Assembly: GCF_000003815.2 (NCBI RefSeq)
Contig: NC_049984.1
Span: forward strand, 12,269,186-12,333,185
Direction of reading: 5' to 3'
Length of the DNA stretch: 64,000 nucleotides
Source: Branchiostoma floridae
Taxonomy: Eukaryota; Chordata; Leptocardii; Amphioxiformes; Branchiostomatidae
Each line of letters begins with the position of its first letter. The first letter of the stretch is position 1. Both the position numbers and the translations under genes were made by a program. Below, piece by piece: positions 1-64,000 of this stretch. The notes beneath the pieces were generated by a model. That model did not search any database, was not told where the DNA came from, and saw only the letters and a program-made list of their open reading frames with translations.

Positions 1-167
1 GAGGGTATTGACAGTGTTTAAGACGCCGAGTATCTCCAATACACGTGCGTATTAAAAGATAGTGGACGGAATCTGTCGATACCATACGTTATGATCTAGT
101 GTTGTGGATCAATATAGGTAGTACTGAGTCCGTGCCGTGGTTCTGACGTGTGTTCTTTACCTCCCAG

Positions 168-3100
168 GAGCGCTGGCGTATGCGGAACTGGGGACCGCCA
201 TCCCGAAGTCAGGGGCGGAGTACCCGTACCTCTGGGAAGCCTTCGGTCCCATCCCGGCCTACCTCTACTCCTGGACCTCTGTTATTGTCACTAGGTATGT
301 CAAAATCAACCAACCCACTCTTAAGGTGGGATCTCACTGCACTTGGGGCACCGGTGCGGCACCACGGGGTTCGTTCACTGCGACACTGTTGTGTTATTTT
401 CGCCGATTTGTTTTTATAATTCAGATATTGCGTAATAATAGACAGCACAATATACAAAACTTAAGAAAATTCGTTCTTTATCTCTGAAATTAATTGAGTA
501 ATTTTCGAACCCCGCAGTGCCGCACCGGTGTCCCAACTGCAGTGAGAGTACCTTTAGTACGTACGTCTATTTATCATGTTTGTCATGTAGTGATTGAGCA
601 AGTACCGACAGGACGATAAAAATATGGATCTGAGGAATGCTATTTCAGTTAGCTTCTGATAGTGCGTCATCACATAATGTACAGTCTAAGGTTTTTGCTG
701 GTCGTCCGAAATGGAGTATTCAGCAACATACATAATCTTTATCTTTATTGCAAATTCATGCCCGAGGGCTAATTGCATACAGGGTAAGGTAGTAGTGGTA
801 TACATAAACATACTTAACAAAGAAGGGAAATGATAATCATAGAGAAATAAAAAGGGAATAACGTCTAAACTAAATCAATTTCTACTTAAGCTAATTGATG
901 GGTTTGTATATGTAGCAAATTGTCACGGTAAACAGTCGCTCTCAGAATGATAGCATGACATACAGATATTCTCTTACACAGAGCCACGTCAGCTGTCTAT
1001 ACAATATACCTTGGCCAGGCTATGCTAAACCGGGTTGAGGTTTCCACTTTTGTGGACGTGGTCTCCAACCTGCTGACATCCAATTAGAGAATAGGCTTCA
1101 CCTAAAGAAAACATTTAAGTGATTTTATGATTGGCTTGCAGCTGGATAGTTCTAAAGTCCAAGGGTACAAAAGTTAGCCCGGGTTAGCAGAGCCTTCCCC
1201 AGGTATATTGTAGAGGCCACGGACGAGGCACTGGGAAGGATACTTTGGCGTTGACATTGCCCTCTATGTTGGACTCTAGGCCTTCCATGTTGGCCCTCAT
1301 CTCGCTGAGCTTTGCTGATTACGCCACGGAACCGTTCTACGATGTTCACTGCCCTGCGCCAGACAGCGTCAAGAAAATACTGGCAGTTTTACTAGTGTGT
1401 AAGTAAAAACATACTTTTCTATAGCAAGTTTGTGGGCATGGTTAGATTATGATCCCCATAGTTTTATATTGATGATGATCGTCGAGCATCGGTACCTTGC
1501 AATTCGTCAAGAAGGTCAACATCATTCGGGGAAGGTATGAGGTCGTGGAACTCTAGTTATGAACAAAATCTCCTTCAAGTCTCCTTCAATAGCGTCCTTC
1601 AAGTCAAATGTATGGATAAATGTAAAGCAAACTATTTTCTGAAACACTTAAAAGCAGATACTTCATGTAAGAATACCCATTAAGATCTGCAGGTTGGAAC
1701 CAGGTAATTTGGCAAGTTACCAAATTGATTTTATCATCATTTGCCGATAGGTATTCCATGCTGGTCGCATCGCTGCAAAAGTATTCCTCTCACACGCTAT
1801 TATGACCAAAGGACGTCATCTAAATCCTAGTCTATTCATCACCCTTTGTAATCAACACGCCCCTTAATTAAGTCACATGCATGTTAAGCGCGGATCATTT
1901 CTCCAAAGAATATAAACAACGTCCCAATCAGATTACCTTAACGCAAGGCCTTGTACAATTTCTCTGAGGATCGTCTGATTAGATGAGCTAAGATCACCGC
2001 CTTGCCGCAAGGGAAAGTCTACCGATTCCTTCGTGACTATAATTGAATTACAAAATGATGTTGCCAATTTCAATGGAGGTTAAACTATTAAAACAAGCAC
2101 CCACCGCCCATCAATAGTGATCTGCGAATCGCTAGAGTCAACCGCCGCCCCGTCTGGATATACATACTTGCGACATCAGAAGACGCCATGTTATTGGTGA
2201 TCAGCTTCATTTACTATTGGAAAACAATTGAAGCGGGTCTAGTCACGTTTTGTATTAGAACTTCGCAGTTATCACCAAAACCTACCAAAACAATACGTCG
2301 GATTTGGGAGAATTTTGAACAGTTCGCCAACACACAAAACTTCACTCAACGGAATTTCGACTGAATCGTCCAGTCCTCTTCAGCTACCTGACCCAATCGC
2401 CCTGGGCACGTGACGTAATGCATCTGTGATGTCAGTAATAGGTAAAATATTGTTGGAAGTAGATATCGCTCCCCGTCTCGGTTAAAAGAATTCAATTGCT
2501 TGAGTTGGCGAACTGTCAATGATGTGACAACAAATTTTCATGCTAATACGTAGAGTTGAATGTAGTACATTTCTAGTATCATACTGGTTGTCATATATTT
2601 TATGATATTTTCACTTCTTGTCGCAGTGCTTATAACATTTGCCAACTGTTGGAGTGTGAAGCTAGCGACATCCATACAGAACTTCTTCACCGCCGCCAAA
2701 CTTCTCGCTGTTGCACTCTTAATCATGGTGGGATTTGTTATGCTAGGGTTCGGTACGTATCACTTTATCACCATGTATGGTAGTGTAGTGTAGTGTAGTG
2801 TAGTATCATATAGGGCTGATAATCCTCCCTGATGTATATACCATGTCATAAGATCCTATAACCACCGAATGAACCACTGCGTTCACGAAGCATACAGACA
2901 TACTTACAGATAAACAAAATACATAACAATTTGTACACATTTCTAAAAACAAGTGTTCCTGCAGTGGCAGTTGGATTTTAAGACATTTTATGACTCTGTT
3001 GTGCTGTTGAATATTCTCTTTGTAAATTGATAACATATTTTCCTACTCTAAGCTAGAGTAGAACATACCTGTTGTATATTGAACAAATATTGCGCTTGCA

Positions 3101-6100
3101 CTTTGTAGCCTTTCGGTAGAGTGATATAATGTACATGTAATATAAAACAATTGGTTTATTAGACGACTTATAGAAATATTGAACATCTCTACACTTCTTT
3201 TTTAACAGGTAACACAGAGCACTTACAAATAGAGAACAGTTTCCCGTCGGGCAAAAGTCCGTCCATTTCAGCAATAGGCGTAGCTTTCTATCAAGGTCTG
3301 TGGGCGTACGACGGATGGTGAGACATTTGTTTTGATTCCTCAGTGCTTCCCGTAACCATTACAGATCGTTTCTCTTGTCAAAAGGGACAACCGTTACTAA
3401 TAGCTTCTGTCTAATACTTGGCTCCAACTCGTAAAAGTAATATCGGATTATTTGTTAAGTAAATATAAAATGGCAGGCGCACATCTGTTCCAAAGATTTA
3501 AATTCTAGTCGCACCAAATTCCATTAGCTTTCAAAAACCAAGACGTCGTACTAAATGCCATTATCTTATCCAGAAGAACGACACTTTTAACTTAAAACTT
3601 CTTAAGACTAAAATTTGTAGAAGATGGCCATGTAGATGAGCACAGCCCTATCTTGTGATAAATCAGTACATCCTCTTTCTTTAACAGGAACAACTTGAAT
3701 TTCGTCACAGAGGAGATCAAGAACCCCTACGTGTAAGTAGCAGTTGCGTTACCTCGTAATGCTTCATTGTAGTTAATAATTTAAACACTGTCCTTCTCCG
3801 TTTGACATATCATTCAAAACCTACACCGTTTGATGGACACTCCATCCCCTCGGCTAGATTGTAACCATACATCAGCTAAGCCAAGAAAATACATCGCAGC
3901 AGGCAGGTACCAGCCCCCGTAATTGAATTGCCCTTCAATGGGCACATAAAGGGACGTTAGATGTTTAGTTACGATGGATATCGGTAGAGTTGAAGCCGTT
4001 TCGTTGAATATAAAGTTTAGAGGTTGAAAGCGGGGAAAAGATATCGCTGCCAGTGCACCTGATGCCGACGTGACGTCAGTAGCTCGTGATCAATTTCTCT
4101 CCATATACTTCGCTGGAGGTCTGATCACCAGAAAACTGCTTACCAGACGATTCTTACATGAGAGTGAGAAATACATGTATAGAAGAATGAATTCTTATGT
4201 GGTAACACATAACCTCAGCAGCCGACTGTATATATATCGTTTAACATTGTATATCGTGTATGAGTACATTTACATACATTTGCTAAACATTGTATATCGT
4301 GTATGAGTACATTTACATACATTTGCTACACTACTCCTCATCTTCCTCTAGCTTGAAAGCAAAGAATGGCCTTCATATCACTCGTTTTGGATCCTTAGAA
4401 AGCAGCACAAAGCACTCAGTAGATCACATTATCCACGAATCTACGTGTATGACAGGTCTGCAGGTACGCCGTATATGACCTGCCATGTTTTGACCCTGCT
4501 GCAGGAACCTGCCTCGGTCCATCATCGTCGGCATCCCGCTGGTCACAGGCTGCTACCTGCTGGTCAACATCGCCTACTTCACCGTCATGTCGCCGCTCGA
4601 GCTGCTGGAGTCTCCGGCAGTGGCGGCTGTAAGTGCAGACTGTTATAAACTAGGCACTCTTATGCCTCAACTATCCCATAGTCAAAGATGTTGCCGCTTG
4701 GGCAACACAGAATATCTGGCAACAGTTTTCTCCACCCTTTTCTGTCATTATTAGAGTTTCACTTAGTGTCATGTCTGTCCACTCTGAGTTACTGTCATCC
4801 CGTTTGTCCATCTTTCTTCCCAATTGGATGGTTCCTTGCATGGTAGTTTAGGCTAGTCCCAATGACCGTCACAGATGGGCCGCAAACACTTCGGTTTTTA
4901 TTAATTTCTTCGCTGTGTTTATGAGGTCTTCGTCCAGACCAAGGAGGTTTTATAAATGATAATCCTCCGTGATAAAACCTCATTGTCCGGGCCGATGTTT
5001 TACTTGATTCTATTCCGTACTTTAGCCCTCGATAGGCGTCTTGGTATGCAATCCCCGTAGTCTTCCGGATTGTCTTAGTTAAATGTGCATTATAGAATCC
5101 TTCAATCCCCTTTTAAATGTTGATGACCTCCATAACCATGTAAGGCGAATGCAAAAGGATGCTCATGGACTTTGGTGCGATTCTGACACCTTTTTACCGA
5201 ACCGATTCGATTCAACCAAGGCTGTTCCTACAAGCAATTTAAAGGCTAAACTGTAGATCTTCCCTCGGCTAGAGATTGGCTAATGGTCCTACCAAAGGAT
5301 CTACACTAGGGACCACACGCATGCATATGGGCCAGGAAATGGAAAACAAATTGGAAGTCGAACAATTCCTAGATTTTCTCTAATAATTGACTTTCAAGAT
5401 GCTCTACTTTCAACGTGCGCACAAGCTCTCAAACAGTTCAAAGCCGTTACAGCGAATACAAACTATCGTGAACCTCCTTTGGCTGATTACAAAGTCATTA
5501 GAGCCAGTCAACATCGTTAGAATTATACTGCGTCATTTAGCCTGTAACCAGTTTATGCTGGCCATTCGTTGGAGGGTCGTAAAAACACGTGTGTGAATAC
5601 CAGTGAGTTAACGTGGGGTGATAAAAGCGAGTGCTGATTTGTTAATCTATGTATACTGGTATTGAGGCCTCCCAAACACATGCGACAAATTACGAGTTCG
5701 GTCTACCATGGAGCGTAAATTTCATCATATATAATTATGTATTTCTATATGTATATAATCTCACTGGAGCCTGTCTAATAAACAGCATGGAGTGTTGATA
5801 AACGTTTTTGAAGTATTAATAGGAAAGAAATGACGTACATTGAAAATTAACAAACATGATTGAAACTACTACCACGCAGCTTCGGCAAAAAGCATTTGCA
5901 AATGCCTAAATGACTGAGCAGACTCCATCTAAAGTGTGTGCATTATGTAGCCATTCCGACTAGAAATTGTTCTCTGAAGCCGTTTACATCAGGGTATTTA
6001 CAGTTCCCCCGCACCACCTGCGCCCCTGATAAACTATCTCATGAAATCATCACAACCTATTTGCTGCCTCGTGTATAACCCATTCGCTCCTCGTTTAAGA

Positions 6101-9100
6101 ACGACAACCCAGTCTGTATTGTGAATAGACTGTCTTTGGAGTTTATGTAAAACTCAAACGTACTCGAAGAATAAAGTGAAAAACTTTAAGACCGTATAGG
6201 AGCTCCAAACTGTGACGTATTACCATTAGTAATTGTAAATAGCAACCAAGTCTGTATTCTTAGACTATTTAGGATTTAAGTGCAGCGTACTCTAAGAATC
6301 AAGTGAGAAACTTTGAGACGTTATACGAGCTCCAAATGGTGACTGATTGCATTGGTAATTGTCAATACCCTCCTTTTATTAGCGCGTTCGTGTATTGCAC
6401 CTGTATTGCTTACTTTCTAATCACTGTAATGTATTTTGAAGCTATTCTCTACCGTACATTCGGGTGTTAAGAGAACTCTACCTCCGCTGATCAGTCACAG
6501 TCAATGGTTTCCTAATACGGCCCATCTATCTTCATTTCTGTAACCATCAGTTGTGCTAATGTTCTTTGATTCCGTGCCACAGACGCTGGGTACTCGGACG
6601 CTGGGTGTAATGGCCTGGATAATACCGCTGTCAGTGGCGTTCTCTACCTTCGGAGCCGCCAACGGAACGTGCTTCACCTCAGGAAGGTACGGTACTTTGT
6701 GCAAAATAACCACGCAATATGCCATTTCACGGATCCAATTGCGCATGTCCCTGTCAAAGATGAAGGTCCCTGACCAGTCTCGAACATGATTTATACATGT
6801 CAAGATGTGTATGGCCTCCGTCGATTAGGTTTCATAACAATGCCCTGATGGGATTACGTTTCCGGGGCCTTCACCTTTAGCCTGCGCATGCGTAGTTGGA
6901 TCCGTGAAAGGATGTGTTGGGAATGGCAGATGGTGACGCTATGGAAAAGAAATTCCCGTGTTAGTGTGTCGACTTACGGCGTAGATCGTCTTACGAGCTA
7001 GATGTGGTAGCGTTTTCAAACAGGCTGTGGTAACATGGATTAAAGACAGCCTTTTCCGTAAGAAGACAAATGGGTCCCGTCAGAGACAAAGTGGGAGTAG
7101 TTTTTTTTTTGCGCCATCTATTGCCACTATGGAGCCAGGACACATGATCACACATGGCAGTTTCACAGTAAATGTTTTATCTATGTTGCCACTATTACTC
7201 GTAACGTGTACATTTGTCATTATATCATCCTATCAAATTATCCATTACACGAATCCCCCCCCGCGAAAAATCACTGACATTATTACTAGCTACAACAGGG
7301 AAGGCTGTAATGAAGAATATGAAAAGTGAAGTTCTCATATTACAGTCAGTTACTGTGCCACGCTTGCTACATACACGGAATGACTTTATTACACTGAGGA
7401 GTTCGTTTCTCATATAAACACGCATGCAGCCCCGGAGTGTGCCACCGTGCTCGGTGACTGTACCCAGTAATTATTCCGCATGAATGGCCCGGTATAATCT
7501 ATATAATCCGAAGGATATTTGATGTTTACATGAAAGCTAATGTAGCAAGACGCAATGAATCTTTCATGTAATTAACACCAGTTCCAAAACAACAGCGCAC
7601 CGCTCATATTAAGACAGCGGTCCTGGAGGATGGAGATAACGGTAATTGGCGCTATTTGCAGCCGTCAGATCTATCTCCAGCCTCTTATCTTCACAACAAT
7701 TTGACACATGTCATGTCGACATCGGGGCCACAGTTATAACTCACGACCAGAGACATCAGCGGGTGGGGCTAGCTCGCTTCACCCTGAACGTGGAAGCAAT
7801 CGTAACGTGGGTGCCATCTTCATAGGAAAGTTAGACTTTCTCATAAGAACACCATTTCAACTGAACGAAGTTTCAGATATGCCGCCAATATTAGCAATGT
7901 ATAAGTACTCATACACAGTGACATTGTTCAATATTTTCAGGTAGACACAAAGCTGATTAGATATGGTATACCATTTGGTGTTTACATGTACATGAATGTT
8001 TTTCATGGTTTATACCTTAAATGGTTTTAGTGCAGCTTGAGAAGAAAACCTTTACATTTTATAGACCCTGTTTGCTACAGCATCTCGGCGGGATACAATT
8101 TATCACTGATGCTTTATTTTGTTACCATATACATATATCAAACAAGAAATCAAAGACCCATGCCTCCATGCACGTGAAAAAATTGAGGGTTTTTGTGATT
8201 ATCTGTTAAATTCTAGCCCAATCCTTCTTTTATGCGCTTGAACAGATGATATTTAACGAGTCCCAATAGTACAAGCCAAACCGGGTGTCCAAACTGAGGT
8301 CATTGACCTTGCTTTGCAGACCAGCTGTCTACTGATTTACTTTTGGGGATGGGGTGTCGGCCTGCAGTAACTGGAAATACTGCCAGGGGGCCCAAAATGC
8401 TCGTTTTCTTGGAAGGCTCTATAACAATTCAAATTTCAACGTCCATACAAATCCATCAAAATGATCTTAAGTTATAGGCGCAAACATATACACAACCCAA
8501 AACAAGTCTAAGTATAGTGTTGGGCTCGGAATCTAGAGGTCTCGGGTTCGATACTAGCCATGTCCCCGACGTTGTGCCCTTGTGAAAGGCACTTTAGAGA
8601 CCTTCCACACTTCACCCAGGTGTAAAAATAGGTACCTGACTTCGGTCGGGTAGCTATAGGTAAAAAAGACTACCTTTACCTTCTGTCTGTGCCGTGTATG
8701 TGGCACTGTTGATATAAGTAACTAACTTGCGTGCAGTGCTACATTGTCCTCGTCTGTCCAAAAGCAAAATAAGCAGAAAATACAATACCCCCGAAGGTGA
8801 AAGTCCTTCCCTGAGGTAATAAGTACTCACAGATCAGAAGTATTCTAAATCTACACTGATACCACTTGTGATACATGCCGCAGAGCCTATCTTTTCGGTC
8901 ACAAGAATTATCTGAAAACGATTCCCAACATACATATCACTCCTTCCGTGCATTAGTCAGTCCTGTCAAAAAGCCTGACTATCGCCAAACGCTATCTTTA
9001 CTCGCTCAATCCTTTTAGTCTTGAGGATACTGATAAGATGAAGACCCATTGTACCATTACATCTGACGGAGAAGCATGCAGGTTCGGTCCTGCGTGCAAA

Positions 9101-12100
9101 TAGAAAGGTATATACAATATATGGATCATATTAGATATGGATCATATTAGAAAACGCTNNNNNNNNNNNNNNNNNNNNNNNNNNNNNNNNNNNNNNNNNN
9201 NNNNNNNNNNNNNNNNNNNNNNNNNNNNNNNNNNNNNNNNNNNNNNNNNNNNNNNNNNGAAAACCTTTCAAACTAACAATTCAATTGCAGGTTTTTGTGT
9301 TGATATATTTTGTACTGATTGTGTGCAATACTGTCGCCTGCCGCTAGGTTGTGCTACGTGGCTGCCCGTGAGGGTCACATGGTGTCCATCCTGTCCATGG
9401 TCCACGTCAGGCGGCTCACACCCTCACCTGCACTCATCTTCAACGTAAGGAATTTTCAACTTTTTGTATGGGAGCCTTCTATAGAACACTAGAATGCTTT
9501 TTGAAGGCCACAGCGAATACATATCATGGATTATATCTTATGCAGACTCCAAATCTAATACGAGAGCGCAAAAAGATGAACAATGCAAGAACAATAAAAG
9601 ATTTTTAAAATAAGACCATTTTTAGAAATCAGGCGAAAACCCGCGCGCTTTCTAATGTCATCCATTAAATTTACTTCATTTGAATGGTGAAAACTCTTTA
9701 TGTCAGAAGAACCACCTTCAAGTAGATATAAGCTGATACCAAGAATTCTTAGAGTTGAAACAGACACACGCGCTTTGACATTTCAAGAGCCTTGCTTTTC
9801 TTTCGCCGTATCGTCAGACAAACATATGGCTACATATCAAAACTAATTCACAGGATTATTTGCATTGATTCCTTTTTCTTTACTATTGAAATGAATATGC
9901 TATATGCATATAACCGTTACTCAAAACACTACTAAAACCCTCTTAAATAAAGTATTCATCTTTTTATTAAACAAGGAATCGTGATACACTTTTTGGTTTG
10001 TCCAACTTATCAGATGTTCAATAAATGTGTCCTCCGTCCTTGTAAACTACTTGTGACACTAAGTTTCCAGACAGCTATGTATTTGGGCTAAGTACATCTA
10101 CTAGATTCAAGCACAATCCCATCTTCATCAAAAAGCAATTCGACATAATAAGATATGATTTGGGGACTTGCGTGATACACAACATCATATAGAAATAATG
10201 GTAGCACATCTGGACATCTATATCCTGCTACAGCCACTAATCATGTACATTATTTATATCCGCTTAGTCTAATGGCACTGTCTTAGTGCTGCTGATTCCC
10301 TGAGAGGGCCATCAATTCTGAAACACTAGATCCTGTGCTGCGGTTTGTAGAGAGTGGAGGGTTTCAAACAGATGGTATACGTCACACAGAACTGTATGAC
10401 GATATGTATGATTTACGTACATTCTTCTATATTGAGCCACGCCCTCGGCCTGTACAATATACCTTGGGGAGGCTCTGTCCGCGAAACTGGGCTGAGGTTT
10501 CCACTTTTGTGGCCGTGGCCTCTAACCAGCTGTCAATCAATCAAAGAATCCACTAGATGTTTTCTTTATGTAACACCGATTCTCTGATTGGCTGACAATT
10601 GGTCAGAGGCCACGCCCACAAATGTGGAAACCTCAGTCCGGTTAAGCAGAGGCTCTCTAAGCCTTTGGTATATTGCATTGGTAGCGGGCGAGGCTCTACG
10701 TAGAAGAATGATGTACATACAATTATATAGCAATTAACCGAACAAATAATGGCACACTTTAAAAATGTTCGACCGTTTCAGAAAAGATGAAGAGATCAAA
10801 ATAAGTCCCTGCAATAGTGGATTATATACTAAATTAATGAGGAGGGGGATCCGGGAGACTATGGGAACAGGCAATTCAATGTAGTCTAATTATCTAACCA
10901 CAGAATATAGAAATAGTTTTACCCTACAACTGATTGATTTGCCTCGAGACTAAAGAATATAACAAATGGTGACAGTTGATAGGTCGTTTGTTTACACTTG
11001 CAATATATCACATCAGTCTTGCTCTCTCAACTAATTGATTCATTACCGCCGGAAATTACAGACGTTATAGAACGATGATTTGTGTACCTTTTCCGGTCCC
11101 CTGACTAATCCATGCTGTTCCCCTGCTTAATTAATTTGGCAATTGCTAATTCATCTTGTACAGGATGGGAACAACACTTGAGTATGAATAAGGCTCCCCT
11201 GATCACTTTAAATTCACATGTTCCATTTCCATTTCATGATTACAGAGCAGACGCACACGCGTACGGAATATCATAACGTGTGACGATAGAAACTTCAAAA
11301 CGTTCGGACAAGTATTCTTCTCCACTTTCCAGTCAAGGTTGGCTCTGGGTTGAGAGTAGCCTTGAATCCATCCTATTGTAGCTCGAGATCCTCTTATCAC
11401 ATCTAAGAATGATATGAGTCTTTATAGTGAGTTTGATTTGTACAAAATTCATGATCATAGTCGGCTGGCGCAGACGACTTTTAAAGATTAATATGCAACC
11501 GGTAACTTCGCCGGTCGGCCAGCTCTCGAACACTCCCGACTTACTCCCGACCATGGTTTGGATAAGATCGGGAGGCTATGCCGGCTATGTGTGACAGGAA
11601 CTTCAGTAGCTGTTGTTTTCAGATGGATACTACGTCTCGATCTATCGTCAATACAACCACAGTTATGTATTCTCGTCTTCTTTCCCAGGCTGTGCTGTCA
11701 GTGCTGATGATTCTCCCGTCCAACTTTGACGTCCTTGTGAACTACTTCAGCTTCGCGGCCTGGATGTTCTATGGCGGCACGTTCCTGGGTCTCATCGTCC
11801 TGCGCTTCACGAAACCAGACATGCCCAGACCGTACAAGGTGCATGTTTGTTTGTTGGGAATTTTAATTCCTAAGATACAAAGGCCAAACATTTCAAACAC
11901 TGTTTGTAGTTCTTGTAGTTCTTGAAGATTGAACTTTGTTGATTTTGACCTCGGAAGGGGAATGGAATGTCAATGGCATTGAATGACGCGCAACGGTAGT
12001 GTTTTGATTTTATTTTTGTTCCACAGAATATCGTCCACGGTTGTGCCCATCACACTGACTGTAACATGTATCCTGTATGCATATACCATGCCCTTGAAAA

Positions 12101-13038
12101 TCAACTTTTATAACTTCGTTGAAGAGGAAAACCCAGTTGTCTTGAAATGAACGGATGTGTGCACGTGTACGTGGACTCTCTGGAAAGCAGTGCCTGTGCC
12201 ACTGAGGAAGTTACCCTGATTAAAGAATACAGAAAAAAGGAGATTTCCCTGTCCTTTCCTCAACGTGGCACCACTTGTGTTCACTAATGAACATGTGACC
12301 AGTTGATTATGCCCTGGAATTGACGTTGTTTTGTTGCCTACTGTTTGAACGTCAGGTCCCTATCATCGTCGCTATTGTCGTCACGGTGGCGTCGGCCTAC
12401 CTGGTGGTGGCTCCTGTCATCTTTGAGCCCGCCCTGGAGTACCTGTACGCTCTGCTCTTCATCTTCGCGGGTCTCCTCCTCTACATCCCCTTCGTACATT
12501 ACAAGATATCGCCAAAGTGGATGGGTAAGAAATGCGTCATTTCTATCCGGTAGATGGGACGGAAGACACATATTGCATCTTTGAGACATACACTTCTGTG
12601 TTAGACAAAATACTATTAGACAATGTACGTTGCACAGAGGCATTGTGTATACGGTATCATAGAGGCATAGTCGGTTCCTATCAATAAACGAGTGGGTGAG
12701 GTGGCATTATCATAAAACAACTAGCATATATCAAGCCGGCACACGAGTAACACAAGTCCTGTATGACATATAGATCATTTCATCTCACACACCTTGAAGC
12801 ATTTGTTAAATCAAAGGTCAAGTTGAAAGTAATAGGCCCATTCTTAGTATACCCAGATGGAGAGCTAGCATTAGACTCAACTAAAGTGAAGTCAAAAATG
12901 AAATCAAAATGGAGCCGTCTCATTGGTTAATATGATGATTGCTGGTACTTATACTCCTTTTCTCCTACAGACCCAATAACCAGGCAATTGCAGTGTATCC
13001 TGGATGTGGTTCCAACCGAGCAGGAACCACTCGGCTGA
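168..13038 (+). CDS. Slc7a9-like: b(0,+)-type amino acid transporter light chain, Slc7a9-like copy A (5' end outside window)
   Basis: Eleven exons, read from conserved protein blocks, AG/GT borders and matching phases: 168-294, 1280-1398, 2627-2752, 3209-3317, 3688-3732, 4505-4628, 6583-6686, 9348-9444, 11689-11838, 12356-12524, 12971-13038 (TGA 13036-13038). The first coding exon (N-terminus and TM1) must lie left of base 1. Family knowledge: SLC7 light chains are 12-TM LeuT-fold exchangers that join an SLC3 heavy chain; b(0,+)AT with rBAT takes up cystine and cationic amino acids in exchange for neutral ones at the plasma membrane. Seen: [19 protein letters not shown], the TM6 block GLWAYDGW followed by [11 protein letters not shown]8 [25 protein letters not shown] (TM10), and a C-terminus [12 protein letters not shown] like the vertebrate b(0,+)AT end. 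The heavy-chain disulfide cysteine is kept (EPFYDVHC in the second exon). Unlike copy B, the TM3-TM4 region is split by an intron (295-1279). Only one exon 7 is seen, but the next intron holds an assembly gap. A possible ATTAAA poly(A) signal lies near 13474. Confidence 0.9.
735..800 (-). repeat. dispersed repeat tail (LINE-like 3' end)
   Basis: On the minus strand this reads GCCCGAGGGC-type sequence matching the segments at 22991-23065 and 31137-31213 (TTAGCCCTCGGGC, then TTGCAATRAACA). Three copies in 64 kb with an AATAAA-like end suggest the 3' tail of a non-LTR element or SINE; no coding part is seen. Confidence 0.5.
981..1235. mobile_element. palindromic MITE, family 1, degenerate copy
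   Basis: Both ends carry the inverted block seen in the better copy at 10421-10709: GAGCCACG...CAATATACC on the left and GGTATATTG...GGCCACGGACGAGGC on the right, with GAGGTTTCCACTTTTGTGG inside the left arm. It sits about 45 bp before the second visible exon of transporter copy A (1280), so it may supply part of the intron's 3' region. Class unknown; no clear target-site duplication. Confidence 0.6.
2777..2804 (+). repeat. (GTGTA)n short tandem repeat
   Basis: About five copies of a TAGTG pentamer directly after the exon ending at 2752, inside the following intron of transporter copy A. Confidence 0.8.
4243..4328 (+). repeat. 43-bp unit, two tandem copies
   Basis: A 43-bp block starting AACATTGTATATCGTG at 4243 is repeated almost exactly from 4286. 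It lies in the intron before the exon at 4505 of copy A. Confidence 0.9.
4933..4992. mobile_element. micro-palindromic insertion, 46 bp, with imperfect 7-bp flanking repeat
   Basis: The 46-bp core at 4940-4985 starts CAAGGAGGTTTTAT and ends ATAAAACCTCATTG, inverted copies with one mismatch and a degenerate centre. It is flanked by TCCAGAC (4933-4939) and TCCGGGC (4986-4992), 5 of 7 bases equal. It shares its ends with the elements at 46573, 47410 and 52872. Confidence 0.55.
4993..6582 (+). other. intron of copy A; ~128-bp duplicated segment at 6105-6370
   Basis: No coding signal is seen in this part of the intron between the exons at 4505-4628 and 6583-6686. Around 6105-6370 a block is present twice in tandem with many differences: CAGTCTGTATT / AAGTCTGTATT, and AGGAGCTCCAAACTGTGAC / ACGAGCTCCAAATGGTGAC about 128 bp further on. 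Confidence 0.6.
6725..6909. mobile_element. MITE family 2, 185 bp
   Basis: Terminal inverted repeat TTTCACGGATCCAA on the left matches the reverse complement of the right end (TTGGATCCGTGAAA). Inversion continues inward through GCGCATG and GAAGGYCCC blocks for about 45 bp. A diverged second copy is at 24461-24678, in intron 1 of transporter copy B. It begins only 38 bp after exon 7 of copy A. Confidence 0.75.
6910..9158 (+). other. intron 7 of copy A, left of the gap
   Basis: No second exon-7-like sequence (TLGxR...STFGAxNG) is seen here. It contains a full SINE (8512-8785) and otherwise unassigned sequence. Confidence 0.5.
8512..8785 (+). mobile_element. tRNA-derived SINE
   Basis: The head has a Pol III B-box-like GGGTTCGATAC (about 8544) after a degenerate A-box. 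A body follows with TTGTGCCCTTGTGAAAGGCAC and CACCCAGGTGTAAAAATAGG, then an end with GTGGCACTGTTGATATAAGT and GTCCTCGTCTGTCC and an A-rich tail. The reverse complement of nearly the same element is at 34926-35125, which helps fix its limits. Confidence 0.75.
9159..9258. other. assembly gap, 100 N
   Basis: A run of exactly 100 N, a scaffold placeholder of unknown true length. It lies in the intron between exons 7 and 8 of transporter copy A and could hide further exon-7 copies like those in copy B. Confidence 1.
10421..10709. mobile_element. palindromic MITE, family 1, best copy (289 bp)
   Basis: The two halves are inverted copies of about 140 bp. The left arm runs ATTCTTCTA, GAGCCACGCCC, CAATATACC, GAGGTTTCCACTTTTGTGG, GCCGTGGCCTCT. 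The right arm read on the other strand gives ATTCTTCTA, GAGCCTCGCCC, CAATATACC, GAGGTTTCCACATTTGTGG, GCGTGGCCTCT. There is no coding capacity. Further copies are at 981-1235 and, truncated, at 36575-36660; all three are in introns of the two transporter genes. Confidence 0.8.
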
Positions 13039-13659
13039 AGTGCCGACGTGAGGAAAGAGGCGGCGCTTTTAATCACGACGAGGAAACCGAAACAGCTCAA
13101 ACTCGTCATCAAAGATGGCCGCCGCATAGTTATCGACATGTCGACGGATCTCAAGTCGCGCCGGTGACTTCCAAAAGCCGTTCTTTTCGTCAAACTCATT
13201 CGTTTGAGTTGACATGGAACGACCTCGTAGCTGACCTAGTACATTTTACCTATTAATGGTATAGGTGTTGTCGTCAGGTGTGTATAGTCAGCTAGCTGGA
13301 TATAATACAAACTACATCCTCAATCTTTTATCTCACAATGTGTCTAGTGTCTGTGAAACAGTGAAGATATTTTACGATGATAATTCCTTTGACTGGAATA
13401 TTTTTGTAACATGGTGGCATCTTTTTGCACTTCACTTTTATGATGTTTGTAATATTGTAGTTTGTACTGGAAATTAAATCATGCGACTAAGAGTTGTAGG
13501 CGATATTGTAACAAAAGTAAATGGTAGATGTATATTGTTATCTTATTTGACGCCCTTCCTTATTTATCAGCTTCTAGAATGATATAGCTTCTTAAAGTTT
13601 TACACTTTGAGTGTACGTACAAACTTTATAGACAGAGCAATGGTGGGTGTGAATGTGAG

Positions 13660-13885
13660 TTAAGCGAGTATATCACTGGACTGCTAAAATGCGCCAAAAT
13701 GAGCCACGCAAAGTGACGTCAGCCAAATTTCCTAGATATTCGCAGTTCGCAAAATGGCGCAAAACGTAATTTTGTTTGTAAATGTCACGTATTTTACCCG
13801 TCACTGTGACCGCCAATGAAAATGGCGCAAATTTGGTGCCATTTTCTGTCGCAAGTAGGCGCAGTCCAGCAAAATACCCGCTTTA
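13660..13885. mobile_element. MITE, 220 bp, TTA target-site duplication
   Basis: The element 13663-13882 has inverted ends AGCGRGTAT and CTGGACTGC with further internal inversions (AAAATGGCGCAA / TTGGTGCCATTTT). It is flanked by TTA on both sides (13660-13662, 13883-13885). A 3-bp TWA duplication is typical of PIF/Harbinger elements; assignment is inferred from this alone. Confidence 0.6.
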
Positions 13886-14540
13886 AATATGCCATATTGC
13901 AGAAAAGTTGTAATACAACTCCAATGTTTTCTTTCATAATTCACTGTCTACACTAAATCCTCAGGCGACAGCTTTGAGACAACGTTATTATGATAATCCT
14001 TCGTGTACCTCCTAACATTGCATTGTTCAAACCAATGACAGTACTCATAAGTATAAGCATATACAAACAAAGTTTGATATGAACAAAGTTTGATATGATA
14101 TTCTGTGTTGGTGTTATTGTATACTTCTGTGTTGGTAGTAATTGTCATGTTTTATTTTCTTCGGTCGGAGTAACAATTAAAAAGACTAATGTAAATACAT
14201 CTATGTATCGATTGTAAATGTAATGTATGTTTATGTAAGTTGTTTGAAATCTGTGTTCTCTTGTTGTGGTATGCTCAACGTCATATCGAAAAGACTGGCG
14301 TCACAGAAATCGGGACCGAAAAATATAAACGAGTAACATTTATGCAACGATGGGGTTAAAATGGAGACAAGCGAGGATGTGTTAGGGATCGGTATCAAAC
14401 AGTTGAAAGGAAATGACTCCTAATGTATGGGAAGAAAGTCTTATGAAATATCGACATTTGTAGAGAATCACGTTTGTAATCCTCAGTGTCATTCCTGTGT
14501 ACAATATGTATGAAATGACATGTTCTACCGTAGTGCACGT

Positions 14541-14578
14541 TGTTGGTTGGATGGCTGGTTGGTTGGTTGGCTGGTTGG
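14541..14578 (+). repeat. (TTGG)n simple repeat
   Basis: Imperfect tetranucleotide array, TTGG with GCTGG and ATGG variants, in the spacer after copy A. Confidence 0.9.
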
Positions 14579-14999
14579 TCACGATATGTGCATGTCTCAA
14601 TTCCGAGATTTAGTTGTGGTGAAGAACGTATGTCGGCGGACAAAACTGTCATTTGTGTTTTAAAAACGTACCAATAAATCTAATTTTACCAACTGAGTTG
14701 GATTGCACCTGGCTTGCTTTTTGTCTAAAGATCAGATGTGTGGGGTCATTGACCTCAATGAAACATGGAGGTAGTGTTTTGTGTGGCTGCGTCTGTTTGT
14801 ATTTTTTTGGATATTTGTAGTCAGAATAACTTAAGAGCCACTTCATGGATTGTGACGATACTTAGTCTACCAGGTCCAGGCCAATTGCGGGCCCCCATGA
14901 CGTGTGTGTGACTTTATTTATTAAGTTTTGCCATATTTGTAGAAGGATTGACATAACACGTGACTATCACCTTTTAAGATAACTGTTCGGTTTAATCCA

Positions 15000-15293
15000 C
15001 TCACACCGGGAAGGATCCCTGCTCTTTTCGACAGGTGTGCCGGTTCTTTTAACGTGCTTGAGGTGTGGCTCTTTCAAGCACAGGACCTTCATTCAACGTA
15101 TCATCCTATCTGAGGGAAGGCCCTAACTGAAGCTAGGTACACATTTCACCTGAGAGAAGTGAGGAAAGTAATGTTAAGTGCCTTTCCTAAGGGCACAACA
15201 TCGGATCACAATAGTTTTGAACCCGAGCAGTTTTGAACCCGAGACCTCTGGAGTTTAGGTCAAACACCTAACCGATTGCGCCACACGATGCAG
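15000..15293 (-). mobile_element. SINE remnant, tRNA-like head on minus strand
   Basis: The right end reads on the minus strand as a tRNA-like head with the B-box-like GGGTTCAAAA, duplicated once (ATAGTTTTGAACCCGAG / GCAGTTTTGAACCCGAG on the plus strand). The body has AGTGCCTTTCCTAAGGGCAC as in the other SINEs. Left limit uncertain. Confidence 0.6.
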
Positions 15294-15806
15294 TACTACA
15301 GAAGAACGTCCGGTTTTTAGACATACTTTGGTCTTGAATTTTTGGTGGCATACGGTTTTATTATGTGAAGAGCTCGAGGTTTTGTCCCCAGCAGCTTGCA
15401 AAATCGCCCTGGAACTGCAGTGGCGTTTTGTTAGAATCTTTCAAAGAGGATAAATCGAGAAAGGAACGGTGGATTTTACGTTATGTACTCTAACTACAAG
15501 AATCTTCGTGTGACACAGAAGTCAAAGGAACGTTAATGGGTATTCCGCAAAATTAACTTTTTGTTCTGTGCTAAGGGCTTTATCTTTACCCATGGAATTA
15601 GATCAGAAATTCAATTCAAACCGACGTCCCATAAAGACGTAGTGCGTCAACAGCTTGAAATTGTTTGTTTTTTCAATCAGGCTAATTCAATACAGGGGAA
15701 AATGACACAATTCAGACCAAGATGAAACGCGTTTCAGTTTGCCATAGAAACGAAAACAAATGACATCACGGTGAAAACGTAATTATACTAATTTCCTGCT
15801 CTCCAG

Positions 15807-15814
15807 TATATAAG
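15807..15814 (+). promoter_or_regulatory. TATA box of the ILEI-F5/8C gene
   Basis: TATATAAG lies 53 bp before the ATG at 15860, which predicts transcription start near 15837 and a 5' leader of only about 20-25 nt. Confidence 0.65.
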
Positions 15815-15859
15815 AATCACCAGGCGGCTTGTGACCCATAGTGTGAGCCGTCTGCCACA

Positions 15860-17068
15860 ATGGCCACTGCACGACTGTTGGCTGCCCTGGCCATCTTCGG
15901 AGTTTTGGGTCTGAAGTTTGCTGGTGTAGAAGGGGCGCCCGCGCCCTCGGAGCAGAAAGTGGATCCCATTATTCAACTACAAGATGATGTTTCCAAGCTT
16001 TACAAGGAGATTACAGCACAACAAGGTGTGTCCAAGGAACTGAGAAGTAGCATTAACCTGGTTCAGACTGACCTTAAGGATGTAAGGCGATACATGCACC
16101 AGATAGAAGCAGCGTCTTCTGCTAACCAAGAATCACCCATCAGCTCCTCAACCGTGGCACACACCAGAATCGTGTCTGCCTGCATCGACGACAAGGTGTA
16201 TCGTAAAGGTAAATCTGTCGTGTCAATCAACGGGAGGGAATACACCTCGCGGTATGGGAACGTCAATATTGTCACCTTTAACCAGACAACCGGACAGGTG
16301 ACGGGACAAGTGGCCTTCGACACGAGCAGGGGACAGGGTGGAGACATGCGGGTGTACCTGGACCAGATACCGCCTGACAGGGTGGTCCTCATCGCCATCC
16401 GTGACGTCGCGGTCAGTGTTCTGCCCACAGCCACTGACCACAAGCTGATCGAAGATTTCCAACTACGACTGACCAACTCTACCAAAGCAGACGAGGAGAA
16501 CTGGTTTGAAAAGGACACATCTTGGGTCATTGAGGAGACTGGAACCCCACATGTCTCTCATGGACATGTTTACGATGCCGCCAAAGTGCTGGACGGAAGG
16601 GGCGGCACCTTGTGGAATCCCGGTGGAGAGGGACGATACTACAATAACTGGAACATCGAATTCGATTTCCAAGCTTTTTACCAGATCTCGTCGATAAGAA
16701 TCCACAACTATGGAGACTGGACCCACGACGTGACCAAGTTCGTTCTCCAGGCGTCCTACAAAGTCGAGCCGTACGAGTGGATAGACGCGGTGTTCGGGGA
16801 ACTCCAGGACACGAGGAATGTTCGGGTACAGGAGTTCGGCGGCTTCTCGACCACTGCGAGGTTTTGGCGTTTCCTCGTCCAAGAAACCGGGAATGGCTAC
16901 CAACCGTGGCTCTGTGAGCTGGACTTCTTTGGATACAAGACACCGATGATGGCCTCCTTTGCCTCCATCGTCAAGAAGGGCTCCAAGACGTCTTGGGCCA
17001 TTGTCGACTCCAACATGATCGTGGACGGAGCTACCGTTATCGAGACCGTGATCCCTTTAGATGGTTAA
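15860..17068 (+). CDS. secreted ILEI/FAM3-like plus F5/8C (discoidin) domain protein
   Basis: Single uninterrupted frame of 402 codons, TAA at 17066-17068. Residues 1-25 form a signal peptide (ATARLLAALAIFGVLGLKF, small residues before APAPS), so the protein should be secreted. Residues 35-85 are amphipathic and probably a short coiled coil. Residues 104-200 resemble the ILEI/PANDER-like domain of FAM3 cytokine-like proteins and POMGNT1: YGNVNIVTFNQTTGQV, then AFDTSRG, IPPDRVVLIAIRD. Residues 228-360 resemble an F5/8 type C domain: DGRGGTLWNPG, WNIEFDFQAFYQISSIRIHN, ARFWRFLV, WLCELDFFGY. Two N-glycosylation sequons (NQT 141, NST 206). Only two cysteines are left after the signal (108, 352), so the usual F5/8C disulfide does not look standard. 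Close TATA box and an AATAAA at 17704 support a short complete gene. Ligand and role unknown; carbohydrate or membrane binding is inferred from the fold only. Confidence 0.85.
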   Translation: MATARLLAALAIFGVLGLKFAGVEGAPAPSEQKVDPIIQLQDDVSKLYKEITAQQGVSKELRSSINLVQTDLKDVRRYMHQIEAASSANQESPISSSTVAHTRIVSACIDDKVYRKGKSVVSINGREYTSRYGNVNIVTFNQTTGQVTGQVAFDTSRGQGGDMRVYLDQIPPDRVVLIAIRDVAVSVLPTATDHKLIEDFQLRLTNSTKADEENWFEKDTSWVIEETGTPHVSHGHVYDAAKVLDGRGGTLWNPGGEGRYYNNWNIEFDFQAFYQISSIRIHNYGDWTHDVTKFVLQASYKVEPYEWIDAVFGELQDTRNVRVQEFGGFSTTARFWRFLVQETGNGYQPWLCELDFFGYKTPMMASFASIVKKGSKTSWAIVDSNMIVDGATVIETVIPLDG

Positions 17069-17703
17069 TCATCACAATATTCTAATACTTTGATACACGA
17101 TACTTTCATGCTTGCTGTCTATATAAGTTTGCTCACCTAAGCCAAGTGACTTTAATGTTTGCAGTGATGGCTGTTTTGAAGTTAAGTCTGATAGTTGACG
17201 GTTTGATATAACAGTTTGTTCTATTTGTGCCCAGGCTGGCGCCTAGGTCTTTAGAACAAACATTTCTGACGACGTTTCTGAGTGTATATAAATGTCATGA
17301 GCTTAGCCCGGACACTGATGAAAAGTTTGATTACGAAATGTGCAAATTGTGTGCCTGTGCCTATCTTATATTTGTACGTATTACACGGTGAATATTATCA
17401 ACACTTGTTCACAACTCAGATCGCCACGTGTCAGAAAGAATTTGAAAAAAATATCACGATTTTAAGGAATCATTTTTGTCATTATCAATATTTCAGCTGC
17501 CAAACAAACTATGTGTAAACTAGCATATGCATGCCTCTGTTGTTAAATATTGTTACAACCCGTGCGCTATCGGCATGGTTTTGTCACGTCAATGTTTCAA
17601 TGTAAATCAATGTCACTAAAACGTGAAGATCTTCGGGTGAGCATTGCTCCATTATTTTTCCATTTAAAGGAAAACCTTTTAGAATTTATCTTGTTTCTGC
17701 TGT

Positions 17704-17709
17704 AATAAA
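17704..17709 (+). terminator. poly(A) signal of the ILEI-F5/8C gene
   Basis: AATAAA, 636 bp after the stop codon, followed by TG-rich sequence. It is the first canonical hexamer seen downstream of 17068. Confidence 0.6.
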
Positions 17710-20700
17710 GTTTGGAATGATATATAAAGCTTATGTTCTTTGAACTAGATTCAGACATCATTTTACGACAAATATGCCGAATTATCGAGCTATGGAGGTA
17801 TCAATTGAGTCCGGCTGTTTGTGTTTCCGGAGTTATGTTAAACTTAAGGCAATCGATTGCAATCATATATGGTTTGTTGGTACGTGTTGGGAACGCTATG
17901 GTCAATGTCGATTATGTGACCCCCTGGTGTGTGTGTTCTTGGTCCTGCAGCAGAATTTCCGGTTTTTGTACCTTTGCTCTGGACGTATTGTACATGTGGT
18001 CCTGTTTGAAAATGTATCATTCAACACGAGAAAATATCTACGTTTTCCTCATGCCAACTCTAACTGTATCTCCTTGTGAAGTCCAACAAAGTAGAGCTCT
18101 GAAGTTCAACAAACGAAGTAGATCTCCACCGCCAGGTACACTCGGAATGTTTGGAGCACCTGTACGTTGGGTGGTGTCGGCGTTGGCCACAAATTGCATC
18201 ACCTTCCCGAATGGCTAAGCACTAGATGACGGAGAAAAGTAAACTCACGGAAAATGTAAACAACACGACAAAGCGGTCTTGCATAATAGTTGGGCTAATC
18301 TGTGACTTATTAACTTTTGCGACGTGTCGACGGTTCGGGAATGGGGCCGTAATGATGTTGCAATTTGGTCTGAAATATTCTCAACGCTTACTTACACCGA
18401 AGCACAACACCGTGGGTATAAAGCTATAGTAGGAAACTTTTAAATATGTAAACTAGAACTTTAAAGACATCCATAGTGTTCCTTACTTATGAAAAAAAAC
18501 ACAGTCTTTCCGGTCAATTGTTTAAACCTGTCGCCACAAAGTCCGCAGAATTTAAAAGAAAAACGATAAAAAGGTATCACTCAATATCTATTAGTCATTT
18601 ACAGACATGCTGACTTCATAACCGATGAGGTTATACGGAGGTCATTTCGTCATGTTTTTTAAGGTAGCAAGGGGAATATAAATGTATTGTTAGCTTTCCT
18701 TTAAAATTTCTCACATGGCAACTCTTATCCCCAACGTTTCGTCGCAGTATTCAAAGAGAGAGTTGTAGTCAAAGTTTATCTAGTAGATTTATAGAGATTC
18801 AGTCTAATGTGTTATTTCAAAACTAGAAGAGTCTGCCATAACCCCCTTTACAGCCTCTATGGGTCATCAAAAGTCCTCGGCGACCTGACAAAATAGCACC
18901 ACCCATGGTAAATAAATCAATCGACTAGAACAGAACACATGACGGGGGCAAGGGCGCGGTAAAAAAAGTGCGCCATAGTCATAAGGAACAACACCGTGTA
19001 AGGTAAGGAGTGCTTCTTTGTTTTGTAGCGTAGCTGTAGAGACTATATAGCTAACTGTCTAGTTATGGGCCCAGTGAATGTTTCATTAGAATGTAACTAT
19101 GTCTAGATAGACGCGTAACAGGTTGCATATGCCAAAATCTTTTCTATGTTGATGTTTTGGTCCCCTCGCCGCACAGAACTTTCTCAGCTTTCTGCTCAAG
19201 AATCCTGAAGACGTGATTGCCCTTGCTAGTTCAATGATGACTAGATTTGACTTTTATTTCACAAGATTAAGACATTGGTGAAACGTTATGTGTTCAAAGT
19301 CCAACAGTGGCTGGTATACTGGCGTCGATAGTACAAACACAGACTGGCAACCAAATAATCCCACAGGAAACCATATTTTAGAGCAAGGTTGTGTACAAAT
19401 ATCTACTGTGCCAGGCGCTGAATGTTGAAACGGCAACAGAATTTGACGGAGTACTTGTGACTTCTTTGTGGGAAAATGTGGACCTCCTTTTTGAAAGATG
19501 TTAAAGTTAGTCTGTAAGATTGTTCTACCCCACCTGACACTCAGGATTTTGATACAGGGACGCTTTTATTGACGATTGATGACAGCCTTCATCCACGGTC
19601 ATGAAATGTGCAAAATTATGGCGTTTGCTCAAACTCTTGTAGTGTCTAGTGGAACATGACACACCAGTTTTTCTGGTAGTTTCAGTAGCAGGATATGTTT
19701 ATGTAGGGAGGGCTGCTACCCCTTGATAAACATGCTACATGTATCTACGTCAACATGGGACCCCAAAAGACAGGCGCAGCACCAACCGAGATACCGTAAC
19801 TATCCAGGATTGAACCGGAGACTAAGTTACCATCTAATATTCCCTGAAACATACAGTATGTACTCAATCGTCTGGCCGATAGTGGGATGTACTATCGTGT
19901 ATATGTACCGTTCATTTATCTTTCTGACGAGCAAAGGTCCATATGTGTAAGAAAGAAAATCAGACGCTGTTAAGGAGTTAAAGCGTGCGCCTCAGTACCG
20001 CATTCTTTCTATGTGTGAAAAATAAAGTAAGATCTACATTTCAGCCTGTTGTCGATTACGGCATTATAACATATAATGAGACAATTTACAGTAGATTTTG
20101 GCCAATTTGGGAAAAAAACAAGTGTGTTTTTATTTTGTTTATGTACATTAGGAGAAGACCTCGATAAGCAGTGCCTGCTTTCTGTCTCATCCTCTTAAAA
20201 AAAGGTGAAAAATAATAAAAAGAAACAGCGGTGGGTTTGTAAAGTGTAGTCTAGTCTATGTTTTGATGACACCATACCGCTTCTTTTGTCTACCAGTCCA
20301 CATGCATGAGTCAGAAAACATACAAAGATTACTTACATGCATGGATGACAAAGTGTAGTTCTTCGTTCAGAAACCCGTCCCCTTACCATTTTCCAAGGTT
20401 ACATAAGCTTTTATGTTGAATAGAAAAGAAGGTGTGATATATGTAGACTCCAGATTCTACATTGTAAAACCCTTTGTGACTGCTATTAATGTTTATCCAA
20501 CCCCTTAAACACTTGTGGTTGCAGGTGCAGTCTGTTCTTACATAACGTCACATGTACATGTGTTTTATTACACGATCATAATTCAGTGTCACTTTAATTA
20601 CGCACCTGCGTAGTTGAGCTACACTTGCAGGATATGATCTTTGATAATAACCGGGTATCGAGTGTGAAACAAACTCAGTGCAAACATAGTGAACGCCTAC

Positions 20701-20850
20701 CGGATATGTTCAACAAGTGGGTTAGTTCCCAGGTCTTTGTATCTAACGTTTCAAGTAATAAACGTACACATTGCATCAGCCAGTTTTACCGTGAGTTTAC
20801 CCAAGAAATCCTGTTCTGTAGCGGTGTACAAGGAGGGATGTCAGAAAGTC

Positions 20851-21193
20851 CAGGGCTACAACTTCCTGTCTAGAGATATTAACTGTTTCTCAGCTGTACC
20901 AGGGCTACAGCTTCGTGTCTAGAAATATTAACTGTTTCTCAACTGCACCAGGGCTCCAGCTTCGTGTCTAGAAATATTAACTGTTTCTCAACTGTATCAG
21001 GGCTACAACTTCGTGTCTAGAAATATTAACTCTTTCTCAACTGTACCGGGGCTACAACTTCGTGTCTAGAAATATTAACTGTTTCTCAACTGTACCAGGG
21101 CTACACCTTCGTGTCTAGAAATATTAACTCTTTCTCAACTGTACCGGGGCTACAACTTCGTGTCTAGAAATATTACCTGTTTCTTAACTGCGC
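20851..21193 (+). repeat. 49-bp minisatellite, seven copies
   Basis: Units begin at 20851, 20900, 20949, 20998, 21047, 21096 and 21145, each exactly 49 bp. Each has CAGGGCTACA, then TTCGTGTCTAGAAATATTA, then CTGTTTCTCAACTGTAC, with few substitutions and no length change. The eighth unit breaks off at 21194. Confidence 0.95.
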
Positions 21194-22990
21194 CAGTGGT
21201 TCCCGGGGAAACTTATTGGTTCTCGACCCACCAGGTTAGCCTGACCCCAAACTGTCAACACAGATATATCAGGTAGCTGTTTACTCCCGAGAAGCTCCAG
21301 GGAATAACAAAGAACGTCTTGTGCGCGTGTGATTACATCGTAACTTTGTTAGGTAGAGTAATTACTAAGAGTCAAGGATGTTTGGAGCAAATGCAGCAAA
21401 CTCGCATCCCGTAACGGCGAAGGACGACCACTGATAATCGTTTCTTATTTCTGAAAAATACTGACTAACGTTTTATGAGATATCAAGTCAAGTACGTTAA
21501 CTTCAACGGACCAGTCGTGGAGATCACAAACAACAAAGGGAATTTCAGGAGCTGGAAACCTCCAAACATCCAACATCTAAATCGGCCGTTTTTGTTGTTT
21601 GTGTTATTTTGCTGCACCATTATGTAAACTGTAAATTTCTACTCTGTGCCTTCTCTTCCAACCCAATCCAGTTCATTTGGTTTGTGTAGTTAGTAGTAGA
21701 TGTTGTTTTGGCAACACGGATGCCTTCGATGACTGACCATAATTACCACAAAAATTGACAACTTTAATATAATGTGTTTGTTTACTGTAATACTGTTTAT
21801 GTTTATCTGGATAGCACTGTCATGACAACAAACCCTCACAAATCAACTGAAGCACAGCACATAATGACGAGAAGATATGACATACTACTATTTTCAGTTA
21901 GTTCTATCCAGCTGGCCCCGTGTCCGAGAGCACGTTTAACATAAAGGGAATGGCTAGCAACTCCTCCCTGTAAATATATACCGTGCTACAGAAACAGCAA
22001 GAAAACCTTTGTGCACAACGAGGGACCGAACGAGAAAACGAACATTGGCAGGAAGGTTTTCATCAATGACAGTTCATGAGTAACTAAAAACGATTTCCAT
22101 GTCACAAGTAGCAACCCTCGAAAACACGAACCGCACACATGGCTACAAAAGCACTTTAACCAACACACATGTAAATACTTGCTTCACATAGCTTCGTCGC
22201 CACAAATGTATTCTTTAAAGCTTGACAAACATATGGTGTACAATCGATTGAGTTCAGGCGTAAAATGTTCATATGCAGAATCAAAGTCACACTGTGTCTC
22301 ACAGTGTTTGCGGGCTTGACAGGACTGTTACAGTGCCCGATCATCCTGCCAAGGATCCATACAACTACGTTTCACGTCAGAGCCATCAGTCAAATGTTGT
22401 TTACGATTTGCAGAAATGGGTCACTTGGCTCCCATGCTGTGTAAATGGTGCAGTGTTTGTGTATCCGTTTTGGTTCAAGAGACCAATAGTGGCGATGTAA
22501 GGGAAGACGTGTGCTGCAGACCAACAGGGCGTATTCCCTATTTGAAAAACTCATCTTTTGGAATGACAATTACTTCAACATGTAAACAAATTTTGACAAG
22601 GTTTGCGTTCAACTGATTGGTACTAAAAACTCATCAACAATTTAAAATAACGTAGTTAACGCTATATCCTCATCATGAATGACACCACTCCCCTACACAG
22701 TTTGAAGATCTTGCACAAAGTTGAAGTAGCATTTTGATTCAAACTGTCTAGGGACAGGATAGGACGTTTCTGATCATCGGAGGGCGTCGCTCCTCTACTG
22801 AATCGTATACACGAAAGATGGGAGTAACAAGGAGAGGAATAAGTAAGCTGCTGAATTTGAAGCGTTAAGTCAATTCTATTAAGAAGTGGGTAAATTCGTC
22901 TTCCACTGCCTAAAGAGAAGAAGTCTAACCCAACAAAACCAGTATAATGTACACTAGCATAGCATAGTCATAGAATGTAGTTCCTAGCAC

Positions 22991-23065
22991 CTTTGTATTT
23001 TTCCTTATTTTACATGTTGTTTGTACCTGCAATTAGCCCTCGGGCAAGAACTTGCAATAAACATT
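22991..23065 (+). repeat. dispersed repeat tail (LINE-like 3' end)
   Basis: Contains ATTAGCCCTCGGGC and TTGCAATAAACA, as in the segments at 735-800 (minus) and 31137-31213 (plus). Confidence 0.5.
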
Positions 23066-23324
23066 ATCCCAAAACGTATTTGTTGACGAGTTAACGTTAT
23101 GAACACTAACGCATGCAGTAAGCTGAAAGTGTATGTGTCAATGCTGTAGCCGCAGGTACATTCAGACAAAAATACTGAACAGCTAACATTTGCCGCATTT
23201 TTGTTTGTTTGTTTATCAAAATCACCTTAAATGTTCACGCAGTAGTTTTACACAATAAGTACAAGTTGCGTAAGACCCAGGCTATAAGACTAAATCTGCT
23301 CTTATCTAGAAATTGAGTGTAGTG

Positions 23325-23525
23325 GATATTTAGGGTTGTCGAGGTGTGACTCTCCTCAAACATGCACCTCCTTATCCGATAGGACGTTCCTATACCCACA
23401 GCTAGGTACTCAATGTCGAGTGAGAAAATAGGTGATAAGTGTCTTCCCCAAGGGTAAAACATAGGGATCCGAACTTTAAGGTTCTAAGTCAAGGACCCCA
23501 CCCTAACCACACAACCACCTTGCAG
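23325..23525 (-). mobile_element. degenerate SINE next to the copy B start
   Basis: Reads on the plus strand TAAGTGTCTTCCCCAAGGGTAAAACATAGGG-like body followed by a head ending in CACCTTGC, as in the other minus-strand SINEs, but much decayed. It ends about 60 bp before the ATG of transporter copy B, so it may lie in the 5' leader or proximal promoter. Confidence 0.45.
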
Positions 23526-23583
23526 CCTATTCGATTCACAGACAGTCTACCACAGCGCTTGAACCAAGAAAAACCTCCACAAA

Positions 23584-26500
23584 ATGTCGGGAGAGGGCAT
23601 GGAGATGAAACACAGGATGTCAGGGGAACAGAACGGCTCCATAGCCGCCAAAGAGCCTCCCGGAGTGGAGACCATGCAGCTCAAGAAGCGGGTGGGACTC
23701 TTCAGCGGCGTGGCGCTGATCGTCGGGACGATGATCGGTTCGGGAATCTTCGTGTCGCCGAAGGGCGTGTTACGAGAGGTCGGAGGCGTCGGCCCGAGTC
23801 TGCTGGTCTGGACCGGGTGCGGAGTTATCTCTATGATGGGTAAGATTTTTTCCCATATTGTCGCTGTCATGATCGAGAATGGAATTGAGCGCTTTGCCTG
23901 AGTTTTCGCTACTTTCGAGGCAAACGTGCATGTGGGGCTTTCTGTCAGTGGCCGATTAACACCTGTTGACTGTATCTCCACACAAAGTAAAAGATTGGCG
24001 GCAACTTGATTAGACTTTGCCAAGAAGACATTGTTCCCGTAATTATGTTAAGGGTAACACAATCTTTTCATGTCAGGTGGTCTAATTACTAAACTGAGTT
24101 CGTTGACCCTTTCCTTTGGAGAACAATTTTTCCTTTACGTTTGACCTGTTTGCTTCCAAATTCTATCACGGCCTTCAAAAGGAACCGATACTTTCACCAG
24201 ACCACCTGGCAAGGGGGCGTTGAAAACTAATTTCCCGCCAAAATCGAGCGCTCATTTGCTTTTTCGCCGACGGCCATTGAATGGGCTTAATTGCCTCTCG
24301 GCTAAGGTAAACATGTAAGGGCTGCACAGGAATGAAGTGGGATATAATGAAACGGCACCTGGTCCTCAACTATGGTATTTACAATGTGGAATAACCAATT
24401 TACTGGGCAGTAGGTGAGCAGCACTGTAAATTTCACATGGGGTAATGAGTATAAGGCTGTCACGGATGAGGCCAACTGCGCATGCGCTGGTCAAATGTGG
24501 TCAAATGTGAAGGCCCTTAAACCATAACGTTAGATAAAACAAGTCTGGACATTGTTAAGCAAACCGACCGACGGAGGCTATATGTATCTGGACATACATT
24601 AAGTGTAGTCCAGACATGAACATTTTACAAGTCAGGGGGCTTCGCCTTTGACCTGCGCATGCACAGCTGAATCCATGAACATGCTTATTGGAGGACTTCT
24701 GTCTCATTGGGCGGCTCTACCAATGTTTGTTCGAACATGTCGCACGTATAGTTTATGATCAACTTGACTGCCCCATTGTCCCACCGTTATCTGTTATCAA
24801 TGTTTATACACATCGGGCGTGGCCACTGTTATCGCCATGTTGTAGCAAACGGCTGTCAGAGACTAGTATTGATTGATTGATTATACCCATAAAACTGCAA
24901 ACCGCAGCTACATGGTCTTATCTGTTTATCATAGAACATATAGTGACATATTAATACAGTCTATATCCAAAAACACATGTACATATCTCTACTGTTGATA
25001 TACCAAATGATCCACAGCAAGTCGAAACTAAAGTTTATGAGTGGTAGCAAATTGAAGATCAATCAAAAGCCAAATATAGAACATAACTAAAGATTCATCA
25101 TCAAAATCACAACTCATGAACCTAGTCTGTTGGTGTTGATAGTGGCATTTCAATCATATGGCGTCTCAAGAAAAGTATATGACTTTTAGACTTTGCAAAC
25201 GTGCAGATATTTCAGACAGCACCCACTGTCTTTCGTAGGTGACCGAAGAGAATCTGAAGTCCAAATGTCTTAATATTTGTAGTGAATATCTCATTACCGG
25301 GATGTCTAAACTTCATCAACATAATCTATTTCTCAGATGCAATTATACAGCGTTTACATGGATTTCTTTTTGAATCCCAACAGGAGCCCTTACATACGCC
25401 GAGTTGGGTACCATGATAACAGAGTCCGGTGGCGAGTATGCCTACTTGTTCAAAGCCTTCGGACCCATCCCGGCCTTCCTGTTCCAGTGGACGAACGTGA
25501 TCCTGCTCAAGCCGTCCTCTCTGTCCGCCATCGCTCTCAGCTTCGCCATCTACGTGGGGCAACCGTTTTACCCGGCATGCGTTGTTCCTGACGCAGTTGT
25601 CAAGTTCCTGGCAGCCGTCTGCATCGGTACGTTTGGTCTATCTGATGTCACTTTATGCAAAAAGACTGAATTAGATTTTTTTTAAATACAGTTCGTATGT
25701 TTGTATTAGAGAGGCGCACACTATTCTGTAATTGCATGTACACTTGTCAGTAACGGCGCGACCACATTCGCCATAGGTCGTATGATCGATTTTTGATATA
25801 GTAAATATCCGACAGGCTGTCTTAGATACCTAGTAACCTACGACAGCATTTTCGGTAACAATACATGTTATTTTCATACGATTCAGCCAAAACTAAAACA
25901 AGAATGTCCTCAGTTTGCGCTCGTACCACAATCGCACGATGAACGATCAAGATCATAAGTAATAGTGCTGTCACGTGGCTTGGGGTGCCTAGACCCCATA
26001 TATGGTCCCTTTCGGTCAATATTGTCCATGGTAAAATCCTAATTGATATCAGTCCTACAGCTTCGGCTGTGGCTTATACAAGAGTGGCAGTCTATGCCAC
26101 ATAGGTCCTAGATCAATGCCCCGTGACTCAAGTCGTACACTAAATAACACCATAGGCAAGGTAACAGTCAATAAGGGTGGTTCCTTATGTTTGTCAAGTC
26201 ACCGGTACCGGGGCACAACGTACGGCTTAGATCTGTATCAGCAACCTTTTGTATCAATCTTTTCTGGCATGGTTTAAGCTGATTTCTGTAAACACTACCT
26301 GTGATACCGGGAGGTTAGCTGAAACTATTTGATCTTGGCAGACAAAGCTTGCTTTCGTACTTCTTTTCAGCTACTTGTTTGATTTGTTTTTAAGGATGTT
26401 GTTTTCTGAATTTAAAGTTGGCAATGGTAGTTCGTCCATCAGATTGTGTTCTGTTAGTTCGCAAACCGATTACACAGCTAGCTTGAAACACGTAGAATAC

Positions 26501-29500
26501 TCGTAGGTCATTAACGGACCTAGCTTCTACGTTGTTCACATTCGTTCTGTTCAAAGTGTCTCAGAACAAGCATACTGGTGCAACACTGTACAACATTTAC
26601 ATTACTCATTAGTACACTAATATATGAACTCTGTACACAGTTTTGGTGACAGCCCTGAACTGTATAAGTGTGAAGGTGGCCGCCCGTATCCAAGTCTTCT
26701 TCACCGCTATCAAGGTGTTAGCCCTGGGTGTCATCATCGGCGTCGGCATCTACTCTCTGGCCATAGGTAAGAAGATGTGTTGAAATGTCTTAAACTCACT
26801 TCTTCTTGTTGGCACTCTAAATGATGAAATGTTCCATTTTCTTTACCCTTAAAGTTAAAAGTTAAATGCCCTTCCTCCACTATATATATGATGTATATGG
26901 TACATTTGTATAAAGCCCTTTGGCCACATAGCTTTCCTCTTATAATAGTATAATACAGGTTGACAAGCTGCTACTGTAAAACCGGTAATTATAAAGTGAT
27001 AGTAACACAACTCACGTAAGGGTCATGTAGAAAGGATACATTTTTCCCCGTTAATTACTGTTCTTCGTACCAGGCAACACCACATGGCTCAGCCCGGACA
27101 AGGCCTTCCAGACCGGGCACACCATCACCATCTCTGACATCGGTCTAGCGTTCTACCAGGGGCTATGGGCTTACGATGGATGGTAAGTAGGAACATGTTA
27201 TTGCCTTTCTTTTCTCTTATGAAGGTACATAGTATAAGGATTTGCCATCCAGACGCTGTTTTCATCACATTAGACAAGGAGAACAATCTTTCACACAGTA
27301 GGACCACAAAACGACAAAGATGGTATTGATAAGCGCACTCGATCCTTAGTTTCCCCATCGAATATTCTTTGCGTATATACTTGATATGTGTTTTGTTCTC
27401 TTTGTCAGGAATAACCTCAACTTTGTGACGGAGGAGATCGAGAATCCTGTCAGGTATGTTGTGTACTTCTTGAATATTCAAGAGGACTTTTTCAAGTGAA
27501 AAGACTTGTATTTAATACTCGATAGTTTAAATCCTACCGAGGACATTATTGCCAAACATATATGGCGTCGCCAAAACAATTTCACTTTCTGATTTCATTC
27601 TACAGAAACCTTCCGCTGGCCATCATGATCAGTATCCCACTCGTCACCCTGCTGTACGTGCTGGCTAACGTGGCTTACTTCTCCGTCATGACTCCCTCCG
27701 AGCTACTGGCGTCAGGAGCAGTCGCAGTGGTAAGATCCCAAACCTCCAACATACGTATAAAATCACTTCTTGAACTAAATAAATGTGTTAAAACTTCTGT
27801 TATAGCTTAAGTTTGTTGATGTCAAGCAATGTATCGTAGCAAATAAGAAAGACTCTAATATAACCATTGTTATTACAAGTACGTATCCAAATCTCTCTTA
27901 CAAACGTTTTCTATACTGTATGTTGCAGGATGGAGATCTAGTTTCATCTCGTGAGATCTCGTGAGATCATACGTGAACCAAATATATGTTTTATCCGTTT
28001 GGCTTTGTGTAGTCTGTTGCACTCTGTCGAAGTATTTCGTGTCGCTCGTGCTTGTCTGTAATGTTTACGTTTTTGTTGCTTGTTGTTTTAGGTCAGAAAT
28101 AAGAAACATAGATGTGTCGTGCGTCGCAATATTCTCGCTACCGACATGGGGAAAAAAGGCCCTGCAAGACAACTCTTCGTCCTACTTACGTGTTGTTCAT
28201 AGAACAGGACAAAAAGATACGTTGACGTCTATTAAGCCCATGTCTTAAGCACAGTAGGAAAATCGATCAGCCCACGAGTCTGCAAGTTTAGAAGTTTAGA
28301 TATCCGCCAGGTCAATGAGCCCCGTTCAACGTTATATGAGAGATTTTCAGATGAAAATGCGCGACTACATTCGGCAATCTTCTTGCAATGAACAAGTAGG
28401 GACTAGGCTCTTCGATTGTGTGATCAACACCCCTAACCTTAACCCTAACATAGGGTCGTCGCCACATAGGGTTGTCGTGACATAGGGTCATAAGCACACC
28501 AGTGTGTTGCATTTTCTAAAGGATGAAAAACAAGATTGGTTGAAAAAACACGGTTGTCTTGCAGAGCCATTTTTCTATCAAATCTCCCGTCACGTCCCAT
28601 ACATGTGTGCATGTGCATCTACCTCCACCCTTCCATGCTTCGCTACCCGCCTGTGACTCTCCACCACATGTCATCGCTCTTCCCTATGCCTACCCACAAG
28701 CCAACACAATCGATCTATATCACAGGAATAACATCTGATGATATTATGAAATCCCCGAAAATAAAAAATTACACGTGACTTTTGATCATACATAGCTCGA
28801 TGTTTCATTAGATATCTGCGTTGATTACACCTCTTTGACTGAAAATCCCTTTGTTCCATGAACTTCCGTCTGTATATTTTGTACGTACTGTGTCCTTTTG
28901 GTGCCTGGAATACAACCCACGGAGCTGTCATGTAGAATGGCCATAAAAGTATGCGGGGAGCAAAAAGAAAGTTGTTGCTACATGTATACTGAGACTGTTT
29001 CTCTGATCATTTCATGTCCTTAAGACGCCGTCGTGCCGGAAATGATAAACAGAATCGTTACTTCTCTAAAAAATCACACCAGCCCGATATGCTCAGCCTG
29101 CCATTGCTGCTTGCCGCCCATGATCATCGTGTGATTGCAACATTCCATCCATCCATGATTCATTCATTCCTTCCCTCCTTCATCCAGCCCTTTACCAGCA
29201 TCATCATAGCATCCTCATCCACCCCGCATAGCGACGACGCCACCTGCGTGTCACAGTGAATGACTATGACATTTCTCTCTCGTTTCTCCACCAGACGTTA
29301 GGAAACAGATGGCTGGGCGTCATGGCGTGGATCATTCCCTTCTCCGTCGCCTGCTCGACATTTGGCGCCTGTAATGGGACGGTATTTACGTCGGGAAGGT
29401 GAGCCGGGTGTGTCAGCCACCATAACCCAACCCTCCCTATCCATCCCGATCCCACAACCCTCTAGGCGCGTCCACACTACTAATCTGTGCACCTGATTTT

Positions 29501-32500
29501 TCTCTCCCCCTCCGATGATGTTCAGACGCTCGGTAACAGGTTCCTTGGCGTGATGTCGTGGGTTGTCCCATTTGCCGTGGTCTGCTCTACCTTCGGGGCC
29601 TGTAACGGGTCTTGCTTTGCGGCATCCAGGCAAGTCATATCCGACCGATTTCTTACATCACGAGTACGCACTGTAAAAGCTTCAGCAAGTACATTTTCTT
29701 GCCTTTTTTATTTTGACACTACAGACGCTGGGAAACAGATACCTGGGAGTGATGGCATGGATAATCCCGTTTTCCGTAGCCTGCTCCACATTTGGCGCGT
29801 GTAACGGATCGGCCTTCTCTGGGGCGAGGCGAGTACTCGGCCGGAAAGAACGAAAAACAGTTCTCATCTACTCTCCTTCTAAAAGCCTCATATGCCATCC
29901 ATTCTAACTGTCACATCTTGTCATTTCAACAAAAGCACATGCGCGTAAAAGAGAACTAAACCACATTCAGGTACTTTCGGATTGGTTAGACAGTGATATC
30001 AATGCGCAGCGTATACAGATGTTGAAGGGCCAAACAGGAATTCCACTTCTATCCTGAAAGCAACAAACAATAAAGCGCGAACTTGTGACGTCCTTTTATT
30101 TTGTACAAATGCAGAATGCTGTCAAAGCTTTTCCCTTCGAGCAGTAAAAAACTGAATCCATAGAAAATTACCATCCAACTTCCCACCAATGTTCTATGCG
30201 CAAAATGTAATCGCAAAGGCAAATATTTCACCGGCGGCAACTGAGTTTGAACTGAAGCTAGTATTGCAATCAGTCTTCCATCATAGTAAAAGAAATCAGT
30301 CATACCTTTTTTTCACACATAATTCATTCATTTCAACTTCGATCATTCCAAAGTCATCTCTTTACTTTTGATACTGTAAAACTCATGATTTTTCTACGGT
30401 AACGATATCGGTACTTTTGCACAGGCACAGCACAAGTGATGCGTAACTTCACAGCAGCATAGTGCATAGTACATAGCTTGCCAAGGCTGTCCTAACCACA
30501 CAGATATGAGTGATTTTAGCATGCTTCGCGTAAAGAGTGTTTGCCTTTGCTACGTAAAAGAAATACATTTGTATCTTATTATCTAGTTTCAACAGTTGAT
30601 ACTGTAATGGTAGTTATAGCTGCCACGTTGGAAGAAAGATTTGCAAGCCCCCCTCCCCACCTGTCACGCCGCATGACGTCACGACATTACCCATCATCCC
30701 TTGTGATTGGTTCCTCCCAGGTTGTGCTACACGGCTGCGCGGAAGGGCCACATGGTGGAGATCCTGTCCATGATTCACGTCAAGCTCCTGACGCCTTCTC
30801 CGGCCCTCATCTTCAACGTACGCAATCTTGTAGAATATACATTCTCATTCACAGTTTAGTCTATGTTTCTGATAGAAGTATCATACTAAGGTTGAAAGTT
30901 CATCTGTGCCAGTAAAAGTCATCCTGAAGCAAATATGAACCAGAAACTGCAATTTTCGACCAAAATTGTACTTCCCCAAATTTTTTACTGTCTATCTCCA
31001 GTCTTCAGGCCTTTTTCTCTCGGCCTTTTTATGTCACACAAGCGACTAAGGACAAAGAGAAATTGCGAGGAAAAAAAGAAGTGAAACCAAACAAAACCAG
31101 AATTTGCATAACATGGAATGAAGTTCTTCGTGTTATTGTACCTTTTCCCCATTATTATGTGTTGTTTGCACTTGAAATTAGCCCTCGGGCATGAAGTTGC
31201 AATGAACATGTTGAAAGTCCCGATTCCTTTATGTGTACAGTTTTCATTCATGGTGTCATTTACCAACACAGATTAAAGTTTCATGCTAACAATATACTGA
31301 CGTCTGTTCGTCACTCCTGTCTCCCTTCAGTCGTTCATCGCCCTCATCATGATCATCCCGAACGACTTTGACGCCATCATCAACTACTTCAGCTTCGCGG
31401 CCTGGATGTTCTACGGCGGGACGTGCCTGTCTCACATCGTCATGAGGTTCACTCAACCTGACAACGAGAGACCCATCAGAGTAAGTCTCTCTGTACAGGC
31501 TTGAGATATCAAAACCTGTGTTATCTCATGCTTTGCGTAGGGCTGGGGAGAATGATGTTTGTCTATATATTTTTATATTTCAGCCATACATAGTATGGTG
31601 AAATATATTGTATTCGTAATGTTTCTTCTTTCTTCTTTCTCCTGTCAAATCTTCAAAGTGATTCATCTCCGCCGTTCCTGGACCGAATGACCTGAAATTT
31701 GGCACAGGGGTAGAATGGGCCAATACCTTGATGCTTTTTTCTCATTTTTTTCATATCTGCCTCTAAAATGATTTTATTGAGATTTTTTGGTCAATTTTAG
31801 ACCAAAACTGTATATTTTGGCCCCTGTACCCTGGTATTACAACCAAATGAGCTGAAATTTGACAGAGATGTGCCTTGATAATGCCCCCATATAAATTCGA
31901 TAACACTTTTGGTGTACAGTACAACAAAATGCTTATTTTTGCGATTTTTTGACCTATTTTTGACCAAAAAAGGACACTTTTGGCCCTTGTACCCTGGTAT
32001 TACAACCAAATGAGCTGAAATTTGACAGAGATGTGCCTTGATAATGCCCCCATATAAATTCAATAACACTTTTGGTGTACAGTACAACAAAATGCTTATT
32101 TTTGCGATTTTTTGACCAATTTTTGACCAAAAAAGGACACTTTTGGCTCCTGTACCTTGGTATTGCAACCGAATGAGCTCAAATTTGACACAGATGTGCC
32201 TTGATAATCCCTTCATATAAATTCAATAACACTTTTGGTGTACAGTGCAACAAAATGCTTATTTTTGCGATTTTTGGCCAATTTTTGACCAAAAAAGGAC
32301 ACTTTTGGCTCCTGTACCCTGGTATTACAATTAAATGACCTGAAATTTGGTATAGATAGGCATTAGATACTTGGTAACAAGATTCAAGTAAAATTTTTGA
32401 CATAATCAACTTTAAAATGATTAATTTTGGCACTTTTCTGAGGGGAAATTTGTTTTCTTTTGGCCTCCTGACGTGACCTTCCGTGACCCCGCACAGAGCC

Positions 32501-35500
32501 ACACCTGTGCGCGTCAGCCGGAGAGTTAATTGAATCAAAGACCTAGCCAATCAGCGAAGAGGAGGCCAAAGGCTAATCAATATTCATAAGCGGGGCCTCA
32601 TGATCCCGTATATAGCAGTGTTCCCGCCAGGGGGAGCGAAGCCCGCCTAAGGCTCTCGCATTTTAGACTATTCAGAAGGCTTTATATTGTATCAGTTCTT
32701 AGGGGCATATCTATGATAATCGCATCAGTCACTTAACTTCTCTTCAGGAGTTCAGCGTAACACTATTTCAGGTCAAACCGTCAAAGGCAACTAAAAACAA
32801 ACTTTAACGTTACTGAGTTCAACAGTACTTATAACTTGTTATCCGAAGTTGAAACGCTAGCGATGGTATTTTCGCTGCGCTGTTAGCTCCGTGCGACTGT
32901 TGTTGACGGTCTTATAACGGTATATTTTGCACCCCTGTACCCTGGTATGAGTAACATTTGGTATAGATAGGCATAATTGGTAAAATGATCCAAGTGAAAT
33001 TTTTGGCATAAAGTACTGTAAAAGGCTTAATTACAGCACTTTTTTGGGGGGAAATTGGTTTTCTTTCGTTCTCCATGGCATGACCTTTCGGACGTTCACC
33101 CCACAGAGCCGACATCTGCACCTGCGTCTAGCCGGCAGGAAGAGTTAATTCAATTAATGGTTCAGCCAATCAGCGAAGAGGAAAGCAAAGGCTAATTAAT
33201 ATTCATAAGCGGGACCACACAATACGTTAATTTGAAGACTCAGGCCGTACAGACTTCTCGCCAGGATTTTTTCAAAGCGTCGGACAGGGGTCCGGGGCCG
33301 CCGAATGTCCCTGGCGGGGTCCAGGGGCAGGGCCACTGTGGGGGGGACCCAGGTGGGCGAAGCCCCCCCGGAAGCTCTTGCATTTTAGACTATTGAGAAG
33401 GCTTCTTTTATCAGTTTTTTTAGGGCCATATCTACGATAATCGTAGCAGTCACTTACTTCTCTTCAGCAGTTTGACTTTAAAATATTTCGGGTCAAAGCT
33501 TCAAAGACAACTAAAACCTCATAAACAACAAACTTTACTTAGCTCAACAGTATACAAAAATATTGTACGGGTTGCCATCCTTAGTTGAAGCGCTTATTTA
33601 TAGCGCTAGTATCTTCGCTGCGCCGTTAGCCGCCGTGCGACTTTTGTTGACGGTCTGATATCCCTACGTCGCCGCCTCGCTGATATTCCCACGGACATGT
33701 TTCAAGAAAAATACCCAGCAAAAAACGCTGTTCTGCGTCAAATTCTATTCTATAAAACATGTGGGACTCAGTGTTACAGTCTAAATATTTTGTAGAAGCA
33801 CCGCTGTAGAAAAGAAGGTCCAAGCAATGTAAAACATATCACGTAGCATGAAGTTCGCTGTCAACTGGCACACAGCACATGACTGTTTGAAACTCTAAGT
33901 CTAATCAACAGCCGTGTTTGATTGATAGCCGGCGGTCCTTTGATGAAGTCGGCGAAAGGTGCGTTAGTTAGAAAATTTGCGTTTAGTTTTGATACGTAAT
34001 TATAAGTTAGACAGTGGCGAGAATGATTATTTTCTCATCAATATTTCTCTTCAGAATTATTTGAACTTAATTGTACATCTAAACAATTGGCTTACCTGTG
34101 CAATGTTTATATGATTAATGATCAGTGTACTGAAATCATGTGTAACGTATGGCTCCTAGTCAATAGATCAGCATTTTCTCTATAGTGACCACCTGTCTAT
34201 AGTGGCCACATTTCCTAGTGCTGTTGTTGTTTGACATAAACTTTGAACATTTAAATTGTAAGTAACTTTAGACTGCCAGAGTTTCAGCCCAATAAAACAC
34301 TCTCAGTGCCAGGGTATGAACAGACTGACCAGACAGACGAAAATAAATCCTCCAACAAGGTTCAATCGTATCTTCCGGGTCTGGCAGGAAGTTGTTAAAC
34401 TAAAATAAGAATAGGCTCGATGGCTGATTGCATACAAAGTAAAACAGTTTAACAGTTTTACAGCTTGAAGAAAACAAACGCTCCTACAGTACCTGCACCT
34501 GCTTGATAATTATTAAATCGTATGCCCTACTTGAATAAAAAAAGTTCACTGCAATAATAAATGTACCCACATCACAAGGAGCTTATACTTTTTTAAACTT
34601 ACACCTAGTTATCGTACTGAAAATTGTTAATGACATTACATGAAGTCATTCAACAATTTTCAGTCATGATGAAAATTTTCTGAATGGAAGGTGTGATTAT
34701 TGTCATTTTCTGAAAAATAGAAGCAAGCTCTGTTTTTACCTGGAATCAATTCACAATGCCAGTCCACTTTTGGGGATAATGTACTGTTAAGAGGATGTTC
34801 CATTTTTGCGCAGGGGTGATTTGGAACAGTCCAATGTTGCGTGGGAAGGGGTATGGCTGAAATATGCTGTATTTGCTCTTAAGCAAATGTCGGCCTTTCT
34901 AGTTTTATTTTTCTATTTGCTTTTTGGACAGACGAGGACGATGTGGCACTGCACTCAAGTTTTTGTAACTTATATTAACAATGCCACATACACGGTACAG
35001 ACAGAAGGAAGGTCGTGTAAAGTGCCTTTCCCAAGGGCACAACGTCGGGGGCACGGTGGGAATCGAACTCATAGACCCATAGATTCCGAGCCGAAAGCTC
35101 TACCAGTTACGCCACGCCCGACGCCACAAATGTCTACATTTCTGCATTATATACCATAGCATTGGCACCTGAAGCTAAGAGCACAACCTGCTGTACTTAC
35201 AACTGCATGGTGTCTACGTGCCCAAACGTGGGCAGTTGCATAGAGATTGTACGTTGTAAGCACGTACAACTCACTTACATTTTGCGCAGCGAACGTTGCA
35301 CACAACCGGCTCACGGCCAGGCGTGGCGAGCAGACCACATACTTACACTTTAGCTTGCGCAACCGTGCGAGAGACGTGCGCAACCGTGCGAGAGACGTGC
35401 GTTGAGACGTACTCCCTCCCTGCTCTTGCCAGTCCTTCTCCACGTTTTCGGAAAAACGTAGCGGACGTGAACTCCCAAAAAAACGTACGGACAAAAAGCA

Positions 35501-36793
35501 TGTACGGTGGATTGTGCCCTTAGCTTGAGAGTGATTGGAACCATTTAGATTCTAAGACAACGTTCAACGCTACACTTTGGATAACCTTGTCTCCGTTGAG
35601 ACCTCCTTGTCATCTTTTAGACCACCATGCCTTTCCCTTAGCTTTTGCTAAAAGCAACAGCTTTTAAAGGCATTTCTAGCAGAAAACCGTTGCCAATATT
35701 TTTGTCAAAGCTTCAAGAAAACGACTTATCCACGCTACCTCAACACGAGAATTTTAGAGTGACGCAGGATTGAACATAATAGATAGAGTCACACAGTCAA
35801 CAGTGATAAGTGAATGCCTAAACTCTAAACCTGACTAGCTATATTTTTGTTGTTTTATTTTTACTTGCTTGCAGACGCCGATGATTTTCCCTGCCCTGGT
35901 CGTGCTCGCCTCCCTGTACCTGATTGTGGCGCCCATCATCAGCGAGCCGGACCTGTGGTACCTGTACGCCGCCATCTTCATCCTCGCGGGACTCCTCTTC
36001 TACTTCCCGTTCGTCCACTTCGACTACCACCCTCCCTTCATGAGTAAGTCTCACCATCTAAGCGGTTATCTTAATAGACTTCAACAAATTATGAAAGACA
36101 ATTACAAATAGCGCAAAACTGTCGTTGCCAATCGGCATCAATGTGTTGCCTGAACTTGAATTCTTTTTAATTGCCACAAATGTAGGCAAAAACCTTTTAA
36201 AACTCAAATTCAAAGAGACACAATACTGTACTGTTACAAATTGTATGAAATTCAGCTACGACAAAAAAGACTCGGCATTTCAAAAAGTACACAGAAGAAT
36301 TATTCTCCTATGCAGATCCTTGCCCGTGACCGATACAATATACTCGATACAATATACTTGAAACTCTACTAATACCAACATCGCATTTCCAAACCGGGGC
36401 CCGGCGGGACTGTTTGTGGAAAGGAAAAATAGAAATGTATACGTAAAATATACACAAATAATGCCCGCGAATGTTCTCTTTACGTCTTATGTAGTCTGGC
36501 GTCATCTATATCATACTTATGATATCTTTATAGAGAGCTGCCCTGCCGGGCCCAGGTCTAGAAATGTGATGTAGGCCTATAAAACCGGGTTGAGGTTTCC
36601 ACTTTTGTGGGCGTGGTCTCAGCCAATCAGAGAATTGCCTAAATGTTTTCTTCATACAAAGCCGATTTTGGTTGTCTCAGCGTACCAACATACTAACTTT
36701 ATATTTTTCTGCCGTCCCCCAGAGTACATCACCATATTTCTGCAGCTCCTGATGAACGTTTCGCCCCCCACCGAAGCGCCGAAGGACGTATAA
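23584..36793 (+). CDS. Slc7a9-like: b(0,+)-type amino acid transporter light chain, Slc7a9-like copy B, complete, with three alternative exons 7
   Basis: Exons: 23584-23839, 25384-25626, 26641-26766, 27074-27182, 27409-27453, 27606-27729, one of 7a 29295-29398 / 7b 29526-29629 / 7c 29725-29828, 30721-30817, 31331-31480, 35875-36043, 36723-36793 (TAA 36791-36793). With one exon 7 the sum is 1494 nt, 497 residues, close to the 487 of human b(0,+)AT. Seen: cytosolic N-terminus of about 33 residues, TM1 with [16 protein letters not shown] (substrate backbone site of the LeuT-fold APC family), heavy-chain disulfide cysteine at about residue 151 (QPFYPAC), TM6 GLWAYDGW then [11 protein letters not shown]8 in exon 7, [13 protein letters not shown], and C-terminus [17 protein letters not shown]. 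Role by family: plasma-membrane exchanger of cystine, cationic and neutral amino acids paired with an rBAT-like SLC3 subunit. Exon sizes equal those of copy A except that A has an extra intron in the second exon. Intron 9 (31481-35874) is swollen by repeats. No clear AATAAA follows the stop. Confidence 0.93.
24461..24678. mobile_element. MITE family 2, diverged copy
   Basis: Left arm CACGGATGAGG, CTGCGCATGCGC, GGTCAAATG, GAAGGCCC. Right arm, read on the other strand, CATGGATTC, CTGTGCATGCGC, GGTCAAAGG, GAAGCCCCC. Same ends as the 6725-6909 element. It is in intron 1 of copy B. Confidence 0.6.
28429..28450 (+). repeat. short CCCTAA-like interstitial telomere-type motif
   Basis: Three hexamers resembling the animal telomere repeat (CCCTAA, CCTTAA, CCCTAA) in intron 6 of copy B, followed by ATAGGGT words. 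Too short to be more than a motif. Confidence 0.5.
29128..29226 (+). repeat. pyrimidine-rich low-complexity stretch before exon 7a
   Basis: CATTCCATCCATCC and CATTCATTCCTTCCCTCC words form a C/T-rich tract about 70-170 bp upstream of exon 7a. It could bind pyrimidine-tract splicing regulators, which is inference from position and composition. Confidence 0.5.
29295..29398 (+). CDS. Slc7a9-like: alternative exon 7a of Slc7a9-like copy B
   Basis: 104 nt, phase 0 in and phase 2 out, acceptor TTTCTCCACCAG, donor AG|GTGAGC. It encodes [15 protein letters not shown] then [20 protein letters not shown], the start of TM8 and its unwound FGACNG segment. Of the three it is closest to 7c: six differences, at W/Y and in the last seven residues. 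Because 104 is not a multiple of three, joining two versions or skipping all would shift the frame. Confidence 0.93.
29526..29629 (+). CDS. Slc7a9-like: alternative exon 7b of Slc7a9-like copy B (GC donor)
   Basis: 104 nt, same phases as 7a. It encodes [15 protein letters not shown] then [20 protein letters not shown], 11 differences from 7a. Acceptor GATGATGTTCAG follows a T/C tract with a good branch-point match TACTAAT at 29478-29484. The donor is AG|GCAAGT, a non-canonical GC donor with otherwise perfect U1 match. The intron from 7a is 127 bp. Confidence 0.92.
29725..29828 (+). CDS. Slc7a9-like: alternative exon 7c of Slc7a9-like copy B (GC donor)
   Basis: 104 nt, same phases. It encodes [15 protein letters not shown] then [20 protein letters not shown]. 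Acceptor TTTTGACACTACAG; donor AG|GCGAGT, again GC. The intron from 7b is only 95 bp. No stop codon or frameshift in any of the three versions, so none looks like a dead copy. Confidence 0.92.
31137..31213 (+). repeat. dispersed repeat tail (LINE-like 3' end)
   Basis: Contains AATTAGCCCTCGGGCATG and TTGCAATGAACA; third copy of the tail also at 735 and 22991. In intron 8 of copy B. Confidence 0.5.
31680..32345 (+). repeat. satellite-like array, ~162-bp unit, about four copies
   Basis: The anchor CCTGTACCCTGGTATTACAA recurs at 31824, 31987, 32150 and 32312 (spacing 163, 163, 162). Between the anchors lie GCTGAAATTTGACA, GATGTGCCTTGATAAT, AACACTTTTGGTGTACAGT and ATGCTTATTTTTGCGATTTTT. The array is in intron 9 of copy B. 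Open frames on its minus strand (31797-32216, 32179-32550) are by-products of the repeat. Confidence 0.9.
32346..33690 (+). repeat. two diverged tandem copies of a 620-750-bp repeat
   Basis: Blocks seen around 32345-32925 return around 32945-33670: GTATAGATAGGCAT, AGCCAATCAGCGAAGAGGA, AATATTCATAAGCGGG, GCATTTTAGACTATT, ATATCTAYGATAATCG and TTGTTGACGGTCT. The second copy also has a G/C-rich insert (33280-33375). Some words are shared with the neighbouring satellite, so this is one complex repeat domain in intron 9 of copy B. Confidence 0.75.
34618..34663 (+). repeat. short inverted repeat (hairpin)
   Basis: CTGAAAATTGTTAATGAC is followed after about 10 bases by GTCATTCAACAATTTTCAG, an almost perfect stem of 18 pairs. 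It is in intron 9 of copy B; function unknown. Confidence 0.7.
34926..35125 (-). mobile_element. tRNA-derived SINE, minus strand
   Basis: Reverse complement of the 8512-8785 element. On the minus strand it has the tRNA-like head GGCGTAACTGGTAGAGCTTT with GAGTTCGATTCCCACC (A- and B-box-like), then GTGCCCTTGGGAAAGGCAC, then the end GTGGCATTGTTAATATAAGT and GTCCTCGTCTGTCC. The middle of the body is deleted relative to the 8512 copy. Confidence 0.75.
36575..36660. mobile_element. truncated family 1 MITE
   Basis: Has AAACCGGGTTGAGGTTTCC, ACTTTTGTGGGCGTGGTCTC and AGCCAATCAGAGAATT in the order of one arm of 10421-10709; the second arm is absent. It lies 63 bp before the last exon of copy B. Confidence 0.65.
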
Positions 36794-37738
36794 CACGTCA
36801 CCGAGACAAACAGACTTATCATGGATACACCCAGCATACTTGTGTCGTCAACGATTATTTGAATAGTTTATAATTAACGTCTCGTTAACTGTAGAGCAAA
36901 TACCCAACACTCTGTACATAGTATAATCTAAACTGGGTGCAACCATCTTATGTAAGGCAGGGGTGTATAAAACATCAACATTATACTATGACCAAGGAGA
37001 ATCTTTATGTCCCTTTTCTGACCTGCCTTTCGTTAAGTTCTATGTGAATTCAGTAAGGTAAAATCAAAGTGCACTGCCACAAATAACGAAACCCTAGCTC
37101 CAGGAGTTCAGTATATATGTATAGATATATATGGGTATAGGCATAGAATGATCTTGTAATGTTCGAATATAATGGGGTCAGTGGTCAAACTTACTCCCGT
37201 GCCTTGCACGAAGCACAGGGACTTTTTTTTTCTTTGGATAGATATTGTAGATATCGATAAGTATTTACGTCATAGAGTGGTTGTTAAAAGTCGTCATCTC
37301 ATGATCATGAGAGACACATTTGAAGGTAAAGTGCTACTTTGCCACAGTTATACCTCTGGAGTAGTATATAGTACTTGGTTTGCGAGAGAAATATTTCCCT
37401 GGAAGTGATAAATGTCTGCTATCATTGTACCTCAATATTTTGGATGCTATAAAAGTGCTCAAAACACATAATGTGTCAAGTGCAGGACATGACAAGAGAT
37501 GCCATCAAAACATAGGAGAAATATTGTTGTGCTGATAAGTTATCATTCTGAGACGTATGACCGAACAATCTGTCTATAACAATGATTAAATGTTCTAAGT
37601 GTCAAAGCATTGAGCCTTCTGTGATATTTCTGAAAATTAACAATATATACATATGTAAACATTATTTTAGTCCCGTTCATCCTGCCCATATGGCCCCGTG
37701 CGGTTTTTTCAAAACTTCACATGTAGTGATGTGCAGTG

Positions 37739-37798
<60 letters not shown>

Positions 37799-37838
37799 CG
37801 TGTGTGTGCATGCGTGCGTTTTGTGTGTGTGTGTGTGA
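37739..37838 (+). repeat. (TG)n microsatellite with CG interruption
   Basis: About 25 TG units, then five CG units, then mixed TG/CATG/TTTTG repeats. Probable Z-DNA-forming tract and polymorphic. Confidence 0.95.
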
Positions 37839-37903
37839 GGTATTTCTTTTTCACTATTTTTACCTCTAGTTTTCCCTGTTGATGTAGAACAGGCAACATA
37901 ACG

Positions 37904-37924
37904 TTACATACATACATACATACA
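37904..37924 (+). repeat. (CATA)n simple repeat
   Basis: About five perfect TACA/CATA tetramers just after the TG microsatellite. Confidence 0.85.
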
Positions 37925-38181
37925 TAGAAACATGCATACATATCTTTCTATGTACAGTTCCTACTAAAGTGAGTTCCTACGGAAGTGAGAGATACCACAT
38001 GAAATATATACATGCACATTGCACTTAACTTTACAAATTTCGAGGCAGTACTAATCCTCAAATGGTAATGGGATATTATGTCAAACTGTGGTTTGGAATG
38101 TCAAGGCAAATATATCACCTGATTGACCTTACTGGATAAGTCCAAACCTGACCGTATTTGACGCCCGACGTAAATATCACC

Positions 38182-38299
38182 ATGGATCAAAAGCGACGCG
38201 TTGCGGCGGAAAACGTCACTGCAGTTGGAAAGAGCTAATTGAATGACACGATCCTGTTGCAGTACTTCGTTGAGCTGCTAGGTGACGCTTTTGATCCAT
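38182..38299. mobile_element. 118-bp inverted-repeat element
   Basis: Ends are ATGGATCAAAAGCG on the left and CGCTTTTGATCCAT on the right, a perfect 14-bp terminal inverted repeat, with no coding capacity. No clear target-site duplication. Confidence 0.55.
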
Positions 38300-38568
38300 A
38301 TGTCACATACACGTTCAAGACCTGTTTTATTTTTGCTTGCAAGGCAGGGCACCGCCATGTTGGGTGTCACCATTGAGTGAGTTATTTTTCTCGACCTGTG
38401 GGTGTGTCTTAATGTGTGCCCACGGTTGATTTATACTATAGAGTGACAGGATGTGAGGCGGAATAGTGTGTAGTCGGGGATTGTCAAAGTCTTTCGAGAC
38501 ATTATGTGTGATAAAACTAAATTCTCGAATAATCATGGAAGCTCCTTTGTGTTCGAAGTAAGTTCATA

Positions 38569-38696
38569 GTACAATGCGTAACTTCTTCCGACACCAAGGT
38601 ATACACGGGTCGAATTTTCAACGACTACTGTCGCCCTATTCAGGATTTTTTTTATCTGTGTATACCTCTGTGTTGGAAGAAAGCTTAGCATTGTAC
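38569..38696. mobile_element. 128-bp MITE with ~38-bp inverted ends
   Basis: Left GTACAATGCGTAACTTCTTCC then GACACCAAGGTATACAC; the right end reads on the other strand GTACAATGCTAAGCTTTCTTCC-like sequence then AACACAGAGGTATACAC. It lies about 110 bp beyond the FoxH1 poly(A) signal. Confidence 0.7.
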
Positions 38697-38802
38697 CAAA
38701 ACCAAATTCTGTTGCGCTTTCTCTTTAACTAGCCGTCATGTCAGTCACTATCATTCGCTAAAGGAAAACACAAAAACACTGAATTAGAAAAGCAAACAAA
38801 CT

Positions 38803-38808
38803 TTTATT
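38803..38808 (-). terminator. poly(A) signal of FoxH1
   Basis: TTTATT on the plus strand, AATAAA on the FoxH1 strand, 535 bp after its stop codon. Confidence 0.65.
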
Positions 38809-39342
38809 CAACAACTGTCGTCACCTTAAACTGAAATAAATATAGAAAATGTCGCTGTACAGTTTACTAGTATCTTATTCTCAGTAGAAACGGTAGAACT
38901 CGCTCATATTTACAAAAGGATTGTCTATACAAAACTTCATGAACAGCAGCAGCAGTTTTGTGTACATTTGAGCAGCACATGTAGATCGTTTTAACAAGAC
39001 GTGTACGTGCAAACAAAATACTGGAAAACTGGGGAAAAGGTGCAAAATGAGGCAAAACGAACAATGTGCAAAATGTAAATGAAAACAAAACAAAAACATG
39101 AACATTACAACATCATAATCGCCCAAATCACGCTCATTTGATTGGGCCCAAATATGGTTTTCCTGATACAAACGTTTCCCTAGGTGCTAACAGCTTTTCA
39201 GTGATAAAAGTTTAAGAACGTATTTCATTCCAGCTACAACTGGAGCCTTTATAATTACAACTTGGAGCTTTTCAATGAAAATAAGGCTTCTTTCGTTACA
39301 GTTACAACAAAACATCTTATATTACAATGTGTGACATTTGAA

Positions 39343-41277
39343 TCAGTATCTGAAGTTCGGAGGTGGTGGAGGTGGTGGCGGGAAGTACGAAGGATAGTTC
39401 GGTCTCAAGTTAGAGAAGGGGATGGGCTGGTTATAGCACATCAAGTCCAGAACACTCTTGTTGGGCGGAACCACGGACAGGAGTTTGTCGTAGTTGAACA
39501 TCTGCTGGCCGGTCGGACGGTAGAACGGTTCTGGGTCCACCACGTCGTACCTGGGCATGGGCGGGTTGGTGGGGTACCGCTGATGGGGCAGTCTCTGGTA
39601 CTCCCGGCTAACCGGGGACGGTCTGTCCTCTGACCCGCGAGTTCTGTTCGGAGACGGGTATCTGTCCTGCGGGAAGGGGCTGGCACTCCGCACGGGGGTG
39701 GCACCGGAGAATCTGTTCTCGGGGAAGATGCTGGCGTTAGGAGCTGGGATCCTGTCGTTGCTGGCGGGGAGGAGACTGTGAAAGTTCGGGTAGGCCCTGG
39801 CGCCGGTAGCCAGAAAGTCTCGGTCACCGTACCGGCTTCTGGAGGGGAAGGCATGTCCGTTAGGCTGGTGGCACTCGTACTCACTGGAGGATAACGAACT
39901 TGAACTGGAGCTCGTCGCGGTGTTGTACGGCGGGAAGAAGCAGGGAGACCGTCTGTACTGTGAGATCGGCACGACCGGGTGACGCGGGGGGTAGACGGCG
40001 CTAGAGGACAGCCTCTCGGCAGCCGTTTGCGTCGGTACGGTCCCCGACGGCGTCGAAGTCCTGATCGCGGTCCCCACGAAGTCGTCCAAATCCAAATCGG
40101 AATCAGAATCTGACGAATCGTCGTCACCACCACATTGCACTGCAGTGTCCTGGAATTTTTTGGGCGAAACTCTCGGTCTCACACTGCCGCTCGTTGCAGT
40201 CTCGCTCGGTCCCGCCGCGTGCAGGATAGAGTCTATGGCGAAGGGACTTTGCAGGGAGGACACCTCGGATGCAGGGCTCTCACTGCCCGCGAGGTTTCCC
40301 GAGTCTTCCGAAGTAGTGGTGCACACAGACCCTGGAGTCTCGTAGTCGGCCTCTCCCTCTCGCTCACTGGAACTGTCCTGTTTCTTCAAGGCATCCTTCG
40401 GAACCTTGTCCTCGTACACGGCCCAGTAGTTCCCCTTGGCGAACGGGCGGCTGGGGTCCTTAGGCACCTTGTAGAAACACTTGTAGGTGGACAGGTTGTG
40501 GCGTACGGAGTCTTTCCAACCCGTGTAGTCACCGCGGAAGAACGGGTACATTTTCTGGAAAGAAGAGGAGGGATAGTGGTTAGTGTACAGGCACAATAGA
40601 GTATTCCATCACTGAAAAACCGAACAACTTGAATCAAGGAGGCTTTTATAATATCAAGGAGGCTTTATCAAAAATGATACACAAATTTGGCAAACATGTA
40701 GTTGAAAGTAATGTAAAAGTACAGGTATATGGACTTTCGACCAAAAGGTTTGCAGCAACACCAATGACTATATATACATAACTAGTATACATTGATGAAC
40801 AAATATTATGCGTTGCGGAATAGTTGAACAGTTCTTGCTGTAGTAGGCGTTGGGATCCAAGACAAGTCTTGTGTCTATGGGATTACGTGTGGGATTCAGA
40901 AGAAATTTTCCAGCTAACTGAATCTATTAGTGCCCCATTCATGATTGAAGTGATATTGAAAGGTGGGATGTAAAAACGGTACACACCTTGAGTGCTTCGT
41001 GTATCTCCTTCAGCGGTAGCTTCTTCTCAGGTGCGTTCTGTATCGCCATGACGACCAGGGCCAGGTAGGAGTACGGCGGTTTGGGGTAGCGCTGGTACTT
41101 CCGCTTCCCCTCCACCTCGTCCGTCCGCCGGTAGTTCTTCCACCTCACGTTCGCAGCGTTCTTCTTTCTTTTGGCGGGGAGGGACGCACGCTTCCCCGAG
41201 GAGGCTGTCTCGGAGGAGTCGGTGTCTGTCCCCACCCGTGGGCGCTTGCTGGGCGGCTGGCTGGTGGGAGAGTCCAT
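39343..41277 (-). CDS. FoxH1: FoxH1 forkhead transcription factor (Nodal/Activin-SMAD partner)
   Basis: Two coding exons on the minus strand: 40987-41277 and 39343-40554 (TGA 39343-39345); the 432-bp intron is phase 0 with donor AAG|GTGTGT and acceptor CTTTCCAG. Start chosen at 41275-41277 (AGGATGG context); the frame stays open upstream, so a longer N-terminus or another 5' exon is possible. 500 residues. The forkhead domain spans about 64-155, cut by the intron: [40 protein letters not shown], then [31 protein letters not shown] and [14 protein letters not shown] are typical of FoxH1 rather than other Fox classes. [10 protein letters not shown] motif at about 460 matches the SMAD-interaction motif of FoxH1. 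The middle is Ser/Pro-rich and acidic; the C-terminus has eight prolines. By family it is nuclear, recruits phosphorylated SMAD2/3-SMAD4 and activates Nodal targets in axis and mesendoderm patterning. Confidence 0.92.
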
Positions 41278-41633
41278 CCTGGTGAGGCAGGGGGGGATGG
41301 AGCCCTGGAGGTCAGCATCAGTTGGGAGACTGTGGATAGGAAGGAGGCAAATCATTAGGCAAGCTCAAGAAACAAACAGACAAACAAATACAACTCATTC
41401 AGTACATGCATGAAATTACAAGGATCTGATACGATTAGATGTTTTTGTGACGAACTCTACTCCTAACATAACCTAGCATCACCCAGCTATTGACTACAGA
41501 ATCATTGGACCCTAGGCGTACTTCCAATTCTCCAAGTATCCTATTGCACCACCATCATACATGCTTGTTTGTTTGTTTGTTTATTCTTTATTTAACCAGG
41601 ACTCACCAAGACAGACACAACCCCCTATGCGAT

Positions 41634-42401
41634 TTAGACCCCATTCACACTCAGAAAAACGATTCGAATAAAACATGTTATCCGAATAAAACTACCCGAT
41701 CCGAATAAAACTTAGCAGTTTGAACGCTCCCAAATCACTTGGATTTCATCGATTCGAATCCCTCGCGATCCACCTCGGGGAGGTAGATAGAACTCCGGGA
41801 AGTGGATAAAACTGCGCCGCGGGGAGTCTCGATTCGTGCGATTCGGCAGTGTGAACGCGCAAGTGGATAGGATTCCGCTAATTCCGGGGTGTAACGTCAT
41901 TCATCCGGGAACTTTGGGTCATACTTCGAAATACTACACACGCCTGATTGCTTCTTTTTTCAGCGAGCATTTTCCGCCGTATTTTACTCCCAACAACAAT
42001 AAGCGGAAAGAAAGGGAAATCTTCATCATTCGCCAAGTGGACACCGTAACAAACGAAGCTGCTTATTTCCATCTGGGGATTAGGGGAGACGCAGAAAAAG
42101 CTCGGGAAGCGTTAATAAAAACAGGGACATTATAATATGAATATATATCCGAAGGAGCATGGAGTTGAGAAATCCCTCGACCAGTGCAGAAATAAAGTGA
42201 AGAATCTCAGCCAACTACCGCAAGACGTAGCGATACATCTTTGAAACGCAACTAATGTTTTATTCAGATAAGACTGATATGAGGGTGCACTAATCGGATT
42301 GCTGAAGGGCAGTGTGAACACAATTTTGGACCGGATACAAAATTTTTTATTCGGATAAATGTTTTATTCGAATCGTTTTTCTGAGTGTGAATGGGGTCTT
42401 A
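41634..42401. mobile_element. 762-bp non-autonomous DNA transposon, PIF/Harbinger-like
   Basis: Element 41637-42398. The first 40 bases (GACCCCATTCACACTCAGAA continuing to AATAAAACAT) match the reverse complement of the last 40 perfectly, and similarity continues as TTATCCGAATAAAA for another 15. TTA flanks both sides (41634-41636, 42399-42401). TTA duplications point to PIF/Harbinger by established convention. The inner 99-codon frame (41836-42135) has no transposase motif, so it is presumably moved in trans. Confidence 0.85.
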
Positions 42402-45400
42402 TACGCCAAACAGTTATTCAACTGGATTTGAATGTAACGATATACAGTTTGTATACTATTTTTGGTTAAATTTCGAGAGAATTGTGAGAATAAAGCACAA
42501 GCCATCCATCTGGTCCGCGTCAGGGCGCAAATCCCCGGAGCGCGCAGGGGATCATGGGGATTAGAACAACATCAGAAACGTCACTAATGGTGATGGATGG
42601 GCAACAAACTTTGTAGAAAATTGTAGGAAATATTGTGACTGATAAACTGGTGGAAGTACCAGTCATTTAGCATCTTTTACCAGCTTAGAACCTTCAAGTA
42701 CTAAACTATCAGTCTAGCATTGATGTATTCGAAATCTTCTCAGAGAGAGGAACTAGTTGTCGTTCATCAAGTACACAAAGTATGGGCACTAGATATTTCT
42801 AAACACGTACAGCTAGGTGGGTGTTACAACGAAGGGCGGTTATACCGACTGCATATATTCACTATTGTTACTGCATACAGAAACCTGTAAACTCTTCTTC
42901 ACTCTCTCGAAGATTTATCCACGCTCTATCGCCCTCTCAGACACTCGAAACTGTACAAACTAACTAAGTCGGGTATCTACAAACCATTGACAAAAGCTTA
43001 GGGAAGGTTTTCACAAAACCCCAATAGGACTTGTCCATAAATATTTGTCTATCCGCCCTGGTTTCTCTGAACCCCAGAGCTTTTCTGAGAAAAGTAGTAT
43101 CGAATGGCCACTTACTGGTTACGTATTACATGAATCAAATCCAATCTTTGTACCACATATGTCTATGACATTTCAAATACGATCTATACTAATATATACT
43201 TTGGTCGTATTGCGAGTTTGAAGTTGCATGGGTACCTACACGTTCTATCAGAAAATCGATTCGACACTGGAACACAACTTGTTGACAATCGCAGACAACT
43301 CAAAACTAGCATGTGTTCGTTCAAAAGTTGTAATCCAGTCACTGAAACATGCTCCAATCGTAGGTTGCCATTGAAATGACCTGAATAAAATAAAGGGGCA
43401 GCTCCATGGCTCTAACTAGCTCCTTACTCAACACAAAGGATTAACGTGGGATTTACCAAATCCTCAATCGACCTTGTGTTTAAATATTTGCCGATTGACG
43501 GCTAATTGCTAATGGGGTGCCAAACTAATGAGGCCGGCCACTTACACTACAGATCTGAACTTCGAAAACATTGCACGAAACCGAATGACATGTGCTATAT
43601 AGATAAATACTACACGTGATATTTTGCTGAGAAATCATCGTGAAATAGCAGAGTCAATGTCCAAGTTGAAATGACGATGGTTCAGATCCAAGAATCAGAT
43701 CACAGCAAAATGCTACTCAAATATTCGTTTTTGTGTTTTGCCAACAGGTTCATTCAAACAAAACCTTTTCATTGGTAAATTCTCATGATAATAATGGCAA
43801 ATAGTAGGAGCTTGCTGACCAAATAACAAAACTACATCGAAAGAAGACTTTGTCACCAAACCATGTCCTTATGTCAAAAGCAGATCATGCATTTCCCTGT
43901 CCAAAAACAACATTAAAAGTCAATCTTTCAATTCGAAACTTTATCCAACAACACACCGAGAATGTAAGAATACTCAAAGACTATAGACTTCTTGATTAGT
44001 AAAGATACGGCTGGCATTGTGAACTAAAGCACTTAGTGGTCATTACACATCATAATTACTACACACCGAGCGGCAAAAGGAATAAGAGACCCCACCTTTC
44101 AGAGACCATGTTGCATGCGACCGCGCCGTGGCAAACACTGAACGCTTCTGAACTTTCCAGCGAGCGATCCCAGTTTTAGCTAGTTCTACTATGCATAATG
44201 TGGCGTCCTTTTTGCAGCCACAATGAAAGCAAAGAATAGACGTTGATTGGTGCCAAGACAACATGAGAAATTGAATTGTTGTGATTGTCATTTCTTGGCG
44301 TGGATGTTTGGGTCCCCGGCTTGCCCCAGCGCGCTGTGAATGGGGCCTGGCTTGGCTTGGTTTGGAGCTACTTTGCATATCCCGGGGAATTGGCTATTCA
44401 TTTTCAAATTGCCAATTACTATCCTTGTGTCTTGTCGTGTCACGTGTGATTTTAGAGGAAAAACGAAAAAGGTCAAACATACCTGCAAATCCAACTACAG
44501 CAAAAGCAGTCGTAAGAGAAGAGAAAAAGTTTAAGAAAAACTCGTCCAGAAAGCAGGAAACTTTATAAAAACGACCGACTACTTCAACAGCTTTGCGTTG
44601 GTGTATGTTATCTTGCATTCCTCCATTTTCTACGGATATTTTCTTATCTGTCCCGAGTGTCCACTTACACAAATGTGCAAAAATCACAAGATTTGCACAA
44701 GAAAGGAGGAGAGGTATTCACGGTTCCTCGATTTCAATACCGCCCCATTGGGAATACACTGTGGCATGAGCAGTCAACTAAAATCTGGATGTTCTTGAGG
44801 ATTTTAAATGGTCTCTACACGCATATAACTAGAAAAGCTCTCGTCTAAAACGACACGGAAGCTTATAGCAAAGTTGTAAAAAGAGAACGTGTAAGACAAT
44901 TTTGATTGACAGGTCGACCAGACGGCCGTATGATAAACACGGTTGTAAACTAAACCGGCTACCCCTGACGGACAGCTGGGGGCACCGGGAAATAAAACCA
45001 TATGCGTTCTATCTGAAATGTCTTCGTAAACTTATTCGAGCAAGAAACTATGAGTACTGTGGTGTACCAGTCTTTGTAATCGTTTCTTCAAATGGTTGGA
45101 CGGACTTTTTAGTGAATTTTAACTCGGAGACAACGCCGCACATGGCAACAAAAAAATATGACGTAAACCTACCTATCTTGCAGACGACGTTTTTCTCACT
45201 CATAGGTCCTCCATGTCATCTTCTGTGGTCGGTATTCCGGCAAAACGCAAATCCAATCGTCACTCGAATATCTCTGCCGTCTGATTTCGTTTGGATATCT
45301 CACAAAAGTCGCTACATCTCGTTTTCTTTCGTTGAGAAACGCCGGTAAAACTCCCGTGCCAACCCGCGCTTGGCATCCGCCATGGCTACCCCCGTACTAC

Positions 45401-46565
45401 TACCCCCGGCCGACCTTATTACCCATGCGCCGACCGACCGGATTGTCGCCGGGCCTTTGTTTGTGTGTCCCCCGCGACGTTCTGTTTAATCTGGGCAGTC
45501 CTCGCTAATCTTCCAGCTTGTTTGAAGTGCTGTAATTTGTGGATTTTGTAGCTCCTCCTTCACGATTCTATGTCTTTTTTCTCACGTGAAGACTGACAGA
45601 CAAAAGTAACAATACCTAGTTTTCGAAAATAAAACCTTGAATGAAAAGTCTTCATATACGTGCACGTTGACGGAGCAGTTTTCTGTCTTTCATAATGTCA
45701 AGCTTTTTTTCTCGTAAGGACACTTGTTGCGTGTTCCTGTGTGTAGCACCCAGCGGAGAGAGCTTGCACAAGAAATCTGGGCAAAATCTCCGGCTTTTGT
45801 TTCGGGGATTATCTGGCTTAGCCGAGACAAAACTATTTCCACACCCAATTATGAACTAGTCAAAACCAGCCCTGACAGATTGAATGATGGCTCTAGAAAT
45901 AGCCTCACTTCACTATTTCATTAGTTGCATCCTTTCTTTTCTTCGGTTTAATAGAAAAGAGCATCATGGTGAAACGTTTGATTCAACTACTACTAGTGCA
46001 TCTAGTTTTGGAGGAAGGAGATATACTATTTACAGGTGTACCGGGAAAGTATGAAGCGCCGACCTTATTATTGTGTATAACAATTTGCATCGCAATATCT
46101 TTTTTTGTTTCATGTTCGGAGTGATGCGCATTTCTTTTTAAACGTTTTTCCTCCCCCGAAAATGAGCACACGGCGGCAAGCACCCCTAAGGTAATTAGCG
46201 GAAGACTGATAAGATGAATATGCATGAGGAGTGGCGTCAGAGTTCTGGGAGGGTCTGCGTGGATTACTACCCCACACGTACAAGGACGCTGGAAGGCTTG
46301 GTTTGGTGCGGGAGAATATTACAGGTGAAACAATAGATGAGCTTGGGTTGTACCTGTACCTCATCTCATCTGTCCCAGAGTTTTCACACATGTAGCCGAC
46401 AAAAGTTCCGACCCATATGGCATTTTTTTTTTAAAAGATATGGCAGGTCAAGGTTTTATCCTGTTTTTAATACTCTCCAAGCAGAGGTTGAATCGCGCAG
46501 ATATAGTATTAGTAGTAGTCTAGTCGGAAAAATTACACGGGCGCTCTTCCTAGGAAGAGTTTTTA

Positions 46566-46604
46566 ATAGGACCAAGGAGTTTTTATAAAGCTCCTTGACA
46601 GGAC
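46566..46604. mobile_element. micro-palindromic insertion, 25 bp, with 7-bp flanking repeat
   Basis: The core 46573-46597 runs from CAAGGAG through TTTTTATAAAG to CTCCTTG. Flanks are ATAGGAC (46566-46572) and ACAGGAC (46598-46604), 6 of 7 equal. Same ends as those at 4940, 47410 and 52872. Confidence 0.65.
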
Positions 46605-47402
46605 TATGTAACAGTTGGATACTCCTTTCTTACAACCAAGGAGGTTTAACACAAGCCCGATATCTACTACGATAATGTAACGTAAAAGTACCATGGCATT
46701 CGAATACAAATATCACATGAGTATAACTATAAGCTGCAAAAGAATCCTCGGTGCATGTGTAATTAGAACGCATCCTATCCTGATGTCGCGTTAGTCAAGT
46801 GCAAAGTTTGGTATGTCAAAAAACTTTTGATCGGCAAGTCAACGTTGTAGGCCATTATTTTTGTAAAGAAGGTATTAATAAACTAGGTACGGACTTTTTC
46901 TGTGTCATAAAACACGTCATTCTCTTTCGTAGACACTTTAAAAACGTTGATCTCATATAGCCTCATGGCTTGAACTTTCCTGTGGAGCGGCACGTTATGA
47001 AATATCTATTTTAAAAGGCTCCTTGCTATTTTGTATCGTAGCCGCGAGATATAAAGAAAACGATACAAAATAGAAAGACCAGAAAAACGCCTAAAACAGC
47101 CGGGTCCGAACCTCTGCTTGGAGAGTACAGAGGGATATAAAACTAGGAAACACCTGAGCCGAATTCGTAACGTTTTTCACTTTTTTTATTGTCTCAATAA
47201 GTGGGGGCGCTTATATATAAAATGACAGTTACTGGTACTGTTTTTCTATGGCCCGATTTTGGCCAACTGACATGCACTAGCTAATTGATAAAAATCAACA
47301 GATGTTTTTCCTGTGCTGACGGAATCTGATCAGAACGGGAAGTGTGAAATTTCTACAGCTTTGTTTGTTCAGTGCTTCTTGGCTAGGAGCTGAAACTAGT
47401 AG

Positions 47403-47451
47403 GGCCAACCAAGGAGCTTTTATCAAGTTGATAAAAGCTCCTTGGGCCAAC
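47403..47451. mobile_element. micro-palindromic insertion, 35 bp, exact 7-bp flanking repeat
   Basis: The core 47410-47444 is a perfect palindrome about one central base: CAAGGAGCTTTTATCAA, G, TTGATAAAAGCTCCTTG. Both sides carry GGCCAAC (47403-47409, 47445-47451). Best example of the family. Confidence 0.8.
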
Positions 47452-48055
47452 TTAGCTAAACTTTCTCATGTTTGTAAGTAAAATTTACACATCCCCTGTT
47501 CGTGTAAAGCAATGTGGTGTATTAAAGCTGGACCATCAGTATTTCCGGAGCGGTTGCGTTCATTTTTTTGGCCGGGGGATGAGTTATACCGCCATAAAAT
47601 CGCGAACGGGCGCCCGCCCCCTAAAAAATACTAGTAAACGTCACTGCCTGCGAAGGAGGCTACAAAACTGGCGCCCCCGTCACAGATTCACAATATTGAC
47701 GATTCCAAAAGGATAAAACCATCGCGCTTCAAGTTCAACTCATATTTTACACAGGTCATAATTGAAACCTCGAAGCCATTCACGGATGATTACAGAAGTA
47801 CTGTTGGAGTATGACATACCACACAATTGTCTTAGATAGGAAATACACATTTTCCTTTTTATAACACACGAAAAATACCTTTAGAGACAATAAGCTTGTT
47901 TTATCAATAGCCATGCGCTCGCAGTGTGTAGAGGCAAAGTTCTAACTGCTTCAAGAGCGCTTGCAAAGGCTCCCGATACAATTCACAACTTTCCGATATA
48001 AATTATACAACTGGTAATCGAATGCACACAGCAGTTCTTTGAAACTGCCGTAGAC

Positions 48056-48150
48056 ACACACACACACGTACGCTCTCACACACAGATATATGCGCACGCG
48101 CACAAAAACTCACGCACGCACGCACACGTACACTCTCTCACAGACAGAAC
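48056..48150 (+). repeat. degenerate (CA)n-rich stretch
   Basis: ACACACACAC, CGCACGCGCAC and CACGCACGCACGCACAC words with CTCTCACA interruptions, just beyond the presumed RNF31 poly(A) site. Confidence 0.85.
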
Positions 48151-48202
48151 AACTTTGTTGTTGTCTGCTGTCACTACTGGTAGCGACGATACTGATGTTA
48201 TC

Positions 48203-48208
48203 TTTATT
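48203..48208 (-). terminator. candidate poly(A) signal of RNF31
   Basis: TTTATT on the plus strand, AATAAA on the gene strand, about 1.5 kb after the RNF31 stop codon. A/T-rich sequence fits a 3' UTR but other hexamers cannot be excluded. Confidence 0.45.
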
Positions 48209-49295
48209 CATTAACATGGCACAACTGTAACATAACATATAAAAAACTAAATACCTGTACAGATGTGAATGATAAATAAGTACAAAAATAATTTATGCAA
48301 AAATTACAAATATACACAATGTACAATTGTCTCTATAGCATACATACGGTAGTTTCTATGTACTTGCTAGGTATGTGTTGAAAAATCATATATGTACGTA
48401 CACATACAAGTTATTGGTGCAATTTAATATATGACCGCTGTATGAACGATATAAGAACCTTGCTTGTCACAGCAAATAAACAATACAAAAAGTGACAAAC
48501 AAAACCTTGCAAATCACAACAAACTGGCTGAACAAACCGAAGTAGTAGCCTTAACATGCTAACGCCAAGTAAATTCTTATCAGTAACTTTTTTTTGTACT
48601 TTCTGAACCTGACACTAACCAATAAGCTTTCAACGTTCATTGATCTAATATGCACTGATACAAGAGTATGCATCAAACTGTGCACCAAAAAGTCACTGAA
48701 AACAAACAAACTTTAACAAACTTCCACCAAAACTACTTTCTACACATCTTAAACCTTTACCCTTTATACTTCTAGCTTTTTTTCAAGCAAAACTAACTTC
48801 TACAATAACAAAAAGATAAGGAAAAACTTTTTTCACAAACTGCAAAAGTACTACTTCTATACGCTGAAGCTCTTGCAACTATCTCAAACTTTTGTTACTT
48901 CTACATTCATCATCATTCTACATTCTTCTTCTTGTTCCACTGCCGCTCCTTGCCTTGTCACTGTCCGGTCATCATCGCATTTAAAACCTCAAGATCACAA
49001 ATGTCTCTTCTGCATCTGTCCAAATCCTTGCGATGCTGACAATATTGTCTGGTCCACAAGATGTCAAATATCTCTTTTGCATCTTTACCAATCTTCACAA
49101 TACCACTGTCTGGTCTCCATTTCATCTGACCTCCACGTTTCCAACATCGTTCTGCATCTTCTTTCCAGGTCAATCCAGGTCATCCTTTCACAAAACTGAC
49201 TGACTGCAAAGCTGTGTGAATGCTGTGTGTGTGGTGTTGTTCTCCTGCAGTTCTGAGCTCAGCAGATTCTGTGGTGCATATGGATGGCTCTTGTA

Positions 49296-49582
49296 TTAGC
49301 GCTCCTGGCAGCCTACCCGACTGACTGTGGGCCAAATAAAGCACACGGGCAGCGAAAGATGATGTATCACAGGCTAGGATTGCTCCCATCTGTGTACGCT
49401 GAACACAGAGCTGGAGGAGATGACGATTACTCCTAGCCCGGCTAAAAGAGCGCTCCTGACAGCCTATCCGACTAACCAACTGAAGGCTAAATACAGCTGA
49501 CGGGCAGCGAGAGATGTGTGTTACACCAGTTAGTATGCATGGCTCCCATCTGTGTTTGTTGAACACAGAGCTGGAAGTGATG
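49296..49582 (-). repeat. ~150-bp tandem duplication in the presumed RNF31 3' UTR
   Basis: Plus-strand blocks AGCGCTCCTGRCAGCCTAYC, GACGGGCAGCGARAGATG-like and CTCCCATCTGTGT...GAACACAGAGCTGGARG occur twice about 150 bp apart, with scattered differences. The segment lies between the stop codon and the candidate poly(A) signal. Confidence 0.8.
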
Positions 49583-49699
49583 ACACTTGCCAAGCTGTGG
49601 CTGCAGGTTATACTGAGCTGCTGAGCTGGCAGGTGCAGTCCCCTTCTGACCAGGAAGGAAGCAGACGGATGTTAGGTGCAGGTGCAGACGAGGAGATGG

Positions 49700-49759
49700 T
49701 TACGTGTGGTCTCGTTCTCGAGGAGGCTGGGCTGACAGTGGCAATCTCTGCTGTACCTC
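49700..49759 (-). CDS. RNF31: last coding exon of RNF31
   Basis: Acceptor TTGTTGATAG, then [19 protein letters not shown] and TAA. It aligns with the C-terminal tail of vertebrate HOIP (PLGQSIPRRRK) at the PL and PRxR positions and keeps phase 0 with the LDD exon. If this exon were not used, the frame would run from 50296 through VRHECL to an early stop. Confidence 0.75.
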   Translation of the reverse strand, partial: EVQQRLPLSAQPPRERDHT

Positions 49760-52700
49760 CTATCAACAAAATCAAACATCTATATTGTCAATTGAATTAC
49801 TACTCAAACCATGCATACAAAGAAGCAAAAAACAGAGCTGGCAAAGAAGCAATTACTTACTTTAAAATATTCAAGTTGTAAGTATATTTTAGGCAGCTAC
49901 TTTGACAGTCTATGCTCAGTGTAGTAGCAGCAAAGTAACTGTGTGGTGTACACATGTAACAGACTGCTATATACATGCACCCACAAAAGAAGACAACACT
50001 ATGAGGCTTGAGAGTGTCAGAGTAACAAAACAGTTGATAGATACAAACAAACAAAATAGACAAAGAAAGAGACTGTTTAAAACATGTCTCAAACATATTG
50101 AAGATTATTTGTAGACATAATACATTCGTATGATACATATGATACATACAAGTTGCAAGCTCAGAACGTCTAGGCCCTAAAATCGGTTTGCAAGGTAAAA
50201 TGTCAACTTTCCAGCAAAGCACACCAAAATTAAAGTTAGCATTCTTTTGACATAAGAAAACTTAAGGTGTAATATTAAAGACACTCATGACGTACCTGAA
50301 CAAGCCTCTGCCAGAAGGCCCTCTCCCCCTCCCTCCTCTGTGGTTGTGGTACTTGTTTCTCCTCTCTCAGCAGGAGAGCTCTCAGCTCATCACTGTCCAT
50401 GATCACCACTGGGTCTATCTTGTGAGCATTGATGAGGCCAACAAGGTACTCAATGTAGTGGAGTCTTGGGAAAGATAAAAAAACAAGCATGTTACATTCT
50501 AATTTAGTTTCCTCACTGCCCATACCATGGAATATAACAGAATACCATGTACGTCACTGATGTCACTGACCATATACATGTACAAACTTTATGTATGCTG
50601 TACATTATCTTCGTATGGCAGTTTATCAATATCACAAAAACAGCTTGATGCATTGTAATATTATTATGTGCAAGCATACTCTCAATCCTTTCTTTTCTCT
50701 TCCAAGACACAAGACCAAGATCGTAGTTAACTAATCAAATCTTTTGTCACATAGAGAAATACAGAGTTTACATTTGCTATCAATGAACCATAAAATGATC
50801 TTGTTTCAAGAAGGCCATGTGTAAGTATTGCTTAGTTTCTGGGAGATGGTTGACATATCAACATTACCTGCAGAGTCCAGCATATCCAGCAGGGGCGTCC
50901 AGGCCACAGAAGTCATCTCGGAGGCCATCGTTCGTTTCCTTTTGTTCCATGACCTTGCACCTGCTTCCGCCTGAAAGAACAACAAATGACACTTATAAAC
51001 ATGACGGCACAGAGATTTCCTCCACCCAAGTAACATAAGTAGGCAATTTTATCTTAAGAGAGAAGCCTCTTCTACTCATTTATGCAAATAAGGTACTCAT
51101 TTCCATGATTCTTATTCAACGATGTTCACCTTTTCGTAACTGCCTAAAGTTTGATTTCCCTTCCCAAGATATAAGTATGTGTAATCTCATAAAGCAGTAC
51201 CTCTGTGTTTCACAAGGTGGCAATGCAGACCCATAACCTCCTAATAGGCTTTAACATTATACTGCAAGTTACATAAACTGGGGAAAATGATGAAAAATTG
51301 TCCTACAAGTTGCAATGAATTTCAATCTTTTGGTATTCTGATATGTCTCGACAATTTTCCACTCATTTCAAACATCACCTTGCCCCCCCCCCCCCCATAT
51401 CTGCATTGGCATATTCTTGGCTTGCAAGCAAATCTGGGTGATGCCTAGCTTCTCAGTTATTTGACACCATTGTCAAGCATGACCCCTAAGTTGCAGCATT
51501 CATTCTATACACATAAATATCCTGTACGTACTTACACAGTGACGCACATCCCAAAGTAAACTAAACTAACACATTTTCTATTTTATTTGTAATATCTTTT
51601 GAGCATTCTGCAAATATCCCATTAAAATATTTATTAAATCAACGTCACAATTCTAGATAGAAAGGGCCTGTTTGCAATTGATAAGTTTCTTGCTCAGTTG
51701 TTAATCATTACTAACTACTGTATACGTGTCACACATTAGTTGTGGAGGTTTTGACTAGTGACAATAGGCATGTCGTGACAGGAATTGTGTATACAAGGAT
51801 GTGGTTCAGCTATACTAATACATTGTACACTTAAAAGTCCCACCCAGTGTGAGGGTTAGTCATATCTGACCAGAGGGTAGAACTTTCCAGAACTATTCTG
51901 CTTAAAACTGGTGTTTGGATAGTTTTCTGTTTGCAACTTTTTATCTAACCTTTCTGACACCATAAATCACCATATTTAACTCTTTCAACAATTGAAAATT
52001 TACATGGTATCAATAATTATTGATGTTACAGTACGAAAACTAAATATGCATCACATTAGTCTACTTACATGCTGTGATCACATGGCTGTGGTATCACATA
52101 TCATAATACTAAATGATCAATAGGTCCAAAAATATGTTAGCAAAGGAGAGCTCATGATCATCACAAGACCATGAAGAAACTACTATCAACTACAATCAAT
52201 CCAGCTCCAGCACTGCTCCCATCGATCAGAACTGCGCCCCGCTAACTTGCACAGTAATGAAATTAAGGCTTACATTGTTAAATTTTGACAATGGTTTCAA
52301 CTACTGGACCATTTGTATACATGATCTAGTTATTCTGGAATGCAAATCCATCCTAAACCAGGCTAAAAGCTCTCAATACATCTTACATCTGCGATAGCTC
52401 ACACGTTATTCACACCTGTCGGAAGTGAAGGAACGTACAAACTCATTCTCTTTGTTTACCCTTGCTGATAAACGTGGGCATAACCATGGCAAGAAAGTTG
52501 GCGGCTCCTTTGTCGGTAACTTAAAAGACTTAAATGAAGGGAGTACAACTTATACTAAAAAGATAAAGACAAAATTTGTGTCACAAAACTTTTGCATCAC
52601 AGGAAGGTATCTCTGATCTTAACCTCAGTATTTCTGAAATGATGTTACTGGCACCATCAATCCATTGCAAAAGAAGCAATATCAAATGAGGGCAATATTT

Positions 52701-55700
52701 CCAAGCAACAATACAACTTGACTTTACCAGGCATTTACACTTGAGTGGCAGAAAGCAAACACAGTGCTTTCAAAGCGGCACCTTAGAAGGCAATGTGTTA
52801 ACTCCACAAAGAAAAGATCTATAGAAAAGCTGACTTCCCATCCAGTTCAACAGGGAATGTCCCACAGAAACCAAGGAGCTTCTATCCTTGCAGAAACCGA
52901 GGAAGAAGATTTAATGATCATTCTACTCTGCCTCTTTCAAACATTGAACTTACTGTGATGAATGTACATGTAAGTTGAGAAAAAGAGGAACAGAAACTGT
53001 GACCTTATAACATAAAAGCATTCAGTGATTAAACAAAGCACTTCCTCTTTTTCTTTACAGACAGGTCAACAACCTGGGAACAGCCTTCTATTATACAGTG
53101 TTTTCTATAAACACTAGGGTCTGGAATGTTGACATGTGCACACAATATTTGAAATATATATCAGTGTCAAGATGGAGTCCTGTATGTTTATGACATGTGT
53201 GAATATAAAGCTATAAAGCAGTAATGAATATACCTGCTTCATTGTCTTCAGCAGTTTGGGCAGCAGCTGCTGGTGGTTCAGTATCATAGTCAATTCCATT
53301 GTCCTGTTGTAACAAATACATTCCATATGTGAAGTCAACATTGTATATACTATAAGTAGAAATGGCATGTGTTTCATACATCAGTGGATTCTGTCAAAGC
53401 CACCTGTCACCCGTCACCATTATTGACAGGTGATAGAAACATGGTCTAGACAAGCATTATGCAAAATGCTCCCTCTCCGTAATGAGTATGGCATTTGAAC
53501 ACACAGACCACTGCCTGTGGACTAGTTCCCCGCTGTAGAGACTGCAAAATTTGTGTGGCCCAAGGCTACAGAAATGGAGATGGGTACCACCCAATGCACC
53601 ATTTAGTACAGGAAGGACTTTACAATACAGCTTGAAATAGAGCACATTATTTTGAAGTCACAGACCAATGGCATATGCACAAGGTGTTTCTTTGAATATT
53701 TGTGAGTGTAAATATGATATATGGAAGTCTCATGTTACATGTAACATATATATATAACTGAGGAATAACAAAACTTGGACGAAGCTTCAAACGTCACACA
53801 TTTGTAAGTGTAATGCCAAACTATTCACAAACAACTCACCAGTCAAAGAGGTCAACCTAAGTCAACAACATACAATGGAGCTGTCTATCTAGTAGATTGT
53901 AACCATGGTGTACTCACTTACCACACTAGGTTAAATGTCAAACTAAAATTAGCGTACAAACAGCAAAACTATAGGTGATAGAACTGAATACTCAATATGT
54001 GATGATTTAGTTTACAGCATAGAATAAATTGAACTTCTCATATTATTTTAATCAAAGTCAAAGCAATAGTAATGGTTTTTGCGCATATTTGATTAAATCA
54101 AATCTATCAAGTCTATAACTAGTTAAGGTACTTGCTTTTTCACCATTTGTACACTGTTCTTTCCTAAGCAAAGTGTCTCTTTGTAGTTGAGGACCTCACC
54201 TGTAACAACCTTTGCAGCTGTATAGGATCCCTGTCCCTCATGTAGAAGAGACAGTCTCTGGGGTGGTGGGCATGGAGACCCTTCCTCGCACAGGATGCAA
54301 ATCTTGTACAGTTCTGAAAGCACAGAATTATGCAACCAGCTGTTACAACAGTGCCAAATGATATAGGAAATGCATAGACTAGTGCTGTACAATGTAGGAC
54401 ATATACATGTATATATGTGAAAATCTTAAATGACTTGACTTATAGGTTTATAAAACATATAATGACTTGTACAATGTAACGTTGCATTCTGTATAATTAC
54501 AATATTTGATGCGTGATGCATTTAAGTTTTACATTGCATTTGTTAGATCGCTTCGGTTGAAATAAACAAACAAAAGATAAAAAATAAGATAATCCTGACC
54601 TACAAATCCCATACTGTAACCAGAAACACAACAATTTTTTGTTTGGCCCCACTGTTATGCTACCCAAATTCTATACGATACTGTAACTAGAAACACAACA
54701 TTTTTTGCTTGACCCCACTGTTATGCTACCCAACTGTTATGCTACATGACACTACCATTAAGCTATGCGACAACGCCCTTCTGTTATGCTACGCACCACG
54801 ACTGACAATGTGATGCTAATACATGACTCATGATCACAATACTTGGTGTTGCTTTGCTTAGTTTGACCATGGCATTAAAGTTGAAGCTCATGTGAAGGTA
54901 AGCATAGTGCCTGAAAGATATTCCATTAGGAGCTGTCATTAAGCTTCAATGATCAAAAGACAAGATGTCAAATCTGTTTGCACATGTAGTAGGTTCAGGT
55001 CATCTTTGATAAGCTGGTCATTAATTTATCCCATTAATCACACAAGCCAGAAATGCAGAATGTATTAACTATTATTAGGTAGTCAGCGATCTTTTATCTT
55101 TTGAACAAATAGATATTTGCTTCATGTGTGCATACTTGATATATTGACATCAACTGTTTTCCTATTGGCTGAGATAATGGGTTTGAAAGCTTCACTAGTT
55201 ACCACGTCAACACAAACCAGAATGTCTGAATACGTGAAGCATGTTTAAACTACATCTTAATTGTATAATTCTACTTACATGTCTAAACGTGTTGTAGCAT
55301 CCAGAACAGAACTCATGTTTGCACTGTACACACTTGAAATGCATACAACCACCTTTGGCAAGAGCATATCTGAACTTGCAATTTGGGCAATCTGAAAAAA
55401 AAAGAAAAGAGGAAAGTTCAATTAACACTGAACTTTTGTATCTTCAATCTCTTTTCAAGCATTACAGAACAGTGAAGTGTCACAATGTCCATTATAATGG
55501 TTGCTATGAGGAGGGAACATAATAGACTGATCTGACTGTCCATCATGATTAGCAGTTCAACCAATGAAAGAATGGCAATTAATGGTTTGACCAATGAAAG
55601 AGTAGCTGCATGTCTGTCAATATTTGCAATTTTATGGTTTTATTTTGCATTTCTCTGTTTTAAAGGAGGTGGGCATCCCTATGGAATCAGTCTATACAGA

Positions 55701-58700
55701 GCTGTTCTTACCAATGACATACCATATATCCTAGAGGTGTGATGCCTTACATTTTTGGATGAAAGGTAAACATGACAGTTCTTACCAATTCCACAGTCAT
55801 TCAGAATGGCTGCCAACCCTGCAGCTTGGAACTCTGGGTCATTTAATTCCTTCCATTCTTGGAACTGTTCACAGGTGACGTTTTCATGCTGATCTTCCCA
55901 CTATGAAAAAAGTTTATATAAAAAAAAAAGAAAATGAATTGGTGGCATTTGTCAATGCAAGGTTTCTTTCGCTTTACACAACAAGGGATAGAGCATTGTA
56001 ATCGTTGTAATCCCTTTTGAATTACATTGTGTGATAACGATTCTTTTCTAAGGGCCCCTACAAGATGACATGAACTTTGTACTAACAATGCACGATACAG
56101 ACCAATTCAGTTTTCCAAATAAGAAGCAACAAAAGCCATTAGACAGAACTTACTGGCTTCTTGCACTTATAGCATGTAGATCTGCCACAGTCAGCACAGA
56201 GCATTCTCAGTCTCTGCTCAGGCTGATCATTGATCATTCCTGATGAACACTGCAAGGGAGAACAAAACAACCAAAAAAGTTTATCTGATGAACCTAAATA
56301 ATTCATGCAAGTTTTGATGTTTATATCTTAAATTATGTATTACAATCTTTGTCTCGTAAGTTAAACTTTGTTGGATGGCTCTTTATAATTCATCATACTC
56401 ACTGTAAAAATATTTCAAAAAGACTGAGGACTGACAGAATAATAAGAGAATTTGTACATGTGCTACTTTTGAGGGTATCCCTACATCATGTACAATGTAC
56501 TTACATTTGAACACCATCTGAAGTTAGGCAGTCTCATCAGGGTTCTGTCACGTAACTTTTGTTGGAAGAGTTCATGGACATCGTCATCCAAAATGTTCTT
56601 TAGCTAAAGAGACAATAAAAAGTTGAAGATTTCATAAATCCATAAAATAGTTATTGTGAATTTCTTGCCATAGCCCTATTCTTATAATGTACTAAAAACA
56701 TGTCACAAGCCACCTGGGTGTCCTAAATTGAATTGACCTTATTGGTCAGATACTGGCCTTCACTTGAGTATTGATTATCTGCACCACCTTAATCAATCAT
56801 TGACTCCTGGAAACTATTCGTATAAAGTGTTAACAGATGGTGTTAGAACAGGTTCGATGACAGATGTCAATCATTACTTACCATGATATCTAGAAGGTTG
56901 AAAAACTCAGATTCTGCATCTTCATCATCGTCTAAGTCAGGCTGACTGCAGACAGGACAGATCATGTCCTTGATGTTCTTGTCCCTGATGGTGATGGTGA
57001 AGTATTGTTTCATACAGGAGACACAGACCTCACAGCTGCAGTGGGTCNNNNNNNNNNNNNNNNNNNNNNNNNNNNNNNNNNNNNNNNNNNNNNNNNNNNN
57101 NNNNNNNNNNNNNNNNNNNNNNNNNNNNNNNNNNNNNNNNNNNNNNNTATACATGTACATCAATCTGTCAGATGTACCATTTCCTGTCGGATCACAGAAG
57201 CATAAGTGAACCTCCCCCAACCTACCCCAGATGTTCTCTCCCCTCCCCTAACCATTCGTGGCTTGTACCTCATTGCGGTCGGGGTGTGTTCGTGATGGTG
57301 ACGCCACTACCCTACCCCACATATCGTGTCTGTGTTATCTGTGAGTAGACAGGAAATGGAGTTCTCTTCGGAACTTGTGGAGAAGAGAACTTACATTATT
57401 TCATATATGTCTGTTTCTTGGCTTCTTTTTAGGCATGACCAGAGAACTGGCAGATCTTCATCTTTTCAGACCAAAGCCCCAAACCTTGTCTTGTTTGTTT
57501 TGCATAGCTACATACTCATCTTTCACCTGCATCTAGTGAGGAAATAGTTGTTAAGGGCCTTTCCCAAGCGGATAACATTAGAACCGTTCAATCTTAAGTT
57601 CACAAGACCACCTCGCTAGAATTCCAAAGTTCAAATAACTGTATTGGATTACCGTAGATCAAATAAAAGTCATGGATCTTCCTTTCAACAGAGTTTGTAT
57701 GCAAAACATTGTCACCAGGAACTGACCTTATGTTGTGGCAGCACATCCGTGCAGACCTGACACTCGTGCTGTAGGTACTTCTTACAGGATTCCAGACCCA
57801 GGCAGGAGCGCACAGCCTCGATGATGTCCCCAAAGTCATAGTCATCAAACTCTCCACTCTCAAGCAGCTTCACTGCCTGCTCAGCCCTTCCCCATGAGGG
57901 AAGGTTGTACTGACATAACAGCATTCTTACATTTCTCTGAAATGAAAAAGATAATGGCTTTAATGCATTCCTTGTTCATCTAATCAAATGCAAATTAGTT
58001 CCTGATTTGAATAACTGATGTCTTATGTAAATCATCAGTTAAGCTATTTACATGCAGCAACAAAAATTAGCATCATACCTCAAAGTCCCCTTCCTTTAAC
58101 TCGACTCGGTTGCGGTTTTCGTCCGTCTCCACTTTCCAGATGTGCTCCTCAAATGGCTGCAGTAGTTCCCGCTGTATGGCTAGGATAGCCTTCTCCGTGT
58201 CCCCACAGTTCTCCTGTAGAGCCGTCAGGACCTGGTCCTGCTCAAACTCCTGGTACTCCATCACATAGATGAACTGGGACAAAAATAGTGATGCTCAGAT
58301 CTTTGCATAATAATTGTGCTACACCCCCTTTCTACTGCAACAGTTGAGTGACCACTGAGCAACTGAAGATTTGACAGATGGCTAAATGAATTACATAGAT
58401 AAAGGAAAAAATCTTTCTACATGTTGTATATTTTGTTGTCTTTTCAATCAAACTATGAGTATGACAGCTTGCATTTATATTCCATAATAATGGCAATAGT
58501 GCCTTTTTTGTCTTTTTACTTAGTGTGAAAGGACAAGGTAAGATAAGGTAAGGGAAGCGTAAGGAGGGGAAGAACTTCAATGTTTTTGCAGTGTTCTAAG
58601 AGTTCAATGAGAAAACATTAAAGTTCAAATTTAGTTCAAAGATTTACAGTTACATAAAGTACCTTCTTTCGTCTGCAGTCAATGCACTCTTTGATTGACT

Positions 58701-61700
58701 TTGGGATCTCTCCTTCTTGTTTCCTGAGAGCTTCAGCTGCTTCCTGCGTTGTTATAACCCCGACTATGTTAGTCTTCAGCTTTTTCCCTTCCTCTGTTGC
58801 CTGTGCTGCAACACTAGCTACAAGCTCCTGCCAGTTCTCCTTCAGCCAGTTTACAGGGTTTCCATTCTCACAGTGGAACAGAGCTGCTTGTACCTCTTCT
58901 GGGAGGAACCCAGCATGTTCTGCTTCCTGTGATACACAATAAACGAAGGCATAGAAAAAATTAATATGCTATGATACATAGCAAGAGTTCTGAGACCTCA
59001 AACCTCCATGAAATATTTAGATTTTTTGCAAAACAAATTTTCTTGTTTTATCTTATGAAATAAGATAGCATAAACTATTGCAAATGAAGATCTTCTCTAT
59101 CAAAACTATATAATATATCTGTAGAAGTCCTTTTCTTTGGTAGAATTTCATGTTTACATTCCATTCTGAAATATGCAAATAACTTATGAGGTAATAAATT
59201 CCTGTAACATTCAGACCCAACAAAAACAAAGTATCAACTAGTGAAGCAGACAATGCAGCGAAGAGAATACTTGGAAAAATGAAAACTGTCAAGGTGATAC
59301 TGTATTTCTTTTCCTTTGAACTAGTCAGGACAATGACTATGCTAATGAGTACCTACCCTGAACCATTTGATCATCTGCAGCCCCTCTGTCCTCATGTCCT
59401 CCTGTCTCTTCCTCTCCTGCAGTTCTCGGATGTTCATGGTCCTCCTCTCTGGCTCCAATGACTGACCTAAAGATGAGAGATCTAACAACAGAAAATAATG
59501 AGTGGAAACAACCTGACAAATTTAAGATGAAGCTTATAATACATCTCCCAGGACCATAATAAAAGATGGAAATAATGTCATATCAAATAAGCTCACCAAC
59601 ATGTCAGAAAAGAAAACTGATCATGTAAAAGATGGTATGTACAGTCATGTAAAAGATGGTATCCATGCTGACTCAATTGTTTGCAAAAAATACAGCATCC
59701 TGTTCACAATAACACCAAGAAAATATCACTTCTGCACCCTGCTTGGCAACAATAAAAAAGACATTACCTGTCTGTCTTTCTGCCATGGGTGAGTCTGGTA
59801 TGTCAGCTACCCCTTGTCTTTGTGCTGGCATGTCTGGTGGTTTGGACATCAGTGGTGCAGGGGACAGGGATGCTCTCTGACGTTCCTCATCCTCCTTCTT
59901 GGCTAACTGCTTCTCCCTCCAAATCTAGATCAATAAAATTTGGTTCAGTCCATACTGTCTGATGAGTCAAAGTGGGAAAGTGTGACCAAGGTGCAAACAA
60001 GATACCTCACACCTGTTTCAAGTGGAAGAAAAAAATTGCACCCAACTAGTTTTAACATTATGTAAAAAAAATATACATGAACCAATGGTCAAGACTAAAT
60101 ATATCCCAGTCCATCTACAAATATAACTGCAGTCTTACAGCTTTAGATTTAAACCTTATCCACATTCACACAAGCAAAGGCGCCAAACTCAATCTGCATA
60201 AAAGTGACAACAGAAGAAAAGGAATGTTGTGGCAATCTGTCCACAGTTGGATTCTAACCTGATCCTGGATTTCAACAACAGTCCCACCAGGAACTTTCTG
60301 TGTGTTGACCTCTGCACCAGCTCCAGGTAGTGTCATAGCAGTGTCTACAGGTGTCAGGTCCCCTCCCATTGTCTCTGGTCTCTTTCCAGGAGCTCCCGAT
60401 GTGCCGAATCCTTCTAGACTCAGATGTGACAGAGATTCTTCCACATTTGTTCCAGACTCAACAGTGACAGACATCTCGTGTACCTGTTCTTCTGACCCAC
60501 CCGGTATAAACTGTGGGTTGTCACTTGTCTTGTCACACACAGTACAAATCCTAGTGCCCGGTTCATTTATAAACGTACATGTCTCACATTGCCATTTCTG
60601 GGAGAATCCTTTCAACTTTGAAGGCGAAAGTGTCCTTGAACTCAAAGATGACACCAATGGTGGAGAAGGTGGTTTGATCACCTCTGTTTGTGACCTGGCT
60701 GCAGTAGAAGCTATACTCTGTCCCTGTTTGCGGGTTTCTACAGCACTGGTAGCAGCAGTTGTCGTTGTCTGTCCTACATTAGTCTGAGCCAACCCAGCTG
60801 TAGGTTGTTCCATAGGAGGCCTTCTTATGATATCTTCTGCCTTCTGAGAGGGTACAGCATCTGTTCTGTAAGGCGTTTGCATCGACTTCTGACTAGATGC
60901 TGTTGCTGGTACCTTGGTACTCTGTGCAGGCTTATATTCCATTGCTGGGGGAGGCTTTAACACTTCAGGCAGGCCAAGCTCCCTCATTGATGGTCGTGGT
61001 TCAGGTAAGAACCTGGAGTCTTGTTGCAACAGTCTGCTGTCAATCAAAGGTAACTTGGCACGGCATATCTCACAGGTGATATTGATGATAGGATTAGAGT
61101 GTCTACAGCGAGTACAAGTGATTTCAGAGAAAGACATCTGTGGCCTGGATGGGGCTTGAAACTCTTGCGGCGGATGTCTGTACTGTAGTGTGTATGGTTG
61201 CCTTACTGGTGCCCTCTGTTGTTGTCCCCACATTGCCACATTTTGAGGACCAGCAAAGTTCTGCCATTGCTGCTGTTGGGGGTAATGGTAAGGATGTTGA
61301 CCTTGTGGCTGAATAAATTGACCTTGACCTTGAGCAAAGTTCTGAGGATATATCCCTTGAGGCATGGCAGGTCTCAAGGCATCAGGGAGTCCTGTGGGTC
61401 TTGCTACATGCTGTGCATCAGGTCTTTGTGACTGAGTCATGTATGCTTGTTGTTGTTGTTGCTGCTGTCTCTCCATCTGCATTCTCCTCTCTGTACCAGT
61501 GAGTTGCCTAAGGGCCTCCTCAACCATAGCTTTCTGCTTCAGTAGATCTTGTCTCTTCTTCTCCAACTCCACAAACTCAGGAGTCGCCTCCGAAAACTTG
61601 CTCTGCCTTTCGTTTATTTCTTCAATTTCCACACGGTACTTTGCAATCTCTATCTCAAATTTTGTAACTCTTCTACTGAGATCTGGTATCGGTGAGCCTG

Positions 61701-63976
61701 CCTGGCCAGAAGCTTGTGGTGCTGCTGCAGGAGTAATAGCCTGAGTTCTAGCAGGTTGTGGACCCAGAGACTGACTAGGTTTAACACCAGATGCTACATC
61801 CAAGGGCTGCCCTCCAAGGGATACACCTGACTGCACACTGGGCGCTACTGCAGCCACCTTGTCAGAAGATCTTTGTGCTGAACTGATTGTTCGTACTGGC
61901 AGGGAACGAGACTCGTTGGCAGGCGGTTGTGATTCCTGTTCCCCTGGTGGTTCGTGCATTTGGGCAATTGGTACACGCTCATGGTTCCTTCTAGTTTTGT
62001 GCTTGTGGAGTTGTGAGTCACATGTAAGACAGTGGGCTGCTTCACAGTTTCTACACCACCGGATGGCTGGTTCTTCACATACTTCACAGTGCCTGGCTTC
62101 AGGCGAAGTGACTGGTGCTATAACTGATGAATATAATATACATGTTCATGTAGCTGGTAACATCAGTATTGATGGGCACCATGATCAGGTTTGTTTCAAC
62201 GTTGAGCTAGATTCTGCCTCATTGATCTTGCCATGGCATGAGACAATAATAAACTAAATGTCACTAAATCTTGGATATCATCTTACATATTGATATTGCT
62301 TTCATTGCCATGGATGCATGCAATGTTATGAAAATTTTACTTACAACTAAGTACTATAAATAAGTTGTGGTTTATAAGGAGGTCAAACCACCATGAACAT
62401 TTCAAGATTTACAGTATGACCTTCTGGCCCAAGTACCATCCCTGTGAAATTTTGCAAAAATGTTCTGTATCAGCAGTTACACTTTGTACTCGTACTCTGC
62501 AGTTGTAACATTCATGTGACAAAGATTGATTGACATCAGATTAACTTTGGTGTCATATGCATGCAGGAAATGGACTTTGCATCTAACAACCACGCACTTT
62601 ATCTAGTACAAATATGAATGGGTTCATTCATCAGTTAACAGATATCTCATTTATCAAATATCTATTTCAACAAAAAACACCTTAATTCAGAAAAAAAGCA
62701 AACTTTAAGATAATTTGGAAAACGGAAATGACTGCCGTTATCCTTATTTAAAGTTTTATATCTGCCTGCGCATGTATTTACAATCATTCACATTATACAC
62801 ATGAATGGGAATATGGAAACATTGTTATAATAAAACTTACTTTGTCCATGTTCAGGAGCAGGTGGTTGCACAATCATGACAATGTCTTTGGTAACATGTT
62901 CATCTTGAGACGATTCAGGACCTGTACCCACAGACTCTGTTTCAGCAAGGAGAGGAGCAGAAGAACCCTGTAAAGTACACAAATGTCCATCATCTGTATC
63001 TGCACATGTTGCCTTTATTTTTTGGTACTTTTAATTAAAGATGTAGAAATGAGAAATATTGTTCATGAAAGCATAGGGGGCAAGTGCACTTAGCGTGTAT
63101 TATCAAATGATATGCCTGACTATAGTAAACATATTGCTTCAAACTACATCTGTTTGAAATTTTAAACATTTCTCTTGAAATTTTAAACATTTCTCTAATC
63201 CCGTTTTGTCCCAAGGATATATATGGACCCTGAAACTGGGAACAGGAACAAAAGATATCTAATCACAGCTAACATATTAGCTCTGTGGGACTCTCACTTC
63301 CTAAAAAACGATACTGTTCCGTCCATTATGTTCATCAACAAAAAATCGTAAGTTGACATAACAACAGCTGTTGGACGGCCTTGACTTGTAAAAAGAAAAC
63401 AAAGCAAGCTATACAACAAATAAAAGAACATCTGGTAAGGCTACATGTAACAAAAACAGATGGCATCATGCTCCAAGGGAAAGTAGGAAAATCAAGTTGC
63501 TGCAAGCAACCCTCCAAAAAAACTAGAGTTGGTTGGGTAACCAGAAAACAACATTCTTTTTCTTTGCCTTAGGTGAGAACATAATTGTAATCATTTACAA
63601 AGTTGGCAAAAAAACTGTGTCACAACAAAACAGTGACTCATCATCATCATCATCATCATCATATCACATACAATAGATATCTCACCTGTTGTCCAGAGTA
63701 CGCCAGACTGGCCTGGTCCCTCTGCCGTTGGTAGTATTGTTCTTTTGCAAGCTGTTCAGCTTGTTGGAACATTTCTATAGGAATATGTACGTACATTGTT
63801 TCTGGTTGTGGATGTGTCCCACATATGATCATTTCTAACTCAAGGCGTGCCTGTATCAGGTCTGTTGCAACTTGGACAACCATCTCAATGTCTGGTTCTG
63901 TTTTATCCTCTGGGAAGGCAAGGCCGTCTCGAGCAACTATGGTATAGCCAAGTTTATGCAGAACATTTCTTGACCC
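49700..63976 (-). CDS. RNF31: RNF31/HOIP, RBR E3 ligase of the linear ubiquitin assembly complex (N-terminus beyond window)
   Basis: Minus-strand exons in coding order: 63686-63976, 62841-62967, 60259-62117, 59768-59924, 59357-59466, 58663-58926, 58079-58273, 57727-57936, 56882-57047 (5' part in the gap), 56505-56603, 56154-56249, 55786-55900, 55279-55391, 54200-54313, 53234-53303, 50868-50970, 50296-50464, 49700-49759 (TAA 49700-49702). All borders have AG/GT and agreeing phases. Domain order: end of the PUB domain, B-box zinc finger, coiled coil with Q-rich tract, two NZF fingers, UBA region, RING1-IBR-RING2, LDD, as in HOIP. About 1440 codons are visible, more than the whole human protein (1072), mainly because the B-box-to-NZF exon is long. 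By family: cytosolic; with HOIL-1/SHARPIN-type partners it builds Met1-linked ubiquitin chains in NF-kB and cell-death signalling. The first exons and PUB start lie right of 64000. Confidence 0.93.
50296..50970 (-). CDS. RNF31: RNF31 LDD exons (50868-50970 and 50296-50464)
   Basis: Together they encode [47 protein letters not shown] and the helical [14 protein letters not shown]. This is the linear-chain-determining domain after RING2, which in HOIP positions the acceptor ubiquitin so that Met1 is attacked. Confidence 0.9.
51380..51396 (+). repeat. poly-C tract
   Basis: A run of about 15 C in the RNF31 intron between 50970 and 53234. Confidence 0.9.
52865..52897. mobile_element. micro-palindromic insertion, 19 bp, exact 7-bp flanking repeat
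   Basis: Core 52872-52890, CAAGGAGCTTCTATCCTTG, is flanked by CAGAAAC at 52865-52871 and again at 52891-52897. Inversion covers CAAGGA/TCCTTG only. Shortest member of the family at 4940, 46573 and 47410. It lies in an RNF31 intron. Confidence 0.6.
54600..54795 (+). repeat. irregular tandem repeat with CTGTTATGCTAC words
   Basis: A ~70-bp block (ACTGTAACYAGAAACACAAC...CCCCACTGTTATGCTACCC) is present twice, followed by shorter CTGTTATGCTAC repeats. In an RNF31 intron. Confidence 0.75.
55279..55391 (-). CDS. RNF31: RNF31 RING2 catalytic exon
   Basis: Encodes [20 protein letters not shown] and [18 protein letters not shown]. The Cys in GGCMHF is at the position of the RBR catalytic cysteine that forms the ubiquitin thioester; the zinc ligands CxxC and the YALAKGG linker are as in HOIP. 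The following exon (54200-54313) has the HHPRDC motif also seen in vertebrate HOIP. Confidence 0.95.
57048..57147. other. assembly gap, 100 N, inside the RNF31 RING1 exon
   Basis: Exactly 100 N, true length unknown. It removes the 5' part of the RING1 exon, between [12 protein letters not shown] (exon 57727-57936) and [11 protein letters not shown] (57047 downwards), so about 6-8 codons and one splice acceptor are missing. Confidence 1.
57540..57620 (-). mobile_element. SINE fragment
   Basis: Plus-strand TTAAGGGCCTTTCCCAAGCG, then a decayed tRNA-like head ending CACCTCGCTAG, as at the right ends of the other minus-strand SINEs. In the RNF31 intron beside the gap. Confidence 0.45.
60259..62117 (-). 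CDS. RNF31: RNF31 1859-bp exon: B-box, coiled coil, Q-rich, two NZF fingers
   Basis: One exon codes 619 codons. It starts with a B-box finger ([20 protein letters not shown], then [16 protein letters not shown]). A coiled coil follows ([20 protein letters not shown] to [16 protein letters not shown]), then a polyglutamine tract and Q/P-rich linker. Then come [20 protein letters not shown] and [20 protein letters not shown], the two RanBP2/NZF-type fingers, the second with the TF dipeptide used for ubiquitin contact. NZF fingers of HOIP bind ubiquitin and NEMO. The long Q-rich linker is the main reason for the larger size compared with human HOIP. Confidence 0.92.
63636..63662 (+). repeat. (CAT)n trinucleotide repeat
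   Basis: About eight CAT/TCA units in the RNF31 intron just downstream of the 63686-63976 exon. Confidence 0.95.
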
Positions 63977-64000
63977 CTGAAAAAAATAAAATAGCTTTAC

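Follow-up and report, generated by a model that had tools for sequence, protein, structure and literature searches.

Three tandem versions of exon 7 in a lancelet transporter gene raise the question of whether one SLC7 gene makes three transporters by swapping a single transmembrane segment. Gene B lies in a 64,000-nt stretch of Branchiostoma floridae DNA (the window) and has 11 coding-exon positions, the seventh in three versions (Table 1). We found that its best sequence match in the PDB is b(0,+)AT, at 553 bits, compared with 477 bits for a consensus xCT construct and 441 bits for LAT2. Residues D243 and N246 of gene B align with D233 and N236 of b(0,+)AT, and the equivalent of the EL2 cysteine is also present; the roles of Asp233, Asn236 and this cysteine in b(0,+)AT are taken from the available portion of PMC9110406. 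Judged by its closest solved SLC7 sequence and these key residues, gene B encodes a b(0,+)AT (SLC7A9)-like light chain, as originally predicted.

Table 1 Coding exons of gene B, with exon 7 of paralog A for comparison
Feature	Position	Strand	Remarks
Gene B exon 1	23584..23839	+	ATG at 23584
Gene B exon 2	25384..25626	+	EL2 cysteine, by alignment to b(0,+)AT
Gene B exon 3	26641..26766	+	
Gene B exon 4	27074..27182	+	Exons 4 and 5 hold D243/N246
Gene B exon 5	27409..27453	+	Exons 4 and 5 hold D243/N246
Gene B exon 6	27606..27729	+	Upstream splice partner of exon 7; donor GTAAGA
Gene B exon 7a	29295..29398	+	104 nt; AG acceptor; GT donor; open in frame 0
Gene B exon 7b	29526..29629	+	104 nt; AG acceptor; GC donor (CAG/GCAAGT); open in frame 0
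Gene B exon 7c	29725..29828	+	104 nt; AG acceptor; GC donor (GAG/GCGAGT); open in frame 0
Gene B exon 8	30721..30817	+	Downstream splice partner; TM8–TM9 loop, region of the CAT-1/CAT-2 alternative exon
Gene B exon 9	31331..31480	+	
Gene B exon 10	35875..36043	+	
Gene B exon 11	36723..36793	+	Includes stop
Paralog A exon 7	6583..6686	+	104 nt; donor GTACGG

The three versions have identical phases (0 in, 2 out; 34 codons plus 2 nt each), and their size and borders match those of all 11 paralogous exons. Spliced in silico from 27729 through 7a, 7b or 7c to 30721, each single choice gives a 497-residue protein. Only the three one-exon subsets, out of eight possible, remained open to the normal stop; the other five (none, the three pairs and all three) met a stop at residue 345 or 347, 278–596 nt ahead of the last junction. 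The three neighbours are homologous and agree in length and phase, and joining or skipping them yields no functional product in silico, a pattern expected of tandem mutually exclusive exons. The original prediction of three stop-free versions, only one of them usable at a time, was therefore borne out, but its description of the splice sites as intact was overstated: it holds for the AG acceptors and the GT donor of 7a, whereas the donors of 7b and 7c are GC. Scored with consensus frequencies over the 12 donors of gene B, the donor of 7a reached 10.6 bits and those of 7b and 7c were lower, at 6.0 and 4.7 bits; by the same frequencies, and with the two donor letters excluded, the flanks of 7b and 7c were the best of the 12. 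All nine paralog A rows were left unused, as they came from approximate exon ends and four of them (the second, third, fourth and sixth) missed the real border; the last gene B row, a stop codon, does not count as a donor. Steric block, with less than 50 nt between donor and branch point, and a U2/U12 clash are optional mechanisms of mutual exclusion in the available text of PMC5740500. Neither was evident at 7a–7c, where the introns between versions measure 127 and 95 nt, the donors are U2-type in appearance and the branch points are not fixed. RNA structure over 29200–29900 was no more stable than that of shuffled sequences (z = 0.30; 12 of 20 shuffles folded at least as well).

Several measures bear on whether all three versions are genuine exons. 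A position-specific scoring matrix built from 7a, 7b, 7c and paralog A exon 7, run in six frames over the window, gave 162.5 for 7a, 158.5 for 7c, 154.8 for 7b and 144.3 for paralog A. These scores are circular because the matrix was built from the same four exons; the informative part is that there was no other near match, the next best in the window scoring 18.0 and the maximum of one shuffled window 20.3. Third-position excess was significant in all three pairs of versions (p = 0.0002–0.002), and none of 20,000 neutral simulations for each of two pairs, 7a–7b and 7a–7c, stayed free of stops while preserving the amino-acid identity observed. Silent divergence among the copies was 1.98, 2.95 or saturated, with a dN of 0.03–0.14 in the core and 0.54–1.02 in the tail. 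By these measures, 7a, 7b and 7c are three coding exons under purifying selection. Dead copies and an assembly artefact were rejected on the strength of the near-saturated silent sites together with the nearly fixed core. We also rejected a recent duplication, as the intron flanks are at most faintly similar (p = 0.012–0.59 over six comparisons), and consider gene conversion of the near-identical 7a/7c core unlikely because its silent divergence is about 1.8.

It might still be that the protein uses 7a alone and that 7b and 7c are regulatory (poison) or residual exons. Joint inclusion does lead to an early stop, and use of 7b and 7c could be rare because their GC donors, scored in full, fall below the GT donor of 7a. 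However, with silent divergence near saturation, poison or dead exons would hardly be expected to have retained their frame, length and acceptor together with an almost constant core, and the leading scores of the 7b and 7c flanks also point the other way; we regard this explanation as improbable. An assembly artefact, through collapsed haplotypes or misplaced paralog exons, would be in keeping with the two N runs in the window (9159–9258 and 57048–57147), but no N run falls within 9259–57047 and the window sits within a 28-Mb contig. Moreover, the copies are 67–75% identical to each other, far from allelic, and have in common three residues (F16, C20 and C26) found in no other exon of the 17 compared, being absent from all 14 single-copy ones. 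An artefact is thus extremely improbable.

Single-copy relatives place the origin of the triplication. In the stretches examined, all 11 other LAT-type genes found in the 513-Mb assembly that contains the window carry a single exon 7 of 104 nt, followed by a GT donor. Paralog A shows one exon 7, although its intron 7 holds a 100-N gap (9159–9258). Consistent with the predicted gain in gene B, the triplication most likely arose within the gene-B lineage.

We found that the differences between versions concentrate in the last six codons, leaving a nearly fixed core, in line with the predicted variation after FGACNG. Between 7a and 7c, 1 of 28 core residues and 5 of 6 tail residues differ (Fisher p = 1.3e-4); this and the other clustering p-values are post hoc because the core/tail boundary was taken from the original prediction's description of the same data. 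Four of the five three-way variable positions fall in the tail. Separate genes also vary more in the tail than in the core (mean 61% versus 40% different; 66 pairs of 12 single-copy exons). When the comparison was repeated with L017 and L018 added, giving 14 single-copy LAT exons, none of the 91 pairs combined six or fewer core differences with four or more tail differences. Among the exons compared, tails diversified to this degree elsewhere only where the SLC7 genes are separate and their cores have diverged much further.

By sequence alignment, exon residue 29 (T, S and S in 7a, 7b and 7c) corresponds to T320 of b(0,+)AT and G334 of xCT. This position is Thr in 6yup, which we take to be human b(0,+)AT, and Ser in 7nf6, presumably the sheep protein, both b(0,+)AT chains, so a Thr/Ser change alone may do little. 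Published equivalences, in the portions available, match xCT G334 to GkApcT M321, and M321 to AdiC W293 and SteT K295; changing GkApcT M321 or SteT K295 broadened selectivity, the break in TM8 of xCT falls between G334 and A337, and an unwound TM8 segment is reported for b(0,+)AT. By alignment, the variable tail starts at this TM8 substrate-selectivity position and spans the residues described as unwinding in xCT, which both supports and sharpens the predicted TM8 location of exon 7. One possible alternative accepts a genuine, mutually exclusive cassette but assigns it a role in tuning assembly, trafficking or gating instead of substrate choice. Residue 6 (W/F/Y) is close to where TM8 begins on the extracellular side, and the tail runs toward the cytoplasmic side; EL4a and EL4b of b(0,+)AT touch rBAT and form a lid above the extracellular gate (PMC9110406, available portion); exon 4 of NKCC2 has an effect on trafficking as well (PMC7818487, available portion); and two b(0,+)AT chains likewise differ by the Thr/Ser change. 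By contrast, the tail, which holds most of the three-way positions, is tied to ligand fit in the available accounts of xCT and b(0,+)AT, and we consider this alternative a serious but unlikely one.

As judged from sequence comparison, exon 7 of gene B, which encodes a b(0,+)AT-like light chain, is very probably a tandem-triplicated, mutually exclusive cassette. After triplication in the gene-B lineage, each mRNA would take exactly one of 7a, 7b and 7c; any other choice would shift the frame, and the product would probably be degraded. Version 7a is probably the default because it combines a strong GT donor with a tail resembling those of b(0,+)AT and of exon 7 in paralog A, and 7b and 7c, whose GC donors sit in strong flanks, would probably be picked in particular tissues or stages. 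One gene making three transporters that differ in preference or affinity is the most likely outcome because the TM8 core is kept while the pocket-shaping segment changes. We propose more tentatively the combined model in which one lancelet gene yields three b(0,+)AT-type transporters through a TM8 pocket-segment swap, with the GC donors as a regulatory switch and diversified pocket-side tails.

The versions appear to differ mainly where related transporters touch cargo, and one gene may make three transporters. If so, it would be a natural domain-swap experiment, with TM8 differences mostly at or beside positions already tied to selectivity in relatives, and the role of TM8 in amino-acid choice would be directly testable because the three transporters differ only there. 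Alternative splicing would then take the place of gene duplication as a source of transporter diversity, and SLC7 would have, within one family, a second alternative exon adjoining the known one of CAT-2.

A term search of the literature, in the portions available and including the zebrafish slc7a9 paper, returned no mention of an alternative exon 7 in vertebrate b(0,+)AT (SLC7A9). The original prediction overlooked a known SLC7 cassette, that of CAT-1/CAT-2 in the TM8–TM9 loop. As in gene B, CAT-2A/CAT-2B (SLC7A2) and teleost Slc7a1 exons 6a/6b are alternative homologous segments, in two versions rather than three; according to the available part of PMC7584565, they set substrate affinity in CAT-2, and the zebrafish Slc7a1a cassette covers residues 352–399, described as extending approximately from midway through TM8 to midway through TM9. 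The gene B cassette is a different exon because the TM8–TM9 loop corresponds here to exon 8, which was found once, and the varied exon ends at R336. The R336 codon lies at the exon 7/8 border and aligns with CAT1 R353 (9uat_A); if the zebrafish and 9uat_A numbering agree, the CAT cassette may begin about where exon 7 ends, possibly with a small overlap. For the donors of 7b and 7c, a parallel is the GC-AG intron of C. elegans let-2, a collagen rather than a transporter gene, in which a weak GC donor sits at an alternative-splicing choice and is essential for its regulation (PMC7242645, available portion). NKCC2 (SLC12A1), as described in the available text of PMC7818487, resembles gene B in having three tandem homologous exons, 4B, 4A and 4F, each encoding one transporter transmembrane segment. 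One version is used per transcript, although a mature transcript with two is also mentioned, and exon 4 is described as specifying affinity. NKCC2 is, unlike gene B, a cation-chloride cotransporter, and the 32 residues encoded by its exon 4 comprise TMD2 and some of the loop that follows, compared with 34 codons plus 2 nt in gene B. Like these NKCC2 exons, the gene B versions are most likely mutually exclusive, and they most likely tune substrate choice.

Consistent with the original prediction of an Slc7a9-like transporter, the protein encoded by gene B finds its top match among solved structures in b(0,+)AT (553 bits), followed by a consensus xCT construct (477 bits) and LAT2 (441 bits), and carries the Pfam domain AA_permease_2 (E = 2.3e-58). 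Residues D243 and N246 align with Asp233 and Asn236 of b(0,+)AT, and Asp233 has been linked to positive-charge recognition (PMC9110406). The EL2 cysteine of b(0,+)AT is retained in the same alignment. The gene has 11 coding-exon positions and yields a 497-amino-acid protein with whichever single version of exon 7 (7a, 7b or 7c) is joined; as predicted, the three versions are equal in length and free of stops. A 163-bp tandem repeat (3.6 copies) lies within intron 9 (31765-32349).

Tandem versions of exon 7 in gene B (window coordinates)
Feature	Position	Strand	Description
Exon 7a	29295-29398	+	104 nt, preceded by AG, open in frame 0
Exon 7b	29526-29629	+	104 nt, preceded by AG, open in frame 0
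Exon 7c	29725-29828	+	104 nt, preceded by AG, open in frame 0

All eight subsets of 7a, 7b and 7c were joined in silico. Each single-exon choice (3 of 8 subsets) was open as far as the regular stop, codon 498; omission of every version, each of the three pairs and the use of all three (5 of 8) led to a stop at residue 345 or 347. The reading frame therefore bears out the claim that only one version is usable per working mRNA. The early stops of the five wrong joinings lie 278 to 596 nt upstream of the last exon junction. By the usual junction rule, mRNAs with stops that far before the last junction are degraded, so mRNAs carrying none, two or three versions would probably be degraded. Length incompatibility of this type was accepted as a ground for mutually exclusive status in a survey of human exons, which also describes exclusion by steric block and by U2/U12 clash (PMC5740500). 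Neither was evident between 7a, 7b and 7c from the lengths of the introns (127 nt for 7a-7b and 95 nt for 7b-7c) or from the donors, which are U2-type in appearance. Judged from sequence, the three versions are quite probably used in a mutually exclusive manner.

The three versions share a core and differ in their tails. Silent divergence was 1.98 for 7a/7c and 2.95 for 7a/7b and was saturated for 7b/7c, and dN was 0.032-0.138 in the core (codons 1-28) and 0.54-1.02 in the tail (codons 29-34). Between 7a and 7c, the 28 core residues hold one difference (W6Y) and the six tail residues hold five (Fisher p = 1.3e-4); the counts are six core and five tail residues for 7a/7b (p = 0.008) and six and four for 7b/7c (p = 0.048). 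These p-values are post hoc, as the core/tail split was taken from the original prediction's description of the same data. Between genes generally, 61% of tail positions differ versus 40% of core positions (66 pairs). When 14 single-copy exons (11 from lancelet, 3 from mammals) were compared in all 91 pairings, none combined six or fewer core differences with four or more in the tail, and the 38 pairs with at least five tail differences all had at least nine in the core. The three are very likely real, selected coding versions of exon 7.

The splice sites, predicted to be intact, appear usable, but the donors of 7b (CAG/GCAAGT) and 7c (GAG/GCGAGT) have GC in place of the GT of 7a. Scored with general consensus splice frequencies, the flanks without the two donor letters reach 8.7 bits for 7b, 7.3 for 7c and 6.6 for 7a, and those of 7b and 7c score highest among the 12 donors of gene B; with the letters included, the scores are 6.0, 4.7 and 10.6 bits, respectively. 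A functional GC donor is expected to have strong flanks. Because GC-AG junctions are rare (approximately 0.8% in human coding genes) and the regulated splicing of C. elegans let-2 requires a weak GC donor (PMC7242645), GC donors in two of the three versions are unlikely to be accidental, taking the human rate as the baseline.

We searched the 513-Mb assembly, in which the window lies within a 28-Mb contig (C6:12269186-12333185), for further copies of exon 7. With 14 candidates scored per query, 7a gave at least 12 matches at E ≤ 0.001 and 7c at least 14 at E ≤ 0.1. Among the 7c matches listed, 11 remained after removing 7a, 7b and 7c: paralog A, examined within the window, and ten other LAT-type genes, eight examined in 9-kb loci by PSSM scan and two in loci by tblastn. 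In the stretches examined, which include a 1,272-N run in locus L018 and a 100-N gap in intron 7 of paralog A (9159-9258), all 11 genes have one exon 7 copy of 104 nt with AG and GT borders. Thus, 104 nt is the common size of exon 7, and gene B is the exception among the genes examined, as expected if paralog A has a single exon 7 and B gained copies, with the gap in intron 7 of A kept in mind. F16, C20 and C26 are common to 7a, 7b and 7c and absent from all 14 single-copy exons; being confined to the B copies among the exons compared, they place the triplication in the B lineage. Exon 7a differs by six amino acids from exon 7 of paralog A and by six from 7c, and so is equally close to both. 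The LAT-type 104-nt exon 7 of L018 (C19:15806000-15815500) lacks the usual FG..NG motif in its second half.

Paralog A (1-12523), also b(0,+)AT-like, forms a tandem pair with gene B, and an exon-1-like match for it lies upstream of the window (L019:935-1174). Between the two genes is a 402-amino-acid open frame (15860-17068, + strand) that matches the Pfam families ILEI and F5/8 type C. At 39343-41355 (- strand), two open frames each cover a portion of the Pfam Forkhead domain and therefore probably belong to a single, intron-containing forkhead gene. A 597-amino-acid open frame (60166-61959, - strand) has two CxxC...CxxC stretches resembling zinc fingers on visual inspection and no Pfam match at E ≤ 0.001.

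The first tail residue, exon residue 29 (gene B residue 330), is T in 7a and S in 7b and 7c. It aligns with T320 of b(0,+)AT (6yup), and xCT Gly334 falls in the same column; in native xCT (7p9u), a single offset of 8 fits the published Ser330, Gly334, Phe336, Ala337 and Arg340. At the Gly334 position b(0,+)AT has a threonine proposed to affect its range, and GkApcT has M321, which governs selectivity; TM8 of ligand-free xCT breaks between Gly334 and Ala337, and in b(0,+)AT, too, part of TM8 is unwound, which enlarges the pocket (PMC8654953). A review equates AdiC W293, LAT1 S342, SteT K295 and GkApcT M321 and describes markedly broadened selectivity for SteT K295C and GkApcT M321S (PMC8399266). 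By alignment, exon residues 29-32 form the TM8 break stretch and read T-V-F-T in 7a, S-C-F-A in 7b and S-A-F-S in 7c. The T/S change calls for caution, as b(0,+)AT chain 7nf6 has Ser at the position of the 6yup Thr; we take 6yup to be the human protein and 7nf6 the sheep one, ovine structures having been reported (PMC9110406). Residue 6 (W/F/Y) maps close to the start of TM8; EL4a and EL4b of b(0,+)AT touch rBAT and form a lid over the gate (PMC9110406). The chances that altered substrate choice would be the main effect of an exon 7 swap seem about even.

We found no report of a TM8 exon 7 cassette among the open-licence papers listed for mutually exclusive exons together with amphioxus or SLC7A9 (8 of 8, 20 of 560 and 10 of 14), and a term search of the zebrafish slc7a9 paper found no mention of an alternative exon 7. 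Closest in form is NKCC2, which has three homologous exons (4B, 4A and 4F), one per transcript; exon 4 encodes TMD2 and part of a loop and is called affinity-specifying (PMC7818487). Closest in family are CAT-1 and CAT-2, with two versions of an alternative segment, which in zebrafish Slc7a1a spans residues 352-399, running from about the middle of TM8 to about the middle of TM9 (PMC7584565). The alignment of CAT1 S343 (9uat_A) with xCT Ser330 is gap-free; the mouse CAT1 counterpart of S343 is a carboxylate ligand (PMC13022406). CAT1 R353 (9uat_A) aligns with gene B R336, whose codon lies at the exon 7/8 border; if the zebrafish and 9uat_A numbering agree, the CAT cassette would start at about the end of exon 7. 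The loop of the CAT cassette corresponds to exon 8 in gene B, which is present once, whereas the exon varied in gene B is exon 7.
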